Positions 1 to 64,000 of a stretch of 64,000 nt of DNA are shown here, piece after piece (positions within the stretch are counted from its first letter, which is position 1; every line of letters begins with the position of its first letter). The stretch covers positions 68,142,292-68,206,291 of the forward strand of contig NC_092628.1 in the NCBI RefSeq assembly GCF_039555335.1, read 5' to 3'. The DNA comes from Amphiura filiformis. Lineage: Eukaryota > Echinodermata > Ophiuroidea > Amphilepidida > Amphiuridae. Made by a program: the position numbers and the translations under genes. Below the pieces are notes generated by a model. The model was not told the DNA's origin and ran no database searches. It saw nothing but the letters and a program-made list of their open reading frames with translations.

Positions 1-706
1 AACACCCCAACAAACATGACAAACAAACAAACATACAATACAATACCATACAATAGTATAAAAATTATCATGCAATACAATACGAACAAAAGAATTAGCA
101 GGTTTAAAAAACTTGCTAATTCTTTTGTTCGTATTGCATTTTCCTAGAAGTTCTCGATTCTAAATAGTTATATTCCCACTTTTTTCATCATAAAACCAAA
201 ATCACGTTTCACTTGAGTTAAGACAAAAGATCGCGCTACCCTAACATACCGCATTCCAATGTCATACACAAATTATGTTTTACTGCTATCGTATATTAGC
301 ATGCATGGAATTGTGAAAGCCCCATCTCTCCATTTCTCGCTCTCTTGCCAATTGTTTTGGTCCATTTTCCGGTTTTGTGTTGATTTGAAGAACATTTAAC
401 AAATTAAGATCATGCAGAGAATAGTTATACATGATGGAATGGGCCGGGGCACACTTTAATAACAAAATGATACGGGTATGCTCCCCGGAAAGACCAGTTT
501 TTGGACCGCGCATGTTCTTTTAAGCAGAAAGCTGAAAGAGCCTATTAACTGCCGGAACAAGAGTGTATGATGCATCGACAGTTCGCATCTTTGAAAGACC
601 TCAAATCCGTTCCACCAACGTTTCCACTGAGGAGCACCCATGCGTGTATATACCAACATGAAAAAAGTATGTGCCCCCATGGTATACATGAGTGTTGCTT
701 TCATTA
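1..706. other. Intergenic, AT-rich, one strong hairpin
   Basis: No gene is supported here; short open frames on both strands lack domains and plausible splice context. The first 60 bases are rich in ACAAT/CAAAC simple repeats. The only clear structure is the hairpin annotated separately at 78-136. The 3' flank of the sulfotransferase-like gene lies at the right edge; an ATTAAA poly(A)-signal variant on the minus strand (plus-strand TTTAAT at 707-712) is about 20 bases past its stop codon. Confidence 0.5.
78..136. repeat. Perfect 23-bp-stem hairpin
   Basis: The arms at 78-100 and 114-136 are exact reverse complements over 23 bases, separated by a 13-base A-rich loop. An ACAAT-type simple repeat lies just upstream. 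The structure could be the remains of a foldback transposon or a palindrome-type MITE. Nothing indicates a coding role. Confidence 0.75.
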
Positions 707-732
707 TTTAATAAGAACAAAGTCATGTTCAT

Positions 733-1587
733 TTAATCAATTTGGGTACCGGGTCGTAACCGTTTCTCGTATAACTCTTTGTAAGACGGTAATGCAATAT
801 CTGTAAGTTCTTGTATCTCTTTTGAAAGTTTGCTCATATCTATGACATCTCCGTCTGCTTTCAATTGATCAACACACGTGCTCTGGTAAGCATGATGATT
901 AATTCCAAGCATGGATGTCATTTCGCGAAATGTTGGTGACATGTTCCAATATGACGGGGGATCGGCAGATGGACTCCATTTCATCATTTGTCTATCATAC
1001 GTCAAATCAACTGCATCGCAATATAGCTGTAATGTCTCTTCTGGATTCTGGACCAGGTCATCTGCATCAACTATTACTGAATGTTGATGAAGCTCATCTG
1101 TTACGTACTTGTACAAATCCACAAGTTCTTGGAATATACATCGACAATTAGGAAGATAGCTTTTAATAGGAAAGGGCATTTCTTTGATCATCACTGCCAT
1201 TGAACGGAAGACTTTAGCTGGATGTCGAACCATAAAGGTATGTTTAAACCCATTTGGAAGCATGTCATAATTGCCATCTACCTTTACAGTGTAAGCTGGA
1301 TCTTTGACAATGATCAGTTGTTTCCCTGTGTGATCCGATTCCAAAGTCTTCTTCACCCATTCGTAAGAGTACTCTGGTTGTTTGGGTGGTTGACCTCTGA
1401 ATGCTGGAGGTGAACAGACACGTTCTGGGCCAAAACAACAGGCTGTGCCATAATATTCAAAATATACTTCGCATTCGGCAGACGATGATGATATACATCG
1501 GGTTAGCACTGTGGATAAACTTCGTGGAACCGACCATATTGCAACTTTGTTGGGATCAGTAGAGTTACGATTGATATCAGTTGACAT
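733..1587 (-). CDS. Sulfotransferase-like P-loop protein, 284 aa
   Basis: Intact 284-residue reading frame with features of the PAPS-dependent sulfotransferase fold. An N-terminal loop, VPRSLST (residues 20-26), follows a hydrophobic beta strand and resembles the 5'-phosphosulfate-binding loop. VRHPAKVFRS (120-129) resembles the 3'-phosphate-binding motif, where Arg and Ser contact the nucleotide. KDPAY (95-99) and the YEWVKKTL helix lie between them. A helical C-terminal half follows, with a D-A-D-D-L-V-Q-N-P-E segment typical of these folds. There is no signal peptide or membrane helix, so a cytosolic protein is likely. Substrate cannot be inferred; the motifs fit the divergent sulfotransferase-like group of marine invertebrates better than classical SULTs. 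The ATG at 1585-1587 is preceded by a good 3' splice site (AG at 1606-1605 minus strand, pyrimidine-rich tract upstream), so at least one 5' UTR exon probably lies to the right. An ATTAAA motif lies about 20 bases after the stop. Confidence 0.8.
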   Translation of the reverse strand: MSTDINRNSTDPNKVAIWSVPRSLSTVLTRCISSSSAECEVYFEYYGTACCFGPERVCSPPAFRGQPPKQPEYSYEWVKKTLESDHTGKQLIIVKDPAYTVKVDGNYDMLPNGFKHTFMVRHPAKVFRSMAVMIKEMPFPIKSYLPNCRCIFQELVDLYKYVTDELHQHSVIVDADDLVQNPEETLQLYCDAVDLTYDRQMMKWSPSADPPSYWNMSPTFREMTSMLGINHHAYQSTCVDQLKADGDVIDMSKLSKEIQELTDIALPSYKELYEKRLRPGTQID

Positions 1588-1604
1588 TGTGCAGTGCTAT
1601 AATT

Positions 1605-1630
1605 CTGAAAGTAAAATTCAAGAAAATCAG
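1605..1630 (-). promoter_or_regulatory. 3' splice site upstream of the sulfotransferase-like ATG
   Basis: On the minus strand a pyrimidine-rich stretch ends in TTTACTTTCAG, and the predicted exon starts at 1604, 17 bases before the ATG. This implies a 5' UTR intron and a start codon in the second or later exon. The matching upstream exon was not identified. Confidence 0.55.
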
Positions 1631-1639
1631 TATAAATGA

Positions 1640-2223
1640 TATAAATAAATTTACTAAAATCAATGTGAGAGGAATTTTGCCTCTAAATGCGGGATCTTTT
1701 TTTGGTTGCTAAAAATTGGAAAATAAAATAATAAATAAATAGATAAATAAATCTATTAAACAAATATAGATAAATAAAATAGGTGAGAGTATTTACTACC
1801 TTATTAATAGGCCTACACCTAAACTAAATTTCGACTTTGTGTCAAATAGTTTAATCCAACGAAATTGAAAACTCATATGGGAAGTAAACATGTCCGAGAA
1901 ACTCATTCACGAACAAAAACGTAACAAAAACGTTTGAGCCACGGCTTAAATGTCGAAATTTACGGTATAATCGTAGTATCGTGATATAGCTTTAATTGGT
2001 TAAACTAGTTTACTCACTGAAGGGTTATGCAACCATGTTATTCAACTTCTAATAGACTGATTCTATTTTGGAAAAAAGTTTGCGTAAAAGTTGGCAACCA
2101 TGCAGCTTATTTTGGTTAATTTGGGTATATGCTGAACTCGAATCTGTTGTCTGCCAAGCAGTATATAGGGCCTATTTTAAGACCATGACCCTCAAAAAGA
2201 CCCCCAAAAGACCCCATAGGATC
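1640..2223. other. Intergenic, AT-rich
   Basis: AT-rich sequence with an AATAAATAAATAGATAAATA simple-repeat patch near 1720-1780. It probably includes the 5' intron and promoter of the minus-strand sulfotransferase-like gene, but no core promoter element is convincing. No other structure seen. Confidence 0.4.
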
Positions 2224-2231
2224 GTATAGGG

Positions 2232-2529
2232 CAGGCCCGTAGCCAGGATTTTTTTTTTGTGTGGGGAGGGGGTTGGTGCTGATTTTGAAAAAGTCGACTT
2301 TTTTCCAGGGGGGGGGGCAATTTTGTGAAAAGTGGACGCTCTTCCCCAAAAAGCTTTAAAAATCCGGATTTTTTGGAAGTAGAGGCAAATTGTTCGCTTA
2401 GCTTAGAGGTTTCAGAAGAATAGTTTGCACTATCTGTGATGTCTAGTTAATATGCTACACAGCAAAAAGTTAAAAGATATGTAGAATTCCATGGTGTGTC
2501 GCACCCCGGACCCCCTGGCTACGGCTCTG
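2232..2529. mobile_element. hAT-type MITE with perfect 8-bp target duplication
   Basis: 298-bp non-autonomous element. The left end is CAGGCCCGTAGCCAGG and the right end, read as reverse complement, is CAGAGCCGTAGCCAGG. It is flanked by the 8-bp direct repeat GTATAGGG (2224-2231 and 2530-2537). Ends starting CAG-N-G and an 8-bp duplication are the hAT superfamily signature. Poly-T and poly-G runs follow the left end. There is no transposase. A diverged relative lies at 47327-47558. Confidence 0.85.
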
Positions 2530-2845
2530 GTATAGGGGCATTTAAAAAAAATCCAATAACACTTTCAAACATGTCAAATTATTCGTCTGGACTCACGGAT
2601 CCCACAAAATGTAAAGTTTGTGCGCGTACGACCCATAATTAAGAAGTTATGGGGCACACAAGGTCAAAGGTCTAATTGCTTGTTGTGCATGGGTCAAAAG
2701 TCAAAGTTGCTCCGATTTTCGTTAAAGTTGATACAAATTGTTCCCTTAGCTTAGAGGTTTCAGAAAAAGAATAGTTTGCACTATCTGCGATGTCTAGTTA
2801 ATATGCTACACAGGAAAAAGTTAAATGTAGAATTCCATAGGATGC
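2385..2845 (+). repeat. Direct repeat pair of about 110 bp
   Basis: The stretch at about 2385-2500, containing TTTGCACTATCTGTGATGTC and an adjacent run ending in TGTAGAATTCCAT, recurs at about 2737-2845 with few substitutions and small indels. The first copy lies partly inside the hAT MITE, so the MITE carries or disrupted an older repeat. Sequence between the copies includes AGGTCAAAGGTC motifs resembling the Helitron arrays further right. Confidence 0.65.
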
Positions 2846-3267
2846 TATGCCATTTGTACTTATTTATCATCTCTCTTCTGAACTTCACATCACAGATAGT
2901 AGAAACTATTCTTTTCCTGAAACCCTTGAACTTGAAGAACAGTTTGCCTCCATTTTTATCGGGAGCAACTTTAATTTTTCACCCCTGTACAACATGTAAA
3001 TTGATCTTGAACTTGTTGAGCCTCATAATTTTATAAATATATGTCCTACGCAAAAATATGTTGCAGTTTTGTGATCTTTAGGCTCAGACGAATAAATGAC
3101 ATGCTTGTTAGTGAATTTAGAGCATGTTTAATTTTTGCCCCCTGTATGATCATGTAGGGGTTATGGGGGTCTTTTTTAGGGTCACGGGGTTCGAATACAG
3201 CTTGTGGCAGACAAAATATTTGAATTCAACATACCCGAATTAACTAAAATAATTTAGTTGCCATATA

Positions 3268-3450
3268 CAATACGTTGTAATTTCGTTCTGGTATACCAGA
3301 ACGAAATTCAAATTTCACGATACCTTTGCTAAACGAATTAATCTGCAAGAAATATTTTGTAGGCCTACATAAACATTGTGTAGCCAGAGGTTTCCAGTGA
3401 TATAAAAATCTCAACATTTTTTGAGAAAAGTGGGGGGATGAGATCACGAA
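3268..3450. repeat. Dispersed repeat, copy 1, with a GTTCTGGTATACCAGAAC palindrome
   Basis: About 180 bp starting at an 18-bp perfect palindrome (GTTCTGGTATACCAGAAC) and running to a G-rich end. It recurs in the same orientation at 62236-62445, where a poly-T expansion has entered the second half. The shared blocks include TTAATCTGCAAGAAAT and GCCAGAGGTTTCCAGTG. It is an interspersed repeat of unknown family. Confidence 0.7.
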
Positions 3451-3989
3451 ATGCCCTTTAATTCGTTTTAAGGAGTGCTAGACCTATATAATAAACGACA
3501 TTACTACAAAACTCACACAAGTAGGCATATGGCCTAATTCTATTAAATTTAATGCTTTTAGTAACTTTGAACAGATTTGAGTAAACTGAACTGACATCCG
3601 ACCAGTTTCCTCAAATTTAGTAGGCCTAATTATAAGTAGGCCTAGTACTAAATTGACATGACACACGCAAGTTCACAAAATTATACAAATATCTCATATT
3701 ATCAGACTAACAACTAATTTTAGTAAATCTTTGCAAATTAATTTACCTTAGCTTAATTGCTGGTGATTGGGACCGACTAAGAAGAACCATAAGTCATTTC
3801 GTCGAAGGCCTGAACAGTACAGAAGTCTTCTACAATTCTATAGCAATATGCTGCCTATGACAAAACATGCATCCATGCGCGTGCAGAATTACAACGAAAT
3901 AATTTAGAATGATTAAATTGATATGGGTCAATGCGTTCTCTGTATTTAAGTTAGGCGTGCAGCCTAACTTATTTTTTTCTTGCTGTTTC

Positions 3990-5811
3990 TTTCTTTCTTT
4001 CTTTCTCACAATTTACTACTTGTGCTACATCCGTGATCGGATTTCGACCAAACGCATACCCAAGCCGTATTGGGTAGGTGGCTACAAAAGTCTTAAAATG
4101 TTTTAATATCGGAGGTCATCCAGGGGGTCACAGGGGTCCGAAATGGTCAGTTTTGCCTCATATGTGCCGCACCCCCCATTATAATTAGGGGCAAAACATG
4201 GAGACATCTAGTCTAGTGTTTTGATAAACAAGAGATAACCACAGGCAATGGTTCTGCTGTCTGTGCTTCAAAACGTGTAAAGTTTCGTCTCAATTGGTCT
4301 AGTGCTAGGTGGTGAATGCCGTGCATTCTCTAAATTCAGTAAATTTCCATCATCAACCGTGTGGAAAATGTCATACGGCCGGGCGGTTTCACAAGTTGCC
4401 GGCTCTATCATACCAGTCGCCGTCTGGCTATTGCAGCTGCAATCCATACATCAAAACATGTAAATTTTGGCTATTCCAACTGCAATCCATACACCCTTCA
4501 TGCAAGACATGATTGGAATCGTCCACACAGGGAGTGAATATTACAAACGGAGTCACCCATTGAGGTAGGCCCATTCGAAATTCACACGCCCTGTGTGGGA
4601 GATTAAGATAATGTCTTCCGGAGAGGTTGTATGAATTTCAACTGAACAGCCCAGTTGGGGTGTGTGAAACCGCAAGTGGGCGATTCACACGAAACAAACT
4701 GAGGTATGTTCAGATGCCAATTTTGTTACATATCTTGAGTGTAACTTGTGATGTGATGCCTGTATGCTAGATATAAACAGCTACAACAGTATTATGCATT
4801 GTTTGAGATAGTCATATCTTTAAATAGGTGTGATTGCAGTTGTTTGTACATGTACATGTACATGTAGAGATGGCAATGGTATTAGAAGCTATTACATGTG
4901 GTTGTGAAATAGGCCATTGTGGGAAATGACTTCATTCAATCAGATTTGATCTGAATATTGTGAGGTTAGTGATGCAGTGGTATTAGTACTATAAAAGCTT
5001 TTGTGCTGCACTGGTACTGCACACACATACTTTTCTTCTTTCTTGAAGAAATGTATCGGAACTGGTTGGGGTGGGTGTGTGTGTGTGGGGGGGGGGTGAT
5101 ATCTTGGCTAAAACTGCATCACGCCTTCCCATGATGCATTTATGAAAATCAATAATCCCACTTTATAGTTTCTACAGATGACGCAATAATGGTAAATAAT
5201 GGGGGGGTAAGTAAAATGTTGAAATATGACCGCATTAAACTGCAAAGGTCATGTGAGGTCAAAGGTCAGGTCAAATTACAAGTTGCTCCGATTGGGCTGT
5301 AACTCGGGAAAATGATCCCTGACACTTGGGGAGTATAAAACCACAAAGGTCAAGTGAGGTCAAAGGTCAGGTCAAAGTTGAAGTTGCTCCAATTAGGCTG
5401 TAAGTCGGGGAAAATGATCCCTGACACTTTGGGAGTATAAAACCACAAAGGTCATGTGAGGTCAAAGGTCAGGTCAAATTTAAAGTTGCTCCAATTGAGG
5501 TGTAAGTCGGGGGAAATGATCCCTGACACTTGGGGAGTATGAAACCGCAAAGGTCATGTGAGGTCAAAGGTCAGGTCAAATTTAAAGTTGCTCCAATTGG
5601 GCTGTAAGTCGGGGAAATGATCCCTGACACTTGGGGAGTATGAAACCACAAAGGTCATGTGAGGTCAAAGGTCAGGTCAAATTTGAAGTTGCTCCAATTA
5701 GGCTGTAAGTCGGGGAAAATGATCCCTGACACTTTGGGAGTATAAAACCACAAAGGTCATGTGAGGTCAAAGGTCAGGTCAAATTTAAAGTTGCTCCAAT
5801 TGAGCTGTAAT

Positions 5812-5842
<31 letters not shown>

Positions 5843-6610
5843 CACAATTGACTACTAGTGCTACATCCGTGATCGGATTTCGACCAAACGCATAGGCAAG
5901 CCGTATTGGGTCAGTGGCTACAAAAGTCTTAAAAAGTTTTAATATCGGAGGTCATCCAGGGGGTCACAGGGGTCAAAAATGGTCATTTTGCCTCATATGT
6001 GCCGCACCCCCCATTATAATTAGGGGCAAAACATGGAGACATCTAGTCTAGTGTTTTGATAAACAAGCAATGGTTCTGCTGTCTGTGCTTCAAAACGTGT
6101 AAAACTTCGTCTGGATTCGTCTATTGCCAGGTGGTGAATGCCGTGCATTCTCTAAATTCAGTATATTTCCATCGTCAACCGTGTGGAAAATGTCATACGG
6201 TCGGGCGGTTTCACAAGTTGCCGGCTCTATCATACCAGTCGCTGCCTGGCTATTGCAGCTGCAATCCATACATCAAAACGTGTAAATTGTGGCTATTCCA
6301 ACTGCAATCCATACACCCTTCATGCAAGACATGACTGGAATCGTCCACACAGGGAGTGAATATTACAAACGGAGTCACCCATTGAGGTAGGCCCATTCGA
6401 AATTCACACGCCCTGTGTGGGAGATTAAGATAATGTCTTCCGGAGAGGTTGTATGAATTTCAACTGGAACAGCCCAGTTGGGGTGTATGAAACCCCAAGT
6501 GGGCGATTCACACGAAACAAACTGAGGTATGTTCAGATGCCAATTTTGTTACATATCTTGAGTGTAACTTGTGATGTGATGCCTGTATGCTAGATATAAA
6601 CAGCTACATC
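3990..6610 (+). repeat. Internal segmental duplication within the Helitron-like element
   Basis: The block from the CTTT microsatellite through the 4.7-kb region recurs from about 5815 to 6605 at high identity, including CATCCGTGATCGGATTTCGA, the region around the ATGCCGTGCATTC motif and GATATAAACAGCTACA. Copy 1 carries roughly 250 bp of extra sequence (about 4780-5060) not in copy 2. Open frames of 67 and 92 residues here are repeat translations with no recognisable domain. The arrangement head-array-head-array-tail suggests a concatemer of one element. Confidence 0.8.
5240..5815 (+). repeat. 102-bp satellite array 1, about 6 units, AGGTCA-rich
   Basis: Six tandem units of about 102 bp. Each unit begins AGGTCATGTGAGGTCA, continues AAAGGTCAGGTCA, and includes GTTGCTCCAATT and ATGATCCCTGACAC. 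Each unit carries nuclear-receptor half-sites as a DR4 (AGGTCA, 4-base spacer, AGGTCA), a DR1 (AGGTCA-A-AGGTCA) and an overlapping AGGTCAGGTCA. The array stops abruptly at the second CTTT tract. Confidence 0.88.
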
Positions 6611-6804
6611 ATTTCCACTGATGGCTATAGGGTGTGGGTGGGGGTGGGGGTGTGTGTGGGGTGATATCTTGGCTAAAACTGCATCACGCCTTCCCATGAT
6701 GCATTTATGAAAATCAATAATCCCACTATATAGTTTCTACAGATGACGCAATAATGGTGAATAAGGGGTGAGGGTAAGTAAAATGTTGAAATATGACCGC
6801 ATTA

Positions 6805-8380
6805 AACCACAAAGGTCATGTGAGGTCAAAGGTCAGGTCAAATTTAAAGTTGCTCCGATTGGGCTGTAACTCGGGGAAAATGATCCCTGACACTTGGGGA
6901 GTATGAAACCGCAAAGGTCATGTGAGGTCAAAGGTCAGGTCAAATTACAAGTTGCTCCGATTGGGCTGTAACTCAGGGAAAATGATCCCTGACACTTAGG
7001 GAGTATAAAACCGCAAAGGTCAAGTGAGGTCAAAGGTCAGGTCAAATTTGAAGTTGCTCCAATTAGGCTGTAAGTCGGGGAAAATGATCTCTGACACTTT
7101 GGGAGTATAAAACCACAAAGGTCATGTGAGGTCAAAGGTCAGGTCAAATTTAAAGTTGCTCCAATTGGGCTGTAAGTCGGGGAAATGATCCCTGACACCC
7201 GGGGAGTATAAAACCACAAAGGTCAAGTGAGGTCAAAGGTCAGGTCAAATTTGAAGTTGCTCCAATTAGGCTGTAAGTCGGGGAAAATGATCCCTGACAC
7301 TTTGGGAGTATAAAACCACAAAGGTCATGTGAGGTCAAAGGTCAGGTCAAATTTGAAGTTGCTCCAATGAGGCTGTAAGTCAGGAAAATGATCCCTGACA
7401 CTTTGGGAGTATAAAACCACAAAGGTCAAGTGAGGTCAAAGGTCAGGTCAAATTTGAAGTTGCTCCAATTAGGCTGTAAGTCGGGAAAATGATCCCTGAC
7501 ACTTTGGGAGTATAAAACCACAAAGGTCATGTGAGGTCAAAGGTCAGGTCAAATTTGAAGTTGCTCCAATGAGGCTGTAAGTCGGGGAAAATGATCCCTG
7601 ACACTTTGGGAGTATAAAACCACAAAGGTCAAGTGAGGTCAAAGGTCAGGTCAAATTTGAAGTTGCTCCAATTAGGCTGTAAGTCGGGGAAAATGATCCC
7701 TGACACTTTGGAAGTATAAAACCACAAAGGTCATGTGAGGTCAAAGGTCAGGTCAAATTACAAGTTGCTCCGATTGGGCTGTAACTCGGGGAAAATGATC
7801 CCTGACACTTGGGGAGTATAAAACCACAAAGGTCAAGTGAGGTCAAAGGTCAGGTCAAATTTGAAATTGCTCCAATTAGGCTGTAAGTCGGGGAAAATGA
7901 TCCCTGACACTTGGGGAGTATAAAACCACAAAGGTCATGTGAGGTCAAAGGTCAGGTCAAATTTGAAATTGCTCCAATTAGGCAGTAAGTCGGGGAAAAT
8001 GATCCCTGACACTTGGGGAGTATAAAACCACAAAGTTCATGTGAGGTCAAAGGTCAGGTCAAATTTGAAGTTGGTCCAATTGGGCTGTAAGTCGGGGGAT
8101 ATGATCCCTCACACTTGGGAAGTATTAAACCGCAAAGGTCATCCGAGGTCAAAGGTCAGGTAACATTTAAAGTTGCTCTGATTGGGCTGCAATTCGGGGA
8201 AAATAATCCCTGACACTTGAGAAGTATGAAACTGGAAAGGTCATCCAAGTTCAAAGGTCAGGTCAAATTGAAAGTTGCTCCGATCAGGCTGCAACTTGCG
8301 GCAAATGATCCCTAACACTTGGGGAGTGTAAAACCGAAAAGGTCATCCGAGGTCAAATTTAACGTTGCTCAGAATATGAA
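6805..8380 (+). repeat. 102-bp satellite array 2, about 16 units, AGGTCA-rich
   Basis: The same 102-bp monomer as array 1, about 16 units. Alternating variants carry TGTG or AGTG in the DR4 spacer, hinting at a higher-order 204-bp unit between about 7217 and 7725. Units decay toward the right (TCCGAGGTC, TCCAAGTTC variants after 8130), as expected at an array edge. It ends just before the right sub-terminal inverted repeat of the Helitron-like element. Confidence 0.88.
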
Positions 8381-8451
8381 GCCGAAAAGGTCAACGTTGC
8401 ACAGTATTGCTGCGTGATGATGTCATCACAGTCATACGCCTAACTTACCTC

Positions 8452-8481
8452 GTGCCCTTGCAAAGGGCACAGTTGCTCTAG
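8452..8481 (+). other. Helitron-type 3' hairpin plus CTAG end
   Basis: Stem GTGCCCTT / AAGGGCAC (8 bp, 3-base loop), seven bases, then CTAG followed by T. The geometry matches the Helitron replication-termination end. The same arrangement with an unrelated stem sequence is at 48546-48577. Confidence 0.7.
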
Positions 8482-8999
8482 TTGTATATAGGCATATAGG
8501 ATACGCTAAAGTCAACAATAGATTCCATGCAATCATGCATGCATAATAAGTGAACAAAGTTCACACATTTTATTCAGGGTGTCTCAGAAGTTTGAAAGTT
8601 CTGTTTCTAATCATATACTTCTAGCTACTTCTGTTTGGCGGGATATCTAGCTGGGGCTAATGGTAGGTCTTTATAGATATTATACGGTGCTTACAAAGTT
8701 TTAAAAGAAAGCGGGCTAATTTTAATAAAATATTTGGTCATTCGAGTCTTTAGGCTATATATAAGATCAGTGCTGTATGCCCGGCTGTATGGTTGAACTG
8801 CTTCCAACGGCGTGTCAAAAACGCCCTAAAAAGGAAAACAGTAGGCCTACGGAAACGCTTAAATAGCTTATGCAGTAGGCCTATAATATCTAGCCCTGGG
8901 ATATCTAGGCGTGAAAATTCAGCAGGATCCCAAACCCCGGGGGGGGCACTCGAATTTTTTTTGGTAGGGGTTGTGCCACCGCCAGTTTTGAACTTGAGG

Positions 9000-9123
9000 T
9001 CTAAGGAACTGATCGGCCAGCCAAAAGGAGGGTCTAGGGAACTGATTGGTCGGTCAAAAAGGGGGTCTTGGGAACTGATTGACTGGCCAAAAGGGGGGTC
9101 TTGGGAACTGATCGGCCGCCAAA
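9000..9123 (+). repeat. 33-bp minisatellite, about 3.7 units
   Basis: Units start GGAACTGATCGGCC or GGAACTGATTGGTC and end AAAAGGGGGGTCTTG; the period is 33 bases. Because 33 is divisible by 3 it reads as an 11-residue repeat (ELIGxPKGGS-W/R) within an open frame from 8793 to 9146. That frame has no domain or codon signal outside the repeat, so I do not call it a gene. A related single unit occurs at about 11017-11050. Confidence 0.75.
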
Positions 9124-9685
9124 ATCTGAAAAATCTCGGAAACTAAACCCGCAGGCCAAACCAGGGTTCAATTTTGTTGCGTTTTTGCCACAGATTTTTG
9201 AAGGAATCGATTTCACTTTGAATTGTGCATTAAATTATTAATCAGGAAAATCATTAATGCAAAATAGGTCTGGTTTGGCCCATTACGATGGAAACCTCAA
9301 CAAAGCAAAACAGCATTCAAATCAAAATTACTAGACCCTGTAGACCTACAATCTATGCTATTAGCCTACTGATAATTATAGCAGCATTACAAAAGCCCAC
9401 CATAAAAACAAACCCACAAGAATTGTTTTTTTCAGTGCCGAATAGAAAAACATTTAGACTACATTGAACTGTCATGCTTATAGGCCCTACCATGAGATGA
9501 TTGAGTGAAGTGTGCAGAATTTGACAGCCATTCCACTCCCGATTTTACTAGACCAGTAGATCGTAAATTACCTTTTAATTCATTGTTTATGGAGAGCTGC
9601 AAGGATGTGTACATAATTATTAAGGTACTTTTCCTCATATTTGGCAATTTTATTCCAAAAAGAGATCTCAAAATCATTTATTTCT

Positions 9686-10701
9686 AGCTAAATGTTCGGA
9701 CTGGGTCAGTGTCAAATCTGGCGTTCCGCAAGGCACTGTACTCGGTCCACTCTTATTTTTGATGTATATCAATGACCTTCCTGACGATATAACCTCCACT
9801 GTACGATTATTCGCAGACGATTGCGTAATCTACAGAACCATTTCTGGTAACCGTGACGCCGACCTTCTACAGACTGACCTTGACCGACTCACAGTGTGGG
9901 AGCATACTTGGCAAATGAAATTTAATCAAGAAAAGTGTTTTGTTATGAAAGTTACAAACTCACGCAACCCCAAAACACATACATACTCATTAAATAACAC
10001 TACCCTGCAGGAGACGAACTCACACACATACCTCGGGGTAGAATTGTCAAATGACCTTAAATGGAATAAACACATAGACCATATGACTGCAAAAGGAAAC
10101 CGATCATTGGGGTTCATTAAGAGAAATTTGCGTTCATGCACACAAGATATCAAAGATCTGGCATACCGCTCGCTAGTTAGGCCATCACTTGAATATTGCT
10201 CAGCGGTCTGGGACCCGTATACTACAGAACTCATACATCAGGTGGAGGCAGTTCAAAGGAGAGCGGCCCGCTTTGTAAAAAATGACTACGACAGATACAG
10301 CAGTGTTACCACCATGACTCCAGTGGGGAACACTAGCCAGAAGGAGAAACATCACCCGTCTAGCCATATTCCAGAAATCGATACAGGGTTACCTTTCCAT
10401 ACCAGTGCGAACGCTACTGCGCCCGGTACAGCGCTCCACCAGGAGATCTCATTCACAATCATTCATCGAACTTCAACCATCAAAAGATTGCTTCAAGTAT
10501 TCATTTATTCCAAGAACCGTCATAGACTGGAACAATCTACCACAAGAAATAATCAATATCCAAGAACCCAAAGCATTTAAGAACCAGCTCAAAGATCACT
10601 TCACCACTTAAGGAAGAACAAGCGCACACCATACCCGATTCGTCTTTCCCCACTAGGGGTGTTGAGTCGTATTTAACTAGAACTAGAACTAGAACTAGAA
10701 C
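9686..10701 (+). pseudogene. 5'-truncated, frameshifted CR1/Jockey-like LINE reverse transcriptase
   Basis: From about 9702 the frame reads WVSVKSGVPQGTVLGPLLF, the RT block with the SGVPQG motif, then YINDLPDD and LFADDCVIYR with the catalytic FADD motif. A thumb/C-terminal region follows with YLGVELSNDLKWNKHI, LVRPSLEYCSAVWDP and VQRRAARFV. Near 10317 a single-base frameshift moves the frame by +1. The shifted frame carries LQWGTLARRRNITRL and SFIPRTVIDWNNLPQEI, the expected LINE C-terminus, to a stop at 10609-10611. The endonuclease and the first RT blocks are missing, as in typical 5' truncation. A 3' region ends in four GAACTA hexamers (about 10674-10701), a microsatellite tail of the kind CR1-like elements have. 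The FADDCVIYR wording favours the CR1/Jockey group. Inactive copy. Confidence 0.88.
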
Positions 10702-13700
10702 CAGTTGGACTCTCGCGATCGGCATTGCTGCAATGTTTATTTATTATCAGTCAACCAGTGTTGCCACTACTAAAGGAGCCCAAAATCCCACCCAAAGTTC
10801 ACCTTATTCCTTACAATGTGTTTCAATGGGGAAGAAATTAATGGAAAATTCCCTTTGAAGTTTTTTGGCTCGCAAAAGTAGCTTTTGGGTCTGCTTTTGG
10901 GCTTGAAATAGTAGGACAGAAAACACGTCTCTCAAGATGCCGATGAGAGCGGAAATCGATGATCTGAGGGTCTATGGAACGGCTAGAAAAATTTTGGGGC
11001 TTCAGAGCGGGCAAACAATGAATTCAGAGGGTCTAAGGAACGGCCAGTGGCTCTGAAAAAGGGGGTCGTCGCCGCGGCACATACCCGTATAGCTGGGAAA
11101 TGTGAGTGCCCCCCCCGGGTCCCAAACATGTGCACTAAGTTAAGGGAGGGGCAAAGATTTTATGGCATGCCGCGGGCGTAGGACCTATTATAATATTTGA
11201 CATTAAACTCTATAGCCTAGTACTTTTGGACAACACTCAATTCATATAGAAAATGCAAGGTTGGATTGAGCAATCATGCAGTCATTTTTATTATAATGTG
11301 CTTGTAACTAACAGTAAACTATACCATGCGAATAAATATATTTTAAATAAAATGCCATGCTTTTAAGGGATTGGAGGAGTCACATTTTTTCATTTTTAGC
11401 CATTTAATTAAAAAACTATAGCATACTAAATATTGCTAAAACTTGAGACAGAAAAGGCAAAAAGACAGAAGTTATGAATGAGAGAGTTGACAGAATGTTG
11501 TAGTTTTAGGAGTTCGATTGTTATGGACATGATGGGTGTATGCGCGAAAATGTTGAAGGTCAAGGCCATCCAAGGTGAATTGAGTGTATAAGATTATCAG
11601 ATCATCAGTGTCGACAATTCTGTTGATATGATCACCTTTGAGCAGCAAACATTCTTGTTTTTAAGGTCGTCTGAATATAGATTGTTGGATTGTCGTGAAA
11701 CTCGGTGGATTTAATGTGTACATGTATCTTGAATTTATTATTATTTTTATATGTACTTATAATCAGGAAAGAAGAACACATTGTGTTTGGACTGTTTAGT
11801 CTATTTCTTCTTTCCTGGATTGTCATTTAAATTGCTTTTAGTGTTTTTTTCATGTTTGTAATTTATGACAATTGAAATAAATATTATTATTATCTGATTT
11901 CCATTGAGCCCTTTGTTACACGTCTGAATTAAACGTAGACCTATACTTAGAATAGGCCCTACATTTTTTCAATTCAGCTTTCCGACATGAAAATTCTTGA
12001 CTATTTCCAAGTATGTCATTGGTGGTATTTACGAATAAATACCGATATTTAGCATTCCAAGTAGGCCTACTTGTCAATGCAAAATTATGGAAACATGATC
12101 TTTATGCACGACGTTGTCTTTTTAAAAGACAGTTCTTGTTTGCAACTTCAGCTTTATACCTTACATTTACGTGCTTGCCTTTTTAAGGACTTTTCTTGTT
12201 GTTGATCGCCTGACAATAGGATAGTTATTTCACAATGTACCATACGCTTACACACTTGAGAGACCCAGACACTATACAGTACTTAGGTGATAATGTTTTT
12301 GAATATAAATTTATATAGCAGAAATAAAATAATATTAAAAGCTATAAGTAACCATATATACTGCAAAAAAATAAATTTAAGTGTCATAGAATTATTGTTT
12401 AGTGGTATTGCAAGATGAATTTTTTTTACACATTTTGGATAATGAATCTACCAATTATAGTGAACGAGGTTTATTGTCGTCATTGGTAAAAATAGTAATG
12501 TTGTATTGATATGGACTGCCTGTGCTTTTGAGTCATTGTTTTGATAAGTATGTAATAGAATTTGCCTTATTTCAACGCGTAACGTCCACGTAAGTACTAA
12601 ATCACATAACCTCAAACTTTCGTACACTTTGCTATTCTATTAAATCAAGAAAAAGGAGGGTGGAAGTTGTTGAAAACTTGTAGTTTTTACCGTGCGAACT
12701 GTAATGACTGCGATCGCGATCAGTGTCATTTCCGCAAGAAATTGATTTGCATGAAACTCTATGGGAAAGTCCCACATTGTGGAAAGTCCGTACATGCACA
12801 CATGCACAGACTTTGACCAACATGCGAGCAATACGTGAGCATTCAGTTGTTGATCTATTTTTATTCCTGATGTAGCCAGTTCTAGTGACTAGTACACGTA
12901 CACTCTATGCATGGATTGCGTATGATTTTCCTCATGAATAATTAATGAGTCACTGGCCTACTTCTGGAATCTTGCATTATTATGATTTTCTTGCAGTATA
13001 TTACTTCAAGATCTATACAATGCATGTAGTTAATCAACTTGTTCTCTAGACTAAACAATTTGATCATTTAGTTTTCGTATTTAGTGGTAAGTATGAGTTG
13101 ATAGTACAAAAGTTTATAACTTCCAGCTTTTCATGAATATTAATTTTTTTAGTGACATAAAATGTTGTTATTTTTTAATTATTGCCATGTCATCGTTAAT
13201 TGTGATCAATTTTCATTATCCCAATTCGATTGCAATAATGATCTGCCAGGGCCACTTAAAGTCATACGCATGCAGGCTGCATAAAACTAAATCAATCAAT
13301 TCAAGATATGTCTTTCGTTTATACTTTAGTTCGCAACGCAAACTTAAAAAACCGGGCAAACAGACAGCATATTGGTGCTGCCCTATCGTTGTGCAGAGCT
13401 ACTACGGTATGGGTTCCCTGTACTACGTAAGACTAGAGTAGACAGGGTTCGATTTAACTTGTGAGTTGTGTCGTGGAGCAAAATGCTCCCCATTTTGGAC
13501 AACCTACACAAATTTCAGCTTGTATAGCAATTTTTTACAATGTAAACATATGCTAATATTATAAGAACATCGCCTAAATAAGGTTTTCGCTTTAACCCTG
13601 AGAGTAGATTGTTATTTATATTGCCCATTTGTCAAAGTATTTGTGCCAAACAATGACAAACATTTGCACTTTCTTTCCATTACTGTCGATGTGTTGTTAT

Positions 13701-13754
13701 GTTGTTGCCATTCTCAACAAGGTGAATGCCAATTGATCCTGATGTCATCAGATC
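10702..13754. other. Intergenic, no gene supported
   Basis: AT-rich. At 11761-11821, 16-base inverted arms (AATCAGGAAAGAAGAA) flank a short loop. AAATAAATATTATTATTATC at about 11876-11895 resembles a LINE 3' tail. Open frames up to 102 residues on either strand have no domains and sit in sequence without coding character. Nothing else was recognised. Confidence 0.4.
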
Positions 13755-13900
13755 TATGATGGAATACAGGACACTTCGCCCACAATGCACTTCGCCTACA
13801 CGCCATTTCGCCTACGTGCCATCTCGCCCCCTAATTAGCTATTGCGGCAATGCAACGCAATGACATTGTGGATGTATACGATCGATGCGCTCAGGATGTG
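13755..13900 (+). repeat. CGCC-motif repeat, plus-strand copy
   Basis: A run of short units such as CACTTCGCCTACACGCC and GTGCCATCTCGCCCCC followed by GTGGATGTAT-ACGATCGATG. The reverse complement of 19750-19892 matches over about 140 bp, including the units and the GATCGATG stretch. The two copies face each other across about 5.9 kb. Confidence 0.75.
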
Positions 13901-14199
13901 TGTGTATTCAGATCGTACTATCAATGATGTATTCATTAAATCGCCCCCATTGAATGGACGAGAATATAGTGACCACGTCCTGTTGTAGTCTTGAGAACCC
14001 GGGCTTGAGAGCTGAGAATAGCCCGGTGTCGATAGGTGATGGTTTGATGATGGTGCTGTGGTGATTTGAAGTTGAGAAGTATAATAGTTGTATTTCCCCC
14101 TCACCTAATTTAGCTATATCGGCAATTAGAATAGTAGCTCAGTATTGTGTTTTCGAAATAAGGAAAGTATAGTGCATCAAAATTTAATAGGCCTACGTT

Positions 14200-15060
14200 T
14201 CCTACGGTACCGTTTTTTTAATAGTCTTTTGGACTTTTGCATGTTTTCTTTATTGGGCAATTTGTAATATTCTTCTTTCATATTTCGTAATGTTTTTTTA
14301 GTGTTTGGCTTTTTTGTTGTTCTTGGTTCTTGCTATAATTTGTTATGTTGTTTAATGTTTATTTGTTTTTCTTTGTTTGGATTTATTAGAGCTTTGTCTG
14401 AGTGGGTTTTGGGTTATATATTTTCAATTTAGTTTTTTCCTTTAATTAGTGTATTGTTTATGCTTTTCTTTGTTTGGTGAATAATTTCTTTGTTTGGGAT
14501 AGGTCTATGGCTTTTTGCTTGTTTTTTTTTTTGTTTCTAGTTATATTTTGGCTCGTTTTGGTTTGGTTATCCTTTTCTTTATTTTGTAATGTTTTGTAGC
14601 CTACTACATACTAATTTGGTACGATCGTATTGTTTTTTGTATATTATGCGTTTTTGTTTGTTTTATTTTGTCTGTATCAATTATTATTATTATGTCTGTC
14701 TGTATTTTGTACTGTTTCCTTTTGATTTTGTTTATTTGGTATTGTTTTCTGACATGTTTGGGGGTTGGGCTTTTTTGTGTCCTATTTTTCCATTTTTATG
14801 GTTTTCTGTCTTTCTTTCTTTCTTTTTTTTTTTTTTTTTTAGTATGCTTTTCTTTTGGTCTGGCTTTCTTTTGGATTTAGGCCTTTTTGTTCTATTTTTA
14901 TGTTTGTTTTTCTACTTTTTGTTATGTGTTATGTTATTGTTTTGTTATGTGGTTCTACTTTTTTTAAATATTTTTAGTCACAATTTTGTTTTACTTTTAT
15001 TCGCCTCTTTTATTTGGTCTGATTTTATGTTTTACTGCATGTGTTCTTAACTTCTTCTTA
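14200..15060 (+). repeat. T/G-rich low-complexity tract
   Basis: About 850 bases where the plus strand is mostly T with G and very little A or C, including pure T runs near 14823-14840. A 153-residue open frame (14589-15050) translates as Phe/Leu/Cys/Tyr-rich sequence and is a consequence of composition. The strand asymmetry resembles an expanded pyrimidine simple repeat. Confidence 0.7.
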
Positions 15061-17080
15061 TTATATTGCCACTTTTGGATGGATTTCCGTGGTTCCTGGT
15101 GGGTTGTTGTTGGCATCTGAGTCTGACTCATGGTAGGCCCTATCTGATCGGTATGATTTGGGTCCATAATTTTCCTTTATAGCTCCCGCCCGATAATAAT
15201 ATGATCGGCGAGCTAATACACAGATTGTAGGCGCTGGAATGAAATAGCAATTTTTTTCGTTTTAAATTTACATCATTTGTTTGGCTCGAAATTAAAAGGG
15301 GATAATGCGATCAGTACGAGCTAATATATAAGAGCTGTCAGTGAAAACTATCATTTAAATAGGAAGCTATTTTTTATGCAAATCACACATTATTGAAGGA
15401 CCACTTCGTATGAAATGGGAATGTTTTGTGTAAGAAAATAATGTAACAACAAAGAAAATTAGTAATTACATAAATATAACATATTATTGTCTTTCTCGTG
15501 TGCCCACGGACAAACAAAGTATAAAACGAATTTAAAAATATGCATAATATTGTACTAGTCATATATTATAATGTTAGAGATGCTTTTGTATTTGTGTTGT
15601 GTATGTTGTTTTTTATTCTTTCTATCTTTTTTTCTCAAGTTATTTGTGTTTTGTCCTGTTTAATATAAATATGCAAAATGAATAATAATAAAAAGGACCA
15701 CTTCATATAACTTCCAAATCTGGGAGTTTGATAAACCTAGATTTGGAAGATACGTGAGGCCTATGTCATGTGTACTTTATTCATGCATGTCGTATAATTT
15801 GAAACTTTGCTTTATAAACTGATAATGATGATTTATATGTTTAAGCTAGTAGGCCTACTCTATGTCGTACTCATGCAATGCTATTATTTAACCGTCTCAG
15901 CTTTTTGACAGTCGGACGAGTAGGACCTTTTTTTCTTTATAGTTACCAAACTATGCTTAGCTCAGAATATATGATCACTACTAGTATCTCACATGGCGTA
16001 AGAAAGACCATGAAGATTTAACTGGTGAAAGTTCCTTTTCGGAAGTGGACTTTCACAGTTTATCTTTCTTGACTGGCGAGAACTACTCTTTGACCGGTCC
16101 TCATCAGGGATTTCCCTTTTAACAAAGGAGCACCTGCGCTGCCCATATGATGTAGCATAAACACCGCCGTCAGCATGATCTGACTCGTTATACTTATACT
16201 TAATTGCTTTGGCTTCAAGTATTTAGCATGTATCCTATATAATATATTTATTTGATTCAAATGCAAGTAAGGGTTTAGGTATTTTAGTCTCAGCTCAAAC
16301 CAAAGTCAGAAAGTTTGATTTATTTATGTATATGACATGACCATTGACAATACAATAACGTATCAAAGGGGAAAAAAGAATTAGGCCTAGGGCCTCAAGA
16401 AAGAACAGGATTGAATAAAGAAAAATTAAGGACATAAGGAAAGAAAGACTTTGGCCTTATGCCTGAAGGAGGAAACCGGGTTTAACAATCTAATACGGTA
16501 TTCGCTTATAGTTTGAACCATTTGATTACCGACGGAGTACAAAACAAGCATAATTGGACGGAAAGAGAAAAATGATAATAATGGGTGTACTGAAATGATA
16601 TGTGAAAGACTAAAGCTAAAACTAAAAGACCTACGCATTTACAGCTGCAAGTGTTACGCTTCTCTACACAACATGTATATATAGATGGTCGCCTCATGAT
16701 GGAAGGGCCTTTTGATGACCAATGATCAAAGTCTATTCGGGCCTTCCCGGAGTCCTTCTTTCTTAAATTTCTTGGTGACAAGCTCAAAATCGAATCCTTC
16801 CCTTATTTCTTAAGTTTCTCCTAGTATTAATTTAGTGTGCGAAACTGAACTGTCAAGAGCCGGGCCAAGAGATAAAACCATATAGTGTAGGCCTTGATCG
16901 CTTTTACATAATACGCTTCAACCCTGATCATGCTGATTTTTTGGCATTGTAATGTTTTAACGTGTCCACTGAGTATACATTGGAATCAAATTCATTATGT
17001 TTGTAAGACATCGGAGCTACCCTGGGAAAAAATTTCAAATAAATGGAAACATTTTGTGCAATAAATGTGTTTATTGATAT
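15061..17080. other. Intergenic, AT-rich, small hairpins
   Basis: No gene supported. A hairpin with 11-base arms CTTCCAAATCT / AGATTTGGAAG lies at about 15711-15752, and an imperfect hairpin at about 16025-16056 pairs GTGAAAGT with ACTTTCAC. TAGGCCTA octamers are scattered. Short open frames on the minus strand near 16.4-16.8 kb lack domains. Confidence 0.4.
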
Positions 17081-17086
17081 ACGAGC

Positions 17087-17370
17087 TGTGATTTAATTTG
17101 AAACTTCACGTAACTCGTTATTTTCCCCAGATTTGGAAGATGTAGGTTGTTTGGTTTTATATACAGGTATGATTCGTTTTAAACTTCATATAACTCCTTA
17201 TTTTTCCTAGATCCTATTAACACTCGCACCGCGTCTTCTAGGTCTATCAAATACCATACATGATTTCATTTTAAACTTCATATAAATCATTATTTTGCCT
17301 GTTCATGTGTGCACCGTCTACGAATGGGTCTTCCCTATCTAGGCTTATCAAACACCCAGATTTGGAAGCT
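17087..17370 (+). repeat. Degenerate tandem repeat, three units near 100 bp
   Basis: Three units share a core like AAACTTCATATAACTC followed by CTTATTTTTCC. The CCAGATTTGGAAG string also recurs at the left and right of the block and in the hairpin near 15.7 kb, so these belong to one dispersed family. Confidence 0.55.
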
Positions 17371-19127
17371 CGGATTACTCGGATGTCGTTTGCATGATCA
17401 GGCTGGGCATACACACAATTAACACTTGTCTAAAATAATTCCTTCCTTGTTTCTATTATTATAATTATTATCTTTCTTTCATTTATCATGTGTATACCGT
17501 CTTGTATATTATACATATGCACATCATATTTCTTTACTGATTTCTAACAAACACAACGGTCAAACAAAAACAAAAATTTCAAATTGGATTTATGCGGCAT
17601 AAAAGTAACATTTTCAATTTCCGCTATTGATTCTTCGAGATGTGTTCATGAAGGGGTGTGCATGGAGTGTTAGCGGGAGTGTTAGGTGGGGTGTGTATGC
17701 GGGAGTGGACGTAGAGAGAACAAATAAACAAACCTAAGTCATTATAGAATTATAGGAGAAAGAAAACAAAACACAGATTCCAGATTCAGTTTTATGCGCG
17801 AAAAAGTAACATTTTCCATTTTCGCTCATAAGGTATTTCGGGGAAAATTGTGCAATAAATAGGAGTAGGATCCAAAAAGAGGTCTTTCGAGGGCAGTTGC
17901 TAACAAATGAGGCCTTTCGAGAGAAGACCCCCCAAAAAAAAAAAAAAAAGGAAAAAGAAAAGAGTTCTTTCTGGGCCATATTCTAAAACTTGATGGTCTT
18001 GGGAGGAAATATTCCTTGGGAGCTAGTCTTTTATGTGAAAACAATAAGAAAATGATGGGTCTTTGGATGTGTAGGCCTATAAGGGAGCACGTTATACTAA
18101 TAATATTTGACAAAGAATAACCCCAAATTAAAATTTTACCGAAATCGTATTTAGTATTAACCAGTTTTGCAAACATTTGCAACTTTTTCTTCTTCGCGTG
18201 CCTCCGATAGGCCTACTTCCGACCAAGCACAAAACATGGCCCGTATAATTCTCGGGGTCTTAATCAAACTGAGAGCATACTTGACCGGGACTTGTCAAGC
18301 AATCGATCGTACATCAGTGTGTATGCTGTGTGTATGCCATGCGGCGCCAAGAGGCCCGGCCTTGTCAAGGAAGGTACATCGGTGTATTCTGGCATTTTTG
18401 CGTGCTTGGATCATGGTACCATTGATTGAACATAATCACACCCGGCGTTTTCGTGTAAGTGGTAGCTAATGAATATCCGCCGTTAACACGCCGTGCAAAA
18501 TGGGGCATAAGTCACTGCACAGCCTCCCACAAAATATCTCAAAGCTGCATGCTGCTGGCGTTTGTTTTGCTAGTTGTGCGCATTTGTCTTTGAAAAATTT
18601 ATTTTTCCCTTAATTGTTTCATTAGGCTATGTCAAAGAAGATCTTCTCTGATTTAATATCTTTTATAGGACTGCAAGTTTTAAAAGTTTATTTTAAGTGA
18701 GTTTGAGCCGGTAAAATGAATGATACTCGCAAGCGCTTTTTTGGCCATATTATATAAATTATTAGGCCATACTGGCCATAATTAATTTAACACTAAAAAG
18801 TATGAACTTATATGAAGTAAACATAATTTGTAAAATAAAATAACACATATAATAGGGCCTAATTGATTCTTTTGTTCATGAAAACATATCTGTAAAAGTA
18901 AAATACATATTAGTATTTAACATAAAAATACATTTATAAGGCCTAAATTTCGGACATATTAAATTAATTATTGTGCGTGAAAATATAAGCTAATAATGTA
19001 AAAAAGTGATGACGATGATGGGAAACTTGGAATCAACTTTCATTACCCTTATGATTTTGTATCATAATTCAATGGCTTTCCTTCGTCTTCGTGTGTATGG
19101 TACGGACTTACAAGCACACAACATGTT
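17371..19127. other. Intergenic, no gene supported
   Basis: AT-rich with a purine homopolymer near 17934-17950. The string CTTGTCAAGCAATCG at about 18292-18306 recurs near 19319-19333, so the 18.2-18.5 kb patch and the Cys-rich open-frame patch at 19.1-19.4 kb share ancestry in part. No coding exon is convincing. Confidence 0.35.
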
Positions 19128-19421
19128 TTAACACGGCCCGCAATTACAATTTTTTGTTATGCACACTACCCGGCCTCCAACACGCTGGCAAGTAAAGACT
19201 TCCTTGAAATCGCCGGTATGACATAGTAAATCAATGGCACTGTCACCGCAGCACGCAACGTATCCAGTATATTCCATTTCCGGGCCATTCCGTGGTTTGG
19301 CTGGCAGATGCAGGGGACTTGTCAAGCAATCGTCGGCAGCAAATACCCGCGGTGTAAAAAGGGGCGAAACGCAAAGCACAGGCCCTGCTCGCTGAAAATG
19401 GCCAAAATTTATTTTAAACAC
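19128..19421 (-). CDS. Uncharacterised Cys-rich open frame, possible exon or decayed gene
   Basis: 97-residue minus-strand frame whose last 45 residues are strikingly Cys-rich: YVACCGDSAIDLLCHTGDF, then CQRVGGRVVCITKNCNCGPC and a stop. A second minus-strand frame at 19645-19830 (upstream in this orientation) has CNGGCGCIM, then GRVVCSC, sharing the GRVVC string. Even Cys spacing suggests a disulfide-rich extracellular domain. I do not recognise the family, there is no clear signal peptide and no confirmed splice pair. Part of the upstream frame overlaps a repeated sequence (13755-13900 / 19750-19892), so both may be repeat fragments. Confidence 0.2.
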   Translation of the reverse strand: MFKINFGHFQRAGPVLCVSPLFTPRVFAADDCLTSPLHLPAKPRNGPEMEYTGYVACCGDSAIDLLCHTGDFKEVFTCQRVGGRVVCITKNCNCGPC

Positions 19422-19749
19422 TTTATCACGTTATCAAGTTATTAAAAGTAGGCTGAAAGTTTATAATTATCTTCATAAAAATTCAAGTATAACACACTTT
19501 AACACGAAGTTATCAAATTATTAAAAATGCATGTTGAAAAATGCATACACATATTAAAATATTAAAAAATATTGTTATAATCACATCAGCACGGTTTGTT
19601 AAAAACCGAACATAAATCTACACCGGGACGGGACGGTAGGGGCCTCAATTTATAAAACACACACACAAATTTGTTGAATATTCCCGTGCATTCATTGGAA
19701 CGAATCCTTGATCGTATAGTTTGCTACCAACACAGGAACACACGACCCT

Positions 19750-19892
19750 TCCGGTCACATCGATCGTCATGATACATCCACAACCGCCATTGCAATGCAG
19801 CATTGCATTGCATAGGGGGCGAGATGGCACGTAGGCGAGATGCCGTGTAGGCGAAGTTGCGTGTGGGCGAGGTGTCCTGTTTCCCTATGATG
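19750..19892 (-). repeat. CGCC-motif repeat, minus-strand copy
   Basis: Reverse complement of the repeat at 13755-13900; the plus strand here reads GGGGGCGAGATGGCACGTAG and similar units. Together the copies form an inverted pair across about 5.9 kb. Confidence 0.75.
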
Positions 19893-20980
19893 ACACCCAG
19901 GGTTGTAGCTACAGTGGGCGGTGGTGGGCGGTAGAGCCCACCACGCAAGTTTTGGAGCCCACCACTCAGCTGCAAATTTGGCATTGGAGCCCACTATTCA
20001 AATTGCACAATTTTGTTGAATTAGAATTGTCAAGAATTTGATCAATTTTGACAACAAATTACTAAATATGCAATATTTTCATCAAATGCAATTGGACTGG
20101 CGATAAAGTCTTTTTGGATCCGGGGGGATTTTGGCTGAAGAAACACAATTTGTGAAACACACAAAATAGGGATACTTTTTCACAACACAAATTGTATAAA
20201 ATGTGTTCTTCATGACATATCTACATGTATATCAAGAAAAGTAAATGTGCTTATTCATTATTCTTAATATTGCTTGAAAATGAGAAACAAAAATATGCAA
20301 GTTTGGGACTTGTTTTACACATTTCTGTCCAAAAGAAAGGGCATCTATGAATTAAATAATGTTTTAACCGAAAAGGGAGCATGGTTGAGCCTTCATGGGC
20401 AAAGCAAAATTATAATATGTGGAATTGCTGGAAAAAGGGGTGTTTTTCCTCTGAAAAGTTCACGAAGTGAATTCCAAAAGAGGGTGTTTTCAAATTTTAG
20501 TACCAACAGGTATGGGTACGGTACATGGAGTGTAGGGATCAGGAGTTTGCATAAATGATGCATGTTTTGGGGTTTTCATCCTTTGCAGTCTACTGCCTTG
20601 TCCTTAGGGTGAATGAAATCTTCACATCATTAAGTTTTTGATGTAAGGGGTGGATGGAATTGAAATTCAGATATTGATCTGTGTGAGTAGATTTCTATAT
20701 AAAACAAGAAGCTTGATGTACTTATAAACGTGTCCAAGAATAGTGTGGAATTTGAGAGGCAGATCCAGGGTTCAACTACAAACTATTAAATATATGGCAG
20801 TCTGATAAAGGTGATACTACATGGTAGGCTACGGAAAATCCAAGGTGGCCAAGTTCTGCCATCGTAGAAAAAGGGTTAAAATCAGCAATATTCAATACAA
20901 ACATGTAGTATGTCCCACTGTAAATTGTAAAAAAACTGTTTAAAATCATAATATTTATATGTAATCTGTTATCATTCATC
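19893..20980. other. Upstream region of the TAX1BP1-like gene
   Basis: Contains three GGAGCCCAC-type repeats near 19935-20000 and otherwise AT-rich sequence. A splice acceptor at its right edge shows that the first (5' UTR) exon lies somewhere to the left, but I could not identify it, a TATA box or a CpG-rich promoter. Confidence 0.35.
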
Positions 20981-20994
20981 ATTGCAGCAGCAAG

Positions 20995-21124
20995 ATGGCA
21001 ACAACAAGAAGAGAATCAGATGGCCCAGCTATTCATTTAGATGCTGAGGAGGATGACTCTGTTATGACAACATCCGATTATGCCCAGGTGGTATTTCAAG
21101 ATGTACAGGAATGTTACCAACCAG
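20995..21124 (+). CDS. TAX1BP1: TAX1BP1-like exon 1 (coding), residues 1-44
   Basis: Starts at ATG 20995-20997 after an acidic, repeat-free leader. TTGCAG-CAG-CAAG-ATG upstream gives an acceptor at 20986-20987 or 20989-20990, so the 5' UTR is spliced. The exon ends CCAG with donor GTAAAT, phase 1. It encodes the acidic N-terminus and the first SKICH strand (VVFQDVQECYQP). Confidence 0.88.
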
Positions 21125-24100
21125 GTAAATATCAAATTGGTTATTTTGAAGATATGTTTCTATGTCTTGTCTATGTAACTATGTCTTGTCAAACATTTAT
21201 GGACTCGGTTCCTAGAAGGGGATTCATTACTGCACTCCTTCAAAAATGATCCCTTTTTCATTCTGTTTGTAATTCAATTTTCCCCAATTATTGGGGGTCA
21301 CATGCAACAATATATATTTTTCTATGCTGACTTGTTGTGCTGGAAGAATATCCATAGCCTTCATGTGCCAAAACAATGGCAAAAATTTAACATGTAGACT
21401 GTTAGTAGTGGTACTGATAGGTAAATTTGTAGTGCTATGCACAGGCCTGTGTTTTCTGCACATTCTAAATGCAGCGTACTCCACTATCAACTGTACTCTG
21501 AAGTTATTTCAACATTTTTTTAATGATTCTTTTTGTATATTACCTATTTTCCTAAGATTTTCATTCACAAATTTTGTGATTGTTTTCATTCCATAAAATG
21601 AATTTTAAATTTATGTATTCATGTACAGGTCTTAAATGGTGGCCAAATAAATTTTGTGAATGTTTGTTAGCACAGAAAAGTGGACTTTAACCATATGCTA
21701 TCTTTGATGATTGTGTTTTGAAATCATATTCTGTTTCTTGTTTTGAAATAATATTTTGTTTCTTGTTTTTCCCAGGTCACTCAATAACAATTACCTACAT
21801 GTTAACACAGGCCATCAAACCTAGTTCAAGAGATTGGGTTGGTATATTCAAAGTTGGTTGGAGTTCTACCAGACAGTACTTGGCATTTGATTGGGCACCT
21901 ATACCACCAAACTGGGAAACTGGCAAAATATGCACTCAGAGAATTATGCTGGATGGTATGTCAACATTGTACAGTCTTTTAACATGATTGCACTATCTAG
22001 CAATTCACATGAAATTGTTTGTTTCTTGGTTTCTTTTGTTTCTTCTTGTTTCTTGTTCTTCCTCTTGTCTTGTGTATAAATTACAACTTTAAATTTCTGG
22101 TTATTCTTTCATGTAATTATACACAAAGTTAGGCTTACAATTAGAATTAGGCTTAGGGTTAGGATTAGCCTACACAAAATGATTACATGAAGGTCAAAGA
22201 TCAACCAAATCCCCTCTCCCCCCCCCCACCCCCAAAAAATAATTGTGCAGTGCTTACCCTTATGGTTTCAACACCAACTATGATTCAGGAAAGTCTTTTT
22301 ATGAAAATCTTACATGAATTGACATATTCTCACAAAAATTCTGGTTATGTTTATAAATATATATATCTTGATTACAACTTTTAAGTCAAACAATGCATTT
22401 GATAATTGTCATCTATTCAGCTTACTATCTACCAAGAGAAGAGGATGGTGAGTTCTATCAATTCTGTTATATTGACTCCTATGGCAAGATGAGGGGTGCA
22501 AGTACACCATTCCAGTTTCTGAGAAGACCTGCTGATGATTTTGTTGAGGTGAGTTATCTTTTGAGTCATGCTTGTTGAGGTTATGAGGATGAGTTGATAT
22601 GAGTTGCATTGAGTCAATGAGTACTTTGATGCTGATATGAGTTCATGTTAAAGTTACTGTAGGTGAGTTATTTACTTCCAATTATTGAACTCAGATTATT
22701 TGCAAGCAGGGTGTTAGCCAGGATCCAGAAACTGTCAGTCCAAAATTGTTGGGGTCTAATATCGATTATGCGCAATGATCGATCACATTTGTTTCAAAGT
22801 ACATGTATACTGAATTTGGCAGGTCTGCATAACTCCAATATTCCATTATGTTGATACCTAAAAAGTATACGACAAACCACTATTGCTTTTCTTTTTTCTT
22901 TAAAAAAAGAAAAAAAGAAGCAGCATTTGATTAATCTTACAAGCAACTAGAATCCCCGATGCATGTCAGCAGTTTAATTAATGTTGATTTTTGACAGAGG
23001 CCTAATAATTACCTTTTCCATGACACCTTAATCATTATTTTTTAAATGACAATGACAATCAATTAAGTACTGACCATTGTTCAATGGGATATTGTGTGTA
23101 ATTGATTACTTCGAGAGGAAATGACATAATTTGTTATGGTAGTCCCTGTATATCCTGTTGATATGGTTGCAACATCAGAGTTGCCAACACATATCTAACC
23201 CACACAATTGGGAGGGTAACATTTTGGATGATGACTTGCTTCTAAGTCATTGTATCGTGTTAAAGTATGTGAGGTGTAGCAATGTTATTGATGGCCATTT
23301 CCCCTGTTTCACCACTTGGTCAAAGTTGTTTTTTGAAGCTGTGTTGGTGAAATGAATTTGCAATGCATGTTTTATTAAGTAATACATTGAAGCATTTAAT
23401 TGACTTGTCATTGATGGGTTACACAGTAGTATAAGCTTTGTAGTTCAGTGTTCTTGTCCCCAATTGGGTGTTTTCTGTTAAAGCACACAAAATAGAGAGT
23501 GCAGACATAACATTAAATGCCAAATGTAATACTTCAAGTTCATGGTGTCAATGTTATGTTCACACTTATTTAAAATTCTTGCACTACATAGCTGCCATAT
23601 GATCACTGATTCTCTCTCTGTGTCAGGTGGCGCTGTGTAGCGCTGCTGTGGTCTTCACAAGAGTACGCCATCTCACTCGGTCTGATGCCAAGTGCATTGC
23701 ACCTTTCATTGGTTAGAAACCAGCTTCACATCATTTGTCCAAGATGTTGGTGGACGTCCTCTTCCTTGTCGGCCTTCCCATAGCCCCTTGCAAAATTTGT
23801 AACTGATCACTGATTACTGGTACCATAAGTTTTTTTCGGTGAATTTGAGTTTGCATCATTTATTAACAAAATGCTGAAAAAAACATCAATAGGAATGTTT
23901 TGCAAAAATGTCCATATTCTATTTTATAACTTCCACAAATACTCAACCACACTTAGGCAAATTTAACATGAAATAATTTAATCAAATGTAAGGATACAAG
24001 TCTTTACTTTGCAAGAGGAGGCAAATCATTTCAAAGAGGGCATAGTAAAATAATATATTTAGAGCATTTACTTGTTCCATACATGTATATGGGTTCAGGG

Positions 24101-27100
24101 ATGTTCTATTTTGAATCTTCTTATAATTAACAATTGGCAGTAGGATTATTCTTGGGTGTAGTTTAGATTGCCAGCTTCAGAGCTGAGATAAAGTCAGATC
24201 CATTTAAATTATGATGAGCCAATGCTCACCAAATATGGTAATGTGATTGATTGATTGATTGATCTTACAGGTTGTAGATGACAGTATGGACATGTTAATG
24301 ATCCAGTCAAGACAACAGGCCACATTAGAGCAGCAGTTGCAGAAAACAATGAAGCAGTTAGATGAGCTGACAGGAGAGAGGACTTCATTGGAATCAGAAA
24401 CATTGGAACTGAGAGAAACAGTAGAAAAACAACAGAAAGCAATGAGAGATCTCAAGACACAGTATGATGAACTACTTAAAGCTAAGGAGGTGTGTTATTA
24501 GCGAAGAATGTAAAATGAGAATAAGTATTCATATTATCCCATATGTAATACCATATATGTAACTTATATATATTTAAGAAATAAAGGGTAATGCATGATC
24601 CTTTACGAAAATAATGTGTCGAGGCAGTAAAACGTAAATAATGGGTGAGGCGCAGCCGAACCCATTATTTAAACGCTTTTACTGCTGAGGACACATTATT
24701 TGCGTGTAAAGGCTAATGCTGCACCCTTTATTTGTATTCTATTACCACAAAATAGTGTGATTTAAAGAGAAAATATCAAATTTTTTGCCCAAATATTTCA
24801 AGTTGTTTACCTCAAGGTGGAGCGCATGCGCGTAGCCAAAGCGTATGCACATTCCAATAACAACCTAACATTCCATTCTCCCCTATGAGCAGGTATGCAC
24901 ATACGATAACACACCCCTGACATTCCATTCTCCCCTACATAAGCAGGTGTGCTGTGCGCTCTGCTGTGCGCTGTGATGATAGAAGAACATAAAGTTCGTT
25001 GCCCTTGACACTTTATCGCTAATTAATGGTCTGTCACGTGACGCGTTTCAACAAATCACAGTGCGCGATTTTGAATAATGGGTCGTGGGGGTAATAGAAT
25101 GCAAAATAATGTGTAGGACCTAACTGGGAAAATGTGAATGCATGTTGTTATTATATGCACCAATTCAGACAATCATGTCCAATTAAACGAAATATTTGTT
25201 CATATTTATGAACCAACATGAGTTGATGAGGCTGACATAAGGCCATGGCAAAGTCAATAAATTGGACAATTAGATGTAACAAACTTAGTATTGTTGTAAA
25301 TTTTGTTCTTCTATCTTCTCATATATAATAAAACTTTTAGAAGCTACAATTTGCCAAATAACCTTGCCTTTCTCACCAATTGCACAAGATAGGCCAGTTT
25401 GTGTTGAAAACTGGATTCGTCCCAGTTCCCAAGTAATTTATAATCTCAGCATCTATTTCCAATGCATTTTGCATATTATTGAAGATATTATCTAAATGAA
25501 AAGAGAGTCATAATATTATCTATGCTTAACTAACACAGGAAGCAGATACCAAGAACAAAGGACTACAACATGAGAAGAAAACATTGGAAGGGCGATTGGA
25601 AGAGGTGCATTCAGCTCTTGTGAGTCTTGAACACGATAAGACCCAGTGTGAGGACACATTACAGCAGACGATCAATAAGCTTCACGAGGCAGAGAAGCAG
25701 ATTGACAGAGTCAATGTAGAGAAGGAGCAGCTATTCAAAGACATTGAACATGTCTGTATGGAAAGAGAAGAGTTTAAGGTAAGTGATGGGAAACTTCTCT
25801 GTTCAATTCAAGAAGACTGATCATACAGTATGGGGAATATGTACACAAATTTTCCCTTAAATTTTAAATAATCTCTTTGTATCTTTATGTAGGTAGGCAA
25901 TGATTTCCCTCCAAATGCTGAATTGTGGGACATTTTCCAGGCCTTATTTTGTAAATGATAATGATGATCTAGATGTACTTCCTTGCAAATGATCATGGAC
26001 AAATGAAGAAATCAACAAGACTAAATAAACCATTTAACAAACAAGGTTTTCAAGCAGCAAAATGATAAAGAAGTTGTCCATGGATGCTGAGTTGCAGAGA
26101 GCATCATTACCAAATTTAACCAGACATTATTGTAATTTCAGTCCCAATTTGCCAACTCTGAGAAGCTGAATGAGGAGATGCGTCGTGAGGTTACAAGTCT
26201 CATGCAGCAACTATCCAACCATTCTGAACAGACCAAAGTGGTGAAAGAAAATGAGACTAAGGTGAGGGAGGAGAAACGCAAAATAGAACAGCAGCTCCTT
26301 GTAGCATCTGCAGATAGGGTAAGTACATGTACTGTTTAACACTTTTGCAATGCATCATGAACGTGAAGTTAATTATATCTGATATAGACCTTTTCAGGAG
26401 GACTCATATTCAACCAATCAATTTCTTGTGCTTTGAATACATATTTGACCACACAGTGGACACCATATCATATGCTATGTCAAATATGATTAAGGTGATA
26501 CATGATTGGTGTGAGCACTCATACCACACCACACCACACGTTCATCAAACACACTCGCAAGTGTGTGATTGGATGTGGTGTTTTTGTTTACTGCACGCAT
26601 CATTTCTCTTGAAATTTCAATCAGCTGCTAGAAAGGTCTAATATATAGCTATCCTTGTTACAGTAGTATTGATCAAATTGAAACTGTAAAAGAATCTACA
26701 GCTGTCAACAAATGCGACAAATGATCTTATCACTTCCAAGACTGTGAGGACTATTTTATGTGTTATGGTCATTGGACTAAGCATTTCTGAGTTCTTCAGC
26801 AGAACTTGTCTGGCAAGTTTGGAACTTAAAATGGAGTTGCAAAATATACCAAGCCAATGTATCAAATCAAATCATTGAAATTATATTTGAAGAATTTGTT
26901 CGTTTTTGGGTAATTGTAGTTGCGTTTGTATACAGTCTAAGTTGCAGTTATATTATACACGTGTTAATCCAATGTTCTATTTCATTTTGATATCATCAGG
27001 AACATCTTCGTACAATTAAAGAGAAACTGAAACAAAGAGAGTCTCAGCTGGCAGCTGCTGAGCAGAATCGCAAGTATCTATCAGATGAAATAGACACCAT

Positions 27101-30100
27101 GAAGACTGTGAACCAGAAACTGTCACAAGATCTGGAAGTAAGTTGTTGATTTGTGTCTTGTGCCATATAACCTATTAGGAAAGTATTTAAATGATCAAAG
27201 CAAATGAAGGGCTTATTTGCCTTAAATGTGTGACAGTTAATATTTTGTTGTTTTTAGTATAAGAATTATTAGGAAGGTTTTTTTGTCTGTATTCCAAATA
27301 ACCTTGCAAAATAAAGTTTAACAGTTTTGATTACTGATGGTTTCCATTTGAATTGAATTCTTCTCATTGTGTGCTTGTTGTTTTGTTTATTTGCAGGTTG
27401 CTTACACTGAGAAGGATGCCATGAAGGGACAGTTGGCTCGTAAAGAGAAAGAATTCCATGAGCGTGATAGGAAGTTTCAAGGCAACATGCATCTAATGCA
27501 GCACCAGGCTAAAGAAAAAGAAAACCTGTTAAACGATCAGGTGAAAACTCTGAAGGACAGCATCAAACAGCTAGTTGAGGTAGATATTGCTATCTAATCA
27601 TATGAATAACCAAAACTAGGCCCCTCAAATCTTGTATTAATATGGGAGGCAACATGCAAATGGATAGGAAAGACTGCCCAACTCAGTAGTAGACTATCAG
27701 GAGTATGTTATGAACTGGATTGACTGCTACACAACACATCATCGTTAAAAACATGACAACACATTCATTCAAATTCTAAGGTTAATCTTTCATTCATGCT
27801 GCTCTTAATCTCCTTTATGCATTTAGCAGAACCAGAATGCCACAGGTGTGCTTCTATTGAACTCTAATTAACTCCCTTATCTTTTTATCTTTGTCTGTAC
27901 AGGAGAAGGAAGTAGCATTGCGTGGACACAAAGGACCTATGCAGGCATCACAAGTAGCAATGAAAGATCTGAGAACAAAACTAAAGAAAGCCCAAGACAA
28001 ATGTGAAGATGAAACCAAGAAGAGAATAGAAATGCACAAGACACTGGTGAGTGAAACAATGTCTAGTTACTATTGAAACCAAGAAGAGAATAGAAATGCA
28101 CAAGACACTGGTGAGTGAAACAATGTCTAGTTACTATTGAAACCAAGAAGAGAATAGAAATGCACAAGACACTGGTGAGTGAAACAATGTCTAGTTACTA
28201 TTGAAACCAAGAAGAGAATAGAAATGCACAAGACACTGGTGAGTGAAACAATGTCTAGTTACTATTGAAACCAAGAAGAGAATAGAAATGCACAAGACAC
28301 TGGTGAGAGAAACAATGTCTAGTTACTATTGAAACCAAGAAGAGAATAGAAATGCACAAGACACTGGTGAGTGAAACAATGTCTAGTTACTATTGAAACC
28401 AAGAAGAGAATAGAAATGCACAAGACACTGGTGAGTGAAACAATGTCTAGTTACTATTGAAACCAAGAAGAGAATAGAAATGCACAAGACACTGGTGAGT
28501 GAAACAATGTCTAGTTACTATTGAAACCAAGAAGAGAATAGAAATGCACAAGACACTGGTGAGTGAAACAATGTCTAGTTACTATTGAAACCAAGAAGAG
28601 AATAGAAATGCACAAGACACTGGTGAGTGAAACAATGTCTAGTTACTATTGAAACCAAGAAGAGAATAGAAATGCACAAGACACTGGTGAGTGAAACAAT
28701 GTCTAGTTACTATTGAAACCAAGAAGAGAATAGAAATGCACAAGACACTGGTGAGTGAAACAATGTCTAGTTACTATTGAAACCAAGAAGAGAATAGAAA
28801 TGCACAAGACACTGGTGAGTGAAACAATGTCTAGTTACTATTGAAACCAAGAAGAGAATAGAAATGCACAAGACACTGGTGAGTGAAACAATGTCTAGTT
28901 ACTATTGAAACCAAGAAGAGAATAGAAATGCACAAGACACTGGTGAGTGAAACAATGTCTAGTTACTATTGAAACCAAGAAGAGAATAGAAATGCACAAG
29001 ACACTGGTGAGTGAAACAATGTCTAGTTACTATTGAAACCAAGAAGAGAATAGAAATGCACAAGACACTGGTGGGTGAAACAATGTCTAGTTACTATTGA
29101 AACCAAGAAGAGAATAGAAATGCACAAGACACTGGTGAGTGAAACAATGTCTAGTTACTATTGAAACCAAGAAGAGAATAGAAATGCACAAGACACTGGT
29201 GAGTGAAACAATGTCTAGTTACTATTGAAACCAAGAAGAGAATAGAAATGCACAAGACACTGGTGAGTGAAACAATGTCTAGTTACTATTGAAACCAAGA
29301 AGAGAATAGAAATGCACAAGACACTGGTGAGTGAAACAATGTCTAGTTACTATTGAAACCAAGAAGAGAATAGAAATGCACAAGACACTGGTGAGTGAAA
29401 CAATGTCTAGTTACTATTGAAACCAAGAAGAGAATAGAAATGCACAAGACACTGGTGAGTGAAACAATGTCTAGTTACTATTGAAACCAAGAAGAGAATA
29501 GAAATGCACAAGACACTGGTGAGTGAAACAATGTCTAGTTACTATTGAAACCAAGAAGAGAGCAGAAATGCACAAGACACTGGTGAGTGAAACAATGTCT
29601 AGTTACTATTGAAACCAAGAAGAGAATAGAAATGCACAAGACACTGGTGAGTGAAACAATGTCTAGTTACTATTGAAACCAAGAAGAGAATAGAAATGCA
29701 CAAGACACTGGTGAGTGAAACAATGTCTAGTTACTATTGAAACCAAGAAGAGAATAGAAATGCACAAGACACTGGTGAGTGAAACAATGTCTAGTTACTA
29801 TTGAAACCAAGAAGAGAATAGAAATGCACAAGACACTGGTGAGTGAAACAATGTCTAGTTACTATTGAAACCAAGAAGAGAATAGAAATGCACAAGACAC
29901 TGGTGAGTGAAACAATGTCTAGTTACTATTGAAACCAAGAAGAGAATAGAAATGCACAAGACACTGGTGAGTGAAACAATGTCTAGTTACTATTGAAACC
30001 AAGAAGAGAATAGAAATGCACAAGACACTGGTGAGTGAAACAATGTCTAGTTACTATTGAAACCAAGAAGAGAATAGAAATGCACAAGACACTGGTGAGT

Positions 30101-33100
30101 GAAACAATGTCTAGTTACTATTGAAACCAAGAAGAGAATAGAAATGCACAAGACACTGGTGAGTGAAACAATGTCTAGTTACTATTGAAACCAAGAAGAG
30201 AATAGAAATGCACAAGACACTGGTGAGTGAAACAATGTCTAGTTACTATTGAAACCAAGAAGAGAATAGAAATGCACAAGACACTGGTGAGTGAAACAAT
30301 GTCTAGTTACTATTGAAACCAAGAAGAGAATAGAAATGCACAAGACACTGGTGAGTGAAACAATGTCTAGTTACTATTGAAACCAAGAAGAGAATAGAAA
30401 TGCACAAGACACTGGTGAGTGAAACAATGTCTAGTTACTATTGAAACCAAGAAGAGAATAGAAATGCACAAGACACTGGTGAGTGAAACAGTGTCTAGTT
30501 ACTATTGAAACCAAGAAGAGAATAGAAATGCACAAGACACTGGTGAGTGAAACAATGTCTAGTTACTATTGAAACCAAGAAGAGAATAGAAATGCACAAG
30601 ACACTGGTGAGTGAAACAATGTCTAGTTACTATTGAAACCAAGAAGAGAATAGAAATGCACAAGACACTGGTGAGTGAAACAATGTCTAGTTACTATTGA
30701 AACCAAGAAGAGAATAGAAATGCACAAGACACTGGTGAGTGAAACAATGTCTAGTTACTATTGAAACCAAGAAGAGAATAGAAATGCACAAGACACTGGT
30801 GAGTGAAACAATGTCTAGTTACTATTGAAACCAAGAAGAGAATAGAAATGCACAAGACACTGGTGAGTGAAACAATGTCTAGTTACTATTGAAACCAAGA
30901 AGAGAATAGAAATGCACAAGACACTGGTGAGTGAAACAATGTCTAGTTACTATTGAAACCAAGAAGAGAATAGAAATGCACAAGACACTGGTGAGTGAAA
31001 CAATGTCTAGTTACTATTGAAACCAAGAAGAGAATAGAAATGCACAAGACACTGGTGAGTGAAACAATGTCTAGTTACTATTGAAACCAAGAAGAGAATA
31101 GAAATGCACAAGACACTGGTGAGTGAAACAATGTCTAGTTACTATTGAAACCAAGAAGAGAATAGAAATGCACAAGACACTGGTGAGTGAAACAATGTCT
31201 AGTTACTATTGAAACCAAGAAGAGAATAGAAATGCACAAGACACTGGTGAGTGAAACAATGTCTAGTTACTATTGAAACCAAGAAGAGAATAGAAATGCA
31301 CAAGACACTGGTGAGTGAAACAATAATCTAGTTACTATTCTGGTCTCTACATGGACATGGAATTTTGTTTGCTCTGGCTGAAAAATGTTTTGTGTAGTAT
31401 TGTGTAGCGGGTTATTTTATGTGTTTCTCTACATGAAATAATTCTATCCTCTTCCAACACCTAGGTTTCATTATCATTGACGTATTGGACTTTTTATTTT
31501 TTTCGGAGAAGAGCAGGTAGGGCAACTACTTGATTATATTTCTACATGTTCATACTACATACTCTGAAAATTTTAGAAAATTCATTTGAGTCCGTTTTTT
31601 AAAATCACATTTTGTTCCTAAAATGGGGGTTACAACGGGCAGTCTCTCCATAGGGCTACATGTAAAGACCAGTTATAGACAAATGGCCCTAAAATAAAAC
31701 TGACTCGTGCGAATTTCCTCAAATTTTGCATATGATGTAGATTTAACATCTGGAATGTAATGCAAGTGATGTCGTTGCTGCTCTTCTAAATTCATTTTTA
31801 AAATGACTGCCCCAGACCAAGGTGCCAAGTCAATTGGATCCATGACCAGATTTGTACACTCCAGTGACAGAGATAAGGGGGCAAGGGAGGGCACATGCCC
31901 TGGGTGCCATCTTAGAGGGCGTCAAATCAACCAATTCAGCGCCACTGAGATTGATTCTGCACCCCGTCCAAGCGGCGAAAGTAAAAATATTTCAACATAA
32001 GTAGTCATTTGAAAATACTGTTTCAAGACAAATTGATTATAACCAAATAAGTGATATTTGTGCACATTTTGGTGTGGTCCTTGTGCAATTGTATCATGAA
32101 GGGGACGTGACATTCTGTACTTTGCCCTATGGGTGCCACAACCGTAGCTACCTCACTGTTTGCATCAAGATCATTTTAGGTTCATCAGACTCAGAGATCC
32201 TTTTGTTTTAACATAATGCCCATTATTGTCTGCAGCTTGTGCTCCAGTACTACAGTTAGTTGATTTATCATGGGACAGTGTATAGCTGTTCGGTATTATC
32301 CAAAACTAATAGTTCAATTTATTTCTTATTAATGCTGTCCTGTGTATAACTTGATATATCTACGTAGAAAAATTAGCCAATTTAAAATCTGAGATACTCA
32401 AACCAGTAATGTAGGGATTACAAGATGAACACTTCATAATGGGGATTGTAGTGAAACTTAAATAAATAAATGCCACACAGTAATGAACATATTGGATATT
32501 ATTAAGCTTTTGAAACTGACAAATGGCCATCTTTTCTGATCACAAATTTCCAACAGGAAGATATAACTAAAGCATTTATATATCTACCAATTGTTTTTCA
32601 TTGCACACCCTGAAGACTGCCGTTGAAGCCACATATGTGTCGGAGAGAGAAGACTTTCAGAAGGAGATAGAGGATATGAAGATTAGGCTATCCATGGGAG
32701 CGGAAGAGTACAAGAAGAAATATCTGGAATGCAAAACTTTAGAAGCCAAGTATGACAAACTGAAAAAGACTCAAACCAAACGAGATTCAACAACAAGTGT
32801 AACAAGTAAGATGCTCAGAAATTATGTCTATGTTCTGCATAGGGATATGTTAGCTTTTAATTCCTTGGATCAGAGTGTACTATTAATTGATTCTTCATCT
32901 TGTGCTGAAGGGGTCATTCTTTTTTGCAAATATAAAGAAATATAAGAAAATCATAAAAATCATATTTTTTTCTCTTCAAGAAGAAATGACAATAAAAAAA
33001 ATTTAATTTCCATTTTATAATGAGCATAGAAATATTATGCTATTTTCAGGTTTTGTGGATGTAAAATAATTGTGTATATTTTAAAGCGAGTTTATCAGAA

Positions 33101-36100
33101 ACGTTCAACTTGATGGTAGCAGATTATGTTTCAAATGATCAGCTAAGGCAGTTTTGGCCAGCCTTGTGTAATGTTTGATACAATTAATTTCTTATCCCTT
33201 GTAGCCAGGTTTAATTCAATCTGTACAGTGTTAGAAGTGGCCAGTGTTGCCAGTATACAAAACTTTCCAGTTCCCCATCCGTGTCCAATGACTTCTGCAA
33301 GGGCACTGCCCCATTTCCCTCTCTTATCTTTTTACATTTTTTGCTGTCCTTCAACTGCATTGTGTGTAGTGCCATGAATATCTGTTTGGATATTATTAAG
33401 TTGCACATCATTAATTCTTTTCCCTAATCTATAACTTTCATTAGCTAATCTTAAAAGATATAGTTCCAAACATGGCAGCTTATAAAAGAAACAAAGCTAA
33501 TAAGCTGTAAATTGTGTTAATTTTCTGCTCTAGAAGAAGAAGTAGCCCTTGAGAAAGCAGCAGCTTCCCCAGGTACATCCAGTGATGACAAAGGTACCCA
33601 GTCAGGGCTACCAGCAGCAGCTGTGTTAAATGCACCAACTACACCAGCAGATGGGGGAACCTTTGATTCCAAAGAATTAGCAGAACAACTCAAAGAGCTT
33701 ATGCAGGAATTAGAAGACCGTAGTGGAAAAGTGAAGAGATACAAACTGAAATATATGGTAGGTTTTCAGATTGCTACAAAAATGCAAGTAGTGTACAAAG
33801 TTGTAGTGCATTTCATATTAACTGCAGTATAGAATCCACAACAAAGGGAAAACGGTGGCTCAGCATTTGATTGGCTTGTCATAGAATGTGTTTTGTGACT
33901 TGCAGAGGTGGGATTAGAAACACTTCAATTCAAGACACCTGTTAGTCTGTTACCTCTATTGTATGTAATGTATTGTCTGTGCAAAGCAGCTAATACTTAG
34001 ATAATAATGCTCCAGATATCCCCAAATATCCTAGCATGGGGTAATTCTGATTCCAGAAAATAGGCCAAGGTAGACCCTGAAATATGTTGGGTGGATTTCA
34101 TATTAATCAAATGGATACAAGCTAGAAATTACAGAAATCAAGACAAATTCAAGTAGCAGGTCTGATAGTCAAGTTATTGAAGGCAGTTATCTCTGGAATC
34201 AATAATTGTTGTCATATTAAGTTACACTTCATTTGGCTTAAAACTAGCAAAAATATTTACTGTACGGATTGATATAGTACGGTGTGCACACAGTTGAGTG
34301 CAGCAGCTGCACTAGTTGCATATAATGTGTGACTGGCGCACACTTTTATGCAAGTATAATTTGGGACTTTATTGATGCACACGGTAACAAAAACCCAAAT
34401 ATTTTATGCCCTTTTATAAGTCGAACAAAGTGTAAGAGCTTGTTAGAGGTGGTGTCATTATTCTGCTCTCAATATCATAGTTCTGACCAATCATTGGACC
34501 CTCTATTCATGACCTTATGGGCAAAAAGTAAGCAATAGCTGGCAGCTGATGTATATCAAGTGTTTGGTTAATTATTGCTCCAAGCAGAATCACATATTCT
34601 AGATGGCAAAATCAAGTGAATTATAATTTAATTATTCCTGTTTGTTCCATATTGGGATGTTTATTATTCATTACCAGATACTGTATTATTTTAAAGCATC
34701 CATTTTTTTCTGTTTCTTAACAGGAGGAGAAAGAGAAAAACAGCAGTTTAGTCCAAGAAAGAGATGCTCTAAGAGACAAATTGAAGGAGCAAGAAGACAG
34801 AATGAAGAACATGGAGGAAGAAATGACTGCAAAAATTCAATCACAAAAGGTTGGTTTTGTTTCAAAGTCACAGATTTTGTAGGAGTTCAACATTGTCAGT
34901 TTCCTCATTGCCATATTATTAGTGACATGTGCAAATAAGTGTGCCCACCAGCTGGAGAAATCACACACAAATCATACACAGTGAGGGAATTTGCATTCTG
35001 TGGGGGCAATTTTAGGTTTTTTAAAGTAGTCATTTTCTTACCAGTTAGACATCAGTTGGGTTAATCAAAACATTTCCCTGACTTTTGAAAATGTCTAGTT
35101 AATAATGTATCCATATTTATCATTTTTTGTAATATGCAGGAAGAAAATGATCAGCTTCAGCAGAACTTCAACAAGCTCCATAGTGACTACATGCAGATGA
35201 AGCACTCCTTTGAATCCGTGAAATTTGACATGGCACAAGCCAGTCAGGAAAGTACACCAACCAAACAACAGCGCCCTCCCATCGTTGAGCCACCGGCAAG
35301 CCCAGAGAGAGATCTCCCACTTCAATTCAAAAATCCTTACACCCAATCTCAATCTCAAACTCAATCTCCAGTAGATGTTGTACCAGAGCAAAAGTTTCCC
35401 AATCCATATGTGGAAGAGGGTGCTGCACAACCCACAGCGCCCCCTATGAGCGTGCCGCCAGAGGGAAGCTCATTGTTGTCACCAGTGTACCCTCCTGATA
35501 TTGGCCTACCAGAACCATTGCAACCACATATTTTGCCCCAAGCCAAGATTGCAGCCATTAAGAATGCTACTAGATCAACCAATAGTAATGGTGAACCAAT
35601 ATGTGATATGAGTGACGATAGGTAAGATATGAAATAATCTGGTTTTGTGTTCTAGTTGTGTTAGTGCAAGAAAATTGTATATAGCTGCATGTTTGTTATT
35701 TCACAGAAAGAGCATTTTTTAGTTTCAATTTGTTCACCTATTTGTTTTATAACGTTTCAATTATTTAATTAATTGCTTTTAAGGTGGTACTACACCCCTA
35801 GATAAATATGTGACTATTTTTGCATTTTTCTCAAAAAATAACAACACACTGGTAACAAAAGTTATGTATATTATAGGGGCAAGGAATCCAGTTACAACAC
35901 TGGAATTTCAGTGACTCAAGACAAGCGATACGTTATTTATGATAAGAAAAGAGGTACCGCTAGAATGTACCTCATTTCTTAACATATATAATGAACCACT
36001 TGTCTAGAATCACTGAAATTTCAGTGAAGTAATTGGATTCCTTGCCTCAATAATATACATAACTTTTGTTACCAGTGTGTAGTTATTTTTTGAGAAAAAT

Positions 36101-36755
36101 TCAAAATTAGTCACCAAATTTATCAGGGGGTGTAGTACCACCTTAAGACTGGTAAAATAGCTTAAAATGTGTGCACTTACCTATATTTTTATAATCCATT
36201 AATAGCAAAGTTTCACTCAAAATGTCACTTGCGAATTTCTTACACTGACACCATAATCTTTTTATTGGATCAATTGTAATTATTTTCGCTATAATAATCA
36301 ATTTGGTTTTGGAAAATGAATGGCCCATTCTATTTTACTTCATCCACGTTATTAGTCTGAGGTAGTCTTGCAACACCACAGTTAGACTTTGAGACCCTGA
36401 ATGGGTCATGTCCCATTGGTTGGGAACCCCTTCTCATCAACATTGACTTTTGAATTCAAAATCACTGATATTTTCTCATCATTCTCATTACAGAGATGAA
36501 GTAGCAGATGAATTCCATGATGCACGTGAGCTCCCAGAGGATGGCTCCATCAAGAAATGTCCAGAATGTAGCATAGACTTCCCTCCATCATTTCCTGAAG
36601 AGGACTTTGTGATGCATATCCAGCAACATTTTGCTCGTCAGTGTCCTATGTGTCAGCTACTGATGTCAGGGGAGACAGAAGAGGACCACCAAGCCTTCGC
36701 TAATCATGTAGAGACTCATTTCACATACGAAGATGATGATCAAGAAGTAGCTTAG
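20995..36755 (+). CDS. TAX1BP1: TAX1BP1/CALCOCO-family autophagy receptor, 14 coding exons, 940 aa
   Basis: Joining 14 exons with GT-AG introns and consistent phases gives 940 codons plus stop. Residues 32-138 form a SKICH domain with DWVGIFKVGW (63-72), YYLP (105-108), GEFYQFCY (113-120) and RGASTPFQF (128-136), diagnostic of TAX1BP1, CALCOCO1 and CALCOCO2/NDP52. DMLMI (153-157) sits where vertebrate members have the LC3-interacting segment. Residues of about 160-730 are coiled coil with a Pro/Ser/Thr-poor heptad pattern, interrupted by an Ala/Ser/Thr-rich linker (about 580-620). A Pro/Gln/Ser-rich stretch (about 735-845) precedes two C-terminal ubiquitin-binding-type zinc fingers: C876-C879-H895-H899 and C904-C907-H925-H929. 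In mammals these proteins link ubiquitinated cargo to ATG8 proteins and temper NF-kB signalling; the role here is inferred. It is longer than human TAX1BP1 (789 residues). The ATG exon is preceded by an acceptor, so a 5' UTR exon exists. Confidence 0.93.
21776..21955 (+). CDS. TAX1BP1: TAX1BP1-like exon 2, SKICH core
   Basis: Acceptor TTTTTCCCAG, donor GTATGT, 180 bases, phase 1 at both ends. Encodes residues 44-104 including ITYMLTQAI, DWVGIFKVGW and the Trp/Pro-rich PIPPNWETG loop. Confidence 0.93.
22421..22548 (+). CDS. TAX1BP1: TAX1BP1-like exon 3, SKICH end
   Basis: Acceptor ATCTATTCAG, donor GTGAGT, 128 bases, ends in phase 0 with residue 146. Encodes YYLPREEDGEFYQFCY and RGASTPFQF, the most conserved end of the SKICH domain. 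Confidence 0.93.
23627..23716 (+). other. Candidate alternative terminal exon
   Basis: TCTCTCTCTGTGTCAG is a strong acceptor, and in phase 0 with exon 3 the following sequence is open for 29 codons, then TAG. If used it would give a SKICH-only isoform of about 175 residues lacking the coiled coil and zinc fingers. The translated tail has no family similarity, so this may be chance. Confidence 0.2.
24271..24489 (+). CDS. TAX1BP1: TAX1BP1-like exon 4, LIR-like segment and first coiled coil
   Basis: 219 bases, phase 0 at both ends, donor GTGTGT. The acceptor tract is unusual: four GATT tetranucleotides then GATCTTACAG, with little polypyrimidine. Encodes residues 147-219: VVDDSMDMLMI, then a Gln/Glu/Leu heptad pattern. 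Confidence 0.9.
24578..24735. mobile_element. Foldback element in an intron, arms about 65 bp
   Basis: The left arm reads AAATAAAGGGTAATGCATGA and on to ATAATGTGTCGAGGCAGTAA. The right arm is its near complement, through TTACTGCTGAGGACACATTA and ending near GCACCCTTTATTT. The centre AATAATGGGT ... ACCCATTATT pairs too. An outer pair, TTTGTATTCTATTACC (24729) and GGTAATAGAATGCAAA (25089), suggests the full element may extend to about 25115. Confidence 0.7.
25539..25778 (+). CDS. TAX1BP1: TAX1BP1-like exon 5, coiled coil
   Basis: Acceptor CTAACACAG, donor GTAAGT, 240 bases, phase 0. Encodes residues 220-299, charged heptads such as LEEVHSALVSLEHDK. Confidence 0.9.
26142..26318 (+). CDS. TAX1BP1: TAX1BP1-like exon 6, coiled coil
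   Basis: Acceptor TTGTAATTTCAG, donor GTAAGT, 177 bases, phase 0. Encodes residues 300-358 (SQFANSEKLNEEMRREV, ending LLVASADR). Confidence 0.87.
26382..26644. mobile_element. Probable small TIR element in intron 6
   Basis: The left end TATAGACCTTTTCAGG is mirrored by CTAGAAAGGTCTAATA at the right (reverse complement TATTAGACCTTTCTAG). About 260 bp, with a CACACC simple repeat inside. A TA target site is possible but not certain. Confidence 0.5.
27000..27137 (+). CDS. TAX1BP1: TAX1BP1-like exon 7, coiled coil
   Basis: Acceptor GATATCATCAG, donor GTAAGT, 138 bases, phase 0. Encodes residues 359-404 (EHLRTIKEKLKQRESQLAA). Confidence 0.9.
27397..27579 (+). CDS. TAX1BP1: TAX1BP1-like exon 8, coiled coil
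   Basis: Acceptor GTTTATTTGCAG, donor GTAGAT (weaker than its neighbours), 183 bases, phase 0. Encodes residues 405-465 (VAYTEKDAMKGQLARKEKE through IKQLVE). Confidence 0.9.
27903..28046 (+). CDS. TAX1BP1: TAX1BP1-like exon 9; its 3' end seeds the 64-bp array
   Basis: Acceptor TTTGTCTGTACAG, donor GTGAGT at 28047, 144 bases, phase 0. Encodes residues 466-513, ending DETKKRIEMHKTL. The last 36 bases of this exon (28011-28046) plus 28 intron bases are the first unit of a roughly 52-copy tandem array. Reading through the donor gives VSETMSSYY then TGA (28074-28076), so only use of this first donor keeps the frame open. Confidence 0.9.
28011..31339 (+). repeat. 64-bp tandem array, about 52 copies, exon end plus 5' splice site
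   Basis: The unit begins GAAACCAAGAAGAGAATAG, includes CACAAGACACTG, then GTGAGTGAAACAATG and TCTAGTTACTATT. The period is exactly 64 (unit starts 28011, 28075 ... 31275). The first unit spans the exon 9 / intron 9 boundary, so every copy duplicates 36 coding bases and a consensus donor. I saw only four deviant internal units: GTGAGA near 28306, GTGGGT near 29073, GAGCAG near 29560 and ACAGTG near 30489. The final unit is altered (AATAATCTAG). Such homogeneity implies recent amplification or gene conversion. Confidence 0.97.
31340..32615 (+). other. Rest of intron 9
   Basis: AT-rich intronic sequence. A patch at about 31860-32150 is less AT-rich and includes GCAAGGGAGGGCACATGCCC and later GGGTGCCACAACCGTAGCTAC, probably a dispersed-repeat fragment related to the CGTAGC-type ends. 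No exon was found here. Confidence 0.4.
32616..32805 (+). CDS. TAX1BP1: TAX1BP1-like exon 10, coiled coil
   Basis: Acceptor after TTTTTCATTGCACACCCTGAAG (tract then AG at 32614-32615), donor GTAAGA, 190 bases, phase 0 in and phase 1 out. Encodes residues 514-577 (TAVEATYVSEREDFQKEIED through RDSTTSVT). Confidence 0.85.
33534..33757 (+). CDS. TAX1BP1: TAX1BP1-like exon 11, linker and coiled coil
   Basis: Acceptor TTTTCTGCTCTAG, donor GTAGGT, 224 bases, phase 1 in and phase 0 out. Encodes an Ala/Ser/Thr/Pro-rich linker (SPGTSSDDKGTQSG, NAPTTPADGG), then LAEQLKELMQELEDRSGKV. Confidence 0.88.
34724..34849 (+). CDS. TAX1BP1: TAX1BP1-like exon 12, coiled coil
   Basis: Acceptor GTTTCTTAACAG, donor GTTGGT, 126 bases, phase 0. 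Encodes residues 652-693 (EEKEKNSSLVQERDALRDK). Confidence 0.9.
35140..35621 (+). CDS. TAX1BP1: TAX1BP1-like exon 13, last coiled coil and Pro-rich region
   Basis: Acceptor GTAATATGCAG, donor GTAAGA, 482 bases, ends in phase 2. Encodes residues 694-855: a short helix (EENDQLQQNFNKLHSDYMQ), then a Pro/Gln/Ser-rich disordered stretch with QSQSQTQSP, PTAPPMSVPPEG and YPPDIGLPEP. Confidence 0.92.
35779..36146. mobile_element. TTAA-flanked MITE in the last intron
   Basis: 368 bp counting both TTAA sites (35779-35782 and 36143-36146). Terminal inverted repeats begin GGTGGTACTACACCCC and extend through the whole arms, so the element can fold into a long hairpin; TTTTTCTCAAAAAATAAC pairs with its complement near 36085. 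TTAA target duplication is typical of piggyBac-type transposition. A relative is at about 58225-58556. Confidence 0.85.
36494..36755 (+). CDS. TAX1BP1: TAX1BP1-like exon 14, two C-terminal zinc fingers
   Basis: Acceptor TTCTCATTACAG, phase 2 in, stop TAG at 36753-36755. Finger 1 is CPECSIDFPPSF then HIQQH; finger 2 is CPMCQLLMSG then HVETH, followed by an acidic tail YEDDDQEVA. Spacing is C-x2-C-x15-H-x3-H in finger 1 and C-x2-C-x17-H-x3-H in finger 2, two longer than the vertebrate finger. The vertebrate PPxY motifs in these fingers are absent (PPSF in the first, none in the second). Confidence 0.93.
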
Positions 36756-39700
36756 ATAGGAACGAGTGAGCTAGTGGACTGATTGTATGTTTTGTTTTAT
36801 GAGAAAAGTGTCAACGGTTTAACAGTGATGCCACTTTTGTGTATTTTTTTTCCTTAGTAATTTTTTTAAAAGGTTATGATTATAACAATAGTGGCATCAC
36901 TAGGTTAATGCAGTGATGTTGACCTAGCTAGTACTATGGTGAATGAATCGAGAATGATCAAGTAACTTATTGGAAAGTGGAATTGTCGAAGAGTTAGCTG
37001 TGGAGGAGTGATGGCTACATATGCCGGGAATGCTTTCTGGCTTTATACCTTAGCAGGTTTTCTCAACTGGTCGACAGGAGGCCAAATCTTACTTGCAGGC
37101 ATGCAAAATGTTCTGTACGGCAGCAAAATTCCTTTTTTAAATATTCTAAAAGGCAGTTAAAATAAAAACATTGCTCCTTATGTTGTGATTATAATACTGT
37201 TTCCACAGAAAGAGTAAAGTAAATGTCCAGATCGTATTGACTTATTGTCCTAATATGAACATTTACACCCATACCAGTTTGCTTGGGTTTGCACTCACGC
37301 TGGCTCACAACATGTTTTTGTATACAGGCCCATGCATGATAATTGATTGAGAATACCTGCTGTTGAAAAAAGTCAGAGAACATGGAGGTTTGATATGGAT
37401 TCAGGTAGTATAGGATGGAAGTTAGTGAGATACATGAACAGGTGCAATTTTAAACTTAAAGCAAATCACACTGGTTATTTGGTTATTGTGGATGATATGG
37501 ACAGGAAAGAAGAATAAAATCATGGAGAGAATTCTGTCTTCAATATTATGTCATTCCTTCAGTGTTGCTGTTGTATTATATATAATAACTAGCATATTCA
37601 GTCATTATACCAGTATGATATCAGTGTTTATTAAACTTGGGGGCCATTTTGTCCTTTTGTTCTGTAAATAGCTTATGAAAAGAATGTAATGTAAAAAAGA
37701 TATCTTAAATTTCACTAGTTGCTGCTTCCACTGGTGCCATGTATGTTACGTTTGCCATTGGCTAAACTTCTTAACATGCTTTATGAAACTATTATTTCTG
37801 TAAGATCTTTATTCTAACCTGGGTAATTTGCAAGTATACATATATTATATAGGAGTGTATGCTAGGAAATCACTAAAAAGTTTGGGGATGAATGTGATTT
37901 TATATATCTGTGTTACCAATGTTTAAGCTTAACTTATACTTAATGTATACTGTTCATTTGAAGCAGATGAATCCATAATTACAAAGTGATGACATCATGG
38001 TAACTTGAAATACAACTTGCTGGAAGTATTGTCAGTACATTATTAGATAAAATGAACACACATTTGTTCTGGAAGGTCATATATCCAAAAGCAAGGGTAT
38101 CTAATAATTGAAACCAATTAAATTTGTCATAATATTGCTCCTACAGAGTACATAAAGGGATATGTGGTCATTTAATTTTGACACCTAAAACCTATAATCA
38201 ACTTATCAATATTTTGATATGTAAGTAGCAATTAAAAATCTGATCTTGCTACTGAATTTGACTGGGAATTATTTCTTCATTTATTAATAGAATATGAACA
38301 CCCTCAAATAATGATGTGTGCTGTTTATTCTATCGTGTATTTAGTATAAAAGTGTGGCCATTGTACACAAGCAATTCTTTTGCATATTATTCACCTGTCT
38401 TCTTCATTTGAATTGTGGAACTTTTGGAGTGAAAACCTTTGTAAAGGTCGGTTTTTATTAAGGATATCAAAATTGAAATCTATTTTGGTAGCAAAATTAC
38501 TGTATATCCTTTCAAGCTTATGCACCGGGGTTTAAATCACACTGCCATGGGTACATTATAGATTTCTTTGTAAGTAATCACAAATATTGGTAATTAAGAA
38601 CTTATTGGCATGAACCCAAATTGTTTTCTTAATTCTTAATGGTATTTCTTTTAAAATTTGTAGATAGCATATGAGCCCATGGCTAATACTTTTTTAAGTT
38701 CCTACTGATCGACCCAGGCTTTTCATTAAAAAGTTGTTTTTGTTTTAGATGACGTTTTGGTAGCACAAATATTGCAAACATGTTTTTTTTTAAGGTACTA
38801 CATGTTATTGGTTTAAAGAACAGGCTTATACTGATTCATTATTGTGTGCCAAGTTATAATGTCCTCAAATATTGAATAATTATACAAGATACATGTATGT
38901 TGAGTGCTACGTAATTCATTTTATGATTTGAGGTGGAGTTGAGATGTATAATTTTATAATAAGTATGGCTAAATAATAAGAATAAGACTCATTTGCTTTA
39001 CATAGTCAAATATAATTCTCATGTACATGTTTTATTCTGGAATGGTAACTTCAACCCTGAGTAGCAAGGGAGAACACTCATGTGTACTCATTGTTTGTCA
39101 CAGGGCGTTCAGAAACATAGTAATATATTGTGTAATTGGAGGGTATAAATATATACTGGAAATGCACCATTTATGTACACATTTATATAGGCCAAGGTAT
39201 ATTAAGGGATATCTGGACACTGAACTTGCCAAAGGTCTTATTGGCCCAACAATACATTGCTTTGATAATAAGTGCAATTCTAGTGCACGCATGCACGTCC
39301 ATATTAACCTTATTAGGTGCAAGTTGTATACAAACATGCAGCTTGTTTTAAGAATAATTTTGTTCTGATTTATTTCCAAATCAAAAATGCAAAGCAGTGT
39401 CGTTGTAAGACAACTAAGTTACACAGACAGTCTTTTTTTTCTTCTAAATAATATAAGCATAATGATGTATTAAATAACAAAAACAATATTTGTCAAAAAT
39501 TACTCCAAACCTTGTAATATTTGTATCTCTATGGGGGAATGTTGTAACTATATTAAAATGTCACAAGTAAATTATGATATTTTGAAAGAGTTTGCAATAA
39601 TGTTTGCATGTACCATAGATTGGTAGTTTAGGGGTACTAGTAAATGTTTGACTTCCACTTTATGTGAAAAGTTTGGATTTCCAGAAGTACTTTTGCCCGA

Positions 39701-40241
39701 TGTCTTTAATATTGGTAAACAAAAATGTGTTCAAATCATTTGAATTGTACACCATCTTTCCCATATTTTGAATTGGCCAATATGAGTGTGCCTCAATATG
39801 ATTCAAACATGCCTCCAAAACACAGGAAGAAATCAATCAAATGGAATTTGTTTGTATCCTATGTATTTAGATAAGATGAAAGTACTTTTGGCAAGACAAA
39901 TTGCTGTGTATGCCACTCCTAGTTTTATTTCATTTGTGTTTGATTTGGTTTAGATCATGTTATTATAGTTATTAGTCATACCTTGATGTGTGTATAGTGT
40001 GAATGACCTGATCATGATTTGACCCCCTTGGGTTTTATTTAGATACAAGCTGGTATCAAACTCAATATAGGTCAAGCATGTGAAATTCAACCAATTATAC
40101 ATGGGCCATTAGTTTATTACAATGTCCATTTATCAGTTATAACTCGACCTAGATGTTGATGACAAGCGTAAAACTGAGATTCATCAGTAATTCATAATAC
40201 ATTATATCATATTGCATTGTATTGCAAGTACTTTACATGAG
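36756..40241 (+). other. Downstream flank, probable long 3' UTR
   Basis: AT-rich, repeat-poor sequence directly after the stop codon. AATAAA occurs at 37161 and 37512 as candidate poly(A) signals. No open frame has domain content. The 3' UTR length cannot be fixed from sequence alone. Confidence 0.45.
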
Positions 40242-40850
40242 GCCATCTTAATTTAATAGTTTGTCTCAGAGCCCCCCACATGCATTAGGAATACCGCCCT
40301 CTTTTTGCATGTTATTCATGCTGGCTTGAGTAATTTTCATTTTTCCGCAATTTAATTTTTTTACCAAATTTACCACACAAAAATCTTGTGTCTGGCATCC
40401 TCAGACGTGAAAATTGCCTAAATCGGAAATCTCAATAAGATTCTTCATCTTAGCCACAGTGAAACCTTGAGAGATTAAAGGTGGTCTAAGTGACGTCATA
40501 ATCGAATTAACTACGAAAGCAATAGATGAATACATTTTTTGACTATATCGCCCTGCACTATACTCATCACCTGTGTATGTCTGCAATCATAGATTGAATA
40601 CAATACGGCTCTTTTCAAAGATCCAAATATTGCCGGTGAGAGTGATCAGCTTGATATGGTTCAATGCATAGGTACCGCGTGAACATTGTAGTGCAGGTCG
40701 ATATAGTCAAAAATTGTATTCATCTATTGCTATGGTAGCTTTACATTACTTCTACAGTGAATTCTTGTCAAAAAGCTCATCCCACAGATAAAAATACTTA
40801 GGTTTTCAACTTTGGAGGGGTTTTGAGACAAACTATTAAATTAAGATGGC
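40242..40850. mobile_element. 609-bp MITE with perfect 27-bp terminal inverted repeats
   Basis: The left end GCCATCTTAATTTAATAGTT (continuing TTGTCTCA) at 40242-40268 is exactly complemented at 40824-40850. Inner arms also pair (ATAGATGAATACATTTTTTG near 40524 against its complement near 40712). No transposase, and no clear target duplication in the flanks. Confidence 0.85.
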
Positions 40851-41053
40851 TTAATATTAAATAACATTTGTGGATTTCACATAAAGTTTAGGATGCATCA
40901 CAAGTCCAAAACTCTAACATGGGTTTTATATGTTACTGACATTGGAGTTCGAGTTACTATGGGTTTGGATTTATGGGTTAATGGATTTGGATGCATTGTA
41001 ATTATTTTTGAAATCTGTCCCATATAAGAGAGCAAAACCGTAAAAATTTGTTA

Positions 41054-41269
41054 ATAAGCATATGTGCCTATAAGTATAATACCGAGTTTCTCGGACAAGA
41101 ACACATTTATAGGGTAGTTTGACCTTTTTTTTCTTTTAATTTACAAATATCTGTACATATCTGTACAAATATATGTACAGATATTTGTAAATTTAAAAAA
41201 AAAATGAAAAAAAGTCTTAACAAACTACCCTAAAAACTCGGTATTGTACTTGTAGGCACATATGCTTAT
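41054..41269. repeat. Long foldback, 216 bp, with a perfect central stem
   Basis: The outer arms TAAGCATATGTGCCTATAAG and complement (41234-41268), the middle arms TAGGGTAGTTTG / CAAACTACCCTA and the central stem all pair. The centre, about 41138-41192, has ATTTACAAATATCTGTACAT facing its exact complement with a loop of about 8 bases. It could be a MITE or the source of a hairpin RNA. Confidence 0.8.
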
Positions 41270-41384
41270 AAACATGGCATTGCCATGTACTTGACATTAA
41301 AACATTACTCTGGTATCATTGCTCATAATATTTCATTGAGTTGACATCGGCCTCACAGCAAAGGGGCCTTAGGTGGCCTAAATC

Positions 41385-41414
41385 AAAGATACTAAATTTA
41401 TTTTTAGTATCTTT
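41385..41414. repeat. Small perfect hairpin
   Basis: AAAGATACTAAA (41385-41396) and TTTAGTATCTTT (41403-41414) are exact complements with a 6-base loop. An outer CTAAATC occurs on both sides as a direct repeat. Confidence 0.6.
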
Positions 41415-41429
41415 GCCTAAATCAAACAG

Positions 41430-42235
41430 TTCTATAGAGAAAGGAAATATGGACCAGCTGGTTGTAATGTAATGTGTTGCATATGTTTGTTATTATGCAA
41501 ATGATAATATTTTAATCAATAATGCACCATGTAGAATTGGCACTGTGATACCCAAATTTGAACATGTCATTATTTTTGTATGGTTGTTTAGAATATTACT
41601 TTCTCCTGCTAAGTCCAGATTTCTGTTACAAGAAGGGCAGGAAGTCATACCATTAATTGTCTGCCCAATACAAGAATTCTGGCCAAGATTAAAAGAACCT
41701 TGTATTATTTATTTGAAATTATTATGTCTCTATATTCTTTAAACATGTATTTCACTTATAGTAATACTCTTTTTGCTTTGGAAATGCTTATATATTTGTA
41801 TATAATATTTTAATTAAAAGTATAAATAAAATAAAATGATGTAAACATAAAAGCTAAAACAAATTGTGTCAATGGTGATGAGAAAAAATAAAATTATCAA
41901 CTATCAGTATGGATTGTAGTTACTTTGTACATTCTCTTGAAGTCATGGCAGGTGCAAAATGAATATAATGTGACTATACACATGCTATAGACATAACCTT
42001 CTTCTCAGTCGTACATTGGGATCTTTGTACATGCAAAGTAACAGATTGCTCACTTTGACCAAACTATTTTTAATGGTACTACTAAAAATGGACCAGAAGA
42101 AAAACTGTTTTAGTCACATTGCATTGGTTCAAAATTATAACAGGGACTTGGTAGGCATTGAACTGACATGAAATGTAAAAATGAGTCACTGGATTACCTA
42201 AGATATGCTATGTAATGTTCCCAAAACCATAGGTA
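41430..42235. other. Intergenic, AT-rich
   Basis: No gene or repeat structure recognised. AATAAAATAAAATGATG near 41825 is a further candidate poly(A) signal if the TAX1BP1-like transcript extends this far. Confidence 0.35.
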
Positions 42236-43445
42236 TACCAAAGTTAGTAAAAAATAAGCATTAGGTATTGTATACCAAAATAATTATCAGTAAACAATAA
42301 TAATAATAATAACAATAATAATAATAATACACATGCTTTTATATAGCGCCATTTTAGGTGATCACAGGGCATTAAAACAATAAACATGAAAAAACAAACC
42401 AAATAATAAAAAACAATTCGAAACAATGCAAGAACTATAATTGTGGAAAAGGGTGGAGGCCCTTTTTGAAGACCGGAAGTGGGCCGGTTGATCTTATGGT
42501 TTGAGGCAGAGTGTTCCACGTGGATGGTGCTGTAAAAAAAAAAAGAATGTATTGTCTGGCAGATTTGAGAGTTCTGCTGTTTATCTTTGGTACATCAAGA
42601 CGAGCATTATGTATTGAATACCAACATTAGTAAGAATTGGGTATTGGATGCCCATTTTTAGAGCTTTAGTAAGAATTAGGTGTTATACACTACAGTTAGT
42701 AAGTGATACAACTTTAATCATTAGATATTGGATATCAAATTTAGTAACCATTAGGTATTAGATGCCGAAGGTAGTTAACAGTAGATATTGGATACCACGG
42801 TTAGTAAGCAGTAGATATTGGACATACCAAAGTTTTATTGGGTATTGGGTGCTCAAGTTAATAAGCATTAGATATGGGATATCACATTAATAAGCATTAG
42901 GTATTGGATACCGAAGTAAGTAAGCATTAAATATTGGATACCAAAGTTAGTAAACATTAGGCATTGTGTGCCCAAGTTAGTAAGTTATAGGTATTGGTTT
43001 CATAAGTTAGTAGCCACTATTTATTGAGTGTCCAAGTTTAAGTATTATGTGCACAGGTTAGTAAGCATTAGATATTAGGTGCCTAAGTTATTAGACATTA
43101 GGTATTGGAAGCCCAAGTTAGTAAGCTTTATATATTGGATACCAAGTTAAGTATTCTATATTGGATACCAAAGTTAGTAAGCATTAGGTATTGTATGCCC
43201 AAGTTAGTAAGCATTAGTATTGTATGCCCGAGTTAGGAAGCATTAGCTATCGGATACCAAAGTTAGTAAGCATTTTATATTGGATACCAAAATTAGTGAG
43301 TATTAGGTATTGGTGCCCAAGTTTGTAAGTGTTAGGTATTGAATTCTCAAGTTAGTAACCACTAGGTATTGGGTACCCAAGTTAGTAAGCAATAGGAATT
43401 GGATACCAATTAAAGCATTATATTGGATACCACAGTAGTAAGCAT

Positions 43446-44590
43446 TACTCCCCATTCCAGAAAAATACAGCACTAAGTTTATATATCAATCACTCTTTAT
43501 TCATTAAAAAAACACAAAGAATGGAAACATGAAACCCAGGACAGGGTTTGGGAAGACCCAAACCCATGCAGGGTAGACATCAAAAACAGCACAAATAACA
43601 ATTAAATATATAAAACACATTTCACCAAAAAGGAAGGTTAATAGAAAACATGAAAGCCTGGGAATGGGAAGGATGATGCAGAAGAAAGTAAATACCTCCA
43701 GAGGATGAGCTCAGCATTTTATGTAGGAACAATTCTCCCAAACAGCATTATGCCGCGCATTCAAGATGGTATAGCTTGAGAGGAGGGCGAGCTGGCTGAG
43801 CTCCTTCTTCAGAGGTTTGACTTTCTTCGTGCTGGCCTGTAAAATTGATTTCAGACGATGTTCGTTTTCGTGAGGTATGAGGCCACGACTGCCTACTTCG
43901 ATGCAAAACAGTTGACATTTATAACCTTTATCATGCAGATCGTGGATGAGATGGGAATATTTGGTTTCTTTCCGGTCGTGGGCTTTTTCAATATTTGTTT
44001 CAAAGGGGACAGTGAGCTCAATGATTTGTATGGAGATGCCGTCATCATGAAGGACTACAATGTCTGGTTTTAAATTAGTGATCATGATGTTAGGGGGAAT
44101 AGAACCCCCACCAGTAGAGAACCCGTCGATGTCAGCAAAAATTGTGGCCAAAGGAAACTTAGATTTGAGAGTGTTAACTAAATGAAGTAAAATTGTATTG
44201 TGACGCCAAGTTAGGCGGCCCTGTTCAAGAGACACGGGGCAGAAATTTAACGCATGAAGAAAAGTTTCTTTGTTCCCACAGAGTTTGCAATTAGCATTAG
44301 TCCTTTTACCCCAAGTACGCAGGTTACTTAAAGTTGGCAAAAAGTCGATGGAGGCACGAACGGCAAAACTTAACACCCCTCTCGGAAGGCTGTATATTAG
44401 CGATCTCCAGGTAAGGTCGAACGACTGGAGATGCATTAACTTCAGAAGATTTCCCTGCTGAAGGAGAGGGCGGATGTAATCTTGGCAAAAAGTCACGCGA
44501 TCATCGTATTAAAAAAATTAAAAGATTAAAAAGATTTAAAAATATTATCAACTTATGCCAAATGAAATACAGCTGGCAATAAAAGTTAAA
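43446..44590 (-). mobile_element. 5'-truncated RLE-type (R2/Hero-like) non-LTR retroelement
   Basis: Insertion into the 30-bp minisatellite. On the minus strand it carries the C-terminal coding region (44496-43711), then about 260 bases of 3' UTR with AATAAA at about 43499-43494. Sequence upstream of the ORF is broken by an in-frame stop near 44508, which marks the 5' truncation. No clear target duplication. Confidence 0.75.
43711..44496 (-). pseudogene. Retroelement C-terminus: CCHC knuckle and restriction-like endonuclease
   Basis: 261-residue open frame. CKLCGNKETFLHALNFC (residues 70-86) is a C-x2-C-x7-H-x4-C knuckle, followed by WRHNTIL. KPDIVV (143-148) then E160 in IIELTVPFE gives the PD ... 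E pattern of the PD-(D/E)xK restriction-like endonuclease that ends R2, R4, NeSL and Hero retroelements. The N-terminal part (LTWRSLIYSLPRGVLSFAV, LPTLSNLRTWGKR) fits the linker after reverse transcriptase. RT itself is missing. The frame is intact over the preserved part, so the insertion is fairly young. Assignment to R2 or Hero rather than another RLE clade is uncertain. It was probably inserted by target-primed reverse transcription. Confidence 0.85.
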
Positions 44591-44669
44591 GTTTACTATT
44601 AGGCATTAGGTATTGGGTGCCCAAGTTTGTAAGTATTAGGTGTTGGATGCCAAAGTTAGCCCAGTGGGC

Positions 44670-44940
44670 ACAGGTTAGGATTTCGACGTTGTATCAACGT
44701 TGATACAACGTCGAAATATAACCTAACCTGATTTCAACCCGATTTCAACCTAGAGATTGGTTGAAATCAGGTTGAAATTTCAACGTCGATACAACGTTGA
44801 AATTTCAACCTGATTTCAACCATGTTTCAACAAACTTTCAATGCAAAAATTAAGGAGGTTGAAATCAGGTTGAAACTTCAACGTTGATACAACGTTGAAA
44901 TTTCAACCTGATTTCAACCAATGTTTCAATGCACAACTTA
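44670..44940. repeat. Tandem palindromic repeats (GTTGAAAT / ATTTCAAC)
   Basis: Two units of about 62 bp (about 44757-44822 and 44859-44921), each nearly a perfect palindrome. Each arm is GGTTGAAATCAGGTTGAAA and the centre is CAACGTTGATACAACGTTG. A shorter related block starts at 44680. Confidence 0.85.
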
Positions 44941-45238
44941 ATGACGTTACATAAAATATTATTAGGACGAAATATGCATATGCCTAGTATAATACATGTT
45001 TAAAGGTCGATAGCATTGAAATTTTAGCCAAGTTTTTCTATATATCCAGGCCGCATGATCTAACGATTTAAACCGAACTTCCGTTCACTTCTTCAAGTGG
45101 CGCGCGCGGCGTGTGCACTACCTCAAATACTTACGCGAAAACACCGGGTGGTACGGGGTATGCTATACGGCCCCGTCGCCGCTCAATTGGCGGGCTGATG
45201 TTGATATGGGAATTCCTACAACATGGTGAAGTTGGTGC

Positions 45239-45515
45239 AAGAGACGTTCACAAACACTTGTTAGAGGGGGGGGGGCTGATGCAAAAGGGTGGGGAGGGGC
45301 TTTAGTTTTGACCCTCCTAGGGGTAGAGGAGTGGCCTTGAAAAAATGACCAAAAATGTTCCCAGGAAAATTGAGTTTATATGATTTTCTATGGGATTGAC
45401 CCATAATTTTCATGTCAAAGGGGGAGGCTGAATTTTTAGAGATCTGAAAGGGGGCGGAAAACTTTCGCGATGATTTTTTTTCAGCCCCCCTAACAAGTGT
45501 TTGTGATCGGTCCCT
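45239..45515. mobile_element. TIR element with CACAAACACTTGTTAG ends
   Basis: Left TCACAAACACTTGTTAG plus a G-run and CTGA is mirrored by TCAGCCCCCCTAACAAGTG plus TTTGTGA near 45481-45506. Flanking bases extend the match toward GGGAC-C. About 270 bp, no coding content. Probably a hAT-type MITE; the target duplication is not clear. Confidence 0.7.
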
Positions 45516-45835
45516 AATATGCCTATTCGCATATCTTCAAACTATATTACTAACCCGATCATATCGCCCCGGGGAATTGCCCGGGTATCGCCGCGGCGGC
45601 ATAGCCGGTGTAGTAGCTACGAGGTCGGCATATCGAGGTCGGCACCCATACGCGGGAGGCAACCGGGTGCGGGAGTGGGTGGGCCGGCCGCATCATAGGC
45701 CTATGTTGTCGATCATAGTCGGAGAAAGCAGGGGAGTGTTAGGGGGGGGGCACGCCCTCTCTAATTTTTTTTTTTCATGGGGGACGGCAAGTGTTTATAG
45801 GTAGGCCTATAACCGCACGTTTGCAAGATATTGTG
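45516..45835. other. GC-rich patch
   Basis: About 45545-45700 is rich in CpG and self-complementary strings such as CGCCCCGGGGAATTGCCCGG and CGCCGCGGCGG, in contrast to the AT-rich surroundings. A G-run and a T-run follow near 45742 and 45763. No gene is supported. Confidence 0.4.
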
Positions 45836-45839
45836 GGTG

Positions 45840-46610
45840 GGTATGTACACGCGTGCACAATTGTGTTAACAAGCGTTCGCAAATGTTTGCGAGTACGCAC
45901 TCATGTTTACAAGTGTTCATGGGTACGCTTGCGTACATTGCCGGTACGCACGCACGTTCGCAAGTGTTTGCGAATACGCATGCGCGTGCGCAATTGTTTA
46001 TGGGTACGCATGCACATGTTCAAGTCTTTATAGGTACGCACATGCGTTTGCAAGTTATTGCGAGTACGCACGCACGTTCGCAAGTGTTTGCAAGTATACA
46101 CATAATGCATACACAAGTGTTTGCAAGTACAAGTACAAACGCACGTTCTCAAGTGTTTGGGAGTATACGCACGCACGTTCGCAAGTGTTTGCGTGAATAC
46201 ACTCGTTCTCAAGTGTTTATGCGTGCATGCACGTTCGCAAGTGTTTGCAAATGCGCAAGCGTATGCGCAAGTGTTTACGGGTACGCACACGCATGCGCAA
46301 GTGTTGATGGGTACGCACTTGTGTTCGAAAGTTATTGCGACGCGCGCAGCGCGCTACGTTCACGCAATCGAGTTTGCAAGTGTTTTCGAGTACGCATGCC
46401 CGTTCGCAAGTGTTTATGGGTACACGAAATTGATTACGGATACGCATGCGAGTTCGCAAGTGTTTGCAAGTGCACCCTCGCGTTCACAAGTGTTTATAGG
46501 TACGCACGCACATTTGCAAATTATTGAAGGTATACGTACGCGCGTGCACAAGTGTTTGTGAGTACGCACACAAGTGTTTATGGGTAGGCCTACGCACACG
46601 CGAGTGCAAA
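45840..46610. repeat. 30-bp minisatellite, alternating purine-pyrimidine, open in several frames
   Basis: Units like CGCAAGTGTTTGCGAGTACG then CACGCACGTT, with period about 30 (10 codons), roughly 25 units. Open frames of 224, 146 and 97 residues exist in the three plus frames and of 127 and 80 on the minus strand. All read as short-period repeats (for example THARSQVFAS), so they reflect repeat composition. GCGTGCGC and TACGCACGCACG runs are candidates for left-handed (Z) DNA. Confidence 0.85.
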
Positions 46611-47326
46611 ACTGATGCCACTGCCACGAGCGGACGGCGCATCAATCAATGACATAATGCCTTGAATGTGTCCGTTTGTTTGAACTTGATGTAGGATCTG
46701 GATTTGGATCTGGATAGGCAAGCAGTGAATTCTGCATCACGCTAGAGTTGTAGGCTAGTCGGCCTAGGCCTATGAAACATGTTGAAAAACAATTTCAAAT
46801 TTTTGGATATTCGTTAGTTCTGGTCGCATTTTGACCTATAAACATGTTTCTAATCCTAGATCACCATGTTTGGACATTCAAAAGTTAAAAAAAATTTGGA
46901 TTAAAATTGTAGTAGGCCTAGTATCGCTTTCGCCCAACACTTTTCCAGAACGGATATTGCCCAATGTACATCAGTAAGCAAAAGGAGTTGTACGCGTACG
47001 TGTGACGAACATGAACTTGAGGCCTAAATTTGCAAATAGAACAGGTTAGTAAACATTTAAATTTTCTTTAAAGGTCTACTTGACTTTTGGACACATTGCT
47101 GGATTTATATTTCAACTTGGTTTTCCATTTTGTATCATCAGGATATGTTAAAATAGTTAAGCTTACTGAGCAGTTAAATTACATGCCTGCTGCACATGAC
47201 ATGCATGCTGTACAATCATGAATGCACCATTCGAGACACGAAACAGTGCCTTGAAGTTGACATGCTTAATGACTTGTACTTGTACAAGACCCAGTCATGC
47301 CAGTTTGGAATATTTGCTGGGGCAAT
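46611..47326. other. Intergenic, no gene seen
   Basis: AT-rich sequence with several TAGGCCTA octamers. No domains, arrays or inverted ends recognised. Confidence 0.4.
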
Positions 47327-47558
47327 CAGGCCCGTAGTCTGGATTGATTGGGGGTATTGATTTTGAAAAAGTGGACTTTTTCAAAATTTGGAACTTTGGA
47401 CTGGGCGGATTTGGACATTTTGGACGGACCAAGATTACAGAAGGCATAAAAAACCTCTATTTTTCGCTCGCTGCGCTCGCAAATGGGACTTTTTGGGTTA
47501 AAAAAAAAAGGGGAACTTTTGGGGCATTTGGCATTTGGGGGTGCTGGCTACGGGCCTG
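47327..47558. mobile_element. hAT-type MITE, relative of 2232-2529
   Basis: 232 bp between CAGGCCCGTAG and CTACGGGCCTG. The inner left sequence TTTTGAAAAAGT matches the 2232-2529 copy. It contains a TTCGCTCGCTGCGCTCGC string. Flanks GGGGCAAT and GGGATATG do not form a clean duplication, so the ends or flanks have changed. Confidence 0.7.
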
Positions 47559-47649
47559 GGGATATGCAAATGTTTATTGTATAATTAAGAAACTAGGCCC
47601 TCTATAGCCCTAGTCATATCATGCAGCAATGCTCATGTGCTAGGTCATT

Positions 47650-48577
47650 ACAATCGCAAATTTTCAATTTGCGATTGTACTGTTTTTGGTCAGTTCTTCT
47701 TCTTTCTTTCTTTCTTCTGTCAAACCTATAACGAGCCATATGCTCTAGGCCAGTGTCCAACTCGGGGGGTCAAAGGTCATATGTCATTTATGGCCAAAAT
47801 GTGATTTTCACTAAAATGCTTCATCTTCCACAAATTACATAATACAATGACGTCACTTGCATACCTGCATCGCCTTAGCCAATGTCTAAAAGTTGTACAA
47901 AGAATTGGGGTCAAAGGTCATTAAGAGGGGGGTATCTCACAATTGCATTATCTCGACATCCGTAATGGGTATGGCCCGTATGGGGCTCAAACTCGGTGAC
48001 AACAAATCTCATGACCAGGGCCGGGGGACATTTTACAGGGGTCAGGTCAAAGGTCAAATTTTAGAAATGCATTTTCTGTAAGGGGTACGGGACTCAAACT
48101 CTGTGACAACAAACTGACCAGGGGAATATATTGAACACTTTGCAGGGGTCAGGTCAAAGGTTATCTTGGGTCAAATCTTATAATTTCTTCTTCTGGACTC
48201 AAACTCAGTGACAGCAAATCTCATGACCAGGGAAACATTTTGCAGGAGTCAGTGAGTTCAAAGGTCATGCAGGGGTCAAATTTTAGAAATGAATTTTTGG
48301 ACATCTGTAAGGGGTACGAGGCTGAAACTCGGTGACAACGAAAATAATGCCCAGGGGGATATGTTGGAACACTTTGCAGGGGTCAGGTCAAAGGTTAACT
48401 GGGGTCAAATCTTATACCGTAATTTCATTTTCTGTAATGGATATGGGGGCTCAATTTCGGTGACAACAAACTTCGTGGCCAGGAAACATTAAGGTCAAAG
48501 GTCAGGACAAATGGTCATTAAAGAGTTACATGCCTTGCGATTGTCTGCGCTCTGTGAGCGCAAATCATTATCTCTAG
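47650..48577 (+). mobile_element. Second Helitron-like element with AGGTCA-type tandem repeats
   Basis: Starts with a 13-bp-stem hairpin, ACAATCGCAAATT / AATTTGCGATTGT (47650-47678). The reverse complement of its start, TTGCGATTGT, recurs at 48535-48544. A hairpin TGCGCTCTGTGAGCGCA (48546-48562) and a CTAG end (48574-48577, followed by T) close it. A CTTT microsatellite lies near 47697-47717. Inside are four to five diverged units of about 110-160 bp with GGGGTCAGGTCAAAGGT and AACTCGGTGACAACAAA. The layout is the same as 3947-8481 but with different end sequences. Confidence 0.7.
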
Positions 48578-48884
48578 TGTATTTTTTTTTAGACATTAAG
48601 TTATTGGTAGGGCAGACTAGATGTGTCTTTGATAATTTGACATGAATTTCAATGTCAAAATGACAATTATTTTTAAAAATAATATACTGAGTGATAGTGA
48701 TACCAAGTTCGTGGAAGTCCACATCCCACTGACAAAATGATATTTTAATAAGCGCAGAATTATGAAGCATACATGGCCCAGGGGCCTATAAATATGGCTA
48801 GGCGTAAATAGTAGTACCAGTAATATTTAGTTAGACTAGGCTAGTGGAATTTGTGGAATAAAGTTCTTTTCAAATAGATAGAGC

Positions 48885-49420
48885 TTAAGAGCTCGGATAG
48901 CAACGTTTTCACGTATTTTGTGTGGGACCTGAGAGCACATCAGACATATCTAATTGCATTTTGATTTGAATACGAGGAATGTCCTTCTAGTACGGTATCA
49001 AATAATTTTGATTTTTGAAATTCGAGATTAAAATTGATATTTTTGAAACAGTCCTCGAAGTAAATTCTATAAATCTAATGATATACTTAAAGTGTATGTA
49101 GCTGGGACGAGCGGCCGTCAATCATATGAAAATTTTGACCTTTCCTATTGAAGATATAGATTGTTCCCCAACAAAATTTAGGTCTTTTGGGGAAAAATCT
49201 ATATATGAAAGGTCAAATTTGTCAATTGATAGTTGGCTTTTCATCCCAGCTACATACACTTCAAGTAGATATCATTCGATTTATTAAGTTTACTTTGAGA
49301 ACTGTTAAATGTCAAAAATTGCCATTTTTAATAATTTGCCCCAAAATTTTTATTGCACCGCGAATTTCAAAAAATTTAAATTATTAAATATATCAGAAGG
49401 ACATCCCCTATTCAAAATTA
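48885..49420. mobile_element. TTAA-type MITE, right end lost
   Basis: Begins TTAAGAGCTCGG and carries GAGAGCACATCAGACATATC, matching the left end of 52020-52581. Shared inner parts include TTAGGTCTTTTGGGGAAAAA and CCAGCTACATACACTT, and AAGTGTATGTAGCTGGGA as the paired arm. The right end stops near TCAGAAGGACATCCCC, without the terminal part, so it is truncated by about 75 bases. Confidence 0.7.
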
Positions 49421-51369
49421 ATCATGTTAATGTTCGTTTGTGCTTCCTTGGTAGGCCTAGTTGCAACCGTTTAGTAAACATAACGGGTAGGCCTATTATC
49501 TAATCTTTTCTGAGAGACTTAAGGTTAAATTACAAATATACATCATAGGACCCTAATATTAATAATCTACATATCTTCGTTTTTAATAGGCTAAATGAAT
49601 TATGAACTTTATTCAGTATTTGTATTCACGAGATTTAGGCCCATAAAGCTATAGGCCTATACCTTCCAAGTTATTAAAGGTCGTAAAGATCTTCCTCAAA
49701 TAGATTCAACATTAAGGTGCAATCTGCAGTTCTCTAGAAAGAAAGTCAGGCTATTTTTAATTTTTCATTAAACTTATCACTGCTCTATGTCAAAAATATC
49801 ATGTTCTCTGAGTATGCCTACTTTAAACATGTGCAAGCATGAGCCAATTAGTGTTGAACACTCTTTAGGCAGATGTTTTAGGCAGAAGATTTCACATCCC
49901 CAAATAATTTCTCTAGTCTAAAGCATGTGTCTAAAGGAGCAAAGATAAGTTATACTTTCCCTCTTTTTGGTCCCAAGAATGGCCCTAAGAATTGTTCAGC
50001 AGAATTACCCTAAACAGTCAGGAGTAACAGGTCTACCTTCAGTAGGCCTATGCCTATTTTACATTAAGCATATTAATCGTACTGTAAGTCTATAATGTTT
50101 TTGTATGTGTAAATTGTGGAAATAATTGTATTTTTAAATCCCTAAATTGTTATTTTTGTCGTTACAGCTGACCTGTTGTTGTGCCACGTGACAATGGAAT
50201 CAAAACAAGATTGGCCATGCAATAGACAGACTATAGTCCATGACAATGTACAATGTATAAAGCATCAAGAAAATTGACTTCCCTTAGAAAGTTTAGATGC
50301 AGCCAAAGATTTCGGATGAACTGACAACTTGAGAGAGCCATAATTTTAATACATAAGAGCACGGTCAAATCAAAGATGGAGTAAACTGGCACGGCGTGGC
50401 ATGGACCAACTCCTACACTGAATAAATTCCATTGTTGAGCAGTTGCTGCCACATACTACTCATCCGTTCAAGATCTAACTTAAGTTGTTAGATCTAACTT
50501 AAGTTGTTAGTCATCATTCATTCCATATAGCCCGCAGATGGAATGAACTCACGCCTCACATTCCAGGAACTGTGAAATGGACCAGCTTCAAAAGTGTTTT
50601 GGTCAAAAATGTGATTTTTGGTCAAAAAATGTGCAAACCCATCAGCTTAATGATAACAGCTGTTATTGCCTTGATATGTGTCTTGACATAGAAAGAACTA
50701 AGGAAGCAAATACAGATTCTGGTCTAGATTTTCTTAATATTGGTATTGATGACATGCGATATAAGCCTACTGATAGGGTTGACGTTTTCGATGCTTATCT
50801 CCTTCAGCTAAAACTGAGCACGACAAGGATCCTTTGAATACGTTGAAGGGTGGATTGCAAACGCAGAACACTTCCAAAGCTATTGATCACACTATCTGTA
50901 TATGATCTGATCATCAGTCTAAGAAAGTTCTGTGAAGTTCTTCGATGAGAAAAATAGAAGTATTCAGTTGTATAATCTGTCAACAATTTCCAGTTAAGTT
51001 ATACGTGTAAAAGTCAGGACTTAATTATGTTAAAGATATCTTACATTGTATCAGAAGTTTTAAGTAAGTTGTAACGTGAAAAGAAGAAAAACTTGAGATT
51101 TTTACTCAAGATTTTTACGCAAGCCAGGGGAAACCCTATATTAACATTAAGTATAATGGGCACATTACATCCAGTACATTCTTAAAAGGTTCCAAAAGGG
51201 TCAAGTTCTAAAGTGTCCTCCTAGTACATATATAAGCCTATGGATAACCCTCGCACTTTAACACAAACAGCTTTCTGAAAATTCACGAGTTCTTTTGAGA
51301 ACCATCACAAATCTAATGTATTTAGGCTCTAAATGTCCAGCTCTAACACTTTTTAAACAAATACACGTT
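49421..51369. other. Intergenic with minor repeats
   Basis: AT-rich. AGATCTAACTTAAGTTGTT is tandemly duplicated at about 50471-50508. GTGATTTTTGGTCAAAAA occurs twice near 50597-50632, a seed of the 19-bp minisatellite at 54.9 kb. A LINE-like C-terminal string is annotated separately. No gene supported. Confidence 0.4.
50509..50605 (+). pseudogene. Possible LINE C-terminal remnant
   Basis: Translation in one frame reads HHSFHIARRWNELTPHI and, further on, TSFKSVL. This matches the conserved C-terminal pattern of CR1/Jockey-type LINE ORF2 (SF..A.RRWN.LP..I ... F K..L). It is too short for certainty. Confidence 0.3.
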
Positions 51370-51554
51370 TTAAAGGAAGGCTCCCGTCTATCACAACATT
51401 ATGCCCTATTATATGTAAGAAAAATAATTATCAAGCACGAATCACGTGGTTTTATCTAAAACAAACTCATGGCGACCATGTGATTCGTGCTTGATTATTA
51501 TTTTCTAACATAAATGTATAAGGCATGATGTTATGATTGCCGGAGACTCCTTAA
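51370..51554. mobile_element. TTAA-flanked MITE, 185 bp
   Basis: TTAAAGGAAGGCTCCCG at the left and GGAGACTCCTTAA at the right. The inner arms pair at length: AATTATCAAGCACGAATCAC against GTGATTCGTGCTTGATTATT. The TTAA target site is seen on both sides. Confidence 0.75.
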
Positions 51555-52019
51555 AGTGCTTAGGAATAAAAGAAAATATTGTTTTCCACATTTTCACGAA
51601 ACGATAGGTATTTTTGGCAACTCCAACTCCTAAACATCACAAATCACAAATAAAAAGCTTACATATCTAATTTCTAAAAGTTTAAAATGACTTTCAGCAC
51701 AAAATTCCAAGAATCCTTGAATTTTCGATGTGTGACACACATCTTCATGGTAGGAAGTCCTATGATGTTGTTACTTGTTACATACATGTATCTAAACATG
51801 CATGTCACTTAGCCAAACGTTAACAGTGTTGAAGACGGGATATAAGTGTTCAGGATGCGTTTAGATACAAATTGTATCAAAGTATGATACATGTAACAAT
51901 GCCATGGTAACGTAACTTGAAAATCAAAAGGACGGAGCTGATTTTATTTTGGATTTGCGATGTGTAGGAGAATATGTTTCAAAATATGAAACCATAACTT
52001 ACCCTGAATTCAAACTCTA

Positions 52020-52581
52020 TTAAGGGATGGAGTATGCACGTTTGGACAGTATTTATTGTGGGACATTAGAGTACATCAGACATATCGAATTGCATATTCT
52101 GAATACGAAGAATGTCCTTCTGATATTAAAAAAAAAAAAAATTAATTCGCAATGTAATACACATTTGAGCAAATCATTAAAAACTGATATTTTTAATATT
52201 TAACAGTACTCGAAGTAAACTTCATAAATCTGATGATTTTTTCCCAAAACACCAAAACAATTAGGTCTTTTGGGGAAAAATCTATATCTTCAATATGAAA
52301 GGTCAAATTTTTCAATTGATCGTCGGCTTTTCCTCCCAGCTACATACACTTTAAGAATATATCATTAGATTTATAAAATTTACTTCGAGGACTGTTATAT
52401 ATCAAAAAATGTGAAAAATATCAAATTTTAATAATTTGTCATAAAATTTGTATTATATCGTGAATTAAAAAAAAAGAAAATTATTTGATATCAGAAAGAC
52501 ATTCTCCGTATTCAGAATGCAATTCGATATGTCTGATGTGCTCTCATGTCCCACAAAAAATATTCATTCCAGATCCCTTAA
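52020..52581. mobile_element. TTAA-flanked MITE, 562 bp, near complete
   Basis: The left end TTAAGGGATGGAGTATGCAC and right end (reverse complement) TTAAGGGATCTGGAATGAAT pair through TTGTGGGACATGAGAGCACA-type arms. The internal poly-A, TAGGTCTTTTGGGGAAAAAT and TACATACACTTTAAG are shared with 48885-49420. TTAA target sites on both sides. Confidence 0.85.
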
Positions 52582-52765
52582 AATTGCATATTGATGTTCT
52601 AAAGACACAAAATAAAATTAGAAACAATTTTCTCAATTTCTTGAAAAAGGACCTTAAAATATCCCAAATTTTGGTCAAAATTTTTGACCCATATTTTTGA
52701 TTAATAAAAAATTATTGAGAGAACTGTTTCTAGTTTTGTGTCTTTAGAACATAAATATGCAGTTT
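52581..52765. repeat. Foldback, arms about 55 bp, abutting the TTAA MITE
   Basis: ATTGCATATTGATGTTCTAA continuing AGACACAAAA pairs with TTTTGTGTCTTTAGAACATA continuing AATATGCAGT. It begins at the TTAA that ends the neighbouring MITE. Confidence 0.7.
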
Positions 52766-52997
52766 TTTTAAGACACACAAAACTATTTAAGTGTTTTTGG
52801 TGTTTTCCAGCTAAGGCGGCAGCCACTATGAAAGTGGCTATACCATCTTGAAAAAATAATGGATTACCTTGTTCTGCAGCTAGAGCACTATAATATTCCT
52901 GGTTGATTTTATACCAATAATAGGTGAAAGAAGTGTCCTTTATGTACATGCGTTTGTTGTTGTTGTTTTCAGCTAAGGCAGTGGCCATTTATTACTA

Positions 52998-53928
52998 CTA
53001 GCGGGATACCCGCGCTTCGCGCGGGTCACCGCTAGATGAGTATGATGGGAGCGTTCACTATAACAGGAATAATTACTGAACAGGTAGAATCATTGAAAAG
53101 GTACATTTTATTTATCTAAATCTGTCTCCTCTTACATTTTATTTTTTAGTTTCTTCTGCTTAGCTTGTGATTTTCCGTTTCCATGATATTTATTTATTTA
53201 ACCCCGTTCCCATTATTTTCTAAATCTGTTCATTCTTACATTTCCCTTTAGCTTCTTTGTTTATTTGCTGCTTGTGATGTTTTTTATTAAATTCTGTTCT
53301 CATTATTTTAGCTTCTTTTTTTCTTACTTTTCCTGATTAGTTTCTTTGTGTCGTTCCCGTTTCATTTAGTTACTTTAACCCGTTGGCCTATTAGCTCCTA
53401 TTACTCGTACTTTTTGTCCTCATTTTAATTTTATTTTCCTTTATAGTACCGCTTCATGTTGTTTATATAACACACATCTTTTTCCCGTATTTATTACGTC
53501 CTCTCATAGCGTGTCTGCGGACGTTCACCCGTTATCATAATTCAGTGACCCCTCCATGTACCTTTTTGTCCTTTATTTTTCCTTCCTTCCGTATTATCAT
53601 GTCCACTGGTCTCTGGCTCGCAAGTCGCGTGGCTCTGCGCCGTTACGCGCGCATTGGCGTAGTTCGCATTACGCACGCGGCGCCGACGCGCTGCCGGCCA
53701 GCTGCAGTGACGCGTAGGCTGACAACCGATTTTCATAACAAAACCCGTTTTACCCATATTTTCACTGTTTTTGCAACCAATTCTTGACCGTTTTCAACCA
53801 AATAAAGTTTAAACACGTTCCCGTATATTCATCGATCTTCCGTATGAGTTTGGCGGCATTTGGATTGAAACTGACGGAGCTTTTCCGTTCACACACCCAC
53901 ATACAACATTTCCCTATTTATAGTAAGA
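52998..53928 (+). repeat. Hairpin-headed repeat, copy 1
   Basis: Starts with a GC-rich double hairpin, CTAGCGGG ... CCCGCGCTTCGCGCGGG ... CGCTAG (52998-53035), then AT-rich sequence with a CpG-rich part near 53620-53710. It ends with CCCTATTTATAGTAAGA, immediately followed by copy 2. A T/C-rich stretch with repeated TTCTTACATTT lies in the first half. Confidence 0.75.
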
Positions 53929-54476
53929 CTAGCGGGACACCCGCGCTTCGCGCGGGCCCCGCTAGATGAGTAATGGAAGCGTTCACTCAGGAGGAATTAC
54001 TGTACAGGTAGACTCACTGAAAATTAGGCCTACCATTTTGTGTCCTTCTTTTTCTTTTTCCCCTCCCGTACCCTTACAATTTATGTCTTCGTAGGCCTAA
54101 TCTCGTTATCCCGTATCACCATAACCCCGTGCGAAAGTTGGCTATACACGCCGCACCCGTGCGTGCAAGTCAAGCGGCGCGCGTCGTGTACGCCGACGCG
54201 CTAACGGCGCGGTTTATGCTAGACACGTGGACCCGTTGGTTGGCATTGGCCGTAAACAAACTACCGCTATAAATTTGCCCGAAAAACTCACTTTTTTACT
54301 TATTTTGAGGCCAATTCTTGACCGTTTCCAACCAAATTACATTCCCGTATATTCCTCGATCTCCCGTATGAATTTGGCGACATTTGGATCCAAACTGACG
54401 GAGCCTTTCGATCTTCATACATAGATAGATAGATAGATAGATAGATAGTCACAACATTCCCCTATTTATAGTAAGA
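53929..54476 (+). repeat. Hairpin-headed repeat, copy 2
   Basis: Begins with the same hairpin (53929-53965), then GATGAGTAATGGAAGCGTTC matching copy 1. It shares CCCGTATATTC...CGATCT and AACTGACGGAGC with copy 1, has a (GATA)n tract at 54422-54448 and ends CCCTATTTATAGTAAGA. It is shorter by internal deletion. Confidence 0.75.
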
Positions 54477-54860
54477 TTACTTGCATTTATAAAGGTACAA
54501 AAAATGCTTTGTCAACTCTATAATAACATGTTAATATATCGTGCATCTATTTTTCAAAAGTGTTTTTAGAACGTTATTAAAACGTTTTTATACCCTTTAT
54601 ATAAACCAACAATAAAACGTTATTTGTAAAATGTTTTGTGTTTGCTGGGCAACTCAACTTGCATGTTCTACGACGACGTTGAAAAATTGATATGATGATG
54701 ATATCAAAAATAAATTTCAAAGTTCAAGGTAACTCGACTTATGGCCTAAAACGCGACGCTTACTTTGCACGTACAATCTTTGGAAAGCTATTTAGGATTT
54801 GAAGGTTAAAAATAGGTCAAATCATCAAATTGAGGCTTTTACGATAAAATTGACAAAATG
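54477..54860. other. Intergenic, no gene seen
   Basis: AT-rich unique sequence between the hairpin-headed repeat and the 19-bp minisatellite; nothing recognised. Confidence 0.35.
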
Positions 54861-55475
54861 TGTTTTTTGGTAAAAATGTTATTTTTGGTCATAAATGTGA
54901 TTTTTGGTCAAAAGATGGGTTTTTTTTCAAAACGTGATTTTTGGTCAGGGGTCAAAAATGTGATTTATAATAAAAATGTGATTCATGGTCTAAATGTGAT
55001 TTTTGGTTTAAAATGTACTCTTGGTCAAAAATGTGATTTTTGGTCTAAAATGTGATATTTGGTCAAAAATGTAATTTTTGGTCAAAAATAGGATTTTTGA
55101 AAAATTTTTATTTGTTCAAAAATGTGATTTTTTTTGAAAAATGTGATATTTGCGAAAATGTGATTTTCAGTCAAAATGTGATTTTTGGTCAAAAATAGGA
55201 TTTTCGGTCAAAATGTGATATTTGTTCAAAAATGTGATTTTTGGTCAAAAATGCGATTTTTGGTAAAATTGTGATTTTTGGTCAAAAATGTGATTTTTGG
55301 TCAAAAATGTGATTTTTGGTCAAAAATGTGATTTTTGGTCAAAATGTGTTTTTGGTCAAAAATGTGTTTTTTGGTCAAAAATGTGTTTTTTTGGTCAAAA
55401 ATGTGATTTTTGGTCAAAATGTGATTATTGGTCAAAATGTGATTTTTGGTCAAAATGTGATTTTTGGTCAAAAAC
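54860..55475 (+). repeat. 19-bp minisatellite ATGTGATTTTTGGTCAAAA
   Basis: About 30 units, most exactly 19-20 bases, with TTTTGGTCAAAA as a short internal palindrome. Units are most uniform at 55260-55470 and decay to the left. Open frames rich in GQKCDFWSK are translations of the array. Confidence 0.9.
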
Positions 55476-57084
55476 ATGACCGCCGCGCACGGGCCCGCGC
55501 TAGACTAAATCCTCCAGTCCTTTCAACATCTACGCACGGTCATCGGGTTGTGCTGATGGTGAGGACTGAATCGTTCAGCAATCCAATATTGGTGCAGTGA
55601 AAAATGCTAAAATATGAATATTTAGTAGATTTTGATTACGTCATTGCTTTCAGCTACTATTGTGCCCCATTCTTCGTTCATGATGCTACCATGGGAATAT
55701 AAAGACAAACGGAGCCCTGATTAAAGCCCGACATTTGGCTGATTTGGGTAGCTTTTGTTCGCTACACATAAAGCGAGCTTGAAAACAAACAGCTGAGTAC
55801 CGATGCAGGGAATAAACCTCTTTGCCAGCAAATTTGGTAGCTGATGTTTAAAAAAAAATTTCTGTTGCGTCCGCCATTAGTAGTTTTACAATTTTCCCAT
55901 TTTTAAACCAAAATAATCAACTTTGCACGATTTTTAGTCATCATGGTGAAACTTTTGTGGTTTTGTAACATATTGAGTCCATTGCACACCGTCAGATCGC
56001 AATATTTAACTTGATTTTGAGAAGGAAATATCGTCGCCACAGACCCCGCTCAGACCACAGTGACATGGATGCACTGACTATGCACAGCCTCGGCGTTCAC
56101 GGTGCGGTGCAGTGGCACTGGTGGTAAACAATGCAAGTATAAAAGCTGAAGTTATTTCAATTATTTTCACGTGTAGTGTGCATGGTTTATAAGGCCATCT
56201 TTTACACCGTAAACAAGAGCAGTGTCGTGACTCACCCGGGTGACTCATGACTGATTCACTCTTATATTGTAGGCTAGGCCAGTTCCGGGAAAAAAAAAAA
56301 AAAAAACATCAGTCATAAACAACCTGTATCAATGACAATTGATTTGATATGGCATGCACGCAGTTGAGCGCCAGGCATTGCTGTCTAGATTTTAAAGCCG
56401 AGTGGTTGATGGTACGCGAATGATGGTACGCGAATGGTTGAATTTTCACAATACACTTATTGGGGTATATTCAAATAAGAGTTTCGGTTTTAAAATTCAC
56501 GTTCAAATGCACGCGAAAGGCACTAATATTTGTACCTTTCTAAATCGTTTTAACACTTAATTCGCTGGCTGATTTTGTGAGATTCGCAGCGAGTAATATT
56601 TAGTGTCCATCACTAGAAATTTTTGGGCGAGCGGTGGCGGCGATCGCTCACCAAACCAAAAAGTCAAACGGCAAGGCCTGGGGTTCAATAATTATAGGTA
56701 ATTATGAATGCGTATTACTTACTGCTCGAAAAATAATGCATATGCGTTGATGCTGGTGCGTCTAATGCATGAGCCCCAAAGGGGGAAGACAAAATTAGAC
56801 GAATCGACATCAGCGCAAAATGAATCAATCCTATGTGACACGAACACGCATGAAACACTGCCGTAGTAGACTACGCAGAATGCACAATATACACAATCAA
56901 TGCATGTTTCATACTTTTCTGATTGGCTGCTTTGATAGGAGTGTATGAATGCTTTACGCTAGTTGTGCATTGTGTAATGCAGGACTGGCGCATGATTATG
57001 TGAATTTACGCGAGAAGTCTAGAGGCCCCTCTTGCAAAACTTTTCTCCATTTTAAGATATTATTTCTTTAATTTCCCCAACTAG
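55476..57084. other. Intergenic, no gene seen
   Basis: Mixed composition with GC-richer parts near 55480-55520 and 56040-56110. Short direct repeats (ATGGTACGCGAATG twice near 56410) are present. No coding exon or known element recognised. Confidence 0.35.
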
Positions 57085-57207
57085 GTGATACTGATGTCAA
57101 CTTGATGTGAACTGTACAGTTGCAGCAACTGCTTTCAGGAGATGGTGGCTTTTAATGAGAATGTATAGTGATGAACTCAACAGTACTACTGGTGCAACAA
57201 AAAGCTG
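57085..57207 (+). ncRNA. Candidate noncoding exon A (duplicated)
   Basis: Acceptor AATTTCCCCAACTAG, donor GTATGT after AAAAAGCTG, 123 bases with stops in all three frames. A copy at 58010-58143 keeps both splice sites. It could be a noncoding or 5' UTR exon of a transcript running rightward, or a transposed copy. Confidence 0.35.
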
Positions 57208-58009
57208 GTATGTACAATGAGTAACCAGGGACTGCCTTTTGAGGAGAGTGACATTCATGCATTTAAATTGGGATGCAGACAACCCCAGGCGGACAACATG
57301 ATCTTTGAGGGCACCTTAAGTTTGTTCGGTTTTTTATAAGGTGGAACAAATAAGACTTGTAACAAGAAACAACATGGTATTGATATATGTGTATGTAGAA
57401 TGGCATGCACGCACTGACATGCAGGTGGTCGCAAGCAATGCTTAAATCAAATGCTATTTGTGCGAAATTGACAATCTCCAATGTTAAGGCGTAAGGCTTT
57501 TTTTTGAAAATTTTTTTATTGCAAAATTTACAAGGCAGAAAAAAGCGGAATTTGACATTTGTAAAGCGGAAAATTTTGGGCTTTTTTTTATAGTTAGTCC
57601 TGACTCCCATCTCACACATGATGATGAGCTGATCATAGTTTAGCCTTTAGGCATGAATGGGCAAAATGCCAAATTGCAATACGTGTGCTACGTACACTAC
57701 GGATGCACCACCATTGATCTCCAACACAACTCGCATGCCATACAAGTCACGTCTATGCAATGATTAAATTTTTATCTAAAAGGTGCGCAGTAAATCCGCA
57801 GTTTACTTTTGTGTGCAAATAAATGGTAAAACAATTTCCATAAATATATTTTGAATTGGTACCGTACTTAGGCCTCCCATATATGTAACTCTGGGGCTTG
57901 CAGCATGGAGCAGCCCAATTTCAGAAACCTGGAGGCACAGTGAAACATGCTTGTTCTTGTAAAACGTTTCTCCATTTTAATATTTTGTTTCTTGAATCTT
58001 CCCAACTAG

Positions 58010-58143
58010 GTGATACCAGTGATGTCAACTTGATGTGAACTGTAGGCCTACAGTTACGTTGCAGCAACTGTTTTCAGGAGGTGGTGGCTTTTAATCAGAA
58101 TGTATAGTGATGAACTCAACAGTACTGGTACAACAAAAAGCTG
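58010..58143 (+). ncRNA. Candidate noncoding exon B, copy of exon A
   Basis: 134 bases similar to exon A throughout (ATGTCAACTTGATGTGAACT, GTATAGTGATGAACTCAACA), with acceptor CTTCCCAACTAG and donor GTATGT retained. The homology continues both upstream (CTCCATTTTAA) and downstream (CCAGGGACTGCCTTTTGAGG), so the duplication is about 250 bp, larger than the exon. Confidence 0.35.
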
Positions 58144-58224
58144 GTATGTACATGTACTATGATTAACCAGGGACTGCCTTTTGAGGAGAGTGAGAGCATT
58201 GCTCTCTACTGCTCTCCTTATTCT

Positions 58225-58556
58225 GTGCATATTTTTGCATTTTTCTCAAAAATTATAGTGCATTTGTGACAAGTAAGATATGTATATTATAGGGGCAAGG
58301 ACTACAACTACTGCACTGGAAATTTTTATTTCAGCACAAACAACAGTTGTGGAGTTACAGTCAAAAATGAGGAAAACCAGTATTTGATCAATAAATCAAT
58401 AACTACTTGCCTTGAGTTGCTGAATTTTCAGTGCAGTACCGTAGTTGTACTCCTTGCCCTATAATATACATATCTTACTTGTATCAAATGTGCTATAATT
58501 TTTGAGAAAAATGCAAAATTAGGCACCAAATTGGCCAGGGTGTAGTACCCCTTAAA
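58225..58556. mobile_element. TTAA-family MITE, left end lost, relative of 35779-36146
   Basis: Shares CATTTTTCTCAAAAA, ATGTATATTATAGGGGCAAG, the paired inner arms and a right end GGGTGTAGTACCCCTTAA with the MITE in the last TAX1BP1-like intron. The left GGTGGTACTACACCCC is missing. Confidence 0.7.
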
Positions 58557-58689
58557 TCTGATATAGGAGAGTGATGTTTGACATGTGAAGGCTCATGAAG
58601 AGCTATTTATTGCTCTCCTTCAAGTTCCAAAAGACAGTCCATGAGTAACTGCTATATTGGTTGATGAAAGGATTAGGCCATAAGGCCTG

Positions 58690-59112
58690 GCTTAGTAACT
58701 CAGGCCCCAAGATAGTAACTTCAAGCCCCAAGATAGTATCTGACTTAGTAGCATGGGCCCCTTATTAATAGTCAGGCCCAGGGTTGTCACCACGCTGGAC
58801 TGGGCCGTCTGGCACTCACTAAATTGGGGTTTTTTAAGTTTTTTTTTCAATTTTTTTTTTTTTTTTTATATTTCGGAAGTGGATGATGATATTTCATCAT
58901 AAAAAAGAGGAAGAACATTTTTTTAGGGGTGGTACCCTCAAAGCCTATTCCCGATCCCTAGCGTTCAACTAAAAAGATAGTGCGAGGCGAGAGCTTCGCT
59001 CGCTATGCTAACCAGTACTATTTGGGTCCTGGTGACAACCCTGGTCAGGCCCGTGCTACTAATTCAGGCCCAAAGATATTTTTTCTTTCTATGTCACTTT
59101 TGGGGATCTGTA
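58690..59112. repeat. Fragment of a TAGTAACT-type inverted element, split by a hAT MITE
   Basis: The left part, CTTAGTAACTCAGGCCCC and GATAGTAACTTCAAGCCCC, resembles the interior of 62478-62785. The right part ends ATGTCACTTTTGGGG, close to that element's right end. The hAT MITE at 58779-59043 separates the two. Confidence 0.55.
58779..59043. mobile_element. hAT-type MITE with perfect 8-bp target duplication
   Basis: 265 bp. TIR CAGGGTTGTCACCA at the left and TGGTGACAACCCTG at the right are perfectly complementary. Target duplication GTCAGGCC at 58771-58778 and 59044-59051. A poly-T run lies near 58842-58867 and GAGAGCTTCGCTCGC near 58989. It is inserted in an older repeat. Confidence 0.9.
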
Positions 59113-59172
59113 GGTTGTTCAATATTAAAATCTAAATATTTTAATTGATATTTTGGTTATTTTTCTTTACAG

Positions 59173-59231
59173 ATGAAATATGAACTTATTGGAAGGAACC
59201 ACCTGCAGCAACAAGCTTAAGCAAGAGACAG
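59173..59231 (+). ncRNA. Candidate exon C
   Basis: Strong acceptor (TTATTTTTCTTTACAG) and donor GTAAAT bound 59 bases, ATGAAATATGAACTTATTGG through AGCAAGAGACAG. One frame reads 15 codons from ATG to TAA, so it is probably untranslated. It lies downstream of exons A and B and could belong to the same transcript. Confidence 0.3.
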
Positions 59232-59456
59232 GTAAATGCTCCATAGCTTCAACGGCACTTCAACTAAAAATCAAGCGAATTTAACTTCGAGGGAAAACTA
59301 TCGACAGAAAAAGACATTGTCAACATATGGCTGTTACGGCCTCACGCCTACCTATCAATTAGGTTTAGTGGACTAGCTGGCTGGTAGCCACTAGCCATCA
59401 CTGTTAATTTGGAACATGTTTTACCACACAGTGGAACTCATAATATATAATTATGA

Positions 59457-59850
59457 TAAGGCCGTGTAAAATTAATATTTTGGTTCTCGCCCCTCCCTCC
59501 TCAATTTCTGGGATTTGTCAGATTTTTTTTTTTTTTTTTTTTAGATTTTTCAATTTTTTAGACTTTGGAATGATTTATGAAATCTTCATACATATAAATA
59601 AGTTTATTAGAGAACAAGCATCACTTCAAAGTCTTTTTGTGGTACTCTAGTGGGTCTATCCCTCAGAATCTTACATTTGAAAAAAAAAAAAAAAGGCCTC
59701 ATCGTTTCCTCGAGCACTGTTGGAGAAGACCGAAAACTACTGACAATGCTAATTTTACATTGAAAAAAAAAAAAAAAAAACACCTCCCTCCTCATCAATT
59801 CATGAAAATCCTCTGGACGAGAACCAAAACATTAATTTTATACGGCCTAA
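59457..59850. mobile_element. TIR element, about 390 bp, with A/T homopolymers
   Basis: The left AAGGCCGTGTAAAATTAATA continuing TTTTGGTTCTCG is mirrored by CGAGAACCAAAACATTAATT continuing TTATACGGCCT. Inner CCCTCCCTCCTCAA / TTGATGAGGAGGGAG also pair. Poly-T and poly-A runs lie near 59524, 59680 and 59763. Confidence 0.75.
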
Positions 59851-59887
59851 TGTGGACTACAATTAAGTCAACAAATACTGGACACAG

Positions 59888-60170
59888 TGGTAACTAGGCG
59901 AGTTAAAAAAAGGCGAGTTAAAAAAAAGGCGAGTTAAAAAAGGCGAAGTTAAAGAAAAGGCAAGTTACCCCCCCAGAGATTAGGGTGTGGTTTTTTCAAT
60001 TACCCCACAAAGTAAGCTAAAGATGAGTTACAACAAAGCCATCAAAGTCCCACCAGCGAGTTACGGCAAAGCCATCAAGTCCAAATGGCGATTTACGACA
60101 ACACGATCAAATCGGCGAGCTACAGCAACGCTATCAAGTCCTGTAAGAGAGTTACAGGAATGCCGTAATG
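59888..60170 (+). repeat. GGCGAGTTA minisatellite, plus-strand copy
   Basis: First a roughly 16-base unit, GGCGAGTTAAAAAAA, four to five times. Then four to five diverged units of about 32 bases such as GAGTTACGGCAAAGCCATCA. The same family in reverse orientation is at 61690-61945. Confidence 0.75.
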
Positions 60171-61689
60171 ATGAATGGAAAATGGCTTTCAATATAGAAA
60201 AATTATCAAATTTGTGTACATCGTGGAACATACTCTTTGCGTGGCTGTGCGTAGTAAGCAGTTGTACGCAGATAGCCTCGCTAATATGGACGCGTAGAGT
60301 AGCATTGTATTGTAACGGAACCCCCAGTAGGCACCTCAGTAGGCCTACTATTTTTAATATTGAAAACCATTATTTAAACTTCGGCAGCTCTAATCATATT
60401 TTTATCATATTTTATAATCTATTCATTTAAATCTTTATTTCATTGCTTAGGTATCGCGTGCTTGCTTTGCAGGCGCAGCGCGTACGCAAATAGCGCGACC
60501 CAAATTGCTGCGCGATATAGAAATGAAATGCCGATCGTGTTGTTTTGGAACGGCTGAGTTGCGGCCCAGGCTTTGTACCGGGTGGACGTGTTTTTCATGT
60601 CTTGCAACTCGCACTTCGGCACTCGGACATTCTGATAAGATTCGCTGATCCTTTTAGGATCAGCTACGTGAGTGTTGTAATAATTCGTAATGATTCGTAT
60701 TTAATATAATATCTGACTAGAAATGTGCTTTTAATTTACTTATAATTTTTGTATACTTTTGGATCACGGAGACTCAGTAAGCGCGGATTAATTCCGAGTG
60801 AGTTCTCGCTTATGGCGTGATCAGGTTTTTGGCTTTTCTATTTTTAACTTCAGTCAGTTGTCAGATAAACGAAATACGCATCATCGATAAAACATAAATC
60901 ATTAATTTCTTTAGTTAATTCATCTCATTAATTGTCACGATTTTCTAATCAATACTTCGGCCTTTTAATAAATAAATAATATAATAAATGTATTTTAGAG
61001 ATCGGCGATAGAGTCCGATACTCAATTTCCATAATTTCTTGAGCGTGGGAAATTACAGCAATCAGCTGTTCATTTGTAAACAAACCCACGATGATTTTAT
61101 AAGTGAAGCTTTTATGCCGATGCACCCGTGACTTTTACAGGATGAAGTGACTGGTTTTAGTGATTAAATAATGTCGTTATTGTACTGATAATTTCAGTAA
61201 TGAGATTGGAATTGTAAACTTGATACGTGAATATTGAATATGTTGTTGTGCATTGTGAAGCTTACAGTTTATGCTGGGAAACCAGTACAATATAATATTG
61301 CTAATTTTATATGTTGTCATGAGTCACCTTTATTGACCTGATTTCTTTAACTAAGTTACTTAAATTAATGAATTCACAATCCGTGGCAAATCACAATCAA
61401 CTCTACAACCATTTTCATAATTAACGACCAGGTATTTATGCTATTTATGATCCTGACATTTAGGCCTATATTTCAATCGATCCTTTGTTGGGACTATCAC
61501 GCTACCATTATACATAGTCCATATTTGTATTTGTAGGCCAAGGCACATCCGTTTCAGTATGCGCGTGTAGTTAGCATGATTAGTTGCAGAGTAACAAGCG
61601 TAGTTGAATGTTCCACGATGTACACAAATTTAATATTTTTTCTATAGTTGAGGTTCATGATGATGAGAAAAAAATCCATTTTACCCTAA
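60171..61689. other. Region between inverted minisatellites, no gene
   Basis: Mostly AT-rich. A patch at 60468-60520 is CpG-rich (GGCGCAGCGCGTACGC). A short hairpin GCTGATCC / GGATCAGC lies at about 60644-60664. No coding region recognised; its flanking by inverted minisatellites suggests one old element. Confidence 0.4.
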
Positions 61690-61945
61690 ATCAAATTGTA
61701 ATCTTAACTTGCTGATAAGATTTGCCATAACTTGCTGATGGGACTTGCCGTAAATTTTAACTCATCGATGGGACTTGTCGTAACTCGTCTGCCAAAAAAT
61801 CTTAACTCAATGGCGAGACTTCCCGTATTCTCAGCAGGGATCAATCTTTAACCTCTGCAGGGACCAGGGGATATTAAACTTATCTGACTTGCCATTTTGT
61901 CTCCCTCTTACTCGCCCATTTTTAACTTGCCAATAACTGTCCCCT
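61690..61945 (-). repeat. GGCGAGTTA minisatellite, minus-strand copy
   Basis: Plus-strand reads TAACTTGCTGATGGGACTTG, CTCATCGATGGGACTTGTCG and later CTTACTCGCCC, the reverse complement of the 59888-60170 family. Confidence 0.65.
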
Positions 61946-62235
61946 TACCCTGTTAAGCTACGTATGACTTTTGTACATGTATGTACCCATTTTACAGACT
62001 ATGAATTATAGTAATAAATAAATAATAAATAACCTAGAAGAGAGGGATGTGGTGTAGGTTATACATGTACCTGTATGTATTAAACAGTGGACAATAATTA
62101 GATAATGTTAATTTTCAATTTTAGTGATCCTAGCATCCTCTTTTTATATCATTTTAGGTAGATATCCCCAAAAAAGGTTATTCCCAAAATTGCAGTTGAT
62201 TCCGATTTTGCATTTGCGAGGTATGCATGATTATT
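61946..62235. other. Intergenic, AT-rich
   Basis: Short stretch with ATTATAGTAATAAATAAATA simple sequence; no feature recognised. Confidence 0.3.
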
Positions 62236-62445
62236 TGTTGTAATTTTGTTCTGGTGTACCAGAACATAATTCAAATTTCATGATATTTCTGCTGAACAAA
62301 TTAATCTGCAAGAAATTCTTTGTACATAAACATAATGTTGCCAGAGGTTTCCAGTGGTATAAAAATCTTTTTTTTTTTTTTTTTTTTTTTTTTGAAAAGT
62401 GGGGGGGGTATGATGCTGTGGATCACAATCACAAAATGCCTTACT
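62236..62445. repeat. Dispersed repeat, copy 2 (see 3268-3450)
   Basis: Same order of blocks as copy 1: GTTCTGGTGTACCAGAAC, TTAATCTGCAAGAAAT, GCCAGAGGTTTCCAGTG. A T homopolymer of about 34 bases replaces a short T-run, and the palindrome has diverged by two bases. Confidence 0.7.
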
Positions 62446-62477
62446 TCCAAAAGCAGCAATTTCAACTGCACTGACTA

Positions 62478-62785
62478 CGGAGCCCCCAAAGTGACATGGA
62501 AGAAAAAAATCGAGGTCCGGCTTAGTAACTTGGGTCCAAGATAGTAACTCGGGTCCAAGAGTAACTCGGGTCCGAGATAGTAAATTGGGGCCCTGACTAG
62601 TAGTTTGGGGACCCCGAGTTACTATTTCGGGGCACGAGTTACTATCTTGGGCACGAGTTACTAAGTTGGGCCCCAAGTTACTATCTTAGACCCCGAGTTA
62701 CTAAGTCGGGCCTCGAATTACTATCTTGGACCCCGAGTTACTATCTCAACCCGTTTTTTTCTTCCATGTCACTTCGAGGGCTCTG
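62478..62785. mobile_element. Inverted element made of TAGTAACTCGGGTCC units
   Basis: About 30-bp ends: CGGAGCCCCCAAAGTGACAT at the left pairs with ATGTCACTTCGAGGGCTCTG at the right. Inside, 18-base units like TAGTAACTCGGGTCCAAGA face several units of the opposite sense (CCCCGAGTTACTATCTTGG), so the whole can fold. No target duplication found. Confidence 0.8.
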
Positions 62786-64000
62786 TATAAATCAGCACAG
62801 TCGAAACCTAGATTTCGCCTTGGTTTGCAAGAATCAAAATCCATCCTAGTCACTGCACTTACTGTATGATACAAAGAGAGATTTTGATTCTCGCACCCGA
62901 ATCTTACAAGAATCATTACGAGAATCGATTCTGTGATGCTCGTTGAAATCTAGGCCCTGACAGTGATGAGTGATGTACAATTTCATGAAAAGGTGTTCAG
63001 AATTGGCTAGGCCTCTTTGGTCATAGTTTATTAGGGTTGCAGATTGGACAAAAGTTGGGGACGTGGCAACTTTCAAAAATAAGTAAACTGAGTAATCTGG
63101 ATATCAGGTACTTCATGTTAAAAGCAGTTTTATTTCCTCCAATTTTTATTGATTTTTATTAATGCAACTTTTCTTAGTGTATTTTTCAATTAAAATAAAT
63201 TGATGTTTGTTTAAACATTATTGACCATATCAAGTTGTTATCCTTTTTGTATCAGTCATGTGTTAGAAAAATAAAATGAAAAGAAATATAACATGTGCCG
63301 GTTTGATTTATTCGATGTATTCGGTGATACGTTTTCCAGTAAAAAAACACAAACTTGTAAATGTTAGAATTTATAAAATGAAACACAATTTTTCATTAAA
63401 AGAATTAAAATGTGCATGCCTTCTGGTACATCTTACCCCGGACTTTTACCCTCAATTTTGTTACCCCGGCCTCCGCTATTAAGGACTGGTTTTATTCCCC
63501 TTTTTAGAACCCAATATTTTTTGATCCCCCCACATTTTACACCCCCACCAAAGAAGCCATGAACACTCCCTAAGAACATAAGGTCATGAAGACGTGTTTA
63601 CATGAAAAACTCTGCCAAAAAGAAAAACATTTTTAAATGTCAAAATATTTGTATTTTTTTTTTTAAGTTCAAAGTTGAATTTATTTATTAAAACGTTGAA
63701 TGCCCTTTATATAAACCCGATTTTTTTGCGGTTGCTTTTGAGAAATCTTAATGAAGGCATAGGGCAAAATTCTGCAATCAGTTTTGTTGCAATATTTAGA
63801 GACTGATATGAAACAACATCCCTGGACCCTGGTTGAAAGTAGTAGGACTACAGCGTGATATTTTTTCTGGGTTTTTGGGGAATCAGTTAAAGTGAAAGTC
63901 GAGAGAACGGCATTTTGTGATTGGTTTTCTTTTTAACCAAAAAGTAAAAATTAATTTTGCAAAAGTATAAAAAGAAAGTCCCCAAATATCACAATTTGTG
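62786..64000. other. Intergenic, no gene seen
   Basis: AT-rich, with GAGAATCGATTCT-type short inverted strings near 62880-62945 and a C-rich patch near 63430-63560. Short open frames lack domains. Nothing else recognised up to the window edge. Confidence 0.35.

Follow-up and report, generated by a model that had tools for sequence, protein, structure and literature searches.

When the end of an exon is repeated, together with its 5' splice site, some 52 times inside the intron that follows, which of the donors is used, and what becomes of transcripts that use another? Most work on how the spliceosome selects among equivalent donors has used artificial constructs that offer it two or three. 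In the window (the whole 64,000-nt stretch of Amphiura filiformis DNA analysed here), we find a real gene with ~50 identical donors at a fixed spacing of 64 nt, each with a readable outcome in the form of an exon length and a stop. Nature rarely offers such a test of how a cell picks one of many identical splice sites. We consider it probable that it carries a young minisatellite that lies astride a splice donor and is mostly spliced out, with low leakage into nonsense mRNAs. The gene that harbours the array is laid out as follows:

20995..36755, + strand: TAX1BP1-like gene, coding span, 14 coding exons, 940 aa
20995..22548, + strand: exons 1-3 including their introns, encoding the SKICH domain (residues 32-136)
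36494..36755, + strand: last exon, C-terminal zinc-finger region

Joined at canonical splice sites, the 14 exons yield a 940-codon frame running from 20995 to 36755 on the + strand, and the 940-aa product is letter-for-letter identical to an Amphiura filiformis database protein. The N-terminal SKICH domain was recognized by Pfam (PF17751, E 2.9e-30), and a search of the PDB with this part of the protein returned Tax1-binding protein 1 as the best match, followed by CALCOCO2. The C-terminal zinc finger (PF18112) scores 21.6 bits, slightly under the Pfam cut-off of 23.2, and the zinc-finger chains of TAX1BP1 structures were matched with E ~1e-7. Sea-star homologues are the next closest proteins, at 44-47% identity among the best 120 of 926 matches. 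The TAX1BP1-like identity proposed in the earlier note is thus upheld by the SKICH domain, the PDB matches and the identical A. filiformis protein. Judged by its sequence, the gene is a TAX1BP1 homologue of SKICH/coiled-coil/zinc-finger architecture with a predicted autophagy-receptor role. No paper on this gene in A. filiformis appeared by title among the matches listed.

Whether the array truly overlaps a splice site depends on the exon 9/intron 9 boundary, for which the following elements matter:

27903..28046, + strand: exon 9, 144 nt, phase 0 at both ends, ending at the first donor
28047..28052, + strand: first 5' splice site, GTGAGT (CTG/GTGAGT)
28047..32615, + strand: intron 9, 4569 nt (1305 nt if 51 units are removed)
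32616..32805, + strand: exon 10, acceptor ccctgaag/ACTGCC

We compared the exon 9-10 junction over 29 residues in nine homologues. The junction produced by the first donor aligns without gaps in four of them, namely three sea stars (P0003-P0005) and P0006. The other five are more distant, are gapped and give no support: the acorn worm has four gapped positions just past the junction, two amphioxus proteins have four spanning it, and two vertebrate proteins have 14 in the junction region. The 12 residues encoded by the repeat unit, ETKKRIEMHKTL, have similar counterparts in the sea stars (ETKKRTELQKKL, ETQKRVELQKKL and ETKKRVELQKKL). Scored with an approximate donor matrix, the first donor ranks third among the gene's 13 donors. 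Because the sea-star junction is gap-free and the A. filiformis protein is identical to the conceptual product, position 28046 is very probably a genuine exon end, and its joining to 32616 would very probably give the normal mRNA and protein. The gene model and the homologue junctions agree in this respect with the earlier placement of an exon 9 donor at 28047.

The array itself starts within exon 9:

28010..31338, + strand: minisatellite, 52 tandem units, 51 of 64 bp and a last one of 65 bp
31274..31338, + strand: terminal unit 52, 65 bp, with AA replacing G in its intron part

Tandem Repeats Finder (TRF) reports a period of 64, 52.0 copies, 99% matches and 0% indels at 28010-31339. An arrangement of 52 × 64 bp placed head-to-tail lies within the unit size of ~6-100 bp given for minisatellites in the glossary of PMC12771815. 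Each 64-bp unit combines the last 36-37 bases of exon 9 with the first 27-28 bases of intron 9. The array breakpoints have one T in common, so a start at 28011 and the TRF start at 28010 are both valid. In a unit-by-unit comparison, 47 of units 1-51 match the consensus exactly, and each of the four variants is private to one unit: unit 5 has the donor GTGAGA, unit 17 the donor GTGGGT, unit 25 two neighbouring changed bases and unit 39 a single changed base. Unit 52 follows the consensus through unit position 51, then has AA for G and passes into unique intron sequence; this AA, found in unit 52 alone, could be the ancestral form or a later change. None of the 14-mers of the 64-bp unit was found elsewhere in the 64,000-nt window on either strand. 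Across the window, a unit longer than 10 bp is repeated more than five times in seven separate arrays, of which the 64-bp array is the most uniform, at 99% matches versus 66-93% for the other six.

TRF and the unit-by-unit comparison therefore confirm, in this assembly, the earlier note's central claim of an exon end and donor repeated about 52 times. Its count of about 52 competing donors stands if a GT suffices (52 of 52 units) and falls to 50 by the full consensus, with CTGGTGAGT (CTG/GTGAGT) intact in all units except 5 and 17. The near-perfect homogeneity it described holds for 47 of 51 units and is in part uncertain, as differences between units may have been smoothed away by short-read polishing.

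What would a later donor produce? The answer is set by a stop codon close to the first donor:

28074..28076, + strand: in-frame TGA, reached if a downstream donor is used

We translated exon 9 as extended to donor n = 1, 2, 3 and 51 and obtained the same result each time, a 522-aa product ending in VSETMSSYY and a stop. The premature stop expected of downstream donors was thus obtained for each one tested. Because the TGA adjoins the first donor, it would be reached at any copy number; the frame has already ended there, and the argument that 64 is not a multiple of 3 is not what decides the outcome, as had been thought. Five exon junctions lie downstream of the stop. By the established rule, a premature stop with exon junctions downstream makes an mRNA a target of nonsense-mediated decay. 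Since five such junctions remain after the stop, mRNAs made with a downstream donor should be targets, and we predict them to be so.

We looked for such products among known proteins. With the 940-aa protein as the query (7987 candidates scored), no truncated isoform was evident among the best 120 of 926 matches, and the sole entry named A. filiformis in that set is the full-length, first-donor product. Neither the truncated 522-aa form (149 candidates) nor an exon 8-10 piece (51 candidates) gave a match when used as the query, under length limits that shut out the 940-aa protein in both cases. Protein searches are blind to unstable nonsense mRNAs; read with this in mind, the protein evidence supports use of the first donor.

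With the same donor matrix, 50 sites in the array match or exceed the score of the first donor, versus three in the gene's other 12,431 bases, of which two are real donors and one lies inside exon 6. In the remainder of intron 9 (31338-32600), no site reached that score. No yUnAy branch-type motif occurs in the unit, and the best AG there is preceded by a pyrimidine fraction of 0.50, compared with 0.56-0.89 at the 13 real acceptors, a small margin in a crude test. Lacking a yUnAy motif and, by that crude measure, a clearly pyrimidine-rich AG, the units are unlikely to act as small exons or to form new introns. Concealment of the donors by RNA structure was rejected, as three units fold with a z of +1.21 and 180 of 200 shuffled sequences fold at least as well. 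In the absence of a branch motif, a good AG and a special fold, the array most likely multiplies donors only. Two of the four variant events fall in the donor hexamer, with P ~0.05 for that many by chance. Selection to preserve the extra donors is thus unsupported: the variants do not spare the donor, and nothing points to such selection.

These properties suggest the following course of events. An initial 64-bp duplication, with 1 bp common to its ends, would have duplicated the exon end along with the 5' splice site, as the anatomy of the units implies, and fast expansion to ~52 copies may have followed over the past million years or so. Since the original exon end is unit 1, the frame stays intact whenever the donor of that unit is used, as the translation shows. 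Splicing could go three ways: with the first donor, so that the array is removed, with early units at a low level, or with late units. Under exon definition, where the spliceosome matches the 3' splice site upstream to a donor at a normal exon distance, the first donor or first few donors are favoured; the first donor of the 144-nt exon would be preferred and the remaining array removed with the intron. Donor 2 or 3 is probably used in some transcripts, as in human IFI6, and leaked transcripts carrying the VSETMSSYY tail and stop would be destroyed by nonsense-mediated decay. The array would then be mostly passenger DNA that is tolerated, perhaps at a small cost to expression that depends on copy number.

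One point against this passenger reading is that the intron-proximal site often wins in experiments that set two strong donors against each other. Moreover, a purine-rich exon sequence, a likely enhancer, sits between every pair of donors, and because of its position the choice would shift towards later units; according to PMC5585400, when an enhancer separates two competing donors, the advantage goes to the intron-proximal one. As described in PMC8724738, U1 is able to occupy two sites of a single pre-mRNA, and a donor lying downstream brings factors to the 3' splice site upstream.

In the strongest alternative, copy-number-tuned nonsense splicing would send a sizeable share of transcripts to decay, and array length would set the protein level; we regard this as unlikely. 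It is consistent with the identity of 50 of the 52 donors, each preceded by the same purine-rich exon sequence, with the identical early stop from each downstream donor tested, with the effect of an enhancer between donors (PMC5585400) and with the use of downstream repeat donors in IFI6 (PMC4526556). The protein data argue the other way, given that the sole A. filiformis entry in the best 120 of 926 matches is the first-donor product and that the truncated form was not found among the 149 and 51 candidates, as does the pattern of variants, in which two of four events hit the donor without a sign of selection keeping it. That array length is a heritable dial, with more units giving more out-of-frame donors, more decay and less protein, is a more doubtful proposition still. 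If true, natural alleles of differing length would differ in expression, and the array would be a donor-multiplying minisatellite whose extra donors are all unproductive.

Returning to the passenger reading, its proposal of a young array can be set against published figures for the species. The genome description in PMC11310086 puts the neutral rate at 1.885e-9 per base per year, heterozygosity at 3.22% and the base error of the assembly at 0.00068; this assembly is presumed to be the source of the window. From four or five changes in 3264 bases, the burst would date to 0.65 or 0.81 Myr, with upper bounds of 1.3 or 1.6 Myr, while the published figures imply a mean allele divergence of ~8.5 Myr. 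The chance that all four variants are private is ~0.005 with steady turnover, ~0.07 if the array grew one unit at a time and ~0.05 if it grew in blocks. The private variants therefore lean towards a quick burst, or towards assembly errors, which would weaken the burst argument. Exchange between units, moreover, can give an old array a young look. The near-identical units and the burst-age estimate support the earlier proposal of a recent expansion.

If the published figures hold, we infer that the expansion is younger than most allele pairs, and many haplotypes should lack it or carry it at another length. A burst at ~0.65-0.8 Myr, set against ~8.5 Myr of allele divergence, suggests that the copy number of the array is polymorphic. 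The copy-number polymorphism foreseen in the earlier note gains indirect support in this way, and from a single assembly. If length alleles exist, wild animals would supply a ready dose series with which to study how donors compete, how nonsense-mediated decay acts and how well repeats inside genes are tolerated.

An assembly artefact or a wrong copy number, with a true array that is much shorter or different and an identity among units that stems from nanopore assembly and polishing, is in our view improbable. According to PMC11310086, Flye was used to build the published genome from Nanopore R9.4.1 reads, and polishing relied first on nanopore and afterwards on short reads. Reads of 150 bp would be hard to place on 64-bp units. 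The variant density also fits the stated error rate, at which 2.2 errors are expected in the array (P = 0.19 for at least 4). Single long reads, however, can span a 3.3-kb array, and four private variants together with a distinct last unit are unlike a simple one-block duplication. Finally, a U1 trap, in which many U1 snRNPs bound along the intron would limit U1 or shield the intron from early cleavage, would suit the excess of high-scoring sites in the array (50, versus three in the rest of the gene, among them two real donors) and is nonetheless extremely improbable, as an snRNP so abundant would probably not be titrated by a single locus and the unit offers no AATAAA or ATTAAA to suppress, only one weak variant, AATAGA.

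How does the array compare with known systems? The human IFI6 minisatellite has a 12-bp unit in ~26 copies, and its extra units keep the frame. The brittle star unit, in contrast, is 64 bp long, is present in 52 copies and includes 36-37 exon bases, and the extra units tested give a stop. What the two share is a minisatellite that offers several splice donors to one transcript: in IFI6 (6-16), according to PMC4526556, which cites Turri, Cuin and Porter (1995), two downstream units act as donors and three mRNAs result. As in that case, the 5' splice site of each A. filiformis unit is continuous with the real exon donor. Intron gain by tandem duplication, as covered in PMC4974935 (the Rogers model, ATP2A1, fission yeast 24-bp units and potato RdRp), likewise involves tandem duplication of a sequence bearing splice signals; here, unlike in intron gain, an intron has been lengthened, with neither a convincing new acceptor nor an evident new intron. 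The array resembles ordinary intronic minisatellites (VNTRs) in its head-to-tail, near-identical units and probable length polymorphism, and it differs from them in that the first unit is partly coding and every unit holds a full 5' splice site. Among titles and abstract openings in the open-licence literature, where absence is weak evidence, IFI6 and intron gain by duplication were the only close cases. The locus is thus of a known kind, a minisatellite supplying several donors as in IFI6; new here are the 64-bp exon-plus-intron unit, its 52 copies and an early stop by which the additional donors are rendered unproductive.

The rest of the window holds several further features. Two arrays of closely similar 102-bp units lie ~1 kb apart at 5243-5810 and 6804-8357, with 5.6 and 15.3 copies and 93% and 92% matches, respectively. 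An open frame on the + strand at 9624-10580 contains a reverse transcriptase domain (RVT_1, E 3.1e-13) and is probably a retroelement remnant; another at 43711-44508 on the - strand, with a zf-RVT match (E 3.3e-6), is perhaps a second. A long sulfotransferase-like open frame at 733-1596 on the - strand (Sulfotransfer_5, E 1.6e-5) is perhaps a separate gene. Minisatellites at 42715-43447 (30-bp unit, 69% matches), 45945-46305 (30-bp unit, 66% matches) and 54855-55474 (19-bp unit, 79% matches) look older than the 64-bp array.
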